A stretch of DNA of 64,000 bases from contig JAKSXM010000272.1 in the NCBI GenBank assembly GCA_022575985.1, forward strand, positions 1,860,001 to 1,924,000, read 5' to 3'. Numbering within the stretch: position 1 is the stretch's first letter; each line of letters starts with the position of its first letter. The stretch comes from Anagrus nilaparvatae (lineage: Eukaryota > Arthropoda > Insecta > Hymenoptera > Mymaridae). Shown piece after piece: positions 1 to 64,000 of the stretch. A program made the position numbers and the translations under genes. Under the pieces are notes generated by a model. That model did not search any database. It was not told the origin of the DNA and worked only from the letters and a program-made list of their open reading frames with translations.

Positions 1-898
1 AAAAATAAAAGTACTTCAGTTACGTATTTTGGTGTCCTAAAACCGAATCTAAAGTCAGAATTTAGACTACACACTCAGATTTTGCCCCAGCTACCCCCAA
101 CCACCCTCTAAACCGCCCCAAAAATCAAATATTTTACTATGTCCAAAAGTTAAAAATAAAAGAACTTTAGTTACGTATTTTGATGCCCTAAAACAGAATC
201 TGAAGTCAGAATTTAGCCTACACCATCAGATTTTGCCCCAGATAGCCCCAGTCACCCTCTAAACCGATGGATGGTGCTAAGAACTTTTGTTGGAAACAAT
301 AAGCACCTACGAGCATATATGATTACGTATGTTTCGTTACTTAACCTTTCTCAGGTGGGTTTTAGAGGGTAACTAGGGTAGCTGGGACAAAAACTAAAAA
401 TTAAAGGTAAAATCTAACTTGAAATTCGTTTTTAGAACATTAAAATACGTAAATAAGGTACCATTATTTTTAACTTTCGGACATAGTAAAAAATTTGATT
501 TTTGGGGTTGTTTAGAAGGTGGCTGGGGGTAGCCGGGGGTAGCTAGGGCAAAATCTGAGGATGAAGGCTAAATTCTGACTTCATATTCGGTTTTAGGACA
601 TCAAAATACATAATTAAAGTACTTTTATTTTTAACTTTTGGAAATAGTAAAATATTTGCTTTTTGGGGTGGTTTAAAGGGTGGCTGGGGGTAGCTGGGGC
701 AAAATCTAAGGGTGTAGGCTAAATTCTGAGTTCAGATTCGGTTTTAGGACACCGAAATACGTAACTAATGTACTTTTATTTTTAACTTTTGGACATAGTA
801 AAATATTTACTTTTTGGGGTGGTTTAAAGGGTGGCTGGGGGTAGCTGGGGCAAAATCTGAGGGTGTAGGCTAAATTCTGACTCGGTTTTAGGACATCG
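1..898. repeat. 151-bp tandem repeat in two opposing orientations
   Basis: The unit contains the phrase GTAGCTGGGGCAAAATCT on one strand. The AGCT(A/G)GGG landmark sits at 541, 692 and 843, exactly 151 bp apart. In the reverse orientation the complementary CCCCAG landmark sits at 85 and 236, also 151 bp apart. The orientation switches between about 265 and 356 in a unique spacer. The left side is cut by the window edge, so the full array is longer. I see no coding potential. It may be a satellite or the two arms of another palindromic element; the sequence does not decide. Confidence 0.85.
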
Positions 899-3151
899 AA
901 AAACTTACCTGTAGGTAGGTCTAGTTACAGGATCAGAACTTTTTTTTTTGTGCAGCCGTGTAGTTAATAATTTAAAAAATATTTTATAATAACATTAAAT
1001 CAAATTAAGTTTATATCAATAATAATAAAATTAAATTACAAAAAATAATCGCATCACTCATACCGCGGTGCCTTGAACTATACAAAAAAATAAATTTTTA
1101 CATTTGAAAATATTTCTTTTTTTTTATAATACATAAAATATTTTTTTTTTTTAAATGTAATATTTTAACTTAATAAAATAGATCTTAACTTTGAATTTTA
1201 AAAAATTAAATAACTCTTTCAAAATTAAATTAATAGAATGAAAAAAAAGAAAAATTTGATAAATACAAATATTAAAATAAAAAAATTAAAGAGAAAGAAA
1301 AAACCTTGAAATGAAAATTGATGGACTCCCCCATATAGCAGATAACTCCAAAAATTAGAGAAGGCAGAAGAAGGAACTGGAATGTTGCGCGCGCAGTACC
1401 TCATGAACTTGAAATTTTTTAAACAAATGTAAACATGTGATTTCTTGAATGCGCAGGCCCTTCCGGTGATTTCTTGGATTTCTTCTTCTTGACGACGTCA
1501 CAATCTCACGGAATAATGGAGTTCCTCTTTTATTCTATGATTTTTTTGAACTTTTTTTTTGATTATTTATTAAAAATTTTTCACTATCTACGTCTAACTG
1601 AATTTTTAATTAAATTTATTTTTTATTAAACTTTTTTATTTTTTATAACTTCAATTTTTTATAAAAAAAAAACTTTATTAACTTTTGTGTCCTAGACAAC
1701 TTTAAAACTGTACATCACCAAAAATGAATGACAAACTAATAATTAATTTTTTTTTTTTGCAAAAAATTTACACTGAAAAACTTGTAATGGCGGCCGTAAA
1801 ACATGATGCCGGTAAAACCGCGCACATATTTTTATTAGAGATTTCACTAACTTAATTTTTAACTTGAAAAAATTTTTGTCATTTTTTACTTTTTTTTTTT
1901 TAAATCTTTTCTTCATTTATTTAATTATTTTAACTTGTTAATCAGAAGAACTTGAAATATCATGGTTGACAAAATAAAACTCCTCTAATAAAATATATTA
2001 TGCCTCCATGCGGTCGATAATTTTTTAGTATGATCACTGAAATTTTTTTTTTTTTTTTTAATATTAATCTAAACTGCGATGATGGGCCAGAAAGTTGATG
2101 AGTATGGAGCGACATAATATAATATATGATGTTGATGAGTAGCTTAGTGGACTGTATTTTTATATAATATTAATTAAATAACTGAAACTGGTGATGTAAA
2201 AAAATAATAAAACTGAATTTAGTAGCACAAAAATATATAATTTATTTAAACAGGTGTGATTACTATAATAGTTGTCCTAAGACTGGGCACTGTGCGCCGC
2301 TTCTCAAGGCACGCGCTTACACTCTATGCACACACGCACGTATACTACAAATACACGCATACTACTAAACTTATATAATTATTATATTATTAATATTTAA
2401 TATAGTGCATTATTTAACATATGAAAACTGATTCGAGTCTTTCGTCATCAAATTTCGCTGTCCAGGACTGGTCCAAGACAAAAGAAAAATTTATTTCGAG
2501 GGATGAAAAGGGTTCTGGTCCGAGGTGCGTAGTACCCAGGGACAATAATGCAATATTTTTTTCTTGAGATAAATTTTGTAAATAAAAATAATATTGGTTC
2601 TTATTTATGATAATATATGAAAACTCATTGGAGTATTTCGTCATCCAATTGTAAAATTTCGCCGTCCAGGACAAAAGAAAAATTTATTTCGAGGGATAGT
2701 AATTGGTATTTGCATTCAGATGCGATTTTAAATATTTTTTTCTTGAGGTAAATTCTATCTCTAAAAAATTCATATGCAATAATTTTTTGTCTAATTTATT
2801 CGTTTTGTGATTGGTTGCGCTGATTTTTTTATTACTTATTTCATTAGTTCTAATTTTTATTATCTTTTAAAATACTTAATTATTAATAAAAATTTGTGTA
2901 AAAAATACGGAAATAGGAATTATAATTATTTTAATATAGGTACAATCTCCTAAAAATTTCGTCATCTTTTTCTAAATGGTCGTTTCATTGATGCTCTGTA
3001 GTGTTAGTGGCGCGCTGCGCTGTATACAAAATTTGTAGACAATTTAAATATTAATTTTTTAATTTATATAATAATATAAACTGTAAAAATAATTATAAAT
3101 TTTAATAATAAATGTTTAAACTAATTAATTATATTTTTTATAACATATAAT
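899..3151. other. AT-rich stretch without recognised gene
   Basis: The stretch is mostly A/T homopolymer and short simple repeats. Two GC-richer islands, at about 1320-1520 (with a TGACGACGTCA cAMP-element-like string near 1490) and 2270-2345, show no long reading frame or recognisable RNA gene. The only repeat noted is the direct duplication at 2421-2696. Confidence 0.5.
2421..2696. repeat. Imperfect direct repeat, about 196 bp apart
   Basis: The string ATGAAAACT followed by TTTCGTCATCMAA and GTCCAGGAC...AAAAGAAAAATTTATTTCG occurs from 2421 and again from 2617. A related fragment (ATGAAAATGAATTCGAGTATTTAGTCATCC) lies at about 21005, immediately outside the right end of the interrupted element 3152-20997. 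These look like pieces of one older repeat family into which the ACAGG-ended element may have inserted. The possible reading frame here on the minus strand shows no known domain. Confidence 0.5.
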
Positions 3152-3419
3152 ACAGGAAAGGAGGTAAATTTTTTTGTAAAATGAATCAGTAATTAGAGGC
3201 AAGTCAGATTAACTTGAAATTTTTTGAAATTTGTCAAGTAATACAAGGTATAAAGTAGGGTGTAGTGAAAAAAAAAACGTATTTCCGAGACGCTGGTATC
3301 TTAAAGTTATTTTTTTGGGTAGAAGATGAACATGTGTGATTTTCATGAAATTCGGTTAATATTTTTCGGTTTAAACCCCGAAATTTACGGTGAAAATCGC
3401 GCAATTCAGTGAGTTTAAA

Positions 3420-3975
3420 AAATTTTTTTTTCTGAAAATAAATATTTTTTAAAAATATTAAGATTCGCTTAGCCAGAATTTCAAAATAATCCTACATAAC
3501 CTCAAAACTAACGTTTTTGGTATCTAAAATGGCCCGATTAGGGTACTTTAATAAATTTTTTTTTCTGAAAATAAATATTTTAAAAAAATATTAAGATTTG
3601 CTAAGCCAGAATTTCAAAATAATGATTTATGAAGCGCACATAACCTCAAAACTGACGTTTTTGGTATCTAAAATGGCGAGATTAGGGTACTTTACTAAAT
3701 TTATTCTTCTAAAAGTTAATATTTTTCAAAAATATTAAAATTCCTTGAGCCAGAATTTCAAAATAATGATTTACCAAGCCTACATAATCTCCAAACTGAC
3801 GTTTTTGCTATACAAAATGGCGCTATTCGGATACTTTACTAAATTTCTTTTTCTAAAAGTTAATATTTTGCAAAAATATTAAAATTCCTTCCACCAGAGT
3901 TTTAAAATAATGATTTATGAAGCCTACATAATCTCCAAACTGACGTTTTTGGTATACGGCAATATATCCGCTAGT
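3420..3975. repeat. 144-bp tandem repeat array in left arm
   Basis: The GTTTTTGGTAT landmark falls at 3513, 3657, 3801 and 3945, a spacing of exactly 144 bp each time. Each unit carries AATATT-rich DNA, CCAGAATTTCAAAATAATGATTTA and AAAATGGCS..ATT.GGGTAC. The last unit runs straight into the captured LINE fragment. Confidence 0.85.
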
Positions 3976-4660
3976 GGCGTTATGAACGAAGAGGAGGTTG
4001 GCCGTATAGTTGACAGACATTTCCCTACCCACTATGAAAGGGAGGAAGAAAATTACTTTTTTAGAAGATCAAGAAGAGGATATACTTAAATTCACCGTGG
4101 ATGAGCTTGTAACAGCAGTATTCTCGATCAAAAATGAAAAGGCAACAGGACCTGATGGAATACCCACTGAGATTCTGAAAATAGACACGCAAGAGTGTCC
4201 ACAACGTATGTACAATACTTGTTCACGATTGGGTGTCTTCAGCAAACTCTGGAAAAGAGCCAGAATGGTCCTTATCAGTAAGGGTAAAGAGGACTTTATG
4301 CTGCAAAACTATTTGCATCCTCCAGGAATACTGGACGCAGCCCAGAAAATAAATAAAATTATACTGCAAACACGGATACTGAGGGCTGTTGAAACTTTAG
4401 GAGACCTTTCTCCCCAAGAATTCGGGTTCCACCGACAGAAATCAAATATCGATGTCATAAGCGATATCACCCGTGTCCGTTGAGAATTAACAGACAGGCA
4501 ATCTCTACAAAATATCTGCGAAGAATCATCAGCAGTTACCTGAGCGATCGAGAAATATGATTTGAGACTGCGCCAGGAACAAGATTGAGGAGAGTAACTG
4601 CGGTAACAGTTGAAGGAACGGTCCTATGCCGGAGAATACTCATACTGTTGGTTACACGAA
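3975..4660 (+). pseudogene. R1-type LINE reverse transcriptase fragment, left arm copy
   Basis: The fragment reads through the start of an R1-clade reverse transcriptase domain. Visible landmarks are NEEEVGRIVDRHFPTH, then KNEKATGPDGIPTEILK (the KAPGPDGI motif of R1-like LINEs), then WKRARMVLISKGKED, and GFHRQKSNIDVI (the GFR-S-ID motif). The first landmark and the rest lie in different frames, with a frameshift at about 4035-4060. Codon 157 of the second frame is a stop at 4481, after which RT sequence (YLRRIISSYLSDRE) resumes in another frame. The catalytic YADD box is missing. The longest open part (4010-4483) starts at TTG, so it is not a genuine start. It is a captured fragment, not a working gene, and shares its first frameshift with the right arm copy. 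Confidence 0.75.
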
Positions 4661-4860
4661 GTAATGTGAAAATGGTCCCGGGATAGGCTCGGATAAGGTA
4701 GGAAGGGAGTGCAGTTTTAATGGGTAAAAGCCAGTTAAGCCGAGTCCCACATAACTATCAGTACAGATGCTAAACGGTACGCATAACGCATTTCTCTACT
4801 TCCTACCTACAAAAAAAAGCTATTTTCTACTTAATACACAAAAAACGGTGTTGAAAATTG
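4660..4860. other. Inner arm segment, possible LINE 3' UTR
   Basis: This GC-richer 200 bp follows the RT fragment in both arms. Its string GTTTTAATGGGTAAAAGCC with CCGAGTCCCACAT resembles the GTTTTAGT/GGTAAAA-type 3' untranslated regions of several insect R1-clade LINEs, recalled only in general terms. If so, the capture took a LINE copy with an internal deletion. This is inference. Confidence 0.35.
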
Positions 4861-7800
4861 AGGTAGGATGCTTTAAAAAGATCTTCTAGCAACTTCATAC
4901 TTCGGAAAACGATGTGGGATACTTTGGAAAACGGTGTTAGATAATTTGGAAAACGGTGTTAGCTTTTTTTGAATTCGGAATTTAAGTTAGGTAAGTTAGG
5001 ATGCTTCAAAAAGTTCTTCTAGCAACTTTATACTTCGGAAAACGGTGTTGGGTAAATTGGAAAACGGTGTTTGCTACTCTTTAAATAGAAAATTGAGGTA
5101 GGATGCTTCAAGAAAGGTCTTCTAGCAACTTCATACTTTGGAAAACGGTATTAGATACTTTTCAATACGGTGTAAGCTGCTTTTGAAATCGGTGTTAACT
5201 ACTTTTGAATTCGGAATATAAGTTGGGATGCTTCAAAAAGTTCTTCTGGCAACTTAATACTTCGGAAAACGGTGTTAAATACTTTGGAAAACGGTGTTAG
5301 CTATTTTTGAATTCGGAATTTAAGTTAGGATGCTTCAAAAAGTTCTTCTAGCAACTTCATACTTCGGAAAACGTTGTTGGGTACATTGGAAAACGGTGTT
5401 TGCTACTCTTTAAATAGAAAATAGAGGTAGGATGCTTTAAATAGTTCTTATAGCAAATTCATACTTCGGAAAACGGTGTTAGATACTTTGGATTACGGTG
5501 TTAGCTACTTTTGAATTCGGAATATAAGTTGGGATGCTTCAAAAAGTTCTTCTGGCAACTTAATACTTCGGAAAACGGTGTTAAATACTTTGGAAATCGG
5601 TGTTAGCTACTATATAAATAGAAAATTTATATAAATTAATTCAAAAAGCTCGTCTAGCAACTTGATACTTTGGAAAACGGTGTAGGATACTTTGGAAAAC
5701 GGTGTTAGATACTTTGGAAAACGGTTTTAGCTACTTTTGCATTCGGAATTTAAGTTAGGATGCTTCAAAAAGTTTTTCTAGCAATTTCGTACTTTGGAAA
5801 ACGGTGTTGGCTACATTGGAATACGGTGTTAGCTGCTTTTAAATTAGGAATTTGAGGTGGGATGCTTCAAAAAAGTTCTTCTAGCAACTTTATATTCCAG
5901 GAAAACGGTGTTGGTTACTTATTAATTAGGAATTTTAGGTAGGATGTATCAAAAAAGTTCTTCAAGCAACTTCATACTTTGGAAAACGGTGTAGGATACT
6001 TTGGAAAACGGTGTTAGATACTTTAGAATACAGTGTTAACTACTTTTGAATTCGGAATTTAAGTTAGGTAAGTTAGGATGCTTCAAAAAGTTCTTTTAAC
6101 AACTTCATACTTCGGAAAACGGTGTTGGGTACATTGGAAAACGGTGTGAGTTACTTTTTAATTAGGAATGTGAGGTAGGATGCTTTAAAAAAGTTCTTCT
6201 AGCAACTTCATACTTCGGAAAACGGTGTGGGATCTTTGGAAAACGGTGTTACTTACTTTTGAATTCGGAATTTAAGTTAGGATGCTTCAAAAAGTTCTTC
6301 TAGCAACTTCATACTTTGAAAAACGGTGTTGAATATTTTGAAAAACGGTGTTAGCTACTTTTGAATTCGGAATTTAAGGTAGGATGCTTCAAAAAGTTCT
6401 TCTAGCAACTTTTCACTTCGGAAAACGGTGTTGGCTACATTGGAAAACGGTGTTTGCTACTCTTTAAATAGAAAATAGAGGTAGGATGCTTCAAATAGTT
6501 CTTATAGCAAATTCATACTTCGGAAAACGGTGTTAAATACTTTGGAAAACGGTGTTAGCTACTATATAAATAGAAAATTTATATAAATTAATTCAAAAAA
6601 GCTTGTCTAGCAACTTGATACTTTGGAAAACGGTGTAGGATACTTTGGAAAACGGTGTTAGCTACTTTCGAATTTGGAATTTAAGTTAGGTAAGTTAGCA
6701 TGCCTAAAAAAGTTCTTCTAGCAACTTCATACTTCGGAAAACGGTGTTGGGTACATTGAAATACGGTGTAAGCTGCTTTTGAATTAGGAATTTTAGGTGG
6801 GATGCTTCAAAAAGTTCTTCTGGCAACTTAATACTTCGGAAAACGGTGTTAAATACTTTGGAAAACGGTGTTAGCTACTATATAAATAGAAAATTTATAT
6901 AAATTAATTCAAAAAGCTCGTCTAGCAACTTGATACTTTGGAAAACGGTGTAGGATACTTTGGAAAACGGTGTTAGCTACTTTCGAATTTGGAATTTAAG
7001 TTAGGTAAGTTAGCATGCTTAAAAAAGTTCTTTAAGCAACTTCATACTTCGGAAAACGGTGTTGGGTACATTGAAATACGGTGTAAGCTGCTTTTGAATT
7101 AGGAATTTTAGGTGGGATGCTTCAAAAAAGTTCTTCTAGCAACTTCATACCTCGGAAAACTGTATAAGATACTTTGGAAAACGGTGTTAGCTACTCTATA
7201 AATAGGAAATTGATGTAAGATTATTAAAAAAGCTCATTTTGCAACTTTATACTTCGGAAAATGGTGTGGGATACTTTGAAAAACGGCGGTAGTTACTTTG
7301 GAAATCGGTTTTAGCTACTTTTGCATTCGGAATTTAAGTTAGGATGCTTCAAAAAGTTCTTCTAGCAATTTCGTACTTCGGAAAACGGTGTTGGGTACAT
7401 TGGAATATGGTGTTAGCTGCTTTTGAATTAGGAATTTGAGGTGGGATGCTTCAAAAAAGTTCTTCTAGCAACTTTATATTCCAGGAAAACGGTGTTGGTT
7501 ACTTTTTAATTAGGAATTTTAGGTAGGATGTATCAAAAAAGTTTTTCAAGCAACTTCATACTTTGGAAAACGGTGTTAGATACTTTAGAATACAGTGTTA
7601 ACTACTTTTGAATTCGGAATTTAAGTTAGGTAAGTTAGGATGCTTCAAAAAGTTCTTCTAACAACTTCATACTTCGGAAAACGGTGTTGGGTACATTGGA
7701 AAACGGTGTGAGTTACTTTTTAATTAGGAATTTGAGGTAGGACGCTTCAAAAAAGTTCATCTAGCAACTTCATACTTCGGAAAACGGTGTGGGATCTTTG

Positions 7801-10800
7801 GAAAACAGTGTTACTTACTTTTGAATTCGGAACTTTAGTTAGGATGCTACAAAAAGTTCTTCTAACAAATTCATACTTCGGAAAACGGTGTTGGGTACAT
7901 TGGAAAACGGTGTGAGTTACTTTTTAATTAGGAATTTGAGGTAGGACGCTTCAAAAAAGTTCATCTAGCAACTTCATACTTCGGAAAACGGTGTGGGATC
8001 TTTGGAAAACAGTGTTACTTACTTTTGAATTCGGAATTTTAGTTAGGATGCTACAAAAAGTTCTTCTAACAACTTCATACTTCGGAAAACGGTGTTAAGT
8101 ACATTGGAAAACGGTGTGAGTTACTTTTTAATTAGGAATTTGAGGTAGGATGCTTCAAAAAAGTTCTTCTAGCAACTTCATACTTCGGAAAACGGTGTGG
8201 GATACTTTGGAAAACGGTGTTGGGTACATTGGAAAACGGTGTGAGTTACTTTTTAATTAGGAATTTGAGGTAGGACGCTTCAAAAAAGTTCATCTAGCAA
8301 CTTCATACTTCGGAAAACGGTGTGGGATCTTTGGAAAACAGTGTTACTTACTTTTGAATTCGGAATTTTAGTTAGGATGCTACAAAAAGTTCTTCTAACA
8401 ACTTCATACTTCGGAAAACGGTGTTGGGTACATTGGAAAACGGTGTGAGTTACTTTTTAATTAGGAATTTGAGGTAGGACGCTTCAAAAAAGTTCATCTA
8501 GCAACTTCATACTTCGGAAAACGGTGTGGGATCTTTGGAAAACAGTGTTACTTACTTTTGAATTCGGAATTTTAGTTAGGATGCTACAAAAAGTTCTTCT
8601 AACAACTTCATACTTCGGAAAACGGTGTTGGGTACATTTGAAAACGGTGTGAGTTACTTTTTAATTAGGAATTTGAGGTAGGACGCTTCAAAAAAGTTCA
8701 TCTAGCAACTTCATACTTCGGAAAAAGGTGTGGGATCTTTGGAAAACAGTGTTACTTACTTTTGAATTCGGAATTTTAGTTAGGATGCTACAAAAAGTTC
8801 TTCTAACAACTTCATACTTCGGAAAACGGTGTTGGGTACATTGGAAAACGGTGTGAGTTACTTTTTAATTAGGAATTTGAGGTAGGACGCTTCAAAAAAG
8901 TTCATCTAGCAACTTCATACTTCGGAAAACGGTGTGGGATCTTTGGAAAACAGTGTTACTTACTTTTGAATTCGGAATTTTAGTTAGGATGCTTCAAAAA
9001 GGTCTTCTAGCAACTTCATACTTCGGAAAACGGTATTAGATACTTTTGAATACGGTGTAAGCTGCTTTTGAAATCGGTGTTAACTACTTTTGCATTCGGA
9101 ATTTTAGTTAGGATGCTTCAAAAAGATCTTCTAGCATCTTCATACTTCGGAAAACGGTGTTGGGTAAATTGGAAAACGGTGTTTGCTACTCTTTACATTG
9201 AGGTAGGATGCTTCGAGAAAGCTCTTCTAGCAACTTCATACTTTGGAAAACGGTATTAGATACTTTTCAATACGGTGTAAGCTATTTTTGAAATCGGTGT
9301 TAACTACTTTTGAATTCGGAATTTAAGTTAGGTAAGTTAGGATGCTTCAAAAAGTTCTTCTAACAACATCATACTTCGGAAAACGGTGTTGGGTACATTG
9401 GAAAACGGTGTTAGTTACTTTTTAATTAGGAATTTGAGGTAAGATGTTTCAAAAAAGTTCTTCTAGTAACTTCATACTTCGGAAAACGTTGTTGGGTACA
9501 TTGGAAAACGGTGTTAGTAACTTTTTAATTAGGAATTTGAGGTAAGATGTTTCAAAAAAGTTCTTCTAGTAACTTCATACTTCGGAAAACGGTGTTGAAT
9601 ATTTTGAAAAACGGTGTTAGCTACTTTTGAATTCGGAATTTAAGGTAGGATGCTTCAAAAAGTTCTTCTAGCAACATTTCACTTCGGAAAACGGTGTTGG
9701 CTGCATTGGAAAACGGTGTTTGCTACTCTTTAAATAGAAAATAGAGGTAGGATGCTTTAAATAGTTCTTATAGCAAATTCATACTTCGGAAAACGGTGTT
9801 AGATACTTTGGATTACGGTGTTAGCTACTTTTGAATTCGGAATATAAGTTGGGATGCTTCAAAAAGTTCTTCTAGCAACTTAATACTTCGGAAAACGGTG
9901 TTAAATACTTTGGAAATCGGTGTTAGCTACTATATAAATAGAAAATTTATATAAATTAATTCAAAAAGCTCGTCTAGCAACTTGATACTTTGGAAAACGG
10001 TGTAGGATACTTTGGAAAACGGTGTTAGATACTTTGGAAAACGGTTTTAGCTACTTTTGCATTCGGAATTTAAGTTAGGATGCTTCAAAAAGTTCTTCTA
10101 GCAATTTCGTACTTCGGAAAACGGTGTTGGGTACATTGGAATACGGTGTTAGCTGCTTTTAAATTAGGAATTTGATGTGGGATGCTTCAAAAAAGTTCTT
10201 CTAGCAACTTTATATTCCAGGAAAACGGTGTTGGTTACTTATTAATTAGGAATTTTAGGTATGATGTATCAAAAAAGTTCTTCAAGCAACTTCATACTTT
10301 GGAAAACGGTGTTAGATACTTTAGAATACAGTGTTAACTACTTTTGAATTCGGAATTTAAGTTAGGTAAGTTAGGATGCTTCAAAAAGTTCTTTTAACAA
10401 CTTCATACTTCGGAAAACGGTGTTGGGTACATTGGAAAACGGTGTGAGTTACTTTTTAATTAGGAATGTGAGGTAGGATGCTTCAAAAAAGTTCTTCTAG
10501 CAACTTCATACTTCGGAAAACGGTGTGGGATCTTTGGAAAACGGTGTTACTTACTTTTGAATTCGGAATTTAAGTTAGGATGCTTCAAAAAGTTCTTCTA
10601 GCAACTTCATACTTTGAAAAACGGTGTTGAATATTTTGAAAAACGGTGTTAGCTACTTTTGAATTCGGAATTTAAGGTAGGATGCTTCAAAAAGTTCTTC
10701 TAGCAACTTTTCACTTCGGAAAACGGTGTTGGCTACATTGGAAAACGGTGTTTGCTACTCTTTAAATAGAAAATAGAGGTAGGATGCTTCAAATAGTTCT

Positions 10801-13800
10801 TATAGCAAATTCATACTTCGGAAAACGGTGTTAAATACTTTGGAAAACGGTGTTAGCTACTATATAAATAGAAAATTTATATAAATTAATTCAAAAAGCT
10901 CGTCTAGCAACTTGATACTTTGGAAAACGGTGTAGGATACTTTGGAAAACGGTGTTAGCTACTTTCGAATTTGGAATTTAAGTTAGGTAAGTTAGCATGC
11001 TTAAAAAAGTTCTTCTAGCAACTTCATACTTCGGAAAACGGTGTTGGGTACATTGAAATACGGTTTAAGCTGCTTTTGAATTAGGAATTTTAGGTGGGAT
11101 GCTTCAAAAAAGTTTTTCTAGCAACTTCATACCTCGGAAAACTGTATAAGATACTTTGGAAAACGGTGTTAGCTACTCTATAAATAGAAAATTGAGGTAA
11201 GATTATTAAAAAAGCTCATCTTGCAACTTTATACTTCGGAAAATGGTGTGGGATACTTAAAAAAAACGGTGGTAGTTACTTAGGAAATCGGTTTTAGCTA
11301 CTTTTGCATTCGGAATTTAAGTTAGGATGCTTCAAAAAGTTCGTCTAGCAATTTCGTACTTCGGAAAGCGGAGTTGGGTACATTGGAATATGGTGTTAGC
11401 TGCTTTTGAATTAGGAATTTGAGGTGGGATGCTTCAAAAAAGTTCTTCTAGCAACTTTATATTCCAGGCAAACGGTGTTGGTTACTTTTTAATTAGGAAT
11501 TTTAGGTAGGATGTATCAAAAAAGTTCTTCAAGCAACTTCATACTTTGGAAAACGATGTTAGATACTTTAGAATACAGTGTTAACTACTTTTGAATTCGG
11601 AATTTAAGTTAGGTAAGTTAGGATGCTTCAAAAAGTTCTTTTAACAACTTCATACTTCGGAAAACGGTGTTGGGTACATTGGAAAACGGTGTGAGTTACT
11701 TTTTAATTAGGAATGTGAGGTAGGATGCTTCAAAAAAGTTCTTCTAGCAACTTCATACTTCGGAAAACGGTGTGGGATCTTTGGAAAACGGTGTTACTTA
11801 CTTTTGAATTCGGAATTTAAGTTAGGATGCTTCAAAAAGTTCTTCTAGCAACTTCATACTTTGAAAAACGGTGTTGAATATTTTGAAAAACGGTGTTAGC
11901 TACTTTTGAATTCGGAATTTAAGGTAGGATGCTTCAAAAAGTTCTTCTAGCAACTTTTCACTTCGGAAAACGGTGTTGGCTACATTGGAAAACGGTGTTT
12001 GCTACTCTTTAAATAGAAAATAGAGGTAGGATGCTTCAAATAGTTCTTATAGCAAATTCATACTTCGGAAAACGGTGTTAAATACTTTGGAAAACGGTGT
12101 TAGCTACTATATAAATAGAAAATTTATATAAATTAATTCAAAAAGCTCGTCTAGCAACTTGATACTTTGGAAAACGGTGTAGGATACTTTGGAAAACGGT
12201 GTTAGATACTTTGGAAAACGGTTTTAGCTACTTTTGCATTCGGAATTTAAGTTAGGATGCTTCAAAAAGTTCTTCTAACAACTTCATACTTCGGAAAACG
12301 GTGTTGGGTACATTGGAAAACGGTGTGAGTTACTTTTTAATTAGGAATTTGAGGTAGGATGCTTCAAAAAAGTTCTTCTAGCAACTTCATACTTCGGAAA
12401 ACGGTGTGGGATCTTTGGAAAACGGTGTTACTTACTATTGAATTCGGAATTTAAGTTAGGATGCTTCAAAAAGTTCTTCTAACAACTTCATACTTCGGAA
12501 AACGGTGTTGGGTACATTGGAAAACGGTGTGAGTTACTTTTTAATTAGGAATTTGAGGTAGGATGCTTCAAAAAAGTTCTTCTAGCAACTTCATACTTCG
12601 GAAAACGGTGTGGGATACTTTGGAAAACGGTGTTAGATACTTTGGAAAACGGTGTTAGCTACTTTTCAATACGGTGTAAGCTGCTTTTGAAATCGGTGTT
12701 AACTACTTTTGAATTCGGAATTTAAGTTAGGTAAGTTAGGATGCTTCAAAAAGTTCTTCTAACAACTTCATACTTCGGAAAACGGTGTTGGGTACATTGG
12801 AAAACGTTGTTTGCTACTCTTTAAATAGAAAATTGAGGTAGGATGCTTCAAAAAAGGTCTTCTAGGAACTTCATACTTCGGAAAACGGTATTAGATACTT
12901 TTGAATACGGTGTAAGCTGCTTTTGAAATCGGTGTTAACTACTTTTGCATTCGGAATTTTAGTTAGGATGCTTCAAAAAGATCTTCTAGCAACTTCATAC
13001 TTCGGAAAACGATGTGGGATACTTTGGAAAACGGTGTTAGATACTTTGGAAAACGGTGTTAGCTTTTTTTGAATTCGAAATTTAAGTTAGGTAAGTTAGG
13101 ATGCTTCAAAAAGTTCTTCTAGCAACTTTATACTTCGGAAAACGGTGTTGGGTAAATTGGAAAACGGTGTTTGCTACTCTTTAAATTGAGGTAGGATGCT
13201 TCGAGAAAGGTCTTCTAGCAACTTCATACTTTGGAAAACGGTATTAGATACTTTTCAATATGGTGTAAGCTGCTTTTGAAATCGGTGTTAACTACTTTTG
13301 AATTCGGAATTTAAGTTAGGTATGTTAGGATGCTTCAAAAAGTTCTTCTAACAACTTCATACTTCGGAAAACGGTGTTGGGTACATTGGAAAACGGTGTT
13401 AGTTACTTTTTAATTAGGAATTTGAGGTAGGATGCTTCAAAAAAATTCTTCTAGCAACTTCATACTTCGGAAAACGGTGTGGGATCTTTGGAAAACGGTG
13501 TTACTTACTTTTGAATTCGGAATTTAAGTTAGGATGCTTCAAAAAGTTCTTCTATCAACTTCATACTTCGGAAAACGGTGTTGGGTACATTGGAAAACGG
13601 TGTGAGTTACTTTTTAATTAGGAATTTGAGGTAGGATGCTTCAAAAAAGTTCTTCTAGCAACTTCATACTTCGGAAAACGGTGTGGGATACTTTGGAAAA
13701 CGGTTTTAGATACTTTGGAAAACGGTGTTAGCTACTTTTTAATTCGGAATTTAATTTAGGTAAGTTAGGATGCTTCAAAAAGTTCTTCTAGCAATTTCAT

Positions 13801-16800
13801 ACTTCGGAAAATGGTGTTGGGTACATTGGAAAACGGTGTTTGCTACTCTTTAAATAGAAAATTGAGGTAGGACGCTTCAAAAAAGGTCTTCTAGCAACTT
13901 CATACTTCGGAAAACGGTATTAGATACTTTTGAATACGGTGTAAGCTGCTTTTGAAATCGGTGTTAACTACTTTTGCATTCGGAATTTTAGTTAGGATGC
14001 TTCAAAAAGATCTTCTAGCAACTTCATACTTCGGAAAACGATGTAGGATACTTTGGAAAACGGTGTTAGATACTTTGGAAAACGGTGTTAGCTTTTATTG
14101 AATTCGAAATTTAAGTTAGGTAAGTTAGGATGCTTCAAAAAGTTCTTCTAGAAACTTTATACTTCGGAAAACGTTGTTGGGTAAATTGGAAAACGGTGTT
14201 TGCTACTCTTTAAATTGTTGTAGGATGCTTCGAGAAAGGTCTTCTAGCAACTTCATACTTTGGAAAACGGTATTAGATACGTTTCAATACGGTGTAAGCT
14301 GCTTTTGAAATCGGTGTTAACTACTTTAGAATTCGGAATTTAAGTTAGGTAAGTTAGGATGCTTCAAAAAGTTCTTCTAACAACTTCATACTTCGGAAAA
14401 CGGTGTTGGGTAAATTGGAAAACGGTGTTTGCTACTCTTTAAATTGAGGTAGGATGCTTCGAGAAAGTTCTTTTAGCAACTTCATACTTTGGAAAACGGT
14501 ATTAGATACTTTTCAATACGGTGTAAGCTGCTTTTGAAAACGGTGTTAACTACTTCTGAATTCGGAATTTAAGTTAGGTAAGTTAGGATGCTTCAAAAAG
14601 TTCTTCTAACAATTTCATACTTCGGAAAATGGTGTTGGGTACATTGGAAAACGGTGTTTGCTACTCTTTAAATAGAAAATTGAGGTAGGATGCTTCAAAA
14701 AAGGTCTTCTAGCAACTTCATACTTCGGAAAACGGTATTAGATACTTTTGAATACGGTGTAAGCTGCTTTTGAAATCGGTGTTAACTACTTTTGAATTCG
14801 GAATTTAAGTTAGGTAAGTTAGGATGCTTCAAAAAGTTCTTCTAACAACTTCATACTTCGGAAAACGGTGTTGGGTACATTGGAAAACGGTGTTAGTTAC
14901 TTTTTAATTAGGAATTTGAGGTAGGATGCTTCAAAAAAATTCTTCTAGCAACTTCATACTTCGGAAAACGGTGTGGGATCTTTGGAAAACGGTGTTACTT
15001 ACTTTTGAATTCGGAATTTAAGTTAGGATGCTTCGAAAATTTCTTCTAACAACTTCATACTTCGGAAAACGGTGTTGGGTACATTGGAAAACGGTGTGAG
15101 TTACTTTTTAATTAGGAATTTGAGGTAGGATGCTTCAAAAAAGTTCTTCTAGCAACTTCATACTTCGGAAAACGGTGTGGGATACTTTGGAAAACGGTGT
15201 TAGATACTTTGGAAAACGGTGTTAGCTACTTTTTAATTCGGAATTTAAGTTAGGTAAGTTAGGATGCTTCAAAAAGTTCTTCTAGCAATTTCATACTTCG
15301 GAAAATGGTTTTGGGTACATTGGAAAACGGTGTTTGCTACTCTTTAAATAGAAAATTGAGGTAGGATGCTTCAAAAAAGGTTTTCTAGCAACTTCATACT
15401 TCGGAAAACGGTATTAGATACTTTTGAATACGGTGTAAGCTGCTTTTGAAATCGGTGTTAACTACTTTTGCATTCGGAATTTTAGTTAGGATGCTTCAAA
15501 AAGATCTTCTAGCAACTTCATACTTCGGAAAACGATGTGGGATACTTTGGAAAACGGTGTTAGATACTTTGGAAAACGGTGTTAGCTTTTTTTGAATTCG
15601 AAATTTAAGTTAGGTAAGTTAGGATGCTTCAAAAAGTTCTTCTAGCAACTTTATACTTCGGAAAACGGTGTTGGGTAAATTGGAAAACGGTGTTTGCTAC
15701 TCTTTAAATTGAGGTAGGATGCTTCGAGAAAGGTCTTCTAGCAACTTCATACTTTGGAAAACGGTATTAGATACTTTTCAATACGGTGTAAGCTGCTTTT
15801 GAAATCGGTGTTAACTACTTTTGAATTCGGAATTTAAGTTAGGTAAGTTAGGATGCTTCAAAAAGTTCTTCTAACAACTTCATACTTCGGAAAACGGTGT
15901 TGGGTACATTGGAAAACGGTGTTAGTTACTTTTTAATTAGGAATTTGAGGTAGGATGCTTCAAAAAAATTCTTCTAGCAACTTCATACTTCGGAAAACGG
16001 TGTGGGATCTTTGGAAAACGGTGTTAGCTATTTTTGAATTCGGAATTTAAGTTAGGATGCTTCAAAAAGTTCTTCTAGCAACTTCATACTTCGGAAAACG
16101 TTGTTGGGTACATTGGAAAACGGTGTTAGTAACTTTTTAATTAGGAATTTGAGGTAAGATGTTTCAAAAAAGTTCTTCTAGTAACTTCATACTTCGGAAA
16201 ACGGTGTTGAATATTTTGAAAAACGGTGTTAGCTACTTTTGAATTCGGAATTTAAGGTAGGATGCTTCAAAAAGTTCTTCTAGCAACATTTCACTTCGGA
16301 AAACTGTATAAGATACTTTGGAAAACGGTGTTAGCTACTCGATAAATAGAGAATTGAGGTAAGATAATTCAAAAAGCTCATCTAGCAACTTTATACTTCG
16401 GAAAATGATGTGGGATACTTTGGAAACGGTGTTAGTTACTTTGGAAAACGGTTTTAGCTACTTTTGCATTCGGAATTTAAGTTAGGATGTATCAAAAAAG
16501 TTCTTTTAGCAACTTCATACTTCGGAAGACGGTGTTAGATACTTTGGAATACGAGATTAGTTGCTTTTGAATTAGGAATTTGAGGTAGGATGCTTCAAAA
16601 AGTTCTTCTAGCAACATTTCACTTCGGAAAACGGTGTTGGCTACATTGGAAAACGGTGTTTGCTACTCTTTAAATAGAAAATAGAGGTAGGATGCTTCAA
16701 ATAGTTCTTATAGCAAATTCATACTTCGGAAAACGGTGTTAGATACTTTGGAATACGGTGTTAGCTGCTGTTGAATTAGGAATTGGAGGTGGGATGCTAC

Positions 16801-17067
16801 AAAAAAATTCTTCTAGCAACTTCATACTTCAGAAAACGGTATTAGATACTTTTGAATACGGTGGAAGCTTCTTTTGAAATCGGTTTTAACTACTTTTGAA
16901 TTTGGAATTTAAGGTAGGATGCTTCAAATAGTTCTTATAGCAAATTCATACTTCGGAAAACGGTGTTAGATACTTTTTAATTAGGAATTTGAGGTAGGAT
17001 GCTTCAAAAAAGTTCTTCTAGCAACTTCATACTTCGGAAAACGGTGTTCGATACTTTGGAAGTATTC
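4861..17067. repeat. 12.2-kb satellite core of the foldback element (~102-bp monomer)
   Basis: Roughly 120 diverged copies of a monomer of about 102 bp fill the space between the arms. A typical monomer reads GATGCTTCAAAAAGTTCTTC, TAGCAACTTCATACTTCGG, AAAACGGTGTT, GGGTACATTGG, AAAACGGTGT, then TACTTTTGAATTCGGAATTTAAGTTAG (or TTTTTAATTAGGAATTTGAGGTAG). The short motif GGAAAACGGTGTT therefore appears twice per monomer. Monomers alternate between the AATTCGG and AATTAGG types. Larger duplications are visible: 5400-6700 recurs at about 9720-11000 (offset 4320 bp at the start, shrinking to 4299 after a 20-odd bp indel). Short open frames in it, such as 9068-9259, are by-products of the repeat. Confidence 0.95.
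7640..8990. repeat. 204-bp higher-order repeat inside the satellite
   Basis: The ACGGTGTTGGGTACATT landmark (ACGGTGTTAAGT in one unit) falls at 7681, 7885, 8089, then 8213, and then 8418, 8622 and 8826. Spacings are 204 bp, except one partial unit of 124 bp at 8089-8213. Two monomer types alternate to form each unit, and neighbouring units are nearly identical. This indicates recent unequal exchange or amplification at this point in the array. Confidence 0.85.
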
Positions 17068-17289
17068 AATTTTCAACACCGTTTTTCTGTGTATAAAGTA
17101 GAAAATGGCTTTTTTTTTGTAGGTAGTAGGAAGTAGAGAAATGCGTTATGCGTACCGTTCAGCATCTGTACTGATAGTTATGTGGGACTCGGCTTAACTG
17201 GCTTTTACCAATTAAAACTGCACTCCCTTCCTACCTTATCCGAACCTATCCCGGGACTGTTTTCACATTACTTCGGGTAATCGACAGTA

Positions 17290-18020
17290 TAAGTATCCCC
17301 CGGCATTGGAAGCCTAAGTACCTGATCGTACATGATGTTCCATAGATCCGGCCTGAGGACCATTCCTTGAATTGTTACTGCAGTTACTCTCCTCAATCTT
17401 GTTCCTTGCGCAGTCTCAAATCATATTTCTCGATCGCTCAGGTAACTGCTGATGATTCTTCGCAGATATTTTGGCACCTGGAATTTCCTTAACCCTTCAA
17501 TGAAATTGCTCTATCTTGCTGATATTGCTTATGACATCGATAGTTGACTTCTGTTGGTGGAACCCGAATTCTTGGGGAGAAAGTTCTCCTGAAGTTTCAA
17601 CAGCCCTCAGTATCCGTGTTTACAGTATCTTTTTATATATTTTCTGGGCTGCGTCCAGTATTCCTGGAGGATGCAAATAGTTTTGCAGCATAGTGTCCTC
17701 TTTACCCTTACTGATAAAGACCATTCTGGCTCTTTTCCAGAGTTTGCTGAAGACACCCATTCGTGAACAAGTATTGTAAATACGTTGTTGACACTCTTGC
17801 GTGTCTATTTTCAGAATCTCAGTGGGTATTCCATCAGGTCCTGTTGCCTTTTCATTTTTGAGCGAGAATACTGCTGTTACAAGCTCATCCACGGTGAATT
17901 TGGGTATATCCTCTTCTTGATCTTCTAAAAAAGTAATTTTCTTCCTCCCTTTCATGGTGGGTAGGGAAATTTCTGTCAACTATACGGCCAACCTCCTCTT
18001 CGTTCTTAACGCCACTAGCG
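17290..18020 (-). pseudogene. R1-type LINE reverse transcriptase fragment, right arm copy
   Basis: Read on the minus strand, this copy shows the same RT landmarks as the left arm: NEEEVGRIVDRNFPTHHE, KNEKATGPDGIPTEILK and WKRARMVFISKGKED. It then continues further than the left copy, through YLRRIISSYLSDRE, an ETAQGTRLRRVTAV stretch and RPDLWNIMYDQVLRL, which corresponds to the GPDLWN region just before the YADD box of R1-type enzymes. The reading frame is broken by the shared frameshift near 17950, by stops at about 17618 and in the YLSDREI region, and by others. The catalytic aspartates are absent. The two arms share the early frameshift but differ by point changes and by the deletion in the left copy, so the fragment was already damaged when the arms formed, or the arms have been homogenised since. 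Confidence 0.75.
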
Positions 18021-18720
18021 GATATATTGCCGTATACCAAAAACGTCAGTTTGGAGATTATGTAGTCTTCATAAATCATTATTTTAAAATTCTGGTGGAA
18101 GGAATTTTAATATTTTTGCAAAATATTAACTTTTAGAAAAAGAAATTTAGTAAAGTACCTGAATAGCGCCATTTTGTATACCAAAAACGTCAGTTTGGAG
18201 ATTATGTAGGCTTGGTAAATCATTATTTTGAAATTCTGGCTCAAGGAATTTTAATATTTTTGAAAAATATTAACTTTTAGAAAAAAAAATTTAGTAAAGT
18301 ACCCTAATCGCGCCATTTTGGATACCAAAAACGTCAGTTTTGAGGTTATGTGCGCTTCATAAATCATTATTTTGAAATTCTGGCTTAGCGAATCTTAATA
18401 TTTTTCAAAAATATTAATTTTCAGAAAAAAAAATTTATTAAAGTACCCTAATCGAACCATTTTGGATACCAAAAACGTTGGTTTTGAGGTTATGTGCGCT
18501 TTGTTAATCATTATTTTGAAATTCTGGCTTAGCAAATCTTAATATTTTTTAAAAATATTAACTTTGAGAAAAAAAAATTTTGTAAAGTACCTGAACTGCG
18601 CCATTTTAGATACCAAAAACGTTAGTTTTGAGGTTAAGTAGGATTACTTTGAAATTCTGGCTAAGCGAATCTTAATACTTTTAAAAAATATTTATTTTCA
18701 GAAAAAAAAATTTTTTAAAC
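18020..18720. repeat. 144-bp tandem repeat array in right arm
   Basis: The inverse landmark AAAAACGTYAG occurs five times, with its C at 18044, 18188, 18332, 18475 and 18620 (spacing 144, 144, 143, 145). The left arm has four units, so copy number changed in one arm after the palindrome formed. Confidence 0.85.
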
Positions 18721-20997
18721 TTACTGAATTGCGCGATTTTCACCGTAAATTTCGGGGTTTAAACCGAAAAATACTAACCGAATTTTATGTAAATCACACA
18801 TGTTCATCTTCTACCCAAAAAAATAACTTTAAGATACCAGCGTCTCAGAAATACGTTTTTTTTTTTTCACTACACCCTAGTGTAAAGTATGTGAAGTATA
18901 TATAATAAATATTTGTAAAGTATCCGAGTAAGTTTGGTTAGTTGGAGTTGGTCCAAAACGTTGTAAAAATTGGTCAAACTGTTTTTTTGGCCAAAAATAA
19001 ATAAATATTTAATATCTCTGGCAATATTAAATGAATTTTGGTGAAAATAGGTACCAGGGGTTTTTTTGAGTCACTGATTACGATTTTAATGTCAGAAATT
19101 TCTCAAACACCCTGTAAACAGGAAAAACTACCCTTATTTAGGGGTTTTTTTTTAATATTTTAGAATTTAAGCTAAAAATATCAAATAAATGCTATTTTTT
19201 CAGAAAAATTAATGAAATTTTATTTTTTTATTATGCTCCGAAATTGAGATATAAGATTTAATAACAGGGTGGTTAACTACCCCAAATTTTTTGTTATTTG
19301 ATTTTAATAACCCCCCTCCCAAAATTTTCTAGATTCGTTACTGATTGCAAAGTGGTTTTTTTTAAAGCCCAATTCAAAATATCCTTTAAAATAACGCTCA
19401 TAGCACAGAAACTTGCCTTAAGCCAAAAAAAATAATTTTAAGTTCTTAAAATCCTTATTATTCTTTACCCCTTTATCGAAGTTTAGAATTAAAAATTATT
19501 TTAAGTCCCTAAATCAAAATTATGCAAAGTCCTGAAATGAAAATAATTTTCAGTTCAAAATACAACATTAAACATGTTTTTTAAATCGAAATCTAAACTC
19601 AAATCATTTTAAGTCTCTAAATTGAAATAATTCTAAGTTTATTTACCCCTTCCCCATAACGTGCTTGAAAAACCCCCTGCCTATAAACATTTGTCATGTA
19701 AAAATTTTCCATAAAATTTAATATTTACACAAATCTTTGATTTTTGTGCCTTTTTTATTACTTACTTTAGGTTTTACGGCTAATTTACAGTTGAAAAAAG
19801 TCGGAATTTGAAATTTGACTGCAGCATTTTATTGAGTTATCATCTAAACATACTGTACTTATTAGAAATAGAGGGTCCTAATGGATTAACTTAAGTTTTA
19901 TAAAATTGCTGAAAAAAAAATATTTTTGGCCATAACTTTTTTGTGGCATATGATAACGAGATGTACAATGAATCATTTCAAAGTTAAGGTTAACGCCAAA
20001 ATTTCATGTTATTTGCAAAATTTCTATTGGAACGACCATGTTTTTAAAGTTTCACCTCACAAAAAAAAGCATTAACCGTTATAAACATAACATAGGCAAT
20101 TTTAAACGGCCAAATGTTCTTACAGATGAAAAATTAAACCAAAAATTAAAATACAAATAACTGCATAATTGCTAAAAAATTTGGCTGTTTAAAATAAATA
20201 ATGTTCATGCTGCTGGCCAAAAACTGAAAATGCATTACAAAATATAAGATTTTATCCAACTTTGTCAGTCCAGAACATAAACAATAATTACTCGATAGGG
20301 CTAAAAATGAGTGGACATGTTTAGGAACAAGTGTTCTGACTTTTCATTAAAGGATTTTTTTTTCAAGCACCTCAGTCCAGATGGCGCTAAAAAATTAGCA
20401 TCAAAAAAATTGGAAAAAAGTTTATTTTGCCCATAACTTTTTTTCTGCTTATTGTAAACGGTTATGGTTGGTCTCAAAATTTTCCCAATTTTGTCTTCTT
20501 GCAAAATGATACTTATAATTTTTGTTGCAAAAGTAATATTTTTCAAGATATTTACGCCAGAACGACATGGTTTCTTAATTTTTCGTTAAACAACCATTTT
20601 CGCCATGTCATGTCTCCTTTGATATTAATCGTACGAAAAAAAAATTCGCTTCATTTGTCAAGTAAAATACTTCATATTAGCAATATATAATTTTTTTTGT
20701 AATACCAACAGTTTTTAGGTAAAATTAAAAAAACAAAAATCACTTTTCCTTGCTCTATAACTCGGAAGAGGTTCATTTAAATGAAAAATTGTATTTCATG
20801 TTTTTATGATAAAAAATGATAATTTATCGATTGGTTACGTTATTTTTTTTCACCCCTCCCCTGCCCCTAACCCATTTCGCAACTATCAGAAGTTGTTTAC
20901 TCGGGTACTGGGCACCTTTCTTAACAAAATTTAAGTTACTTGAAGTATTTACTACTTGCCTCTAATTACTGTTTCGAGATTTTACCTCCTTTCCTGT

Positions 20998-21960
20998 GTT
21001 AATATGAAAATGAATTCGAGTATTTAGTCATCCTATTAAAAAATTTCACCGTTTGAAATTGACATCTCACTGTACAATTGCTTTTATTTATGAATTAAAT
21101 CACAGTTTTATTTTTATTAAACATGAAATATGATCTGAGGGGGTTGGCGCACTTCAGCTCGAAGGGGGTTGCCCCCTAGTATGTAAAAAAATAAAAAAAT
21201 AACATACCTTTTTTTATCATGTGTTTTATATCTTATATTTGATATTTTGTGGTTATAACGCTGTTCATACCGGTATATCGGTATATCGGTATATCGGCTA
21301 TAATTCATATCGGTATATCGGCTATAATTTCGGTAGCATATTTCCGATTTGACCAAAAATCTAATGAGTTCATCTTTGACTCGGTATTAAGTTATATATA
21401 AATTTTGAACCTTATCGGAGATTACAGTGACCTTATCAAACAAAAGCGAGATTTTGTCGCGGGTATAGTCTGTGCTTCGCATATAAAACAGAAAATAATA
21501 TAAATTGAAATAATATATACTGTGCTTCACACATACAGTCTAAAAATAGATATCGCCTGTCCTAAACATGAAAAAATAAAAATTTCAAAAAATTTCATTT
21601 TATTGCAGAAGTCATATTGATTATTTATATCTTGAAAAAATACCAAAAAAGTTGATTATATATGAAAATAGATATCATCTGTCTTAAACATGAGAAAATA
21701 AAAAATGATAAATTATAATACTTTATTAATTCGTTCCTTTCATAAATTTAAATTATAAGATATTATGTATTGGTCAATACCGAACATAAAAATACAATAT
21801 AATTATTGCTTTATACAAAAATTGGTGGAATTATTTGTCAGTCTTATTACTGAGCTAAAAAATTTTTTTAATAATTTTTAAAATGGTTTATTTCAGCTCT
21901 GTATAGTAGTACGAGCCATCATCAGTAAAGTTTACTACTATAATTCCTTAGATAAATCAA
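20998..21960. other. AT-rich region with short GGTATATC tandem repeat
   Basis: At about 21268-21332 the nonamer-like unit CGGTATAT is repeated and then recurs in two larger blocks ending CGGCTATAAT. At about 21563 a TCCTAAACATGAAAAAATAAA string begins that recurs at about 23380 and 26490. No supported gene. Confidence 0.45.
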
Positions 21961-22860
21961 GATGTTAAACTTTTTTTTTTTAGGAAGAAAATAGCCCCTC
22001 CTCGCTACTTTCCGTGAGGAACAACCACCGAAACGCGGCGCGAGCATTTGCGTCACATTATTATGCGTTTACACTCTATCATGAAGTTAGAAGAAAAATG
22101 ACGGGTGATAGTTAGCATGAATTATCAGGCAAAAACCCCACGTGTGGAAAAACCTGAATGAAATTTAATGAAATTTTTAATTATTTAATTTGACTTAGGA
22201 TGTAAGAAATAAAGAGGTAGGAGTTAGGACAAGGGTATTAATAGTCCTGTAAAAAGAAAAAACAAAATTTATTTATTATTGCTCCTACGTTGAAAAAGGC
22301 CTTGATAACCAAATTTATGTTTAAAGTTTGCTGTTTAAATGGCCATTGTTCCTTAGTCTGAAACAAAACTTTGTTAATTAGTTTGTTTTAAAATAAAATC
22401 TTTAGGCATTTTATATTTATTTGAACCCTGATAATCATAACTACCAATTTTACTGATAGTCTGATACTTGGAATTTTTGCATTTTTCGTAAAAGTTTTTG
22501 GTTAGTTTGGTTGTATATTCTTTAACCGCTTTGACCTCTAGATCTTCATGGATCTTCGACAGTCTCATGTACCTGGGAGCGTTGGTTATTAGTTTAAGTA
22601 TTTTATTCTGAATAACTTGAAGCTTATTGATACTATTTTCCGATGCATTACCCCATACGGCTGGGGCATATGTAAAAACTAGTCTTATTAGCATTTTATA
22701 AATGAGTAGGCCATTTTTAATGCCTAGTGCTGAATGAGACTTTAATAGCGGCATTAGTTTACCGATAACGCCATAAAATTGATTTCTCTTTTCAGTGATA
22801 TGTTTATTAAAGTTTAATCGACGATCGAGCTGTACTCCCAGAAGATGTTAAACTTTTTAT
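21961..22860 (-). mobile_element. 5'-truncated Jockey-like LINE with target-site duplication
   Basis: The string AAGATGTTAAACTTTTT flanks the insertion on both sides (about 21959-21975 and 22842-22858). The poly(A) tail is the T tract on the plus strand at 21971-21981, so the element lies on the minus strand. The 3' untranslated part is about 390 bp (21982-22373). Only the end of ORF2 is retained, as usual after incomplete target-primed reverse transcription. Confidence 0.8.
22374..22841 (-). pseudogene. Jockey-like LINE ORF2, C-terminal fragment
   Basis: The frame opens at the 5' truncation point with HLLGVQLDRRLNFNKHI, the conserved region that follows the RT catalytic core in Jockey-type LINEs. 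It continues with KNGLLIYKMLIRLVFTYA, PAVWGNASENSINKLQVIQN and ITNAPRYMRLSKIHEDL, and ends in KQTN at 22374. These motifs (Y..-IRPI.TY--.VWG, -LQ..QNK.LR-ITNAP, IH.DL) are typical of Jockey-clade ORF2 C termini. There is no stop or frameshift within the retained ~155 codons, so the insertion may be fairly young. The RT catalytic box is missing through 5' truncation, so no active enzyme can be made. Confidence 0.85.
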
Positions 22861-23084
22861 GATACACATTTATATACCTATAGTATATCATTCTAGAGAA
22901 ATTATAGTTTATATTCATCGGTGTTTAGATAGTATAACATAATATATATACTATTATTTATGTAAATTTAGTCAATTAACAGTCTAATTACTGAAATAAT
23001 ATGATGAACAAAACTGTAATTTTTTGGCATATTTCAAACCCAATGCCAAAAAATTAAATTATAAAACTTTATTAATTCGTTCCT

Positions 23085-23250
23085 TTCATAAATTTAAATT
23101 AAAAGATATTATATATTGATCAATATGGAATATAAAAATACAATATTACTGACAAATAATTCTATCAATTTTTGTATAAAGCAATAATTATATTGTATTT
23201 TTAAGTTCCATATTGACCAATATATAATATCTTTTAATTTAAAAAATGAT
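23085..23250. repeat. Short palindromic repeat
   Basis: AAATTTAAATTAAAAGATAT from about 23091 is inverted at 23222-23247, with arms matching over about 60 bp (TATTGATCAATATGGAA against TTCCATATTGACCAATA). The flanking string AATTCGTTCCTTTCATAAA also occurs at about 21730, so this belongs to a small repeated family. Confidence 0.6.
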
Positions 23251-24351
23251 GACAATAATATTTTATTGCAAAAGTCATATTGATTGTTCATAACTTTAAA
23301 AAATTTCAGCATATATTTTATTTTGTTTTTTATATGAAAATGTCAAAAAATTTCATTATACTAGAAAATGGGTCTCGGTTGTCCTAAACATGAAAAAATA
23401 AAAATTAAAAAAAATTTCATTTTATTGCAAAAGTCATATTGATTTTTCATAACTTTAAAAAATTGAAACATATATTTTATTTTGTTTTTTATATGAAAAT
23501 GTCAAAAAAATTTATTATACCGTATAGGAGCCGGTTTTCGATCAGAAGTCACTTTCTTATACCTAGCTGTATCTTTATTTGTTGAAAAATATACTTTAAA
23601 ATTAATAATTCGAGTTAAATATTGTTGCATTTGATCAGGGGAATCCTATATTTTATTATCCCAATTAAAAAAATATCAAATTTATTGATGGGTAATTAAT
23701 AATTTACATTTATTACAAGTGTACAAGGTAAGGTAATTTCGATAATGCGAATTTAATTTTGATAATAGTATCATTTTGATCGAATTAATTTTCGATAATT
23801 TGAAAATCGTTAAAACTAAGTTTAAATAGCGCGAGTTTTAATAGAATTCTTATAGGTATAACTATACCTATTTCTTAACTCCCTTTTAACTTCTTTTTTC
23901 TTGTTTTTTTAATATAAAATACCTATAATAAGAGTAAAATATAGTAAACAGCAGATGAACTACACACATGTATAATCATGTATTTTAAACATTTATTTAT
24001 TAAAATTTGCTTTTTAATTTTAATTAACGAAAGATAATAATTGATATAATATTTTTAAAACTTAAGGAAATAAAATAGACCCCGTGTTTAAGCAACCAGC
24101 CGGGTCAATGACTTAGTTCGCGCGCGACATTTTTATAAACAACACGCATTTGTTTATACCTCTTCATTTATTTGTGTATTTAAAAGTAAAAAAGCATTAA
24201 TTTTATGAAACAAGTGTTAGAATATAATTTTTATACATTTTTAATATTAAAATAAAGATTTTTTTCCAATTTTAAAGTGTTTCTATGTATTTTTTATAAA
24301 AATCGAGGCGTTTATTGCAAGTTTGTGGTGTTTTAATCAAAGTGATACATA

Positions 24352-25877
24352 CACTGAGAAAAAAATTTTCTTGGCTTAAGAAAATCGTATGCATTGAATT
24401 TTAATTTTTTGAATCTAGAGTATATAATTTTAAAACAAGAAAACCATTGTGATTTGAAAGAAATATTTTTTTCGTTTAAGTAAATATATTCATTGAATTT
24501 TGATTTCATTCAAACAAACATATGTTTCTTGGAAGAAACGAATATTTTTTTGCCGCTAGAAACTGGATAGATTATTACAAAAACTTTCAGTGTTTTGAAT
24601 CAAAAAAATATATTCAAAAAAATATTTTCTAAATTCAAGGAAGCGTTTTTTTGGATCATGAAATTTAATTTTTGATCCAAAGCAAATAGTTTTCAAAAAA
24701 ATATTATCTCATGCCAAAATTATAAAACTTTATTTTAAAAAACTGCTTTATTTCGTTCAAATAATTATATTTTATTCGTTCAAAAAAATGTACTTTTTTT
24801 TCAAGAAACAATTTTTTTAATAAAATATATTTTTTTTGCTGAATTAACTATAATCTCCATTCATTTATATAAAAATTATTCTGCAAAAAGTAATTTGTAG
24901 ATATCTTTATAAGCGAAACTTAATTCAATGCAAAAAAATTGATCAGCTAATGAAAAAATAGAAGTTTTTGCGAAAAAGATTAATATTTTAGATAATTAGA
25001 GCAAACAACATTTTTCAAGTTTTTGAAAAAATATTTTTTTCCTTCCTAAACTCAGCTTGAAAAAAAAATAATTATTTTTATGACATTAAGAATTCACTCA
25101 TATGTTTATTACCACCTGCTAATTCCATCTGGCTTTGAATAAAAATTTTTTTTTTATTTCTTTTTAAAAACTTGATGCATTATTTTATGTTTTTGAATCT
25201 GCTTTATCGATAATTTTTTCGTTACATAGTCTTTGAAAATTAACTTCTATATTTAGTAAGATGCTGCCGTGGTCCATTGGATTGGTTACGATGCGTATAG
25301 TTCTGCACAGTCAAAGCAATTTGGGTTCGATTCCGGGTATGACAAAATTTAAAATTTAATTTGATAAAAAAAAAAAAAAAAAATAATAAAAAAATAAAAA
25401 AATGAAATAATTAAAAAAAAAAAAATAAGTAAATGAAAAAATAATTAAAAAATATATATATAAATCAATAATAATAATTTATAAAAATAAGATTAATAAT
25501 AAAAAAATTAAAAAATTATAAAAAAAAAAAAAACGAGGAAAAAAAAATTTTTTGCATTTTGCAAAAAAAAAAATTTTTTTACTGACAATTTCGATCGAAA
25601 AAATTATTTCATAGATTCAAAAATTTATTTATTTCACATAACTAATTATTTGATTATACCAAAAACTCATGATGTTGTCGCTAAACAACTGTTTATTGTT
25701 TCTAAGAAATATTTCTTTCTCCCAAAACATTATTTTTTTAAATAGAGAAAATATGTTTTTAACTCAATGCGTAAGATTTCATTGAGTCAAAAAGACGTAT
25801 CTTAGGCACTATTGAAAAGAATAATTTTCTTGAAACAAAGCAAATTTTTTTGAATGTAGTAATTTTTTTTCTCAGTG
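24352..25877. mobile_element. CACTGAG-ended element nested in 23520-26469
   Basis: The left end reads CACTGAGAAAAAAATTTTC and the right end AATTTTTTTTCTCAGTG, an inverted match of about 15 bp. The interior is very A/T rich, with many TTTCTTG/CAAGAAA strings in both orientations, and holds the tRNA-like motif at 25263 and a long A-rich tract (25363-25555). I see no clear target duplication and no reading frame. The nested position shows that it arrived after, or was carried by, the surrounding element. Confidence 0.65.
25263..25345 (+). ncRNA. tRNA-like Pol III promoter motif (possible SINE head or tRNA relic)
   Basis: TGGTCCATTGGATTGG at about 25272 resembles a tRNA D-arm/A box, and GGGTTCGATTCCGGG at 25325-25339 is an excellent B box/T-arm. 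Their spacing suits a tRNA of about 75 nt. The expected acceptor stem (GCTGCCG with GTATGAC) does not pair and no convincing anticodon stem forms, so a working tRNA is unlikely. An A-rich tract follows immediately, as after the tRNA-derived head of a SINE. Confidence 0.45.
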
Positions 25878-26473
25878 TAAGTATATAAATACTTAAAATT
25901 GTGTTTTTATGTGAAAATTTAGTAAATATTTTGTCAATTGGTGTAAAATATAGTATAAAAAATGTAATTATGAAAAATATAATGTATTATAATTAAAAAA
26001 TATCGTTTAAATAAAAAAAATGTGTAATGTTATTGAAAATATCGAAAATACCTATATGTGTAAAATAGTTCGGATTCGATTATCGATATACCTATTTAAA
26101 ATAATTTTGCAATAAATAAGTGAATATAACCCTTTCCCTTCATTTATTAAAGCATCACAACGTAATTAAAAGCATTTTTAGTATTCGGCATAGAGTAGGT
26201 ATCCCTAAAACTCGATTTTAATAACACACGAGATTTGGTGAAAACGATGAGAAAAATCTCGTAAGGTTGTACAAGAGAACATTTTTCTTATTTTTTTTAT
26301 TAATTTAAATTGTTTTTTAACATCGGTAAGGTAGAAATCAGTTCTTTAGGGTTTATAGTTTCATAATAAAACTCGGTTTTAGATAAATTAAGCATACTTT
26401 TTTATATAAACGCTAATTTATGTGTATTTGATCGAAATTTAATACGTTCGAAAATTGGCTCCTATACGGTATA

Positions 26474-28055
26474 AGAAAATGGATCTCGGCTGTCCTAAAC
26501 ATGAAAAAATAAAAAATTCAAAAAATTAGACTCTAATCGTTTTTTTGATATCTCTCTTTAATAAATTAATTAAATCGAAAAAAAAATGTCATTAGAGAAC
26601 CGTTTAATAAATACAAAGCAACTTGGATTTTAAATTTAGAATTCTGATACAACCCATTTTAAGATATAAAGTGAAAAAAATGACCACTTTTTGATTCTTT
26701 AAATTTGAAGTTCTTAGCTTCAAACAGTTGTAACTCTGAACCGTAAGGTCAATTTCAAACGATTTGTTTCTAGAAATCATTTAAATATTTTTTTAAAATA
26801 AAAAAAAGGCGTGGAGATATATATTTCTTTAAAGATTACTTTAAAACTACTTTCATGTATTTTCGTCCGTATAATGCTTTATAAATGCGTGTTCAATAAA
26901 ATCAAAAATAGTCAATTTTTTCAATTATTTCATTTTAATATGTATAGGATTATCAATTTGTAGCTTAGAAATAGACTAAATTTCTGTAATATATTTATTA
27001 ATATATTATATAATTATCATGGTGTGATGTGTATTGCGGAGCACGAACAATAACCCATCGTGTACTACTGTAATATACTTTAAAGAGGTTCTATCTAGCC
27101 TATAAATATTTTTATTCTTTCTTTTTTTTCTTTAAATTTAATACCAAATTCTGTGCGTGATTTAATAATTAAACAATTTATTTTTTAATTTAAAATTATA
27201 TTGTTCATAAATTTTTTTCTTTCAACAAATATATTTATTTAAAAAAAGAATTTTTAATTTACAATGTTCCTACTTTCAAACACTATGTGTTTTCTTTCTC
27301 TTATGCTTCACAATTTGTATATCTGCTTCTCTTTTTGTAAGACAGGATATTTTATGATTATGTATACACGTGTATACTATTATCATAGATACAACATTTT
27401 ATAGATATAACACGATACATAAGAACCTATAAGTGAAAAATTACTACTGCTAGAAATTTTGTTCCGACTCGCTATCCTTTACTAACTTAAAAGAATATCT
27501 TCCCTACTCCTACTATTAGAAAAAGATAAAAGGTCGGAACACATATATTCTCTCTTTTTAATATTAGCCACATTTTTTTTTTTGAATGTGATATCCATAT
27601 AAGTAGTGTATCCATGACTATTATCGTATATAAATGAAATTTTAAATGCGGGAATAAAATAAGCGCAGAAATTTAAGAATTTAACTAAACTCAAAATCTA
27701 TAATCTATAAAAAATATAATTTAAAATTAAGTTTATCCAATTGAAAATAAACAAATTTAACAATAATCAATTCTTAAAATTAATATAAGATTTATTTTTA
27801 AAATGTAAATGTAAATGTAAATAGTCTCTTTATTTGTGTATACAAAAATTTCTGATACAGGTTAACATTAATAGTATAACATAATAACAATTATAACATA
27901 TAAAATAGATAAAAAATAAATAAATAAATCACAAAATTAGTAGTATCGTGGCAACAATAGTAACATATGTTAAAAAGAAAGAAAGTAAAAAGTAAAAATA
28001 AAGAATAGTGGATTTTTGGTAATACTGATGCATTTCAGTCCTGATAAAACATAAT
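26474..28055. other. AT-rich stretch, mostly unassigned, with a possible LINE tail
   Basis: No supported gene. At about 27801-27822 a (TGTAAA) hexamer is repeated, followed by TAGTCTCTTTATTTG. Read on the minus strand this is AATAAAGAGACTATTTACA with a TTTACA repeat tail, the look of the 3' end of a LINE that terminates in short tandem repeats. No coding portion accompanies it. Confidence 0.35.
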
Positions 28056-30679
28056 ACAAGAAACGAGGTAAAATCTTGAAGCAGTAATTTGGCCCTGGTA
28101 GCAGATACTTGAAGTAAGTTGAATTTTGTTAAGAAAGGTGTCTAGTACCGAAGTAAACAACTTTCGATGGTTGGAAAAAGGGTTGGGGGCGGGGGGGGGG
28201 GGGTGGAACTCAGTGGGGGGGGGGGGGGGGTGGTTGAAAAAAAAATAACCTAACCAATCGATAAATTACCATATTTTAAGATAAAAACATTGATTGCAAT
28301 TTTTCATAAAAATGCACCCCTTCCAAGTTATAGCGCAATGAAAAGTGTGATTTTTGCCAAAAAAATTTTTTTTTTTTTTCAGTTTTTTTAATTTTATTTG
28401 AAATCTGGTAAAATTACAAAAAATATTATATATTACTAATTTAAAGTATTTTTGCTTACAAAGACAGCGGTTTTTTTTTTTTTGCGTACGATTAATATTA
28501 AAGGAGATATGAGAAGGCAAAGATGGTTGTTTAACGAAAAATGAAGAAACCAGATCGTTCTGGCGTAAATATCTGGAAAAATTTTACTTTTACTAAAAAA
28601 ACGATGAATATCGTTTTGCAAGAAGACAAAATTGGGAAAATTTTGAGACTAACCAGAACCGTTTAAAGTAAGCAGAAAAAAAGTTATGGACAAAATAATT
28701 TTTTTTCCAAAATTTTTCATGCCAATTTTTTAGCGCCATCTGGGCTAAGATGCTTGAAAAAAAAAATCCTTTGATGAAAAGTCAGAACACTTGTTTCTAA
28801 ATATGTCCAGCCATTTTTGGCCCTATCGGGTCATTATTGTTTATGTTTTGGCCTGATAAAGTTGGGTAAAATCGTGTATTTTTTAAGACATTTTCAGTTT
28901 TTGGCCAACAGCGTGAACATTTTTTATTTTAAACAGCCAAACTTTTTAGCATTTATTCGAAGTTACTTGTATTTCAAATTTTTGTCATAATGTTTCATCT
29001 GTAAGCAGTTTTGCCTATTTAAAATTGCCTATTTTATGTTTATGACGGTAAATGCTCTTTTTTTTCGGGCGAAATTAAAAAAAAATGGCCGATATAATTG
29101 AAATGTTGCATATGACATAAAATTTTGGCGATAACCTTAGCTTTGAAATGGTTTATTGTACATCTCGTTATCATTAGCCAAAAAAAAGTTATGGCCAAAA
29201 ATCCTTTTTTTTTCAGCAATTACATAAAATTTTTATAGTTAATCCATTGAGTCTCTCTATTTTTAAGTGTTATGAAAATTTTTCGTACAGTACCGTATGT
29301 TTATATGATAAGTCAATTAAATGCTGCTGTCAAATTTCAAATTTCGACTTTTGACAGCAGTCAAATAGCCGTCAAACCAAAAGTAAGTTAAAAAAAAGGT
29401 ACAAAAATCAATGATTTGTGTATTTTTTGTATGAATTTTAAATTTTATGGCAAATAAAAACGTAAACAATAATTACCCGATAGGGCCAAAAATGACTGGA
29501 CATATTTTGGAACAAGTGTTCTGACTTTTCGTCAGAGGATTTTTTTTTTCAAGCACCTCAGCCTAGATGGCGCTAAAAAATGGGCATGAAAAAAATTGGA
29601 AAAAAGTTTGTTGAAGAAATTTTTAAAGCTTTAAGGGACTCCAAAAAAAAATTTTTGAAAAAAAAAAGCGCGGGTACCAGAGAAACCTGCCGTAAGGACT
29701 AAAATTTATTGAAAATATAAATTTAAACATGTTTCATGTTCGTTATTGAGTTCATCGGCCTTTGTCTAATAGAACAATAAGATCTCTCTTTCTCTCTCTT
29801 GTTCTATTTCTATTTCAAGAAACCATAAGAAACTCATTCGACTCATGGAATTTCGGTATGTTATTTTTCTAGACTAAAAAATCGCTATTTTTTATGCTTA
29901 CATTGTAAGATTTAAAAACAAATTTTAATTACGACTTTTTTCAATTTTTTTTACATTTTGGGGTAGTTTTCACCACCAGGGTTGCAAATTGTTACTTTTC
30001 CGGCTCTAAATCGAAAAGTGGCAACAACAAAATTTAATAACGTTTTTTTCATTTCTTAAAATTTAGGGGTAGTTTTAACCCCCCCCCCCCCTAGGGAGGG
30101 GTTGAATTTGTTTCATAATAGTAAATATATGGTAAAATATTTTCAAAAAATTCCAAATACAAAAAAAATAATCTGAGGTCATGTTTTTTGTATTTTTTCT
30201 TATTCTGGGGGTAGTTTTAACCCCCCCTATTATTAAACCTTATATCTCAATTTCCGGACATAATAAAAAAAAAAAAATCTTTATTAATTTTTCTGAAAAA
30301 ATGGCATTTATTTGATAATTTTAGCTTAATTTCCAAAATATTGAAAAACAAACCCTAAAAAAGGGTAGTTTTTACTGTTTACAGGGTGTTTGAAATATTT
30401 CTGACATTAAAATCGTAATCAATGACCCGAAAAACCCCCTGATACCTATTTTCACCAACATTCATTTAATATTGCCCGAGATATTAAATATTTATTAATT
30501 TTTGGCCAAAAAAAACAGTTTTGCCAATTTTTACCACGTTTCGGACCAACTCCAACCAACCAAACTTGTTTACTTCTGAACTAGACACCTTTCTTGACAA
30601 ATTGCAAAAAGTTTCAAGTTGATCCGACTAGGGCCTAATTACTGCTTCATTTTACAAAAAAATTTACCTCCTTTCCTGT
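28056..30679. mobile_element. ACAGG-ended DNA element, copy 2 (2.6 kb)
   Basis: The left end (ACAAGAAACGAGGTAAA) and right end (TTTACCTCCTTTCCTGT) are inverted relatives of each other over about 130 bp and match the ends of copy 1. Internally the segment 28685-28860 (ATGGCGCTAA/TGGCTGGACAT/CCCGATAGGGCC strings) is inverted at about 29458-29610, so the middle is also palindromic. The interior matches 18880-20997 in the opposite orientation. For example, TACAGGGTGTTTGAAATATTTCTGAC at about 30378 mirrors 19085-19120. About 400 bp at 29615-30000 have no counterpart that I could see in copy 1. No transposase frame. Confidence 0.7.
28186..28231 (+). other. Long G runs (G-quadruplex-prone)
   Basis: G runs of 13 (28191-28203) and 16 (28215-28230) lie 11 bp apart inside the ACAGG-ended copy 2. 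The other copy has a related but interrupted C-rich segment near 20860 (CACCCCTCCCCTGCCCC), so the long runs arose by expansion here. Run lengths may be affected by sequencing error. Confidence 0.7.
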
Positions 30680-30684
30680 ATTAA

Positions 30685-32220
30685 CATTATTAAGACCAAA
30701 TTTTTGTATGCATGGCTAGAACTTTTCAAGTATTTTAATAAACCTGACTTAAAAGAATTAATTGAAGCAAGGAATCGTATTGATGATGGGAGAGAATTCC
30801 AGCTTTTTGTTCCTTGTACTTGGAATGAGGAGATTATTTGTGGTTACACACCCTAGTTTGTCTCTGTAAGGAGTAATATGTGTGTCCCTGCCGATTCCAT
30901 AGATGTTTCTTAAACATGTATTACTCAATCTTTGTATTCTGTCTTTCAGGTTTATCGAGCAGTCTAGGTATACAACAGAGCATTAATCTAAGTGGGGAAC
31001 CACTAATGCTTGTATAAGCTTAATTCGTAGATCTTCCTTTGTGTACTGCCTAATGAAGCGCAGTGTGTAAAGTACTTTGTCAACTTTTTTGCTCACCAAT
31101 GAGATGTGCGATTCCTAAGTTATCTTTTTATCTAGAATAACTCCCAGACATGTAATTTCACTAGTGATGGGTATACAGTGACTCCCTCGCCTACAACCAC
31201 CCAGGTAGATTTAATTTGTCTAGTTGGTCAACGAAATGGCTAGTGCCAATGGCTAGTGTCTGGTTTAAGTCGCAGGGAAACATTTTTGGCCCAAATGCAG
31301 ATATTATTGGCCGCTGATGAAAGCTTCCCTAGTGCCAAATTTATTTTCTCAGGGGAAACTTGCACATAAATTTGCAAATCATCCGCATATAAAAGATGAT
31401 AGATTTCTGGGTCTAGATGTTGCTTCACGTCATTAATATAGAGGCAGAACAAGAGGGAACCCAGTACTGATCCCTGTGGGACACCAAGATTAACTCCAAG
31501 GGGATTCGAGGAGGGTGTTTTTGTAGTAACTTGTAACTGTCTACCTTGGAGTTAAGATTTGATCCACAGCAAGGCGTTCTTTAAGAAACCCAAAGATTTT
31601 AATTTAGGTATTAGCTTCGAAGGAGCTATGGAATCAAAAGCCTTGCTGAAGTCAAACTGCCGTAGTACCGTTACTAACCTTTTACTTTTACCAAACCTAA
31701 TGTTCTCTGTTAATTTTAGTAAGGCTGTTTCTATACTACTGTAGGGTCTAAAGCCAGTCTATAACGGGTCAATCAACTTTTTCTGTCTAATATAGTTGGT
31801 TATCTGGTCATGTGCTAGTTTTTCAAGTACTTTTGCCAAGAAACAAAGGAGAGCAACAGGACGGAAATCTGATGGTGTAGATGGAACCTAAGTCTTTTTA
31901 ATAGCTGTTAACAGTGATTTTTTCCAAGCTGTGGGGAAAGCCCCTTCTGTTGGAGATATATTAAAGAGCTTGACTAAAAGTGGGCCAATAACAGGAAGTG
32001 ACTTTGCAACTATCTTATGAGGTATGTCATCAGTACCAGTCGCCTGCGATGAAAAATGGGCTACTGCAAGAATTACGTCTTGTAGGGTTACCTCTGTAAA
32101 ACTAGACCCATCATTGGATGCTGAACTAATCAACTCATTAGTTTCATCAATATTTTCTATTACATATTGAAGTTGAAAGTCCAGCAAAGTAAACATTGAG
32201 ATCATCCCGAGAGAATAGAA
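30685..32220 (-). pseudogene. CR1/Jockey-like LINE ORF2 fragment with stops
   Basis: From 32220 leftward the minus strand encodes much of a reverse transcriptase. Landmarks in order are SSFTEVTLQDVILAV, GTDDIPHKIV, FPTAWKKSLLTAI, FRPVALLCFLAKVLEKL, DFSKAFDSI, LGVPQGSVLGSLLFCLYIND, the catalytic box LLYADDLQIY at about 31370, then a thumb/C-terminal part ending WNSLPSSIRF and SFKSGLLKYL near 30740. Between 32205 and 31240 the reading frame is kept but has three in-frame stops (31888, and about 31761 and 31554). After 31240 stops and frameshifts accumulate. The 5' end is truncated at about 32220, and the 3' end abuts the boundary of the neighbouring DNA element at 30679. The endonuclease is absent. 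The copy is dead and older than the Jockey-like insertion at 22 kb. Confidence 0.85.
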
Positions 32221-32224
32221 TTTT

Positions 32225-32560
32225 ATTAATTAAAAAATTATAAACATTTTAAATTTGAAAATTTAATAATTTATCACTTCAAAATTAAGTTTTTGTAATT
32301 GAAAAATTTCCAAAAGCTATTGATTTTGAAAATTTTATTAATTAATTAATAAAATGAATTAAAAATTTTAGTTTTGCAATTAAATTTCTAAAAATAAGAA
32401 AATGTAAAAAATATTAAATTTGAAAATTTGATAATTTATCACCTCAAAGTTAAAATTTTGTATTTGAAAAGTTTGCAAAAACTATTAAATTTTAATAAAT
32501 AAATAATTGCAAAATGAAATTTTCAAAAACAATTTTATTTTATTATAGTGGAGTCATTTA
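32225..32560. repeat. AT-rich direct repeat, about 165 bp
   Basis: AAATTTGAAAATTTAATAAT with TTATCACTTCAAAATTAAG from about 32253 recurs in diverged form from about 32418. No gene is visible. Confidence 0.5.
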
Positions 32561-32668
32561 AGATCAAGCCATACTTTCTTAGTTGAGATTTTTTGACTTT
32601 TTTTCCGGGTTAATAAATTTAGTGTAAAAAAAAATAATTTCTAAGAATATTAAAAAATAACTGATATC

Positions 32669-33076
32669 GGCTAAAAAACATTTTGAAAAGTAAAAAGAGG
32701 GGTTTCAAAAAAATTTATATATGTAATCGAACCTTAAAAAACAACTGCTATGCTTTATAAGTTTGGTTTCAGATTTTGGTTCCGTTTAAGGAAGATAATT
32801 ATTCTTTTGAATTAAAAAAAAAAATTTCAGCAGAAATTTGAAATTTTTTAAAACCTAGTGGTTTTAAAACTTAGTCTAGAAATTTACCATTGGGTTTTAT
32901 AAACTTTCAATTTTTCTGCTGGAATTTTTTTTTTTTAATTCTAAAGAATAATTATCTTCCTTAAATGGAACCAAAATCTGAAACCAAACTTATAAAAATA
33001 TCAGTTGTTTTTTAAGGTTCGATTACATATAAATTTTTTGAAACCCCCTTTTTTACTTTTAAAAGTGTTTTTAGCC
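32669..33076. mobile_element. Small foldback element (~408 bp)
   Basis: GGCTAAAAAACATTTTGAAAAG at 32669 is inverted as CTTTTAAAAGTGTTTTTAGCC ending at 33076. Arms of about 170 bp (including AAGGTTCGATTACATATA and CCAAAATCTGAAACCAAAC) flank a ~60-bp middle. Non-coding and non-autonomous. Confidence 0.75.
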
Positions 33077-33084
33077 TATTATAT

Positions 33085-35060
33085 ATTCTACAATAAGCAG
33101 CTGTGATTTTTTTTCTAAATTTTATGACAGTATGGGCCCCTTTTTAAATTTCTATTTTTATTCATGTACCGATATATTTGTATACTAACTCTTGCGTTAT
33201 TATTACCTAATAATAGAATCGAATAAAAATCCACTTTCCTTATAATTTAAATATGTAATTTTTATTTCAAAATTATAAAGATACCTCCTCTATATTTATG
33301 ATTACGAGATCACAAAATTGAAAAGATTCCCTTTAGTCAATTAGTGAATCGATATATTTCAATATTGGCTGCAATAAATCACATAAATGCGATATAAAAA
33401 ATGTAAGTCAAATAAAAATTTTGATATAAATCGCAAAAATACGATAAATTGCATAAATGGCAATGCGATATAAAAAACCTAAGTCAAACCGAAATTTAGA
33501 TATCTCAGCATTCTCCGATCTTGAGTTATATGTAAATGTATGTCCCTCTCATTTAGAACAATGAATATAAAGTGAGAGAAAATATTTTCATATATATTAG
33601 ACTGACAAAAAAAAAATCGACTTTTCGATTTTTTAAGGTGCTCAAGCGTTTTTGGGTACCACTTTATGAAAAAAAAGCCCTTGGTAAAGCGCATCTAAAA
33701 ATATTTAGTCGTTGGACAGCGCCAAAGCGTTTTCGATTTTTGAAAATTGGTTCAGGAGCGTCGGGGGGGATTACAGCTACTAAATTTAAAAGGCAACAAA
33801 AAAATAAAACTTCGGGAGGTATTTCATAGTTTTTTTGGTCACTAAAAACGATGGAATCATTTATTTTGAATTATTTCTTTAAGGCAAAAAGTTATGAGCT
33901 AATTTCGGTCTTAAAAATATCAAAAATTGGACAGTTTTTGGCGTCAAAAACATGCTGCGGACTAAAAAATGTTTAGAAATTATTTTACAGGGGTATTTCG
34001 AATGATCATTGGGTCACTAAAAACGATGAAATCGGTTATTTTCATTTATTCTTTGCTGATTCAGAGTTATGCACCAAATAATGTAGCTTGATTTCCCAAA
34101 TATAGCATTTTTTTGAGTTAAATGTCAATGTCAAGCGTACAGAGAACTCTTTTGAGCCTCTAGAAAGGCATGTTATCATAGTTTTGTGTTTTTTGAACAC
34201 CGATGCATTGGTTGTAATAAAAAAATAATAAATAAATAAAAAAATACATAAAAAAATAAAAATAATAAAAATAATAAAAATAATAAAATAATATAAATAA
34301 TAAAAATAATAAAATAATAAAAATACATAAAAAAATCTAAGCAACCAATGCATCGGTGTTTAAAAAACACAAAACTATGATAACTTACCTTTCTAGAGGC
34401 TCAAAAAAGTTCTCTGTACGCTTGACAGTCATTTAACTCAAAAAAATGCTATATTTTGGAAATCAAGCTACAATATTTGGCGCATAACTCTGAATCCGCA
34501 AAGAATAAATGAAAATAACCGATTTCATCGTTTTTAGTGACCCAATGATCATTCGAAATACCCCTTTAAAATAATTTCTAAACATTTTATAGTCCGCAGC
34601 ATGTTTTTGACGCCAAAAACTGTCCAATTTTTGATATTTTTAAGACCGAAATTAGATCATAACTTTTTGCCTTAAAGAAATAATTCAAAATAAATGATTT
34701 CATCCTTTTTAGTGACCAAAAAAACTATGAAATACCCCCCGAAGTTTTATTTTTTTGTTGCCTTTTAAAATTAGTAGCTGTAATCCCCCCCGGCGCTCCT
34801 GGACCAATTTTCAAAAATCGAAAACGCTTTGGCGCTGTCCAACGACTAAATATTTTTAGATGCGCTTTACCTAGGGCTTTTTTTTTCATAAAGTGGTACC
34901 CAAAAACGCTTGAGCATCTTAAAAAATCGAAAAGTCGATTTTTTTTTTGTCAGTCTAATATATATAAGCAAAGTTAGCTTTTGCTTGCGATGGAGCGTCG
35001 CGTGACCGTACTCCCTCTATTCCATAAATCCAAAGCTATCGATTTGGCTTAATATACATA
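33085..35060. repeat. Dispersed repeat B, copy 1, split by a foldback element
   Basis: 33085-33596 plus 34959-35060 match 44385-45020. Shared strings include TAAGCAGCTGTGATTTTTTT, ACTAACTCTTGCGTTATTAT, a run of GCGATAAATCGCATAAATGCG-like phrases, TCTCCGATC.TGAGTTATAT, and the distal TTTGCTTGCGATGGAG.GTCGCGTGACC. The distal part can form two hairpins: AAGCAAAG with CTTTTGCTT, and CCAAAGCTA with GCTTTGGCTT. This could mark a terminus. Class unknown. Confidence 0.7.
33597..34958. mobile_element. Foldback element F1 (1.36 kb) with TATATA target
   Basis: TTAGACTGACAAAAAAAAAA at 33597 is inverted at the right end (TTTTGTCAGTCTAA, to 34958). The ~620-bp arms are inverse copies (33597-34215 and 34333-34958), around an A/T-rich centre made of AATAATAAA repeats. 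TATATA lies on each side. In repeat B copy 2 (about 44918-44935) the same site reads GAGATATATATAAGC without insert, so the element entered a TATATA site. The arms carry mirror-image open frames (e.g. 33572-33829 and its inverse) with no known domain. No transposase. Confidence 0.85.
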
Positions 35061-35064
35061 TATA

Positions 35065-35767
35065 TTAGACTGCCAAAAAAACGTTTTTTCAATTTTTTAA
35101 GGTGCTCAAGCGTTTTCGGGTATCATTTAATGAAGAAAAAGTTCTACGTAAACCACATCTAAAAATATTTAGTCGTTGAGCAGCGCCGAAGCATTTTCGA
35201 TTTTTGAAAAATGGCTCAGGATCGTCGGGTGGGTGTAAAGCTGCTAAATTAAAAAGGCAGCAAAAAAATTTCGTAGTTTTTTTGGTCACTGAAAACGATG
35301 AAATCATTTATTTTCAATTATTTTTTTAAGGCAACAAGTTATGGGCTAATTTAGTTGTTAAAATATCAAAATTTGGACAGTTTTCGACGTCAAAAACTTG
35401 CTGCAGACTAAAAAATGTTTAAAAAATATTTTAAAAGGACATTGCAAATTTTTTGGCTAACTAAAAATGATTAAATTGGTTATTTTTATTTATTCTTGAT
35501 GGATTCAGAGTTATGGGCCAAATATTGTAGCTTGAATCTCCAAATTTTTATATTGGATTGATTGATATTTTAACCGCTAAAATTAGCCTATAACTTGTTG
35601 CCTTAAAAAAATAATTGAAAATAAATGATTCCATTGTTTTCACAAGGCCAAAAAGCTATGAAATATCCCCCAAAATTTTATTTTTATGTTGCCTTTTAAA
35701 TTTAGCAGCTTTACACCCGCCCGACAATCCTGAGCAGTTTTTCAAAAATCGAAAATGCTTTGGCACA
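35065..35767. mobile_element. Truncated relative of foldback element F1
   Basis: TTAGACTGCCAAAAAAACG at 35065 begins a diverged copy of F1, again right after a CATATATA string. It has the same order of landmarks (GGTGCTCAAGCGTTTT, TTGGACAGTTTTCGACG). The inverse arm starts at about 35560 and stops abruptly at about 35767 (GCTTTGGCA), before the outer ~120 bp. The mirrored open frames at 35089-35307 and 35615-35818 give the same peptide core (LFNLAALHPPD) and are an effect of the palindrome. Confidence 0.75.
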
Positions 35768-36490
35768 AAGTATCATCTACATATCTTCCATAAAACGGAA
35801 TTTCAAAATCAAATTTAACTAGTTTCTATTTATATTTAAATGTAAATCTTTTAAAATTTCTATTATATGTGTTTTTTTATCTTCGATTAGCGGGTGACAG
35901 AAGTTTTAATTCTTATTAGATTATATGCATTTATAGGGATGATTTTATTACTTATATATAATAGCCATGGGCCAATTATTAAGCATGTAAAGTGTAATTT
36001 TTCTCTACAACAATTATAAAAGTAATATTTTAGAGTCATGAGACTTGCTAAAAAACTGGTAAACTATTTATAAAAATTTATCTATAAAATTCCCTTTTTT
36101 TAGCAAGATTCAAAGGTGATCCGTTACATGAACAATAAGGCGCAAATATATTCTTCAAAATACCACCGCGTATCAGGAGGCTCTGATAATAAGAATAATA
36201 TAAAATAAAACAATTTAAATAAAGATTAACTTAACGTACAATTCGTACGGACTTACTCATGTATCGCTTAAATCTAAGAGACGGTAAGGTAGTTAATTAA
36301 TTATAAAATAATAAAAAACAAATAATTGATTGATAAAAAACAGATATTGACTTAACGCTAATTTGCATAACTAATATACACGAGTATACGCGGCGCTTAC
36401 GCGACTTATTTTAATGAGTTTAATATAAATTAAATTGACTTATTTAAAGTTATAACTTAAGTACTGGCCTATATAGTACTTAAGTTCAAT
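35768..36490. other. AT-rich region without recognised feature
   Basis: No long open frame, inverted repeat or known element end was found. A short GC-richer string near 36360-36410 (ACACGAGTATACGCGGCGC) is not part of any recognised gene. Confidence 0.5.
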
Positions 36491-36720
36491 TTAACTCTTT
36501 AACGCCGACGCGGAGAGTTTTGGAAATGGTAAAAAATAACAATTTCCCTTGCAGGTACATGGCTAAAAAATTTTTCATTAAAACCCATCATTAATTTTGA
36601 CCTATAGCTCTTGTAAGTGCTCAAAAAACTGGGCTAAAAGGGGTAAAACGGGCAATACCAATTGAAGTTATTGCTTTTTTACCATTTACAAAACTCTCCG
36701 CGTCGGCGTTAATGAGTTAA
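36491..36720. mobile_element. piggyBac-type MITE (222 bp) with TTAA duplication
   Basis: TTAA at 36491-36494 and 36717-36720 flanks a 222-bp body. Its ends are inverted over about 45 bp: CTCTTTAACGCCGACGCGG on the left and the inverse of CTCATTAACGCCGACGCGG on the right, continuing AGAGTTTTG.AAATGGTAAAAAA. A TTAA target duplication is diagnostic of the piggyBac superfamily. The body is non-coding. Confidence 0.85.
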
Positions 36721-36804
36721 TCGCGACAAGAGAGAGAGAGAGATAACGTTACGGGCAATTAACACTGTATTTCTTATATTTTCTATAATTAATAAAAATA
36801 TATA

Positions 36805-37894
36805 TGTCGCAGGCGTTTTGTTGTTTTCCGTCACTTTGTAAATAGCCTAGGCGATTTATGAAGTGACGAGGCCGGATTAGGCACTTTGTATTTTAAAATA
36901 AAAATATAATTTTTAAATAAAAATTACCATAAAAATAACGAAAGTACTAGTCATTTTGTAGCGAGTGAAAAAGATTATTTTAAGAGGATTAAAAAAATAT
37001 AAAAGTACTAGTCGTTTTAGAGTTTTGAAAATTTATCATTTAATGACTCATTCAATCTCATAATATAAATATAAATAATAAAATTATTAGCAATATTTTT
37101 CAAACGTATTTTTGTATTTTAATAAGAAAGTTAACTATGTTTTGTTTGCGTATGTTGATTTACCATGGCATCGTGAATTACATAAAAGTTTGTTTTTAAA
37201 ACATGAACATTTTAAGGTTTTACACTTATTTTTTAATGCTGCGCAATTGCATTTGCTAACACCCTGGCCACCAAAAATAGAAATTTTAGCAGCTGCTTCT
37301 CGCAAAGAAATACCTTCTTTTTGAAGAGGCTCATTTATTTTGATTTTTGTTGGCTGTAATTCATTCCGCAGGTACCAATTATTTAAGGTACCAACGGTAG
37401 TTGAAATTTGATAAAGTTCATTCCGAAAATCTACGACTTTGCCTAGAATATTATGGGCATCTAAAGGTCCGCGATCAACCTTAGGTACACCTACTAAAAC
37501 CGTTTGCCCAATATTAATTGGACAAAATTTTTTATTACTGTTTTGTAGCATGTCTTCAGCTGCTCTTTTCATACCATTGTAAGCTTCATTTTGTTCATTT
37601 GTAATAGTTATTTCATTTGAACAAAATAAACAAAATATATTGAAATTGATAGAGGCATAAAATGATAAATTTTCAAAACTCTAAAACGACTAGTACTTTT
37701 ATATTTTTTTAATCCTCTTAAAATAATCTTTTTCTCTCGCTACAAAATGACTAGTACTTTCGTTATTTTTATGGTCATTTTTATTTAAAAATTATATTTT
37801 TATTTTAAAATACAAAGTGCCTAATCCGGCCTCGTCACTTCATAAATCGCCTAGGCTATTTACAAAGTGACGGAAAATAACAAAACGCCTGCCA
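36805..37894. mobile_element. Ginger-like DNA element, internally deleted (1.09 kb)
   Basis: The ends are long inverted repeats of about 230-240 bp: GCAGGCGTTTTGTTGTTTTCC on the left and its inverse with one change on the right. They continue through CGTCACTTTGTAAATAGCC, TGACGAGGCCGGATTAGGC and ACTAGTCATTTTGTAGCGAG. The outermost bases are TGTCGCAGG and TGGCAGG, and TATA lies at 36801-36804 and 37895-37898. Between the repeats lies the C-terminal part of an integrase-type transposase gene on the minus strand. Long TIRs beginning TG and a KRBA2-like integrase fit the Ginger group, whose transposases derive from gypsy-type integrases. The catalytic core is missing, so this copy needs a transposase in trans. 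Confidence 0.7.
37135..37640 (-). pseudogene. C-terminal fragment of a KRBA2-like (Ginger) transposase
   Basis: The open frame contains an ATG at 37570, but the family resemblance continues upstream in the same frame to about 37640, with CLFCSNEITITNEQNEAYNG (a two-cysteine motif, then an asparagine/alanine-rich helix). So the ATG is internal and the gene is cut off at its 5' side. After the ATG come VNIGQTVLVGVPKVDRG with GPLDAHNILGKVVD, YLRNELQ, and SLREAAAKISIFGGQGVSKC. These match the VDRG and GGQG blocks that follow the integrase core in proteins annotated as KRAB-A domain-containing 2-like in insects. The C terminus has the cysteine cluster C-x-C-x6-C-x4-C-x-C-x6-C-x3-CH. The DDE integrase core is missing. 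In context the fragment sits between long inverted repeats, a deletion derivative of a full element. There are no internal stops in about 165 codons. Confidence 0.7.
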
Positions 37895-37911
37895 TATATA
37901 TATAAATATAT

Positions 37912-39811
37912 GGGCATATCCATTACTTTTCATACAAAAGTGTGCGCACCCATGACTCCGATCGGGCTCAAATTTTCAGGGGTGGTTTGAAGTAATAAAA
38001 AACTCAGCCAGCCAAAATTTCAGCCATTTTGCAGGACGGGTTGCCGAGATACAAGCTCTAAAAGGTCCAAAAATAGCTGTTTTTAGCCAATTTTCAAAAA
38101 TTTACTGGGCTTCAAGGATTAGTCCAAAAAACATCCAGCTGGTCTCATTTTTTTCCTTGAACTTTCAACTTTTACCAAAAAAATTTTCAAAAAGTTTCAT
38201 GGAGTTGATTTTTACTGGCATTGATTAACGTAAGATTCATTTTATCGAAAAATGCTGATTTTTTAACTTAAATTGTGACTCAGCATCATTAGCTAAAGAA
38301 TTCCAGTTGGTTTCATTAAAAGCGTCTAGCAAAGACCTTTCACGTAAGACCTTAAACGTTAAAAAAGCTTATCAGGGACCGAAGATATAAGCAATTGAAA
38401 GTTTGCTGTTTCCGAAAATATCGATTTTTTAACAACTTTAATCGTCTACAAAATTTTTCTCTGAGCACTTTAAGGGCTGAAAATTTCAGGGAAGCTTCTT
38501 TTGATATTAAAAAAAATTCCCTAAAAACTTGGGCGATGGTATTGGCTTCTGTTTGTAGATATAAGACTCTGAACATGTGTAATAATTGGACCAATATTGG
38601 CCAATAATTGGTTGAGGGGTCAACCAAAAAGTTTTTCTTCTTCAATATTCGAATAGCCAGGGAAAAATGAGCTGATTTTAAAAAAAAAATTTTTATTTTT
38701 GACCGAAAAATAAGCAAGTTATCATCATTTTAAGATTTTTTTGGCAAATTACTTTAGAACTTACTTTATTTTGTCAATGTATTAGGGTAGTTTTTGGCCC
38801 AAAAAAATAATTTTTGCATATAAAAAGTTTCTTTTTTGTAAATAATCGAATAGCCAGGAAAAAATTCGACAATTTAAAAAAAAAAATTTTTATTTTAGAC
38901 CGAAAAATAAGCGAGTTATCGTTATTTCAAGTTAGAATACTGTATAATGACCCTAAAACTGGGATTTTTGGAATATTTTTTAAAAAATCTTAAAATGATG
39001 CTAACTTGCTTATTTTTCGGTAAAAAATAAAAATTTTTTTTTTTAAATCAGCTCATTTTTCCCTGGCTATTCGAATATTGAAGAAGAAAAATTTTTTGGT
39101 TGACCCCTCAACCAATTATTGGCCAATATTGGTCCAATTATTACACATGTTCAGAGTCTTATATATACAAACAGAAGCCAATACCATCGCCCAAATTTTT
39201 AGGGAATTTTTTTTAATATCAAAAGAAGCTTCCCTGAAATTTTCAGCTCTTAAAGTGCTCAGAGAAAAATTTTGTAGACGATTAAAGTTGTTAAAAAATC
39301 GATATTTTCGGAAACAGCAAACTTTCAATTGCTTATATCTTCGGTCCCTGATAAGCTTTTTTAACGTTTAAGGTCTTACGTGAAAGGTCTTTGCTAGACG
39401 CTTTTAATGAGACCAACTGGAATTCTTTAGCTAATGATGCTGAGTCACAATTTAAGTTAAAAAATCAGCATTTTTCGATAAAATGAATCTTACGTTAATC
39501 AATGCCAGTAAAAATCAACTCCATGAAACTTTTTGAAAATTTTTTTGGTAAAAGTTGAAAGTTCAAGGAAAAAAATGAGACCAGCTGGATGTTTTTTGGA
39601 CTAATCCTTGAAGCCCAGTAAATTTTTGAAAATTGGCTAAAAACAGCTATTTTTGGACCTTTTAGAGCTTGTATCTCGGCAACCCGTCCTGCAAAATGGC
39701 TGAAATTTTGGCTGGCTGAGTTTTTTATTACTTCAAATCACCCCTGAAAATTGGAGCCCGATCGGAGTCATGGGTGCGCACACTTTTGTATGAAAAGTAA
39801 TGGATATGCCC
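37912..39811. mobile_element. Foldback element F2 (1.9 kb, near-identical arms)
   Basis: GGGCATATCCATTACTTTTC at 37912 is inverted at 39792-39811. Arms of about 825 bp (37912-38740 and 38990-39811) differ at only a few positions (e.g. AAAGTTTTTC against AAATTTTTC), flanking a ~250-bp centre. Outside both ends is TATATAT-like sequence. The mirror-image open frames 38352-38717 (minus) and 39078-39371 (plus) encode the same ~95-residue peptide (FLVDPSTNYWPILVQLLH...). No known domain is visible, and the reading frame exists in both arms only because they are inverse copies. The left end lies 17 bp from the Ginger-like element. Confidence 0.9.
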
Positions 39812-40190
39812 ATATATATAATATGGGAAAAACAAATAGGAAAAGAATTTTTATGTGCAATAATACAATAAATAAATTAATAATGAAATTGATACCTTTT
39901 TCTTATCGATATAATGAGATTCAAAACTATAAATTACCAAGCTTGGATTTACGATATAAATAATTTTGATGTGCGCTAATATAATCGATGTCAGGTGAAG
40001 CCACGTGCTTAAAAATGTTGATCGATGCCTTCTAACCTTCAACAAATCACAGTCGTCACACTCAAATTTTATATCATCAAACACGCCAAATTTCCAAAAT
40101 TACATTTCAAAATTAATAATAAAAAATGATCGCGAAAAAATACTGATCAACATTGACCAAAAATCCAACTCCAAATCTCAATAATTATTT
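39812..40190. other. AT-rich spacer without recognised feature
   Basis: Nothing supported. Short overlapping open frames on both strands (39751-39963 and 39851-40084) have no recognisable domain, and the first begins inside the F2 arm. Confidence 0.45.
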
Positions 40191-41080
40191 TTTGTAACAC
40201 TATCTTCCTTTGTATAGCATATCGAGTTTATGTTAAAGAAATAGTGGTCTTTCATTGAAGTAAGAAATATTGATACGCATGTATTTTTATAAGCGATAAA
40301 AGAATCAAATAAATTTATTTTAAAAATAAAATTATCAAATAAATTTTTAAATAGAATGATTAATTTTAAAATCGGGTTACAACTAAATTTAATTTAAAAA
40401 TAAAGGAGACTTATTTTATTAAAAATGAGTCACAACTAAGTTTCTTTTAATCAAATAAATAAAAGTGTCAAATAAATTTCTAGATATTTGTCGTAAATGC
40501 GATACATATGAAGATGTTGTTACAAAAAATAGCGATTGTAACGCGATACTATAGAACGCTGAAAGAGGCATGGTTGAGATGGAAGATAAAAAAACGAAAG
40601 ACAGAGCGCTGACGCGCTGACGCGCTCTGTCTTTCGTTTTTTTTATCTTCTATCTCAACTATGCCTATATCAGCGTTCTATAGTAACTAGTTACAATATA
40701 TATTATTTTGTAACGCTACCTTCATATGTATAATATATCGACGAGCTTAGGTGAATGAAATGGAGATCTTTTATTGAAGCGAGAAAAAATCTTCGTAATG
40801 TAAGATGATACTGTTGCAATATAGTCATATTGATTTAGACATTGTATCTTTATAGTCATTCAGCGCATGAGTTAAAGAGAGCTCTCTTTAACTCATGCGC
40901 TGATTCATTCTTTCTAGAAAGAATTATGGATGCGATAAGAATATCATATAAATTTCTTTTAAAAATAAAAGTATCAAATAAATTTTTAAATAGAATGATA
41001 AATTTTAAAATCGAGTTACTACTAAATTTCTTTTAAAGATAAGAGTATCAAATAAATTTTTTTCTTTTTTTAAGTATTAT
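40191..41080. repeat. Dispersed repeat C: one complete unit and the left part of a second
   Basis: The unit starts TTTTTGTAACRCTA.CTTC. It includes AAATAAATTTTTAAATAGAATGAT and then GAAGATGTTRTTACAAAAAATA and a palindrome, ending GTTACAATATATA. Unit 1 is about 40191-40700. Unit 2 starts at about 40703, is interrupted at 41080 by foldback element F3, and resumes at 43342-43540. The palindrome of unit 1 (about 40545-40690) contains GACAGAGCGCTGACGCGCTG with its inverse, and GATAAAAAAACGAAAGACAG in both directions. Confidence 0.7.
40860..40903. repeat. Perfect 44-bp palindrome
   Basis: TCAGCGCATGAGTTAAAGAG with the final AG is followed without spacer by its exact reverse complement (CTCTCTTTAACTCATGCGCTGA). 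It sits in repeat C unit 2 and has no counterpart at the same place in unit 1. It could extrude as a cruciform. Confidence 0.9.
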
Positions 41081-43341
41081 AATTGGGTCAATATTTGTGA
41101 ACTGTATATGACTTTGCATGGGTGGGTCTCGAAATGTACTCCAAAGTACGTTTGGTCGAAAGTATATATAAAAAAAATAATTTTCCCCAATTTTTAGCTT
41201 TTTAGATCCAATCCTCTATTTTTTACTGCGATTTTTGTTTTTTTCAATTTTTTGAAATTTTTAATTTTTGAGAAATTTATGTTCATTAATTTTACTCGCA
41301 AACGCGCACTTCACGATAAAATTTTTTTTCCTTGTAGTACCCCATAGGAAATTTCCCGTAGAATTCGATTCTGGGGTCTAAATTTTTTTTGAACTGCGCA
41401 TGCGCGAGAAAATCAACTTTTTTGCTTTGCCTTTTCTAGCTTATATGCCTCAGTTGCAGACAGCTCAATTTTCATCCTGTTGGTCTCAAATTGTATGTTT
41501 TTTCATATACTTTTAGCATATGAAATCATTTTTTCGGGTAAATTTATTTTAAAAGCACTGAAATTGAAAAATTACGATTATAAAAAAATCATTTTTCACA
41601 AATTTTGAATTTTCCGCCAAGTCACGTGACCAAATAAAAATCTGACTAAAAATTCAGATTCAGCGGAAAATTTTACATAAGGATACCAATTTTCGTCTTA
41701 TTTCATTAAATAGTTTCTAAGATATCCCATTTTAAAGATAAAGATTAAAATTGACTTTTTTTAAAAAACCCTAAAAATGGGACTCTGACTTTAATTATCA
41801 TATCTGTTAAACAAATAATTATAAAAAGACGAGTAAAAATTTTTTGGAAACTAAGTGCTTTTAAAAAATTTTTGAGGCCTATAGAATTCGTTTCTTTTAA
41901 AAATTAGAATTTTGGCAGCAATTTCAAAATTGGTCATTTTTGGGTAAGAATAGGGATTTGGTTTATTGACTATCGCCATGAGAGAATTAACAACAAATAA
42001 ATGTGGTGTACGGTAAATAAATGTTGATACGTATACCGAAAAAATGAGATCAATTGGAAGTATTTTGGTTAGCTGGCGAGGTTGCAGCTTTGTATTAAAG
42101 ATTACAAAAAAAATCCTATTTTATAACATTGTGGTATTTTGTAGTTATTTAGTATTTTGCTATTTCTTTTATTTCTATAGCGTTACGGAAACATCCAAAA
42201 CTTTTCCAAAAAGGGGGTCTTTTGTAAAATTTCTCGAGGAATCCGAAAATTTCGTCAAGATTTTCATTAGGTAACTAGAAAATTCGGAATATTGAAAATA
42301 AGATAGAATAGCTACAAAATACGACAATGTTATAAAATAGGATTTTTTTCATAATCTTTAATACAAAGCTGCAACCTCGCCAGCTAACCAAAATACTTCC
42401 AATTGGTCTCATTTTTTTGGTATACGTATTAACATTTATTTACCGTACACCACATCCATTTGTTGTTAATTATCTCATGGCGATAGTCAACAAACCAAAT
42501 CCCTATTCTTACCCAAATGACCAATTTTGAAATTGCTGCCAAAATTCTAATTTTTAAAAGAAACGAATTCTATAGGCCTCAAAAATTTTTTACAAGCCCT
42601 TAGTTTCCAAAAAATTTTTACTCGTCTTTTTCAGTCAGAGTCCCATTTTTAGTGTTTTTTAAAAAAAGTCAATTTTAATCTTTATCATTAAAATGGGATA
42701 TCTTAGAAACTATTTAATGAAATAAGAAGAAAATTGGTATCCTTCTGTAAAATTTTCCGCTAAATCCGAATTTTTAGTCAGATTTTCACTTGGTCACGTG
42801 ACTTGGCGGGAAATTCAAAATTTGTGAAAAATGATGTTTTAAAAATCGCCAGTTTTCAATTTTAGTGCTTTTAAAATAAATTTACCCCAAAAAATGATTT
42901 CATATGCTGAAAGTATATGAAAAAACCTACAATTTGAGACCAACAGGATGAAAATTGAGCTGTCTGCAGCTGAGGCATATAAGCTGGAAAAGGCAAAGCA
43001 AGAAAGTTGATTTTCTCGCGCACGCGCAGTTCAAAAAAAATTTGGACCCCAGAATCGAATTCTACGGGAAATTTCCTATGGGGTACTATAAGGAAAAAAA
43101 ATTTTATTGTAAAGTGCGCGTTTGCGAGAAAAATTAATGAACATAAATTTCTCAAAAATTAAAAATTTTAAAAAATTGAAAAAAACAAAAATCGCTGTAA
43201 AAAATAGAGGATTGTATCTAAAAAGCTAAAAATTGGGGAAAATTATTTTTTTTATATATGCTTATGACCAAACATACTTTGGGGTACATTCTGAGACTCG
43301 AAAATCCAAACTGTATACTCTTCACAAATATTGACCCAATT
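41081..43341. mobile_element. Foldback element F3 (2.26 kb)
   Basis: AATTGGGTCAATATTTGTGA at 41081 is inverted at the right end (ACAAATATTGACCCAATT). Arms of about 1.05 kb (to 42155 and from 42300) are inverse copies with several percent divergence. They share landmarks such as GCTAAAAATTGGGGAAAATT, AATTTCCCGTAGAATTCGAT, CCAAGTCACGTGACC and GCAGCTTTGTATTAAAGATT. It interrupts a unit of repeat C: the left flank ends at 41080 and the remainder starts at 43342. Part of each arm resembles foldback element F5 (54278-55268). Mirror open frames (42871-43155 minus, 42955-43137 plus) show no known domain. Confidence 0.85.
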
Positions 43342-43540
43342 ATTAGTCATGGTCTTAAATGCAATACACATGAAGATGTTATTACAAAAAATATCTATCG
43401 TAACGCGTTACTATAGAACGCTGAAAGAGGCATGACTGAGAGGGAAGAGGGGAAGGATCGCTAACTCGCTCTGTCTTTCGTTTTTTTATCTTTCCTCTCA
43501 ATCATGCCTATATCATAGTAACTAGTTACAATATATACTA
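43342..43540. repeat. Dispersed repeat C, right part of the interrupted second unit
   Basis: AATGCAATACACATGAAGATG, ATTACAAAAAATATC, CGCGTTACTATAGAACGCTG and the CTCTGTCTTTCGTTTTTTTATC palindrome arm match 40490-40690 of unit 1. The palindrome of this unit is partly deleted (about 43440-43470). Confidence 0.7.
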
Positions 43541-43546
43541 TATATC

Positions 43547-44196
43547 TACTTTTGAAAAAGTATAATATTTTATGGGATTGAAACTATATTTTCCTTGCGA
43601 ATTTTCTGTTATATTTTTTTAAGGATACTTTTTAAAATTAGGCTAAAGAATTTATTTATATCTAGAATTAACCTGGGATGTCTATTTTTTTTTTAAATAT
43701 ATTTTTTCAAATAAGTCTAAAGAATTTATTGATATCTTGGATTAGCCTGGGATTCCTAAGATTTTTTTATACATTAGACATCTCAAATTTACATTACACC
43801 TTTTGTTGCTTTTTTTCTATCCCTGCCGGATCCGTAAGGCAATAATTAAATTATGCATAATGAATATTATCAAAATGCTAAAACTTTTTATTAAAAATAT
43901 TGGCTTACAGACCCGGCAGGGATAGAAAAAAAGCAACAAAAGGTGTAATGTAAATTTGAGATGTCTAATGTATAAAAAAATCTTAGGAATCCCAGGCTAA
44001 TCCAAGATATCGATAAATTCTTTAGACTTATTTGAAAAAATATATTTAAAAAAAAAATAGACATCCCAGGCTAATTCTAGATATGAATAAATTCTTTAGC
44101 CTAATTTGAAAAAGTATCCTTAAAAAAATATAACAGAAAATTCGCAAGGAAAATATAGTTTCAATCCCATAAAATATTATACTTTTTCAAAAGTAG
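43547..44196. mobile_element. Foldback element F4 (650 bp, almost exact arms)
   Basis: CTACTTTTGAAAAAGTATAA at 43547 is inverted to 44196. Arms of about 287 bp (to 43833 and from 43905) are almost identical, meeting at CTATCCCTGCCGG and CCGGCAGGGATAG around a 70-bp centre. Non-coding. Confidence 0.85.
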
Positions 44197-44384
44197 GTAA
44201 AGTAAGTAAAGATATCATAACAGTCGCAAGCTTTAAAAAAAAACTATGTGAAGCATTTAATAAAACTATAAATAATGAATAAAAACGCTGCCAAAGGCAC
44301 TAAGATTCCTCAAGCAATGACGAGTGTATACGCGTATCCGGTATCACGGCGAGAATTTTATTTACATAATTATATCTATACTAT

Positions 44385-45020
44385 AAGCAGCTGTGATTTT
44401 TTTTTTATTTTACGACTGTACGGGCCCGTTTTTAAATATCTATTTTTATTCATGTTCTCCTGATACATTTGGATATACAAAATTCAAAATATTTTAAGGA
44501 ATTCATGTACCAATATTATATGTATACTAACTCTTGCGTTATTATTGCCTAATAACAGAAAAGAATAAAAGTCCCCTTTCCTTATAATTTAAATCTAATG
44601 TAATGATATATTTTTATTAAAAATTATTAGGATACCTCTTCTTTACTTATAACTACTGGGTCAAAAAATTGAAAAGATTCCCTTTAATTAATCGCAGTAA
44701 ATCGAGATTTCAATATTCGCTGCGATAAATCGCATAAATGCGATATAAAAAACGTAAGTCAGATGAAAAATGCGATAAATCGCAAAAATGCGATAAAAAA
44801 AACGTAAGTCAAACCAAAATTTCGATATTTCGATATCTCAGCTTTCTCCGATCGTGAGTTATATGTAAAAATATGTCCCTCTCACTTAGAAGCAATGAAT
44901 TTAGAGTGAGAGAAAAAAAAGAGATATATATAAGCAAAGCTAGCTTTTGCTTGCGATGGAGGGTCGCGTGACCGCCCCCCCTCAATCCCATAAATCCAAA
45001 GCTAACGCTTTGGCTTGATA
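44385..45020. repeat. Dispersed repeat B, copy 2 (no insertion)
   Basis: This is the uninterrupted counterpart of 33085-35060. It carries ACTAACTCTTGCGTTATTAT, a run of short CGATAAATCGCA/AATGCGAT phrases near 44720-44800, and the distal hairpin strings near 44933-45020. It serves as the empty-site reference for foldback element F1. Confidence 0.7.
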
Positions 45021-45347
45021 AAAAGCAATTTAAAATTACTAAACTAACATGTGATGGCTCTTACTAGCATGTCGGTCAACAACGTTCTGCCAGTATTATT
45101 TTATGGGGGAAGGTATAAGAAGAAGGAAGTAGTAGTAGGGAAAAATCCAATATATACCCAATCTTATAACATTAAACGAGCAATTCTTGAGTGTTGGATT
45201 GTTTGATTGTACATTTTTTCTCGAAAACGGCTCGATCGATTTTTACCATTTTTTTAATACTTATTTTTTTGCATTAGAGATATCGGATAGGCTAGGTGTC
45301 GTTTTCGGGAAAAATCGCTTTCTTCGAATTTTCCAAAATTAAAATAT
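45021..45347. other. Spacer without recognised gene
   Basis: Mixed-composition DNA between repeat B and the LINE fragment. I recognise nothing in it. Confidence 0.4.
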
Positions 45348-45350
45348 ATA

Positions 45351-46284
45351 TGGAGTGGTCCAGGGATCTCACACGGGCCCTCTTCTATTCCTTTTATTTA
45401 TCAATGACATCTACCAGTCAATAAACCACTCCGTACTGGAGTTGTTTGCTGATGACTCACGATTACGTAGACCGATCCGCTCGATGAGAGACGCAGACCT
45501 GCTCCAATCTGATGCTGATAGATTTTGTTCCTGGTCTCAGGCCAACGGCATGCCTATCAATGCGGAAAAAAGCAACTGCATCACCTTTTCGAGGTTAAAG
45601 TCTCCTATTTTATATAAATATTTAATAAATAACGTAAATTTATGTAGAGTGGAGTCCTTGAGGGATCTGGGCTTAATCCTGGATTCTAGGTGGAATTTTA
45701 ATTTGCACAGACAAACTATAAGATCTAAGGCATTACAAACCCTTGGTTTTATTAGAAGATCTACCCTCGAATTCCAAAATCCTCAAACAATTTTAACTCT
45801 TTTCAAATCGTTAGTCGTACCACAGCTAACATTTGCATCAGTTATTTGGAAACCTTCCTCAATATCTAACTACTCACCATTAGAGGGCATAATCCACAGG
45901 TTCTTACGCTACCTCTCCTTTTATACTGCTAATCCTATGTCCCCACTCGAGCATGATTACTCAAAATTATCGGAAGAATTTAATATAAAGACATTAAAAT
46001 CCACCCACGACTCAATAGACATACTTTTTGTCAACAGGATCCTAACTAACCACTATATTCCTGATTACTTGAAATTACTCTTCATGGACAGACAGGTAGA
46101 TTATAATTTGAGGAACTTTAGACCCATAGAGGAGTCTCACTCCTCAGGAGACTTTGGGTTTCACTCTCCCCTCCATAGGTTAAGGAGAGAGTGGAACAAA
46201 TTGTCCCTGGAGATTGAGATTCCTCTACAAACCTCAACTCTCAAGGCATACTTATTGAAAAATAGATCAAAGTATTATAGTTAA
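45351..46284 (+). pseudogene. CR1/Jockey-like LINE ORF2, C-terminal part with intact frame
   Basis: The reading frame enters at the 5' truncation with GVVQGSHTGPLLFLLFINDI, the block just before the catalytic box, followed by LFADDSRL (FADD in place of the usual YADD). It continues with INAEKSNCITFSR, a thumb-like region (LRDLGLILDSRWNF), KSLVVPQLTFASVIWKP, and a C-terminal PLHRLRREWNKLSLE block near residue 275. It stops at 46284 after 310 codons without a frameshift. A full ORF2 would have about 900 codons or more, with an endonuclease upstream, so this is a 5'-truncated insertion lacking its own start; the first methionine is a GTG in the track of the frame, not a true start. The intact frame suggests a fairly recent insertion. 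Clade placement within the CR1/Jockey group is uncertain. Confidence 0.85.
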
Positions 46285-46712
46285 CTTTACTTTATCCTGA
46301 ACCTGTACTACTAGCCAGAACTATTTATTTTAATTAAATTTGACAATTCGTGAATAGTATAGGGTTTTAAGACCATATTTTTGACTTAAATTGCTGTATT
46401 GTCTACAAGTATAATTTAAGATAACTATATATATATATATTTAGATATCCAAAGAAAATTTAATATGTTACTTTATTAATTATTGCATTTTATAGTATAA
46501 TTTAATTAATCCTTATAAATTTTAATCATTTTATATTATTGTATATATTATAAATACTGAGATTGTATTAATCATTATAAAATTTATTGTATATATTTAA
46601 CAAGTCCCCTTGTTTTTTCATTTTTAATACTAATAAATGGGACACCTTGTAAAAAGGGCGTTCGCGCCCGTTAAATCTTAAAATAAAATAAAGAAATAAA
46701 GAAATATACACA
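46285..46712 (+). mobile_element. 3' untranslated region and tail of the LINE at 45351
   Basis: A 370-bp A/T-rich segment leads to a compact hairpin at 46656-46669 (GGGCG-TTCG-CGCCC, a five-pair stem with a UUCG loop). It is followed by TTAAATCTTAAAATAAAATA and AAGAAATAAAGAAATA, a short-repeat tail. A 3' hairpin plus a short tandem tail is the form recognised by reverse transcriptases of CR1-like LINEs. No clear target duplication could be fixed, because both flanks are AT-rich (AAATATATA against AAATATACA). Confidence 0.65.
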
Positions 46713-46812
46713 CATGTATAACTATATATTTATATAATACTAAATGGATGTGTATATTTCAGGTATAAGTCATCTGTTTATTAATTTTATTGCGCCTACT
46801 TGAAAGAAAGCT

Positions 46813-47288
46813 ATTAAGATCATTCCGTGTGCTCTACTATACGTCGATAATCTGGTAAGAATTTAGTAAAAAAACCGCTGATTTGCTTTCCAAGTTTTCT
46901 CTGCGGAAAAACGTTGGATCAAAATTTCCTCTTACAGGAAGTTTTGTTTTTCAATAATCTCGAGCGCGCAACTATTATTTTTTGGAAAATTAATAATTTT
47001 TCGTAAATATTAGAAAATAAAGTAAAGAGGTTTTCTGACAAGCATTTTTGCAGAACGCGCGCAAGTTAAAAGTTGAACTTTATTTTCTGACATTTGCAAA
47101 AAAATTTCAATTTTCCAAAAAAATAATAGTTGCGCGCTCGAGATTATTGAAAAACAAAACTTCCTATAAGAGGAAATTTTGATCCAACGTTTTCCCGCTG
47201 AGAAAACTTGGAAAGCAAAACAGGGGTTTTTTTACTAAAACTTACCAGATTACCGACGTATAGTAGAGCACACGGAATGCTCTTAAAT
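46813..47288. mobile_element. Foldback element (about 476 bp)
   Basis: CATTCCGTGTGCTCTACTAT with ACGTCG near 46820 is inverted near 47245-47280. Arms of about 210 bp include GTTTTTCAATAATCTCGAGC and AACGTTGGATCAAAATTTCC, and flank a ~55-bp centre. Non-coding. Confidence 0.8.
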
Positions 47289-48548
47289 TTTTTTTTTTAT
47301 TTTTTTCTTAGAAATTTTTTTTTTTTTTTAATGTTTATTTTATGATGTCCACGTGAATTAATAAAAAAAAAAATAAATAAAATAAAAAAAAGTTTTTTAT
47401 TAAATGATTCGAATATTTTTTTTTTCAATGCGTTTTAAGAGTCTATTTTCTGCATTTTTATGAAGAACATGGTAGCGAAAGCAATTATAAAATTTTGAAA
47501 AGAATTGCCAAAATTAGGAAATTACATTTTTTTTATGATGATCGTAATACGTTAGGGCATAAATATAAATATTATGTCAAAGTAATGTTTCATGGTTACT
47601 ATTTAAAAATTTTTTTTTTTTGGTGTATATATGGTTTTTTTCACGGAAGTTTTAAAAACATTTATGGTTTTTTTCACGTAAGTTTTAAAAACATTTTTAA
47701 GGTAGTTCACCAGTAATTTAGACGACAATAGAAATCGCTAAAATTTTTCTAGGGGCTTTATATTATAATAATACACATAAAAATAAAATTTTAAGAAAAT
47801 TGTGGTTTTCGTTTAGGAGATACAAAGCTCCAAGGTTGAATTCTTATACATTGCAAGCATAGGAGCCGAGTCAAAAAACACGGGTTTGAGATTTTTATTT
47901 ACTGTCAACGCCGAAACTGAACAATAGATTTAAAAAAAAAAAATTGAAACAAGTAAATTAATTGTTGAAGAAACTTCTATTTGATTTTTAAATAAATTGT
48001 GGTTTTCGTATTGTGGGATTGGTAGTTTTTATTATTATTATTTTAATTCGTATGCATATATACTTTGATTTCTAATACGTTTGTTTCTAAGTTTTTCGTA
48101 AGTAACGGGAGAAAGGCCGAGAGGGCCCGAGCGCCTTCGGGCAGCTGTTGTTTTAGAAAGAAAGTAGTTCTCTTTCTAAATGACTAATATCGAAGGGAGA
48201 GGGTGATTTGAATGAATGCGGCTGTTCGGAGATGACTTTTATACGGAGTAGACGTGTGTACTGTTTTATGTATAATAATCAGGCGGGTTATTGTAAAAGA
48301 TGTAACTGATGTGTGTATCTTATGCGCTTCGCGAAAAAGTGCCTAAGATTGGTGTGCATTGGAGTGAATATATTTAATATGTAGTTCAATGTAGTTTTGG
48401 CGTAATTGGTGTGATTGTGTGTGTATGCAGGAGTGTTTAACCTTTTTGTAATTTTTTGTAATGAATAAATGTTGTATATATTTTTGTAAATTTAATTAAA
48501 AGATGTGTTTTTATTTAATAATTTCATTATACCCCAACCAGTAATTCT
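47289..48548. other. Unassigned region with two hairpins near 48120-48180
   Basis: The first part is A/T-rich, with two copies of a TATGGTTTTTTTCACG string near 47630-47680. From about 48100 composition is more balanced. A GCCCGAGCGCCTTCGGGC hairpin (about 48126) and a TAGAAAG/CTTTCTA hairpin (about 48155-48180) are followed by a T/G-rich stretch and a possible poly(A) signal (AATAAA at 48463). This could be a transcript end or part of an LTR. No pair of repeats or reading frame supports either. The R1 insertion begins right after it. Confidence 0.3.
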
Positions 48549-48610
48549 ACAGTATAAAAGATTTTTTTTTTTTTTTTTTTTTTAAGGGAAATATGTGAAT
48601 CTTACATCAG

Positions 48611-48684
48611 CCATGGAGTGTTTGCGGGCCTTAAAGACCCGCAAATTTCCATGACCGCCCAGTTGTACAAAGTGTACAACTGGG
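48611..48684. other. Two hairpins in the R1-clade LINE 3' UTR
   Basis: TTTGCGGG (48621-48628) pairs with CCCGCAAA (48638-48645), and outer bases CATGGA/TCCATG extend the stem. CCCAGTTGTACA (48658-48669) pairs perfectly with TGTACAACTGGG (48673-48684) around a three-base loop. Structured 3' UTR sequences are what R1/R2-type reverse transcriptases use to choose their template, so a role in retrotransposition is a reasonable inference. Confidence 0.7.
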
Positions 48685-48867
48685 AGACCACCGGCGAACG
48701 CGGTCCCCGGCTACGCCCCAGATTCTTACTGGATAAACACACTTTAAACCCCCCGCGCTTGTTTGTCCCAAACCGGAACTCCCTTTTCAGGTATAACTTC
48801 AGTTTGGGACGCGCAGCCTAGGCAGCTGGCCGCTGCCTTCCCCCCTGCCTAGGGGCAGGAGAGCTCT

Positions 48868-51382
48868 CTACGTTAGAAAGCCCTCCTCCTTCTTCTGCAA
48901 CAAGGTGGTCCTTACGTACTCTGCTACTTTGTTCCAGTTTTCGGAACTCCGTAGCATTTCCGGGACCACCGTCTCCGGCCTCCAAATCGGGAAGGGCGGG
49001 CGCCCCCCCGAGTAGCGAACACATTCGAAGAATGTGTGCTCCACTGTATCATCCACGCCCGGACAGTGCAAGCACTCCTTTGTTGCCACCTTATGCCAAT
49101 GCTTCAATATGACACGGAAGTACCCGTGTCCAGTTAAGAACTGGGTAAGGTAGAAATCCACTTTCCCATGCTGTCGTCCCATCCATGCCTGCAGGTCTGA
49201 GATCAGTCTGCGCGTCCATAGGGCATTTTTCTCTTGGTTCCTTTTCCATCGTTTCTTCCATGCTTTCATAGAGTTGAAGCGGGCGCGAGTGGAAGCCACT
49301 TCGCGCTCATCTACGCTCTCGTAGATGAATTTCCGCTCCAACGCTAGCAGGTCAATGGGTATCACCGAAGCAACAACCTGGATCGCCTCTAGAGATATCG
49401 TGTGGTATCCGCAGGCGATCCTCACTGCCGCTTGCCTCTGTACCGACGATATTTTTCGTCTGTACTTGGCAGTTTCTGTGGTCTTCGCCCAGACTTCTGA
49501 TCCGTAGAGCAGGACAGAGTTGACGACTGACATCAGGAGCCTTCGCTTCCCTGGTTTGGGTCCCCCAATGTTGGCCATGAGCCTTGACAGGGAGGATGCG
49601 GCCGACGCTGCCTTTTCACACGACCTCTGAAATTGCTCCCAGAAGGTCAGCTTGTTATCAAGCTGAACTCCCAGGTATTTCACCGATGTTCTGGTTCGGA
49701 TCGTGTGAGGGTTTCCGCCGTCGTCGATAATTACATCGAAGTCGGTGGGAACCCTTCGACGAGTCAGCAGTACGATCTCCGTTTTTGAGCCCGTGATCGC
49801 CCATCCAGAGGTTGATCCGTCTCATGACTAGATTCAACCTCTCCTGGGTCACTTCCATGTCCCTGCCAGTTATGGTCAGGGCCACGTCGTCAGCGTACCC
49901 GATCAGGGAAACTCCTTCCGGGAGGTGGACGCGCAACAAGCCATCGTAAAAGGCATTCCACAGGTCCGGTCCAAGAACCGAGCCCTGCGCGATGCCTGCA
50001 CTCAAAACCCTTTCACGCCTTCCATCGAGCGTGTCGTAGAGCAGTCTCCGGTCCCGCAGGTAATCCTTTAGTACGTTACCCAGATAGCTGGGTATCTGGA
50101 AATCGTACTCGAGAGACCGGATCATGTCATCCCACCTGGCCGAGTTAAAAGCGTTTTTGACGTCCAGCGTTACCAGCAGGACGTCCTTGCGAATTGCAGG
50201 CCGCTTTTCCCTCTCAGCCTTTACGGTATCCACGACACGCTGGATGGCGTCTATCGTGGAATGCCCTTCACGAAAGCCATGCTGCTCCTCGGAGAGACCA
50301 CCACCCTCCTCGATTGCCCTTCTGAGCCTTGCCCGGAGCATACTCTCCATCACCTTACCAATGGTATTTAACATACACAAAGGTCTGTAAGATGATGGAG
50401 AGTCCGGGGCTCCCCCCTTGCCCTTGTTCAAGAGCACGAGACGTGCCACCTTCCACTGCTTTGGGAACACTCCAGCCACCAAACACGCATTGAACATGTT
50501 TAACAGGATACCAGGGATTACTTTAACCGCTCTTTTGAGCACTTCCGCTGGTATCCCGTCCGGCCCCGGCGCCTTACCATTTTTCATGGCCTTTATGGCC
50601 TTGACCATCTCGCCTTCGCTGAACAGCGGCACTTCCTCCCTGGGTATCACCTCAACCGGATTTTCCCGGATGGGCCTTTCAGGGAAGAGAGCACCGACGA
50701 TCCGTTCAGTCGACGCCGCGTCCATCATGTTGTCGGACCCCCGGTTTAACTTGCCCATTACGACTTTGTAACCTAGGCCCCAGGGGTCCTTGTTTACATC
50801 ATCGCGTAATGAACACAGACATCGGGCCTTGCTTTGACGGATGGCCTTGGCCAGCCGGTGTTTGGCGTCCTTGTGTTCCTGAGAAAGCACGGCAGCCTCA
50901 GGTCTGTCCCGCGCTCTTTGCGCCTTTCGTCGTGTCCTGTGGGATTCCTTCCGGAGCTCAGCTATTTCGGGAGTCCACCAGTACACTGGCTTTCTCCCTT
51001 TCCAGGGCCTGCGGCGAGGCATCGAGGCATCACAAGCCCCGCATAATAGAGACGTTACTTTCTTAACTAAGATTTCAGCCTCATGGGGACTTGTGGCCCC
51101 TCCATGCCAAGCAGGGATGGACGGTGACTCGATTCGAAGATACTCCTCGAATCTATCTTCGTCCATTTTTGGAACGTTCCAACCCAGGGGGCGCCTCCTG
51201 TACGGAGGTCGTTGTGAGTTTCCTTCCAATACCCGGAAGGCGATGTAATGATGATCACTACCATTGTATTGATCATCACCCTCCAGTCGCCTATTCTCCC
51301 GGACGCAGCTTCTGTAGCGAAGGTTATGTCCGGGATAGAGACACCCCAACCCGGCCTCTCGTAGGTAGGCCTGTTGCCTCTA
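48868..51382 (-). pseudogene. R1-clade LINE ORF2 (endonuclease end, RT, zinc finger), two frameshifts
   Basis: Reading from the truncation point, the first frame gives GVSIPDITFATEAA and GRIGDWRV, the last part of an APE-type endonuclease. A frameshift at about 51275 moves the rest, including the GSDHHYI endonuclease motif, into the frame that runs to about 49785. That frame carries the RT: KNGKAPGPDGIPAEVLK, FPKQWKVARLVLLNKGK, SYRPLCMLNTIGKVMESML, QHGFREGHSTIDAI, VTLDVKNAFNSARW, GIAQGSVLGPDLWN and the catalytic YADDVALTI at 49886-49897. A second frameshift at about 49785, probably a small deletion just after GDHGLK, moves the C-terminal part (48868-49683 and upstream) into another frame. That part shows KYLGVQLDNKLTF and, near its end, ECLHCPGVDDTVEHTFFEC, the CCHC zinc finger of the R1 group. 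Apart from the two shifts no in-frame stops are seen, so the copy is young but non-functional. Confidence 0.9.
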
Positions 51383-51396
51383 ACAGTATAAAAGAT

Positions 51397-53735
51397 ATTT
51401 TAATTAGAAAAAATAAAAAACCGATGAAAATTTTAAGGTGACAACGCCGACGTTTAAAATACATGCATAATATAATAATAATAATCATGTAAATAAAATC
51501 GCGTGCCTACAAACATTGTGCGACGTTGTCGTACTTTTTTTTTTATTTAAGCTACCACTAAAAATGATCTGTCAAAATACCGTAATTTTAATTGTCTGGT
51601 GAAGAACCTTAAGTTTACTTTTTCGTGTTTTTTAAGATCCAAAAAGCTCAAATTTTTAAAAGTAACCTCTTTCTGATAAGAAAAATAAATTTTTTATAAA
51701 TTTCGACTTTGTGGTATATGGGGTTGTTCTGCTTAAACGCTTTAAACATGTACATTTTTTTAGTTTACTTTTTTTACGATTTAAGTTTTTCTCAAAATTT
51801 TAAAAGTGCCGACATTGTTGTACATGGGTGACTTTCACTAAAATGGAGAATAATTTTAGTTAACTCTTTCGTGTCATTCAAAACCCAAAAATCTTATATT
51901 TTTAAAAGTGCACTCTTTGTGGTATTAAAAATTTTTTTTTAATTTATACTTTGCGGTAAATGATGGGTGCATTTTACTAAAATTGTGTTTCTTTATTTTT
52001 TACATTAAAATCATCAAAAAAAGATCCATTTTTTACATTTTTTATTGATTATTAAATAGGAACCTTGAATGCTTGCTTATGGTATCCTTTTAATAATAAA
52101 AAAAAAAAGATTAAACTGAAAACGTTCACATTTTCATTTCGATCATACCAGCAATGAAACGGCGCCAATAGTGCAGCGCATAGATAAAAGTAACTCTGAA
52201 TTATTGACACAAAATAACACTTAAGTTTCATAAATATAAATAATAACTACTCTGTAAAAACTTTTGTCAATCTATTTAATTTTACTACCATTATACTTAT
52301 TCCATTAACCTTATTATTAGTTAATTGATATAAACATTATAAAAAAAAAGAAACCCACAGAAAGAAGTTTAAAAATATACTTTTATAATTTTTTATAATT
52401 TTTTTTTTTTAATTTATTTTATTTTATTTTATTTTCAAAAATTATAATTATTGTACTCATAATAACAAAAACAAATTTTTGCAGATGAGACCCTAACCCG
52501 ATCGTGAGATCGGCTTACCCTGGTACTAAACATTATGCTAGCACAGACTGGAATATTGCAGGCATAACTTTTCCGTCCCACGACTAGTCATGCACAAAGT
52601 ACTCGCCAGTTACGAATGTCAGCATATATAACGCTTTTGCTTCCGTATTTGCAAGCATGTAGGTAGCATGCTATGCTAATACCAAATGCCAGCATATGCG
52701 ATCAATAATTGCTCACTTTATTTGGCGTCACGGTACAGTATGCAGTGTAACTTGACGGTAATTTTGTATTTTTAAATAATATAAAAACTATATTATCGAT
52801 TCATTAAAAATACCCAATCATACATTATATTTTATTTTAAGGAATAATTATTAATAAATTTAAATGTTAAATAAAATTATTTGTTTATAAATTTAAACTT
52901 CTTTTAACATACATATTTTTCTGTAACTTATTCTAATAATCTGTGATTCTAATGTATTTAATTAATTATTATTGAAATTAAATTTGTATTTTTTTTTTAA
53001 CATTGGAGACGTACGTCACCGGAGAGGCTCGAACCTTCGATGTTTGGGATGCCAGCTTCAGAAAGATCCTCAACACCAAGTAAAATTTTAATAAAAATAT
53101 TTTCAAGAGATAGAAATATTTATATTTAATATATAATATTAGAAATTGGTATTAAAAAGTTTATTTTGAGTATTAAATAGTGTGTGCAAATATATTTTAA
53201 AGCGTATATTTTAACAACAAATAAAAAAATCAGGATCCTTTTTTGAAAAATTTTTTTAACTCAAAAAACTAAAAATATCTTATTGCTTACTGCTTAATTA
53301 AAAAGTGCACTCAATGCTTCTGCAGGTTAATTATTTTAACAAATTAACAATATTACTAAAAATTTAGTAAATGTACTAAAATTCGTTATTTTATTACTAA
53401 TAGTATATTAATATTAATAATTCGTAATAAGATTTCTAATCTGTAGTAATATTGCGTACATTTTTTTTACTATGTGTTAAAACAATATTTCTTATAATTA
53501 GAACAAAATTATACAAAAATATATGATTTTGGAAAAAAACTAAAAATATTTTAAATCAATAATTTTTCTATAATTTTTCAAATGATAAGAAAGCGAGGTG
53601 GTATTTTTAAAATTGTATGAAAACTGTAATTACGGAGTCGATAATATAGTTTTCATAAAGTTTTGGTTTTTATGTTCACGAAATACTAGCATAGTGCTTA
53701 ATATACTTGCGAGAAACTCTTGCCATCATTTCCCA
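51397..53735. other. AT-rich region with diverged direct repeats
   Basis: Between about 51590 and 52000 a phrase of the form TTTACTTTTTCGTG..TTTAAGATCCAAAAA..CTC AAATTTTTAAAAGT recurs three times in degenerate form. A TTTTA pentamer is repeated at 52415-52437. A mixed-composition island at about 52485-52750 (ATGAGACCCTAACCCGATCG onwards) shows no open frame. Nothing else is recognised. Confidence 0.4.
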
Positions 53736-53737
53736 CA

Positions 53738-53970
53738 TGGCACTAGACGTTTAAGAAACGTTTCTGAAACGTTTTCAATAAAGTTTCAAAAGGTTTTGAA
53801 ACGTTCTAAAAACGATTTAAAACCTTTTAGAAACGTTTTGGAATGATTTTAAATTGTTTATAAAACATTTTAAATGTCCGCAGAAAAACGTTTCATAAAT
53901 ATTTTAGAAACATTTTAAAACATTTATAAAACGTTTCCAAACATTTTGAAAAAGTGTCAAGACGTTTTAT
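53738..53970. repeat. AAACGTTT-rich short repeat cluster
   Basis: The palindromic octamer AAACGTTT, in phrases such as AGAAACGTTTCTGAAACG and AAAACGTTTC, recurs about every 12-30 bp over roughly 220 bp, together with degenerate forms (AAACATTTT, AAACCTTTT). It has no coding potential. It may be a tandem array with a degenerate unit or a cluster of binding sites. Confidence 0.7.
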
Positions 53971-54277
53971 CGCTTTCGACTTTTTTTTCTCCAAAAAAAG
54001 TTACTTATTGACGTTATTGCAGTTATTTGGCGTAGAATAAAGAAAATTTAGTATTTTTTTCATCTTATTTATTTTTTATCATATCATTAAAGAATAAATG
54101 TACAAAACAGTTATAAAACGTTTTCAAACAAGCAAGTAAATTCACAATAGATTAAAAAATCACAAATTTTATTGCACCATGGATCTGATATACAGGTCCT
54201 TGGGAACATCATTAAAAATTTCTGTTACAAAAAATATATAAATTATTATTGAGCTTAAGCTATTATTTTCTATTCAT

Positions 54278-55268
54278 AAGGGGAGTTCAATACATTTTGA
54301 ACACCAAATTACACCAAATGGTTATGGATGAGTTTTTAATGTTGAAAATATATGCCGAATACCCTCCGTTCATTCCAGTGGGCCTTCTGGGCCTAGAAAC
54401 GCAGGGCTCAATGTTATAAAATAGGGTTTTTTGGTAATTTTCAATGAAATTGCAAAACCTCGAAAGTTAACCAAAACTCTTCTGGTTGTTCTCATTTTTT
54501 TGGTTAAAGTATCAACTTTCATACGCCGTAAATCGCAATTTACTATCACTAATTTTCTCATCACTATATAGCCAATTAACTAAACGGTCATTTTTAGCAA
54601 AAATTACCAATTTTTAAACTGCTGTAAAATTTGTAATTTCTGACGAAAATGGGTTTTATAGGTCTGAAAAAATTTGTACAAGCTTCAAGTTTCTAAAACT
54701 TCTTGACGTTACCTTTTTCAATTACTTGTTAACCAGATATGATAATTTGAAGTCACAATCCTAATGTCACGATTTTTTAAAAAAGCTCATTTTTAATGTT
54801 AACTTTGAAGAGCCATTTTTTAAAAACGAATCAAGGAAATGAGACGAGTAAAAAATTTTTGGAAACTAAAAGCTTATGGAAATTTGATGAGACTTATAAA
54901 ACCTATTTTCGTCAAAAATTAAAAATTTGGCACCAATTTAAATATTGGTCTTTTTTAGCAAAAAATGGTTAATTGGCTATAGTGATGAGACAATTAGTGA
55001 TAATAAATTGCGGTTTACGGCGTATGAAAGGTGATACTTAAACTCAAAAATTGAGACCAACCAGAAGAGTTTTGGTTAATTTGCGAGGTTTTGGCGTTTC
55101 ATTGAATATTTCCAAAAAACCCTATTTTATAACATTGAGCCCTGCGTTTCTAGGCCCAGAAGGCCCATTGGAATGAACGGAGGGTAGTCGGCATATTTTT
55201 TTAACATAACAAACTCATCCATAACCATTTGGTGTAATTTGGTGTTCCAAATGTATTGAATTCACCTT
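54278..55268. mobile_element. Foldback element F5 (991 bp)
   Basis: AAGGGGAGTTCAATACATTT at 54278 is inverted at 55249-55268 (AATGTATTGAATTCACCTT). Arms of about 440 bp carry GAACACCAAATTACACCAAA, CGTTCATTCCAGTGGGCC and TATAAAATAGGGTTTTTTGG in inverse orientation. The centre is about 54720-54845. Arm segments (TTTTGGCAGCAATTT.., GGCTATAGTGATGAGA, GGTTTACGGCGTAT) resemble F3, so F3 and F5 belong to one superfamily. Confidence 0.8.
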
Positions 55269-55586
55269 GTCAGTTAAAATCTGAAAAAATGGTTATTGTA
55301 TAACCATTTGTTTATTAAATTATTTAGAGAGATCGTTTTTATTTTTCGGAGATAGTCTACCTCAAAAGTCAATTATTATTATCTGTAGACTTAATATTTT
55401 CTATTCAAGAACGTACAATTCAATTCTTAAAAGCACCGTATAGCCCTAGCTTCTATCAGGGATCCATTATTAACCTAAATAAAAACTTTACTTTTGGAAA
55501 AAAAGTTTGGTATCAGATCTTTAATCAGACTCTCAAGAACATTTATTTTTCTTGTGGAATGAAATTTTCAAACCCTGAGAATCAGC

Positions 55587-56343
55587 TTAAGTAGGGGGTA
55601 TGGTCAAAAAATCGAAATTTTTTTACTTATTTCATTCGATTGTATAATGTTTCAAGAGTGTCCCTACAAAATTTCAGATAAATCGGAACAAAATTAACGA
55701 AGTTATGGGTATAGACTTTTACAAAAATGTTACAAAACTATTTACAAAAAAAAACTTTAAGCGTGTTTTCTGAGGAATTTTTTTTTTCAAGTCGGTGAGA
55801 CACGTTACTGGAAAACTACTTTATCAATCCTTAAGAAATTTTGCACACTCTTTCTTTAGACAATTTACAAGGTATTGACGTCGAGATATTTTTTTTTTCA
55901 ATTTTTTTTTTAGTTATAGAATTTTTTATGATTCAAAACAGGAATTCCAAAAAAAAAAAAAATTCATTTTTTCCGTTTTTTTGAGTTTAAACTCGCACCA
56001 AAAATTGAATAATTGAAATAAATAAAAAAACTCGACGTCACTATCTCAAGGAACTTATTAACTAACAAACTATTTTTGGTTTTTGGTTTTAGATGATGCA
56101 GCTATTAGTTACGTGTCTCACCGCAAATTTATTTTTTACAAAAACTTCAACATTAAATTAATGACAAAATGGCCAATTTTCAATATTTTTTAATAAAATT
56201 TTTTTTTGATACTCTTAAATAGTTGTTCTTTAGTATAGACCTTAACCCGTTTATCTTACTTTTTCCAAATCGATAAAAAAAAATTTTTTAAATTAGTCCG
56301 AAAAATGCACTTCTGACCAATGACCATACCCCCCCCCCCTTAA
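55587..56343. mobile_element. piggyBac-type MITE (749 bp) with TTAA duplication
   Basis: TTAA at 55587-55590 and 56340-56343 flanks a body whose ends are GTAGGGGGTATGGTCA and the inverse TGACCATACCCCCCC. A second, inner inverted pair (GGTGAGACACGTTACTGG at about 55795 and GTTACGTGTCTCACCGC at about 56108) is also present. Non-coding. The C run at the right end is longer than the G run at the left, which suggests slippage or sequencing uncertainty. Confidence 0.75.
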
Positions 56344-56635
56344 ATAAATCTATTTTTACATTTTAACAAATTGTTCACACTGTCAGATTGCTGCGCTTTA
56401 ATTTGACTTAAAAATTAAAGCAATACTTAAAAATGGTGATTTATAATATTTTGCTTGAAAATTCAAGTAGTTTGCTTGAATGTTATGGTCAATATTTTCA
56501 CAAAATTTTGTTCGGAATGGTTGAGAGTCCAAGTAAATAACTTGATTATTTTATTAGCAAGTAATTCAAGCTTTTTAAGCCAAATTGAACCGCAGTAGCC
56601 TTACAGTGAACTTTATGATTATAATATTAGAAAAG

Positions 56636-57957
56636 AGAAAGGACCCCGCACAAACCTTATGGGATTCGGGTTTCGGCGGAATCAGCTGAATTTTGGGTAT
56701 GTTGTACATTTCGTCATCCTGAGCAAAAGTCTCAATGGACATGAAGCTCCAAAATGCTTTCTTCGGCTCCCACAAAGCTCCAAAGCTCCACAGATCCAAC
56801 ATTATTTATTACTGGAAAAGGTCATATTTTATTTTTTTAATGCATCTTTTGATAAATAAAAGTATATAGTCTTAAGTTTTTGAGGTCGCTAAATTCAAAT
56901 CTGATGTCAGAAAAATGACATTGACAGTTGACAGCTGTCAACTAGCTGTCAAACGGTAAATTATAATCGGGATTTACGAAAATAGCACATATATATATGT
57001 TTTTATTGTCGCTGAATTCAAATCTGATGTCAGAAAAAAGATATTGACAGTTGACAGCTGTCAACAAGCTGTCAAACTTTAATTTATAATTGGGATTTAT
57101 GAAAATAGCACATATATATATGTTTTTGTTGTCGCTGAATTCAAATCCAAATCTAATATCAGAAAAATGATATTGACAGTTGACAGCTGTCAACTAGCTG
57201 TCAAACGGTAATTTATAATCGGGATTTATGAAAATAGCACATATGTGTTGTTGTTGTTGAATTCAAATCTGATGTCAGAAAAATGATATTGTCAGTTGAC
57301 AGCTGTCAAATAGCTGTCAAATAGTAATTTATAATAAGAATTTATGAAACCAGCACACATATATATGTTTTTGTTGTCGCTGAATTCAAATATGATGCCA
57401 GGAAAATGATATTGACAGCTGTCAACTTTAAATATCAATTTTTTGTCAGCAGATTTAATTTCAGTGACGACAAAAGCATATAAATATTTGCTGATTTTTT
57501 AAATCCCGGTTACTTTTTACCATTTGACAGCTAGTTGACAGTTGTCAATATCATTTTCCTGAAATCAGATTTGAATTCAGCGACAACAAAAACATATTAT
57601 GTGTGTGTTGGTTTCATAAATCCCAATTATAAATTACCGTTTGACAGCTAGTTGACAGCTGTCAACTGTCAATACAATTTTTCTCACATAAGATTTGAAT
57701 TCAGAGATAACAAAAACGTAAGACTATATACTTTTCTTTTTCAAAAGATGCATTAAAAAAATAAAATATGACCATTTCCAATAGTAAATAATGTTGGGTT
57801 TGTGGAGCTTTGGAGCTTTGTACGAGCCGAAAAAAGCAATTTGGAGCTTTGTGCCCATTGAGACTTTTGCTCAGGATGATGAAATGTACAACATACCAAA
57901 AAATTAGCCAATTCCGCCGAAACCCGAATCCCATAAGGTTTGTGCGAGGTCCTTTCT
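56636..57957. mobile_element. Foldback element F6 with 123-bp tandem core
   Basis: AGAAAGGACCCCGCACAAACC at 56636 is inverted at the right end (GGTTTGTGCGAGGTCCTTTCT, to 57957). Arms of about 250 bp contain CCTTATGGGATTCGGGTTTC and GCTCCAAAGCTCCACA. The centre is a tandem array read in one direction from about 56895 to 57430 and in the other from about 57440 to 57715. Mirror open frames (56575-56802 minus, 57810-58013 plus) are due to the palindrome. Confidence 0.85.
56895..57715. repeat. Tandem ~123-bp units with TGACAGCTGTCA palindromes
   Basis: The landmark TTG(A/T)CAG starts at 56921, 57044, 57173, 57289 and 57412 (spacing 123, 129, 116, 123). Most units include TTGACAGTTGACAGCTGTCA followed by ACTAGCTGTCAAA, then TTTATAATCGGGATTTATGA and GCTGAATTCAAATCTGATGT. 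At least two further units follow in the opposite orientation. The repeated palindromic TGACAG sites could be transposase-binding sites. Confidence 0.85.
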
Positions 57958-58836
57958 ACCCTCAAATATCTGCGTTTGCCACTCACTTTATTAAACAGCT
58001 ACATTTTTCTTGAATACTGTAAGTAAAAGTTTTCTTGAATACTGTGAGTAGTGTAAAGATGCTCAAACAAATTGTTGCAACGAGCACAAATTTTGCAATT
58101 ATAACACTTGCATGAACTATAAGTTGTAACATACCAAGCGCATACCACCCTCACTATTGCTAAAAAACTCATATGCATGCATGCAAATCATAAATTTTAA
58201 GTATGGTTGGAAACTCGACACGAGTTTCCAACAAAAGAAAACAACGTATGGCATGCATCTGTGCTTAGGCGCCTGTACATATGCATTCCGTACGGACAAC
58301 CAACCATGTCAGACTTTAACTTCTCCGTCGTCTTTCGAAAAATACAAACTTTGCGAAATATGATGGCAGCACTATCCAGTGATTTAATCAGCTGATAAAT
58401 TCAAATTTCAATTTTAAATAATAAATTAATTAATTAATTAATTATCAGCTGATTATATCCAATTAAAATAATATATACCACAAAATGTAAATAATTGTAA
58501 ATAGTAAACTAATTAGCTTTTAAGTATTTAAAAAATAAAAATATAAATAAAATAGTCGTTTTTATAATTAATTAATAATTAATTAATAATAATTCTTTTA
58601 CCAATAATTTAATAATACATAAATTAATTAACCACAATAGTTTTATATCAAATAATTATATATAAAACGAGATATTACATAATATCTTATAACGGTTTTT
58701 TCATATATTTAATTAATTAAAAACGACTCTTTTATTAATAATAATTATAAAAAATTATGATAAACAATTAATTTTAGGTATAGTAAGTAAGATTATTAAA
58801 GAAAGTTAATCTTTCATGTAATATATAAAAAAATAT
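57958..58836. other. AT-rich region with a 12-bp-stem hairpin at 58206-58232
   Basis: GTTGGAAACTCG (58206-58217) is followed by ACA and CGAGTTTCCAAC (58221-58232), a perfect stem. AATCAGCTGATAA at about 58386 is inverted at about 58442-58455 around TTAA repeats. Short open frames here carry no known domain. Confidence 0.6.
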
Positions 58837-59101
58837 TGTAATGGAATATTCTATGTAAATATATTTAATACCATAGAACGTTCCAGAAGGTTCTAGAAGG
58901 AAATTCGCAAGTAAAATCTTTTTGCAAGTGTGCGTGAGTGGGGAATCGTATAAAAGAGAGAGCGATTACAGCCTCAAGCAACACTTGACTAAGAGATTTC
59001 TTGCGAACTACTTCCTTATGTATATAGTTCGTTTGCAATCAATAAATTCTAATTGAATTTAATCAATTTAGTTATTATTTAAATTGCCTTGATTCTCTAC
59101 A
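58837..59101 (+). mobile_element. LTR-like segment (TG...CA) with promoter elements
   Basis: The segment starts TGTAATGGAATATTCTATG and ends TTGATTCTCTACA. In order it contains a heat-shock element, a TATA box and an AATAAA poly(A) signal (59041), the U3-R-U5 arrangement of a short LTR such as those of Copia-type elements. There is no second LTR and no gag-pol sequence, and I see no five-base duplication around it. It might therefore be a worn solo LTR or instead the promoter region of a heat-shock gene fragment. Confidence 0.4.
58875..58955 (+). promoter_or_regulatory. Five-unit heat-shock element upstream of a TATA box
   Basis: AGAAC-GTTCC-AGAAG-GTTCT-AGAAG at 58875-58899 is five contiguous alternating nGAAn/nTTCn pentamers with no mismatch, the binding site of trimeric heat-shock factor. 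A TATAAAA box follows at 58949-58955, about 50 bp downstream, then GAGAGAG (a GAGA-factor-like site). The combination is typical of insect heat-shock promoters. No open frame follows within 500 bp, so the transcript driven by it is unknown. Confidence 0.75.
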
Positions 59102-59440
59102 GCCTTGTGATTTTATCACAAGTGTTTTCTACAAGATCATCTGTCTTTTCCCTGCTGGGAAACTGTAAAACCCTGAAGGGTAAGGGCTTTGCAGACCCCT
59201 TATCTCGAAGGCCAATTAGGCGGGCAGGCTAATTAAAGACATTTAGTAAAGTTTTATATTTTATGCCAACCCCTCTTTGAGACGGTTGCAAAGTTACAGG
59301 TCATTTATACAGCCACTATTAGAGTTATTACCTTCGTGATCGTCTTATTATTGGCAACTTTACAAATACCGTGAATGTGAAATCTGCAGAATAAGGAGAG
59401 AGTGGCAACCGCATGACGCCGCTCATGTTGCACCAAAGCT
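59102..59440. other. Mixed-composition segment downstream of the promoter-like site
   Basis: The stretch (CTTTTCCCTGCTGGGAAACTG, CCTGAAGGGTAAGGGC, AAGGCCAATTAGGCGGGCAG) has no open frame and may be the leader of the element or transcript that starts near 58980. Confidence 0.3.
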
Positions 59441-59449
59441 ATTTTTAAA

Positions 59450-59935
59450 TTGATGCCAAATTCGTAATTTTTGACAAAAAAGGGTTTTTTATGTCTCATT
59501 TTCACAAGCTTCAAATTTCCAAAAATTCTTTACTTTACCTTTTGTAATTATTTGTTAATCAGATATAATAATTTGAAATCGGGGTCAGAATGTTATGATT
59601 TTTTAAAAAAGCTCATTTTTAATGTTAACTTTGCAGAGCCAAATCATAAAAACGACTCAAGGAAATGAGAAAAGTAAAAAATTTGTGGAAACTGGAAGCT
59701 TGAAGAAAATTTGCGAGACATAAAACCTTTTTGTCAAAAATTACGAATTTGGCAACAATTTAAAAATTGGTAATTTTTAGCCAAAAATAGCCATTAGGTT
59801 AATTGGCTACATTTATGAGAAAATTAGTGATAAAAAATTGCGATTTACGGCGTTTGAAAGGTGACACTTACATTAAAAAAATAAGACCAACCAGAAGTTT
59901 TTTGGTTACTTTGTAAGGTTTAACGTCATACTAAA
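59450..59935. mobile_element. Partial copy related to foldback element F5
   Basis: CGTAATTTTTGACAAAAAAGG to CAACCAGAAGTTTTTTGGTT matches 54630-55075 in the same order (TTGTTAATCAGATATAATAA, TTTTTAATGTTAACTTTG, AACGACTCAAGGAAATGAGA). The outer arm parts with the conserved ends are missing on both sides, so only the middle survives. A small internal palindrome remains. Confidence 0.7.
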
Positions 59936-61445
59936 GTCAAATTTGTCGGTAAAATTTTTAAAAATGTACTTTTACTTTTCTACGCCTTAGAAAATAAAAA
60001 AAAATTATTTCAGGCTTTAAAGTATAATTTTTGCAAGGGAATGAATCAATATGAAGTTACAAATGTTATTAGGAACGGAATAACTACATTTTACAAATTT
60101 AAAACTCAGTCGGTAATCCTATGTTAAAAACATAGGGGTTAAGGATGATCTTAAGTCTTTAAGTGTCAATTTTTTCAAATTTTAATTTTCAATGAAATAC
60201 GCATAGATGCGCATTTTATTGGACACGCGTGAATTAAATAATGGACTGATAATCTTTGGAAAATATAAAGTTTATGTATAGAAAGCATAAAAAAGTCATT
60301 CGAGTACAAATATAATTATGAAAGATTATAAGGCGCATAAAAAATGTGATTTTAACATTAAAATTTTATTTAAAAAAGCCATTATTATGCTTCTGACGCT
60401 TTTTAAAGGGCATATAACTATCCAGCGACATTTACCATATCACAGTTAAAATATAGTATTTAGACCCATTCTATACATAATTGAGCCTTATAAAAGTTAT
60501 TGAATTTGGGCAGTTCAAAATCTCCCGCTCTAAGCCGAAAAAAGCAGTTTGAGCCGGTCAGGGGCAAAATTTTAAAAAACTGACCTCAAATTCGGATTCA
60601 GCGGCAAATTTTACAACCTTTTTTGCCTGGGTACTATTTTTTTTAATCATTTTGTGGTTTTTAAAAATTAAAAAAAAAAAAAAAATTTTTTTTTGAAATA
60701 ACCGAAGAAATCTAAAAAGCTTCTTTTGGGTATAACTCGGGTTACTGAGGGCCTAAAGGGCTGAAAATTTCACAAGAAACATATTTTGTATACATAAAAA
60801 ATCAGCCCGATCGGGAGACCTGACCTGGCAAGGCCATGACACGGTATTGTTATGTGTCTAATGGCTAGGATTATTAGTAATAAATAGATAAATATAAATA
60901 AATACTTACAAATGTTGTCCAGGATAGGTTATCCAAATAAGCACAATAAATTGTTATTTAAAAACTAAACTTTATTAAAGACGGATATAAGTACACGTCG
61001 ATGACAACTTCTGATATTTGACTCCTGGTTATTACAATTTTATTGATCTTATATACTAAATCATCTTTTACAAATATTTAAAATATCCAAAATATAAATA
61101 TTATTATTTCTTAAACTATTTGTTTTATTACATAATTTTCTGTTATAATTTCATAATTTATGTTATAGTTTCTTAATTTTATGTTATCATTTCTTAATTT
61201 AAAATATCTATTGTTTGATTAATTAGCTTAAATACTATTTATAAATTTAACTTAAAATATTTATAATTATTATCGTAATTTATTATTTAATTATTAATTA
61301 TTTATTTTGTTAGTTATTTCATAACAGTATCCAGAATGACTCATAATAGATAATAAAAAAGTTAAATTTAACAAAAAAATAACTAAAATAATATAATGTA
61401 AAAAAATTCCCCTTTAAAAAATTAAAGTCATAAAAACTAGTCCTT
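59936..61445. other. AT-rich region; 60500-60840 looks like one arm of a foldback relic
   Basis: From about 60530 to 60840 phrases such as GGGCTGAAAATTTCACA, CAAATTCGGATTCAGCGGCA and CAGCCCGATCGGGAGACC resemble the arm content of foldback elements F2 and F3, without an inverse partner nearby. The remainder is A/T-rich with no supported gene. Confidence 0.4.
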
Positions 61446-61529
61446 CATCTACAGAGACGTGTCGTCTCGGGACGCAAGTTTGAACGACATCTACAGAGAC
61501 GTGTCGTCTCGGGACGCAAGTTTGAACGA
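61446..61529. repeat. Exact 42-bp tandem duplication
   Basis: Two identical 42-bp units (61446-61487 and 61488-61529) begin CATCTACAGAGACGTGTCGT and end CAAGTTTGAACGAC. Each contains GAGACG-TGT-CGTCTC, an inverted six-base pair. No mismatch between the units is seen, so the duplication is recent or under selection. Confidence 0.9.
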
Positions 61530-61848
61530 CACCTAGATATACGAGAATATTCTCTTCCGTTTCACAGACTGGCACTCTAATGTAGTCTTTTAAGAGAATG
61601 CTTCGACCCTTCGAGTTTCGAGAAATTCGATTGTGAGCAACGGCGGTATTTTCAAAAATAATATAGTATTAAGTTGAACGAAAGGAAGAAGTATAGCACA
61701 TAGAGAGCTAAGAAAACATAATAATTCTAATAATTAATAGTAGGAAGGGGTATTATATTATATTATACATAGCTTTATATTGTAGAAAAAACTCCAATTT
61801 GACTGTGTAATAGTTTAATATACTTTAATGAAATGAATGAGATCTTAC

Positions 61849-62448
61849 AACAACAAAAACATTTACATGTAAAAATTACGCAAGTTTTCTATCTGTGCTT
61901 GTATTTTGGCCTTTGTTTTTAGCTGTAAAAATTTTTCACTGCTAAAGTTTTTAGATCTGAAAAACTTTACGCAAGTTTTAAATATTAAAATACATATTAT
62001 CTAAATTTGCTATATTGAAAATTACCAATTATTATTTGAAGCAAATTTACTCATAATTAATCCAACTTACAATTATTAAAAATTATTTTAAAAAACTTGC
62101 CAGGCCGTTAATTAATTATGAAAAATCGATATATTTATTTTGCAAATTTTACAAATTAAGTTTCAAATTTTCAATTTTTTTTACTTGGCGGCCTGACAAG
62201 TTTTTTAAAATAATTTTTAATAATTGTAAGTTGGATTAATTATGAGTAAATTCGCTTCAAATAATAATTGGTAATTTTCAATATAGCAAATTTAGATAAT
62301 ATGTATTTTAATATTTAAAACTTGCGTAAAGTTTTTCAGATCTAAAAACTTTAGCAGTGAAAAATTTTTACAGCTAAAAACAAAGGCCAAAATACAAGCA
62401 CACATAGAAAACTTGCGTAATTTTTACATGTAAATGTTTTTGTTGTTT
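61849..62448. mobile_element. Foldback element F7 (600 bp)
   Basis: AACAACAAAAACATTTACAT at 61849 is inverted to 62448. Arms of about 260 bp (AAAATTACGCAAGTTTTCTA, TTGTATTTTGGCCTTTGTTT, CCAACTTACAATTATTAAAA) are nearly identical. The centre of about 75 bp begins at CAGGCCG and ends CGGCCTG. Non-coding. Confidence 0.9.
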
Positions 62449-63679
62449 ATATATATCTATACATAAATATTTATTTTTATAAAAAAAATTTTGTATTACT
62501 CGGCCGATTTCAAAGAAATTACATTAAAATCAAAGTTAATGTCATCTAATATAGAACAGATATTTTGTAAATGTATACACATATATATAAAAATATAATA
62601 TAAAATATACACATATATACACGCATATAACGTAACACTTAAAAAAATAGTATAATTTATAAAGGGTAGTTCATAATTTACATGTGTAAAAGCAGTTTTT
62701 TCCTTTTTTCCCCTTTTTTATATAAAAATTCTTTTTCTAGACTTATTAAAATATAAAATCAAAAATAACATTTAGTTTAACAGCAGACTCATTAATGTTA
62801 AGAATAAAAATAAAAAGTAAAATTTTAAATAAGTTTTGTCTTTTAATTGTAAGTTTTTCGAATATAATAAAAAAGTGTACATAATTGTTATTTAAAAAAT
62901 TTTTTATATAACTCAAATGTATTTTTCAGATTTGGACAAGGAAAACTAGACTTTCGAAACGTTAATGAAATAAAGATAACATTTCATAATAAAATTTGTT
63001 CCATTCTGATCGTTATTTTTTATGTAACTTTAATTCTTATTTTTTATAAAAAAAAAACAAATAAAAAAATAATTTTCTTTTTAAAATTTAAAATAAATTT
63101 TGCTTTCTATATTTATGAATAAATATACTGACAATATATATTCTGTTTCTTTTACTCATAAAATAATGAATTTGCTTTTCTAAAGAGTGATTATATTGCT
63201 TCAATACGTTTTTATAATAGTAGTTTTTTTCAAGTTAACTAAGCAAAATAATGACTCAAAATAATAAGTTATTGTGTATTGTATTATGCATTAAAAATAC
63301 AATACATTTAGCATTCATGTTTATTATAAATTTACATGGTTAACTCTATGAATCAAACTATAATGACTTTTTTCAAGATTATTATAATTTCAAATTAAAT
63401 GTTCAAATACGACACTTTAATTAAAAAAAAGTAGGGCTTCACCGAGAACGATGTTGCATCGTTTCCTCGATGAACAAGAAAAGACGAGAACGAGGAAAAG
63501 TTTCGAAAATGAAAATTTGTAAACGTAAAAAATTAAATTTTGCTTACCTAGAAATAACTGCACTTCACGTAAATATAGTAATTAACTTTTACATATCAGA
63601 TCTAGGGCAAAAAAGCCTATTTTCTACCCTAGGGAGATGGCTTTTTAGCCCATTATATTTAAAACTATATTTTAAATCA
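62449..63679. other. AT-rich region without supported gene
   Basis: Mostly A/T homopolymers and TATA/CACATATA repeats. The open frame at 63470-63748 (92 codons) has a basic start (NKKRRERGKVSKMKICKRKK) but no family resemblance, and its end runs into the inverted repeat at 63680, so I do not call it a gene. Confidence 0.4.
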
Positions 63680-63782
63680 CGGGACAAAATATGGGGTTTG
63701 ACTTTTGCATGCTGCTTGCACTCGCTTGCTACGCTCGCTCGTGCATAACTCTGCATGCAAAGTCGAAACCGATATTTTGTCC
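63680..63782. repeat. Short inverted repeat with CGCTCGCT-rich loop
   Basis: GGGACAAAATATGGGGTTTG at 63680 is inverted in CGAAACCGATATTTTGTCCC ending at 63782, with an inner GACTTTTGCATG/CATGCAAAGTC pair. The loop carries TTGCACTCGCTTGCTACGC and TCGCTCGTGCATAA, GC-rich against an AT-rich background. Probably a small MITE or transposon end. Confidence 0.65.
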
Positions 63783-64000
63783 CTTGTTTAAAAAATAGCT
63801 ATAATTTATCTATTTCATTATTACCAAATAATCAATTAGAGATTGCTAAAAAATTAATAAAAAATTAAAATTTATTTTTGACGAAAATTTTCGTCTATAA
63901 ACAGCAAAAAAAACCATGACGGTTTACAATCTCGTTAAGCCCCTGATTTATCAGATATTTAAGCACAAGGTATTTTAAGGAAATAAAAAGGTTAATGTAA

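Follow-up and report, generated by a model that had tools for sequence, protein, structure and literature searches.

The window, by which we mean the whole 64,000-nucleotide stretch of Anagrus nilaparvatae DNA analysed here, contains a long foldback element whose inverted arms enclose a satellite array. Its parts are as follows.

3248..3255, no strand: left target-site repeat GTATAAAG, with one mismatch to the right copy
3256..3957, plus: left outer arm, with the terminal inverted repeat TAGGGTGTAGTGAAAA... and 144-bp tandem repeats at 3420-3955 (tandem-repeat and arm alignments)
3958..4825 (approximate borders), plus: left arm, remnant of a non-LTR retrotransposon (LINE) with broken reverse transcriptase, 3' part and short poly-A (tblastn)
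4826..4861, plus: left inner arm end, passing into a partial satellite monomer (arm alignment)
4862..17060, plus: satellite array of 12.2 kb, ~102-bp monomers made of 22-bp sub-repeats, in a single orientation
17050..17069, minus: array turnaround point, exact in three further loci (one on C196, two on C342)
17061..17117, minus: right inner arm end with a partial monomer (arm alignment)
17118..18020 (approximate borders), minus: right arm, same LINE piece as the left (tblastn)
18021..18879, minus: right outer arm, carrying the terminal inverted repeat and, at 18034-18740, tandem repeats of 144 bp
18880..18887, no strand: right target-site repeat GTGTAAAG

Arms and satellite of the window copy

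The inverted arms of 1.6-1.8 kb that the first-pass annotation had described are real: 3256-4861 and 17061-18879 measure 1,606 and 1,819 bp and are 94.6% identical over 1,605 aligned columns, with 215 gap columns (blastn pieces between both arms, E = 0). The terminal sequence TAGGGTGTAGTGAAAA matches at both ends of the element, and the imperfect 8-bp flanking repeat was also read correctly, GTATAAAG on the left and GTGTAAAG on the right differing at one position. The arms are not simple, since tandem repeats of 144 bp and a broken non-LTR retrotransposon piece lie in each of them. When compared by tblastn with the window's own LINE, this piece shows 38% identity in the left arm (E 2e-23), and 37.8% and 41% in the right (E 2e-36). 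Few of the best 120 of 1,164 matches to the protein of that other LINE are named; they include the mirid bugs Nesidiocoris and Apolygus, with 44-50% identity, and the fruit fly Bactrocera, with 46%. Within the window, no further arm or satellite copies were found except matches of 20-38 bp. One copy elsewhere, C342d, has no LINE piece and was considered as a LINE-free ancestor, but an apparent LINE tail (TACCTAC plus poly-A) is kept on one side, so that the piece may have been lost rather than ancestrally absent.

Tandem Repeats Finder reports a period of 102 across most of 4862-17060. A 15-base core (three mismatches or fewer) has 233 forward and 0 reverse occurrences within 4850-17065; one reverse copy lies at 17073, inside the inner right arm. 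The array had been said to fill the space between the arms exactly with ~102-bp monomers over 12.2 kb; its length and single direction stand, but monomer spacing is mixed (mostly 102/103, also 124, 133, 204, 227, 229 and 296), and both inner arm ends contain a partial monomer, the junction of right arm and array being a turnaround within the satellite. Long head-to-tail arrays, as expected of satellite DNA, are found both here (12.2 kb) and in the copy C1b (about 31 kb). An origin of the monomer from the arm we reject for now: neither the LINE piece, nor the 144-bp repeat, nor the opening 30, 60 or 160 bp of the arm resembles the monomer beyond the level of shuffles, which scored equal or better in 282-300 of 300.

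Dispersed copies and their target sites

The same ends or arms are found at no fewer than 41 loci of this genome, and the same satellite is present in 23 of the 29 that were inspected partly or wholly. Fifteen copies could be followed end to end, and 14 of these, spread over 7 contigs, have the architecture of arm, satellite and arm, which answers positively the earlier question of whether other arm copies flank the same monomer. The elements range from 3.7 to 34 kb. The remaining end-to-end copy, L056, is without the satellite, and it was not seen in five of the partly covered loci. Arm length differs among copies, and one composite, C317c, has a second right arm. Genome-wide, the left outer arm (3256..3957) has at least 82 matches (40 scored among 160 candidates), exact element ends number 42 (control 0), and an exact satellite 28-mer has 90 matches (control 0), all 90 of which fall by position in 17 arm-bearing loci. 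That 28-mer search covers the assembled genome and detects a part of the satellite only, with 0 matches in the window array. Matches were grouped by hand, from their positions, into 26, 17 and 13 loci.

The pairwise, flank, target-site and nearest-neighbour tests used 13 copies, namely the window copy and 12 others; C342s (whose right end was recognised late), the partly covered loci and L056 were left out. Exact 8-bp target-site repeats adjoin 8 of the 13, a count reached by 1 of 20,000 partner shuffles. Four of the eight are identical (ATATATAT), and partners taken from different copies match too, in 26 of 156 pairings. The count includes C79a, which is exact only if its left end is set 4 bp outside an arm match that started at query base 5. 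The five copies lacking an exact repeat have one mismatch (window), two (C342b and C342d), three (C342c) or six (C317c). For C317c the count takes the outer right end, which gives no repeat; with the inner right end, chosen post hoc and uncounted, ATATATAT stands on both sides. Neither C342s nor L056, outside the set, has an exact target-site repeat. Flanks of 310 bp per side gave no match between any of the 13 copies at E 1e-5, and unrelated flanks with abutting exact 8-bp repeats agree with insertion of a fixed-ended unit and not with regional duplication. The locus had been called a foldback element, and so it proves: long terminal inverted repeats are found in the window and, as inverted arm pairs around the satellite, at 14 loci, tandem repeats of 144 bp lie within both window arms, and target-site repeats mark dispersed copies.

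The target-site repeats of hAT transposons are 8 bp long and of the form nTnnnnAn. By eye, this form fits all five distinct exact repeats (TTATACAT, ATATATAT, ATATATAC, CTGTTTAT and TTGTACAT) and both flanks of the window copy, although the fit is a weak sign of hAT because the targets are TA-rich. Mutator elements make repeats of 9-11 bp, whereas copies with exact repeats here have 8 bp, and the longer matches (9 bp in C317a, 10 bp in C95a) include bases of the element's own end. The target repeats and ends look hAT-like. A hAT domain search of the same genome, with 150 matches scored among 412 candidates, found no transposase with TAGGGTGTAGTG ends. At least eight matches have open frames over 570 aa, and the 3' sides of two intact copies are alike throughout 901 bp each, with ~293-bp repeats, the copy ends lying beyond. 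None of the scored matches could be linked to the family as its autonomous partner: the smallest distance to one of the 42 exact ends is 10.9 kb (C147:1902365), followed by 44 kb.

Probable transport and local growth of the array

Alignments between copies run unbroken from arm into satellite, and in eight pairs the satellite part is 90.5-99% identical. In four of these, the copies share satellite stretches of 0.5-1.5 kb at 97.7-99.0%, aligned in the same register as the arms; in the other four the satellite (90.5-95.6%) is less alike than the remainder (98.5-99.0%). The pair C317a/C95a is 98.8% identical outside the satellite and 97.7% over 1,267 satellite columns, and C1a/C1b 99.3% and 97.7% over 1,530 columns, both unbroken. 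Turnarounds are shared as well, a 24-mer being exact in C1a, C1b, C342a (three times) and C95a, and a second, of 20 bases, in the window copy, C196a, C342s and C342:8090935. Because such unbroken runs join copies at unrelated sites, we consider it likely that the satellite travels with the foldback family. The window copy is in none of the 22 listed pairs, the smallest of which shares 386 bp of satellite at no less than 95%, and carriage of its full 12 kb thus goes beyond the pairwise evidence.

Growth in place can be read from the same copies. The nearest relatives of window monomers lie in the same array in 91% of cases on average, against 84% in C1b, 75% in C342a and 17% after shuffling; C79a falls within this 75-91% group, and C317a, C342b, C147a and C95a show 1-5%. 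In C1b an 11.0-kb block is repeated at an 8.8-kb offset (96.6%), and in C342a a 3.9-kb block at a 3.7-kb offset (98.0%). Judged by its monomers, most of the window's 12.2 kb was likely made in place, after the split from the compared copies, while arms, satellite edge and turnaround are common to other loci. The first-pass annotation had supposed that the array moved rather than expanded in place. The satellite does appear to move with the arms; the two processes are not alternatives.

We are largely confident, from sequence comparison, that this is one copy of a family of foldback transposons with a 102-bp satellite inside, and that the family likely spreads the satellite to new sites by a transposase supplied from elsewhere. 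Observed directly are the shared ends, 8-bp target-site repeats, unrelated flanks, arm-plus-satellite blocks, common turnarounds and the tandem duplications of C1b and C342a. The transposase, hAT-like by repeats and ends, would act from elsewhere, copies would be gained through post-excision repair, and each array, once inserted, would lengthen or shorten by slippage or unequal exchange.

Spread without a transposase, in which segmental duplication, ectopic recombination or gene conversion among arm-bearing loci moved satellite and turnarounds, seems unlikely to us. Composite and partly duplicated copies such as C317c do occur, array blocks are duplicated inside copies, and recombination between copies has been proposed for the foldback-like Galileo in the portion of its description available (PMC3573991); however, flanks are unrelated between copies, and exact 8-bp repeats adjoin the ends in 8 of 13. 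Purely local expansion, with insertion as arms only or a few monomers and arrays grown independently, is a good deal less probable still. It would account for the same-array neighbours (75-91%) of the window copy, C1b, C342a and C79a and for the big internal duplications, but not for the 1-5% in C317a, C342b, C147a and C95a, for in-register satellite at 97.7-99.0% over 0.5-1.5 kb in four of eight pairs, or for exact turnarounds each common to 4 loci; for those four copies and for C1a/C1b it is already contradicted. We give almost no credence to an assembly artefact, whether a palindrome or a satellite contig misjoined between unrelated arm copies, as the architecture recurs in 14 end-to-end copies on 7 contigs, and a mirrored contig is excluded because the arms differ by ~5% plus indels.

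Transposition with later local growth leads us to a further, more speculative idea, which we hold to be possible but somewhat short of probable. The satellite may be a transposon body without a chromosomal life of its own, all assembled arrays being element-borne; whole inverted arrays with their turnarounds would jump, and landings would seed expansion to about 31 kb, making it a self-propagating satellite. If this is true, the element would be the missing link from dispersed seeds to chromosomal satellite blocks.

Comparison with known systems

It has long been asked how a satellite first arrives at its many chromosomal positions, and earlier work proposed carriage by transposons on the strength of shared flanks and in-situ signals. 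The evidence for transport is unusually direct here: a single genome holds in-register arrays and arms, shared turnarounds, unrelated flanks and target-site repeats. Local growth is legible in the same copies as same-array nearest neighbours and multi-kilobase duplications, and the system is datable, with transport and growth separable for each copy. Should the full lengths prove real, they also show that tens of kilobases of satellite fit into a foldback element. The FB/FB4 foldback elements of Drosophila melanogaster resemble the present one in their long inverted arms with tandem repeats, but those repeats are short (tens of bp), and the elements are not known to have a large satellite interior.

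A literature search outside subscription journals found no report of the present foldback family. The closest precedent, by layout, is Tetris, a foldback element of the Drosophila virilis group with 8-10 bp target-site repeats, which its authors suggest belongs to the Mutator superfamily. As described in the available part of that report (PMC4079207), Tetris resembles our element in lacking conserved coding frames and in having long arms, tandem repeats in its interior and kilobase repeat arrays, there flanked by two outer arm domains in fibre-FISH. However, in Tetris the outer domain of the arm itself, 220 bp long, forms the tandem repeat, whereas here the inner body is an arm-unlike 102-bp satellite of up to about 31 kb. 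The same authors raise the possibility that transposition was disrupted by larger arrays (PMC4079207); here, array interiors are common to copies at separate sites.

Galileo (P superfamily, Drosophila) likewise has arms that lengthen via tandem repeats and uptake of inner sequence, and chimeric copies, but its target repeats are of 7 bp, its arms reach about 1.26 kb at most and, in the portion of the account consulted, no satellite body is described (PMC3573991). The miDNA4 MITE of Xenopus, the central repeats of Helitron/DINE elements and BIV160/pearl are comparable as non-autonomous carriers whose array can expand and spread. As the available parts of those reports describe them, they are miniature elements or Helitrons, whereas the carrier here is a foldback element of 3.7-34 kb, the long ones being mostly satellite (PMC12628747, PMC9659126).

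Anatomy of the family and its copies

The element works like a foldback transposon with the satellite as its inner body, and structural tests identify it as a foldback element. The window copy consists of the following parts.

3256-18879, foldback element (window copy)
3256-4861, left arm
4862-17060, satellite array, core motifs forward
17061-18879, right arm, inverted

In alignment, the arms are 94.6% identical over 1,605 columns; gap columns number 215. Each arm opens on the outside with a terminal piece that begins TAGGGTGTAGTGAAAA. Inward of this come tandem repeats of 144 bp (left, about three; right, about five), a broken piece of a non-LTR retrotransposon (LINE), some 50 bp of inner arm and, innermost in both, a partial satellite monomer. 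Compared with the LINE at 49658-51379, the reverse-transcriptase frames in these LINE pieces are 37.8-41% identical (E values of 2e-36 for the right arm and 2e-23 for the left). Within 4850-17065, 233 core motifs are forward and none is reverse.

We searched the 488.7-Mb assembly (393 contigs) for further copies, named here by contig number. The left outer arm gave 82 matches from the 40 scored of 160 candidates; manual grouping assigned these to 26 loci. An exact satellite 28-mer, which covers only part of the satellite and has no exact copy in the window's own array, occurred 90 times in 17 loci (control, 0); two of these loci were absent from the arm list, and inspection found arms at both. 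The exact end TAGGGTGTAGTGAAAAAA occurred 42 times (control, 0) and contributed 13 further loci, bringing those with family arms, ends or satellite to at least 41. We read 29 partly or wholly, 15 of them end to end; eight of the other 12 are known by the 18-base end alone. Satellite lies between the arms in 14 of the 15 copies read end to end, the remaining one (L056, 0.8 kb) having arms and a LINE remnant only. It also adjoins an arm or LINE piece in nine of the 14 partly read loci (L023, L024, L027, L051-L055, L058). None was seen within the stretch read at the other five (L009, L029, L057, L059, L060), where other DNA intervenes or the read ends in the LINE piece. At L009, the LINE piece is broken from 2331 on by other DNA starting CAGGCACCCCTCGTTATCCGCGG, which is perhaps a pogo/Tigger-like transposon.

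Of the 14 end-to-end copies with satellite, 12 have it extending inward from each arm in inverted orientation, with a turnaround in monomer orientation inside the array; there is one turnaround per array, and several in C342a. C79a has satellite in reverse orientation only, and the window copy is extremely asymmetric, one side having 12.2 kb of satellite and the other a few tens of bases. Among the 13 copies measured, C342d is the shortest at 4.5 kb and C1b the longest at 34.1 kb, and first and last satellite matches lie 1.0-30.8 kb apart, interruptions included; an additional copy, C342s, is 3.7 kb long. Some 18 kb upstream of the window copy, at C317:1838455-1845100, lies a second satellite-bearing copy, which resembles C95a more closely than it does the window copy.

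Probable transport and local growth of the satellite

Alignments between copies begin at the element tip and continue into the satellite. C317a and C95a are 98.8% identical across 1,701 columns outside the satellite and 97.7% across 1,267 inside it; the values are 99.3% (1,398) and 97.7% (1,530) for C1a and C1b, and 98.5% both outside (1,703) and inside (526) for C317a and C342b. C342b and C95a share 518 satellite columns at 99.0%. In each of the four remaining pairs (eight were aligned) the satellite is less alike than the rest, at 95.5%, 95.6%, 92.6% (95 columns) and, for C317a and C342a, 90.5% (454 satellite columns). One turnaround 24-mer is common to C1a, C1b, C342a (three times) and C95a, and that of C342c is within three mismatches of it. 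The window copy turns round at 17050, and the 20-mer there recurs without mismatch in C196a, C342s and a copy at C342:8090935. From its right arm inward past the turnaround and on into the array, the window copy aligns with C342s over 1,696 columns at 83% identity. Because opposite monomers are unlikely to join repeatedly at one exact point, we infer that each four-locus set, spread over three contigs, inherited its turnaround. Sequence comparison thus far indicates that the satellite travels with the foldback element.

Arrays probably also grow in place. For 788 monomers from 13 copies, we determined how often the nearest relative belongs to the copy itself; label shuffling expects a share of 17%. 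The observed mean was 0% in C342c, 1-5% in C317a, C342b, C147a and C95a, 10% in C196a, 25% in C342d, 33% in C1a, 46% in C317c, 75% in C342a and C79a, 84% in C1b and, highest, 91% in the window copy. This share is inflated where the sample has few close relatives of a copy (C79a, window copy). An 11.0-kb block is duplicated in C1b (8.8-kb offset, 96.6%), and a 3.9-kb block, turnaround included, in C342a (3.7-kb offset, 98.0%). The window array has no repeated block of at least 250 bp at 96%; it has long repeats at a 4.0-4.3-kb offset (86-87%, counting indels) and a 464-bp repeat at 94.4%.

Window monomers average 98.2% identity to their nearest relative, more than the window arms reach against any other copy (at best 95.7% and 96.9%, over 420 bp), which favours growth after the split. 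Their closest satellite relatives elsewhere are mostly in C196a (37 of 82 monomers) and C317c (23), and the window copy is not among the 22 listed pairs sharing most satellite at 95% (smallest, 386 bp). The window copy thus has its arms, array edge and turnaround in common with other loci, and most of its 12-kb array most plausibly expanded locally after separation from the copies read here, although a closer relative at an unread locus might alter this view.

Insertion sites and neighbouring elements

Element ends were placed by arm match, and that of C79a was moved 4 bp outward because its match started at base 5. Identical 8-mers stand on both sides of eight of 13 copies. With shuffled partners, eight exact pairs were reached in 1 of 20,000 trials; flanking 8-mers taken from different copies agree in 26 of 156 pairings. 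The exact repeat is ATATATAT in four of the eight copies and TTATACAT, ATATATAC, CTGTTTAT and TTGTACAT in the rest. Mismatches number one in the window copy (GTATAAAG and GTGTAAAG), two each in C342b and C342d, three in C342c and six in C317c. No exact repeat was found at C342s or L056, both outside the 13-copy set. At E 1e-5, no two copies had similar 310-bp flanks. The 8-bp length and nTnnnnAn form of the repeats, together with TAGGG-type ends, are consistent with hAT elements. A hAT domain search against the exact ends (150 of 412 candidates scored) found no transposase tied to the family's ends. One hAT family is present at six places (C62:3228550, C62:63305017, C147:1902365, C157:3749535, C342:2058658, C342:9808405), its copies scoring equally for the domain and having open frames of 575 aa. 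Two of its copies are 99.4% alike across 901 bp downstream, where there are tandem repeats of about 293 bp, and the family may therefore have been recently active; the copy at C147:1902365 sits 10.9 kb from a foldback-family end.

Judging from this one 64-kb window, the genome seems rich in foldback structures. A further foldback-like element at 56636-57957, with arms of about 550 bp (84%), overlaps a 123-bp tandem array (56876-57418); a target-site repeat was looked for there and not found. The palindrome at 37898-39824, with 844-bp arms 98.6% identical and an open frame of 115-125 aa per arm, is very young. It begins directly at the end of a 1.1-kb element (36798-37903) whose 269-bp inverted ends (95.5%) surround an open frame of 181 aa; this frame has a cysteine-rich motif at its C-terminus and matches nothing in Pfam. 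Additional long palindromes, 79-94% self-complementary, lie at 41079-43343, 54278-55268, 34455-35544, 43543-44199 and 61849-62447, and an inverted repeat at the window edge (1-914) overlaps a 151-bp tandem array (376-850). Long LINE open frames at 48868-51379 encode reverse transcriptase (Pfam RVT_1, E 8e-25), with named relatives in mirid bugs and fruit fly among the best 120 of 1,164 matches.

Comparison with known systems

Arrays inside transposons have wider precedent (PMC12628747, PMC9659126). The present element is close to Tetris, in which 220-bp arm repeats have expanded into arrays bounded by two arm domains (PMC4079207). In contrast to Tetris, the satellite here shows no sign of being an arm repeat, and different insertion sites share it in register and with its turnaround points.
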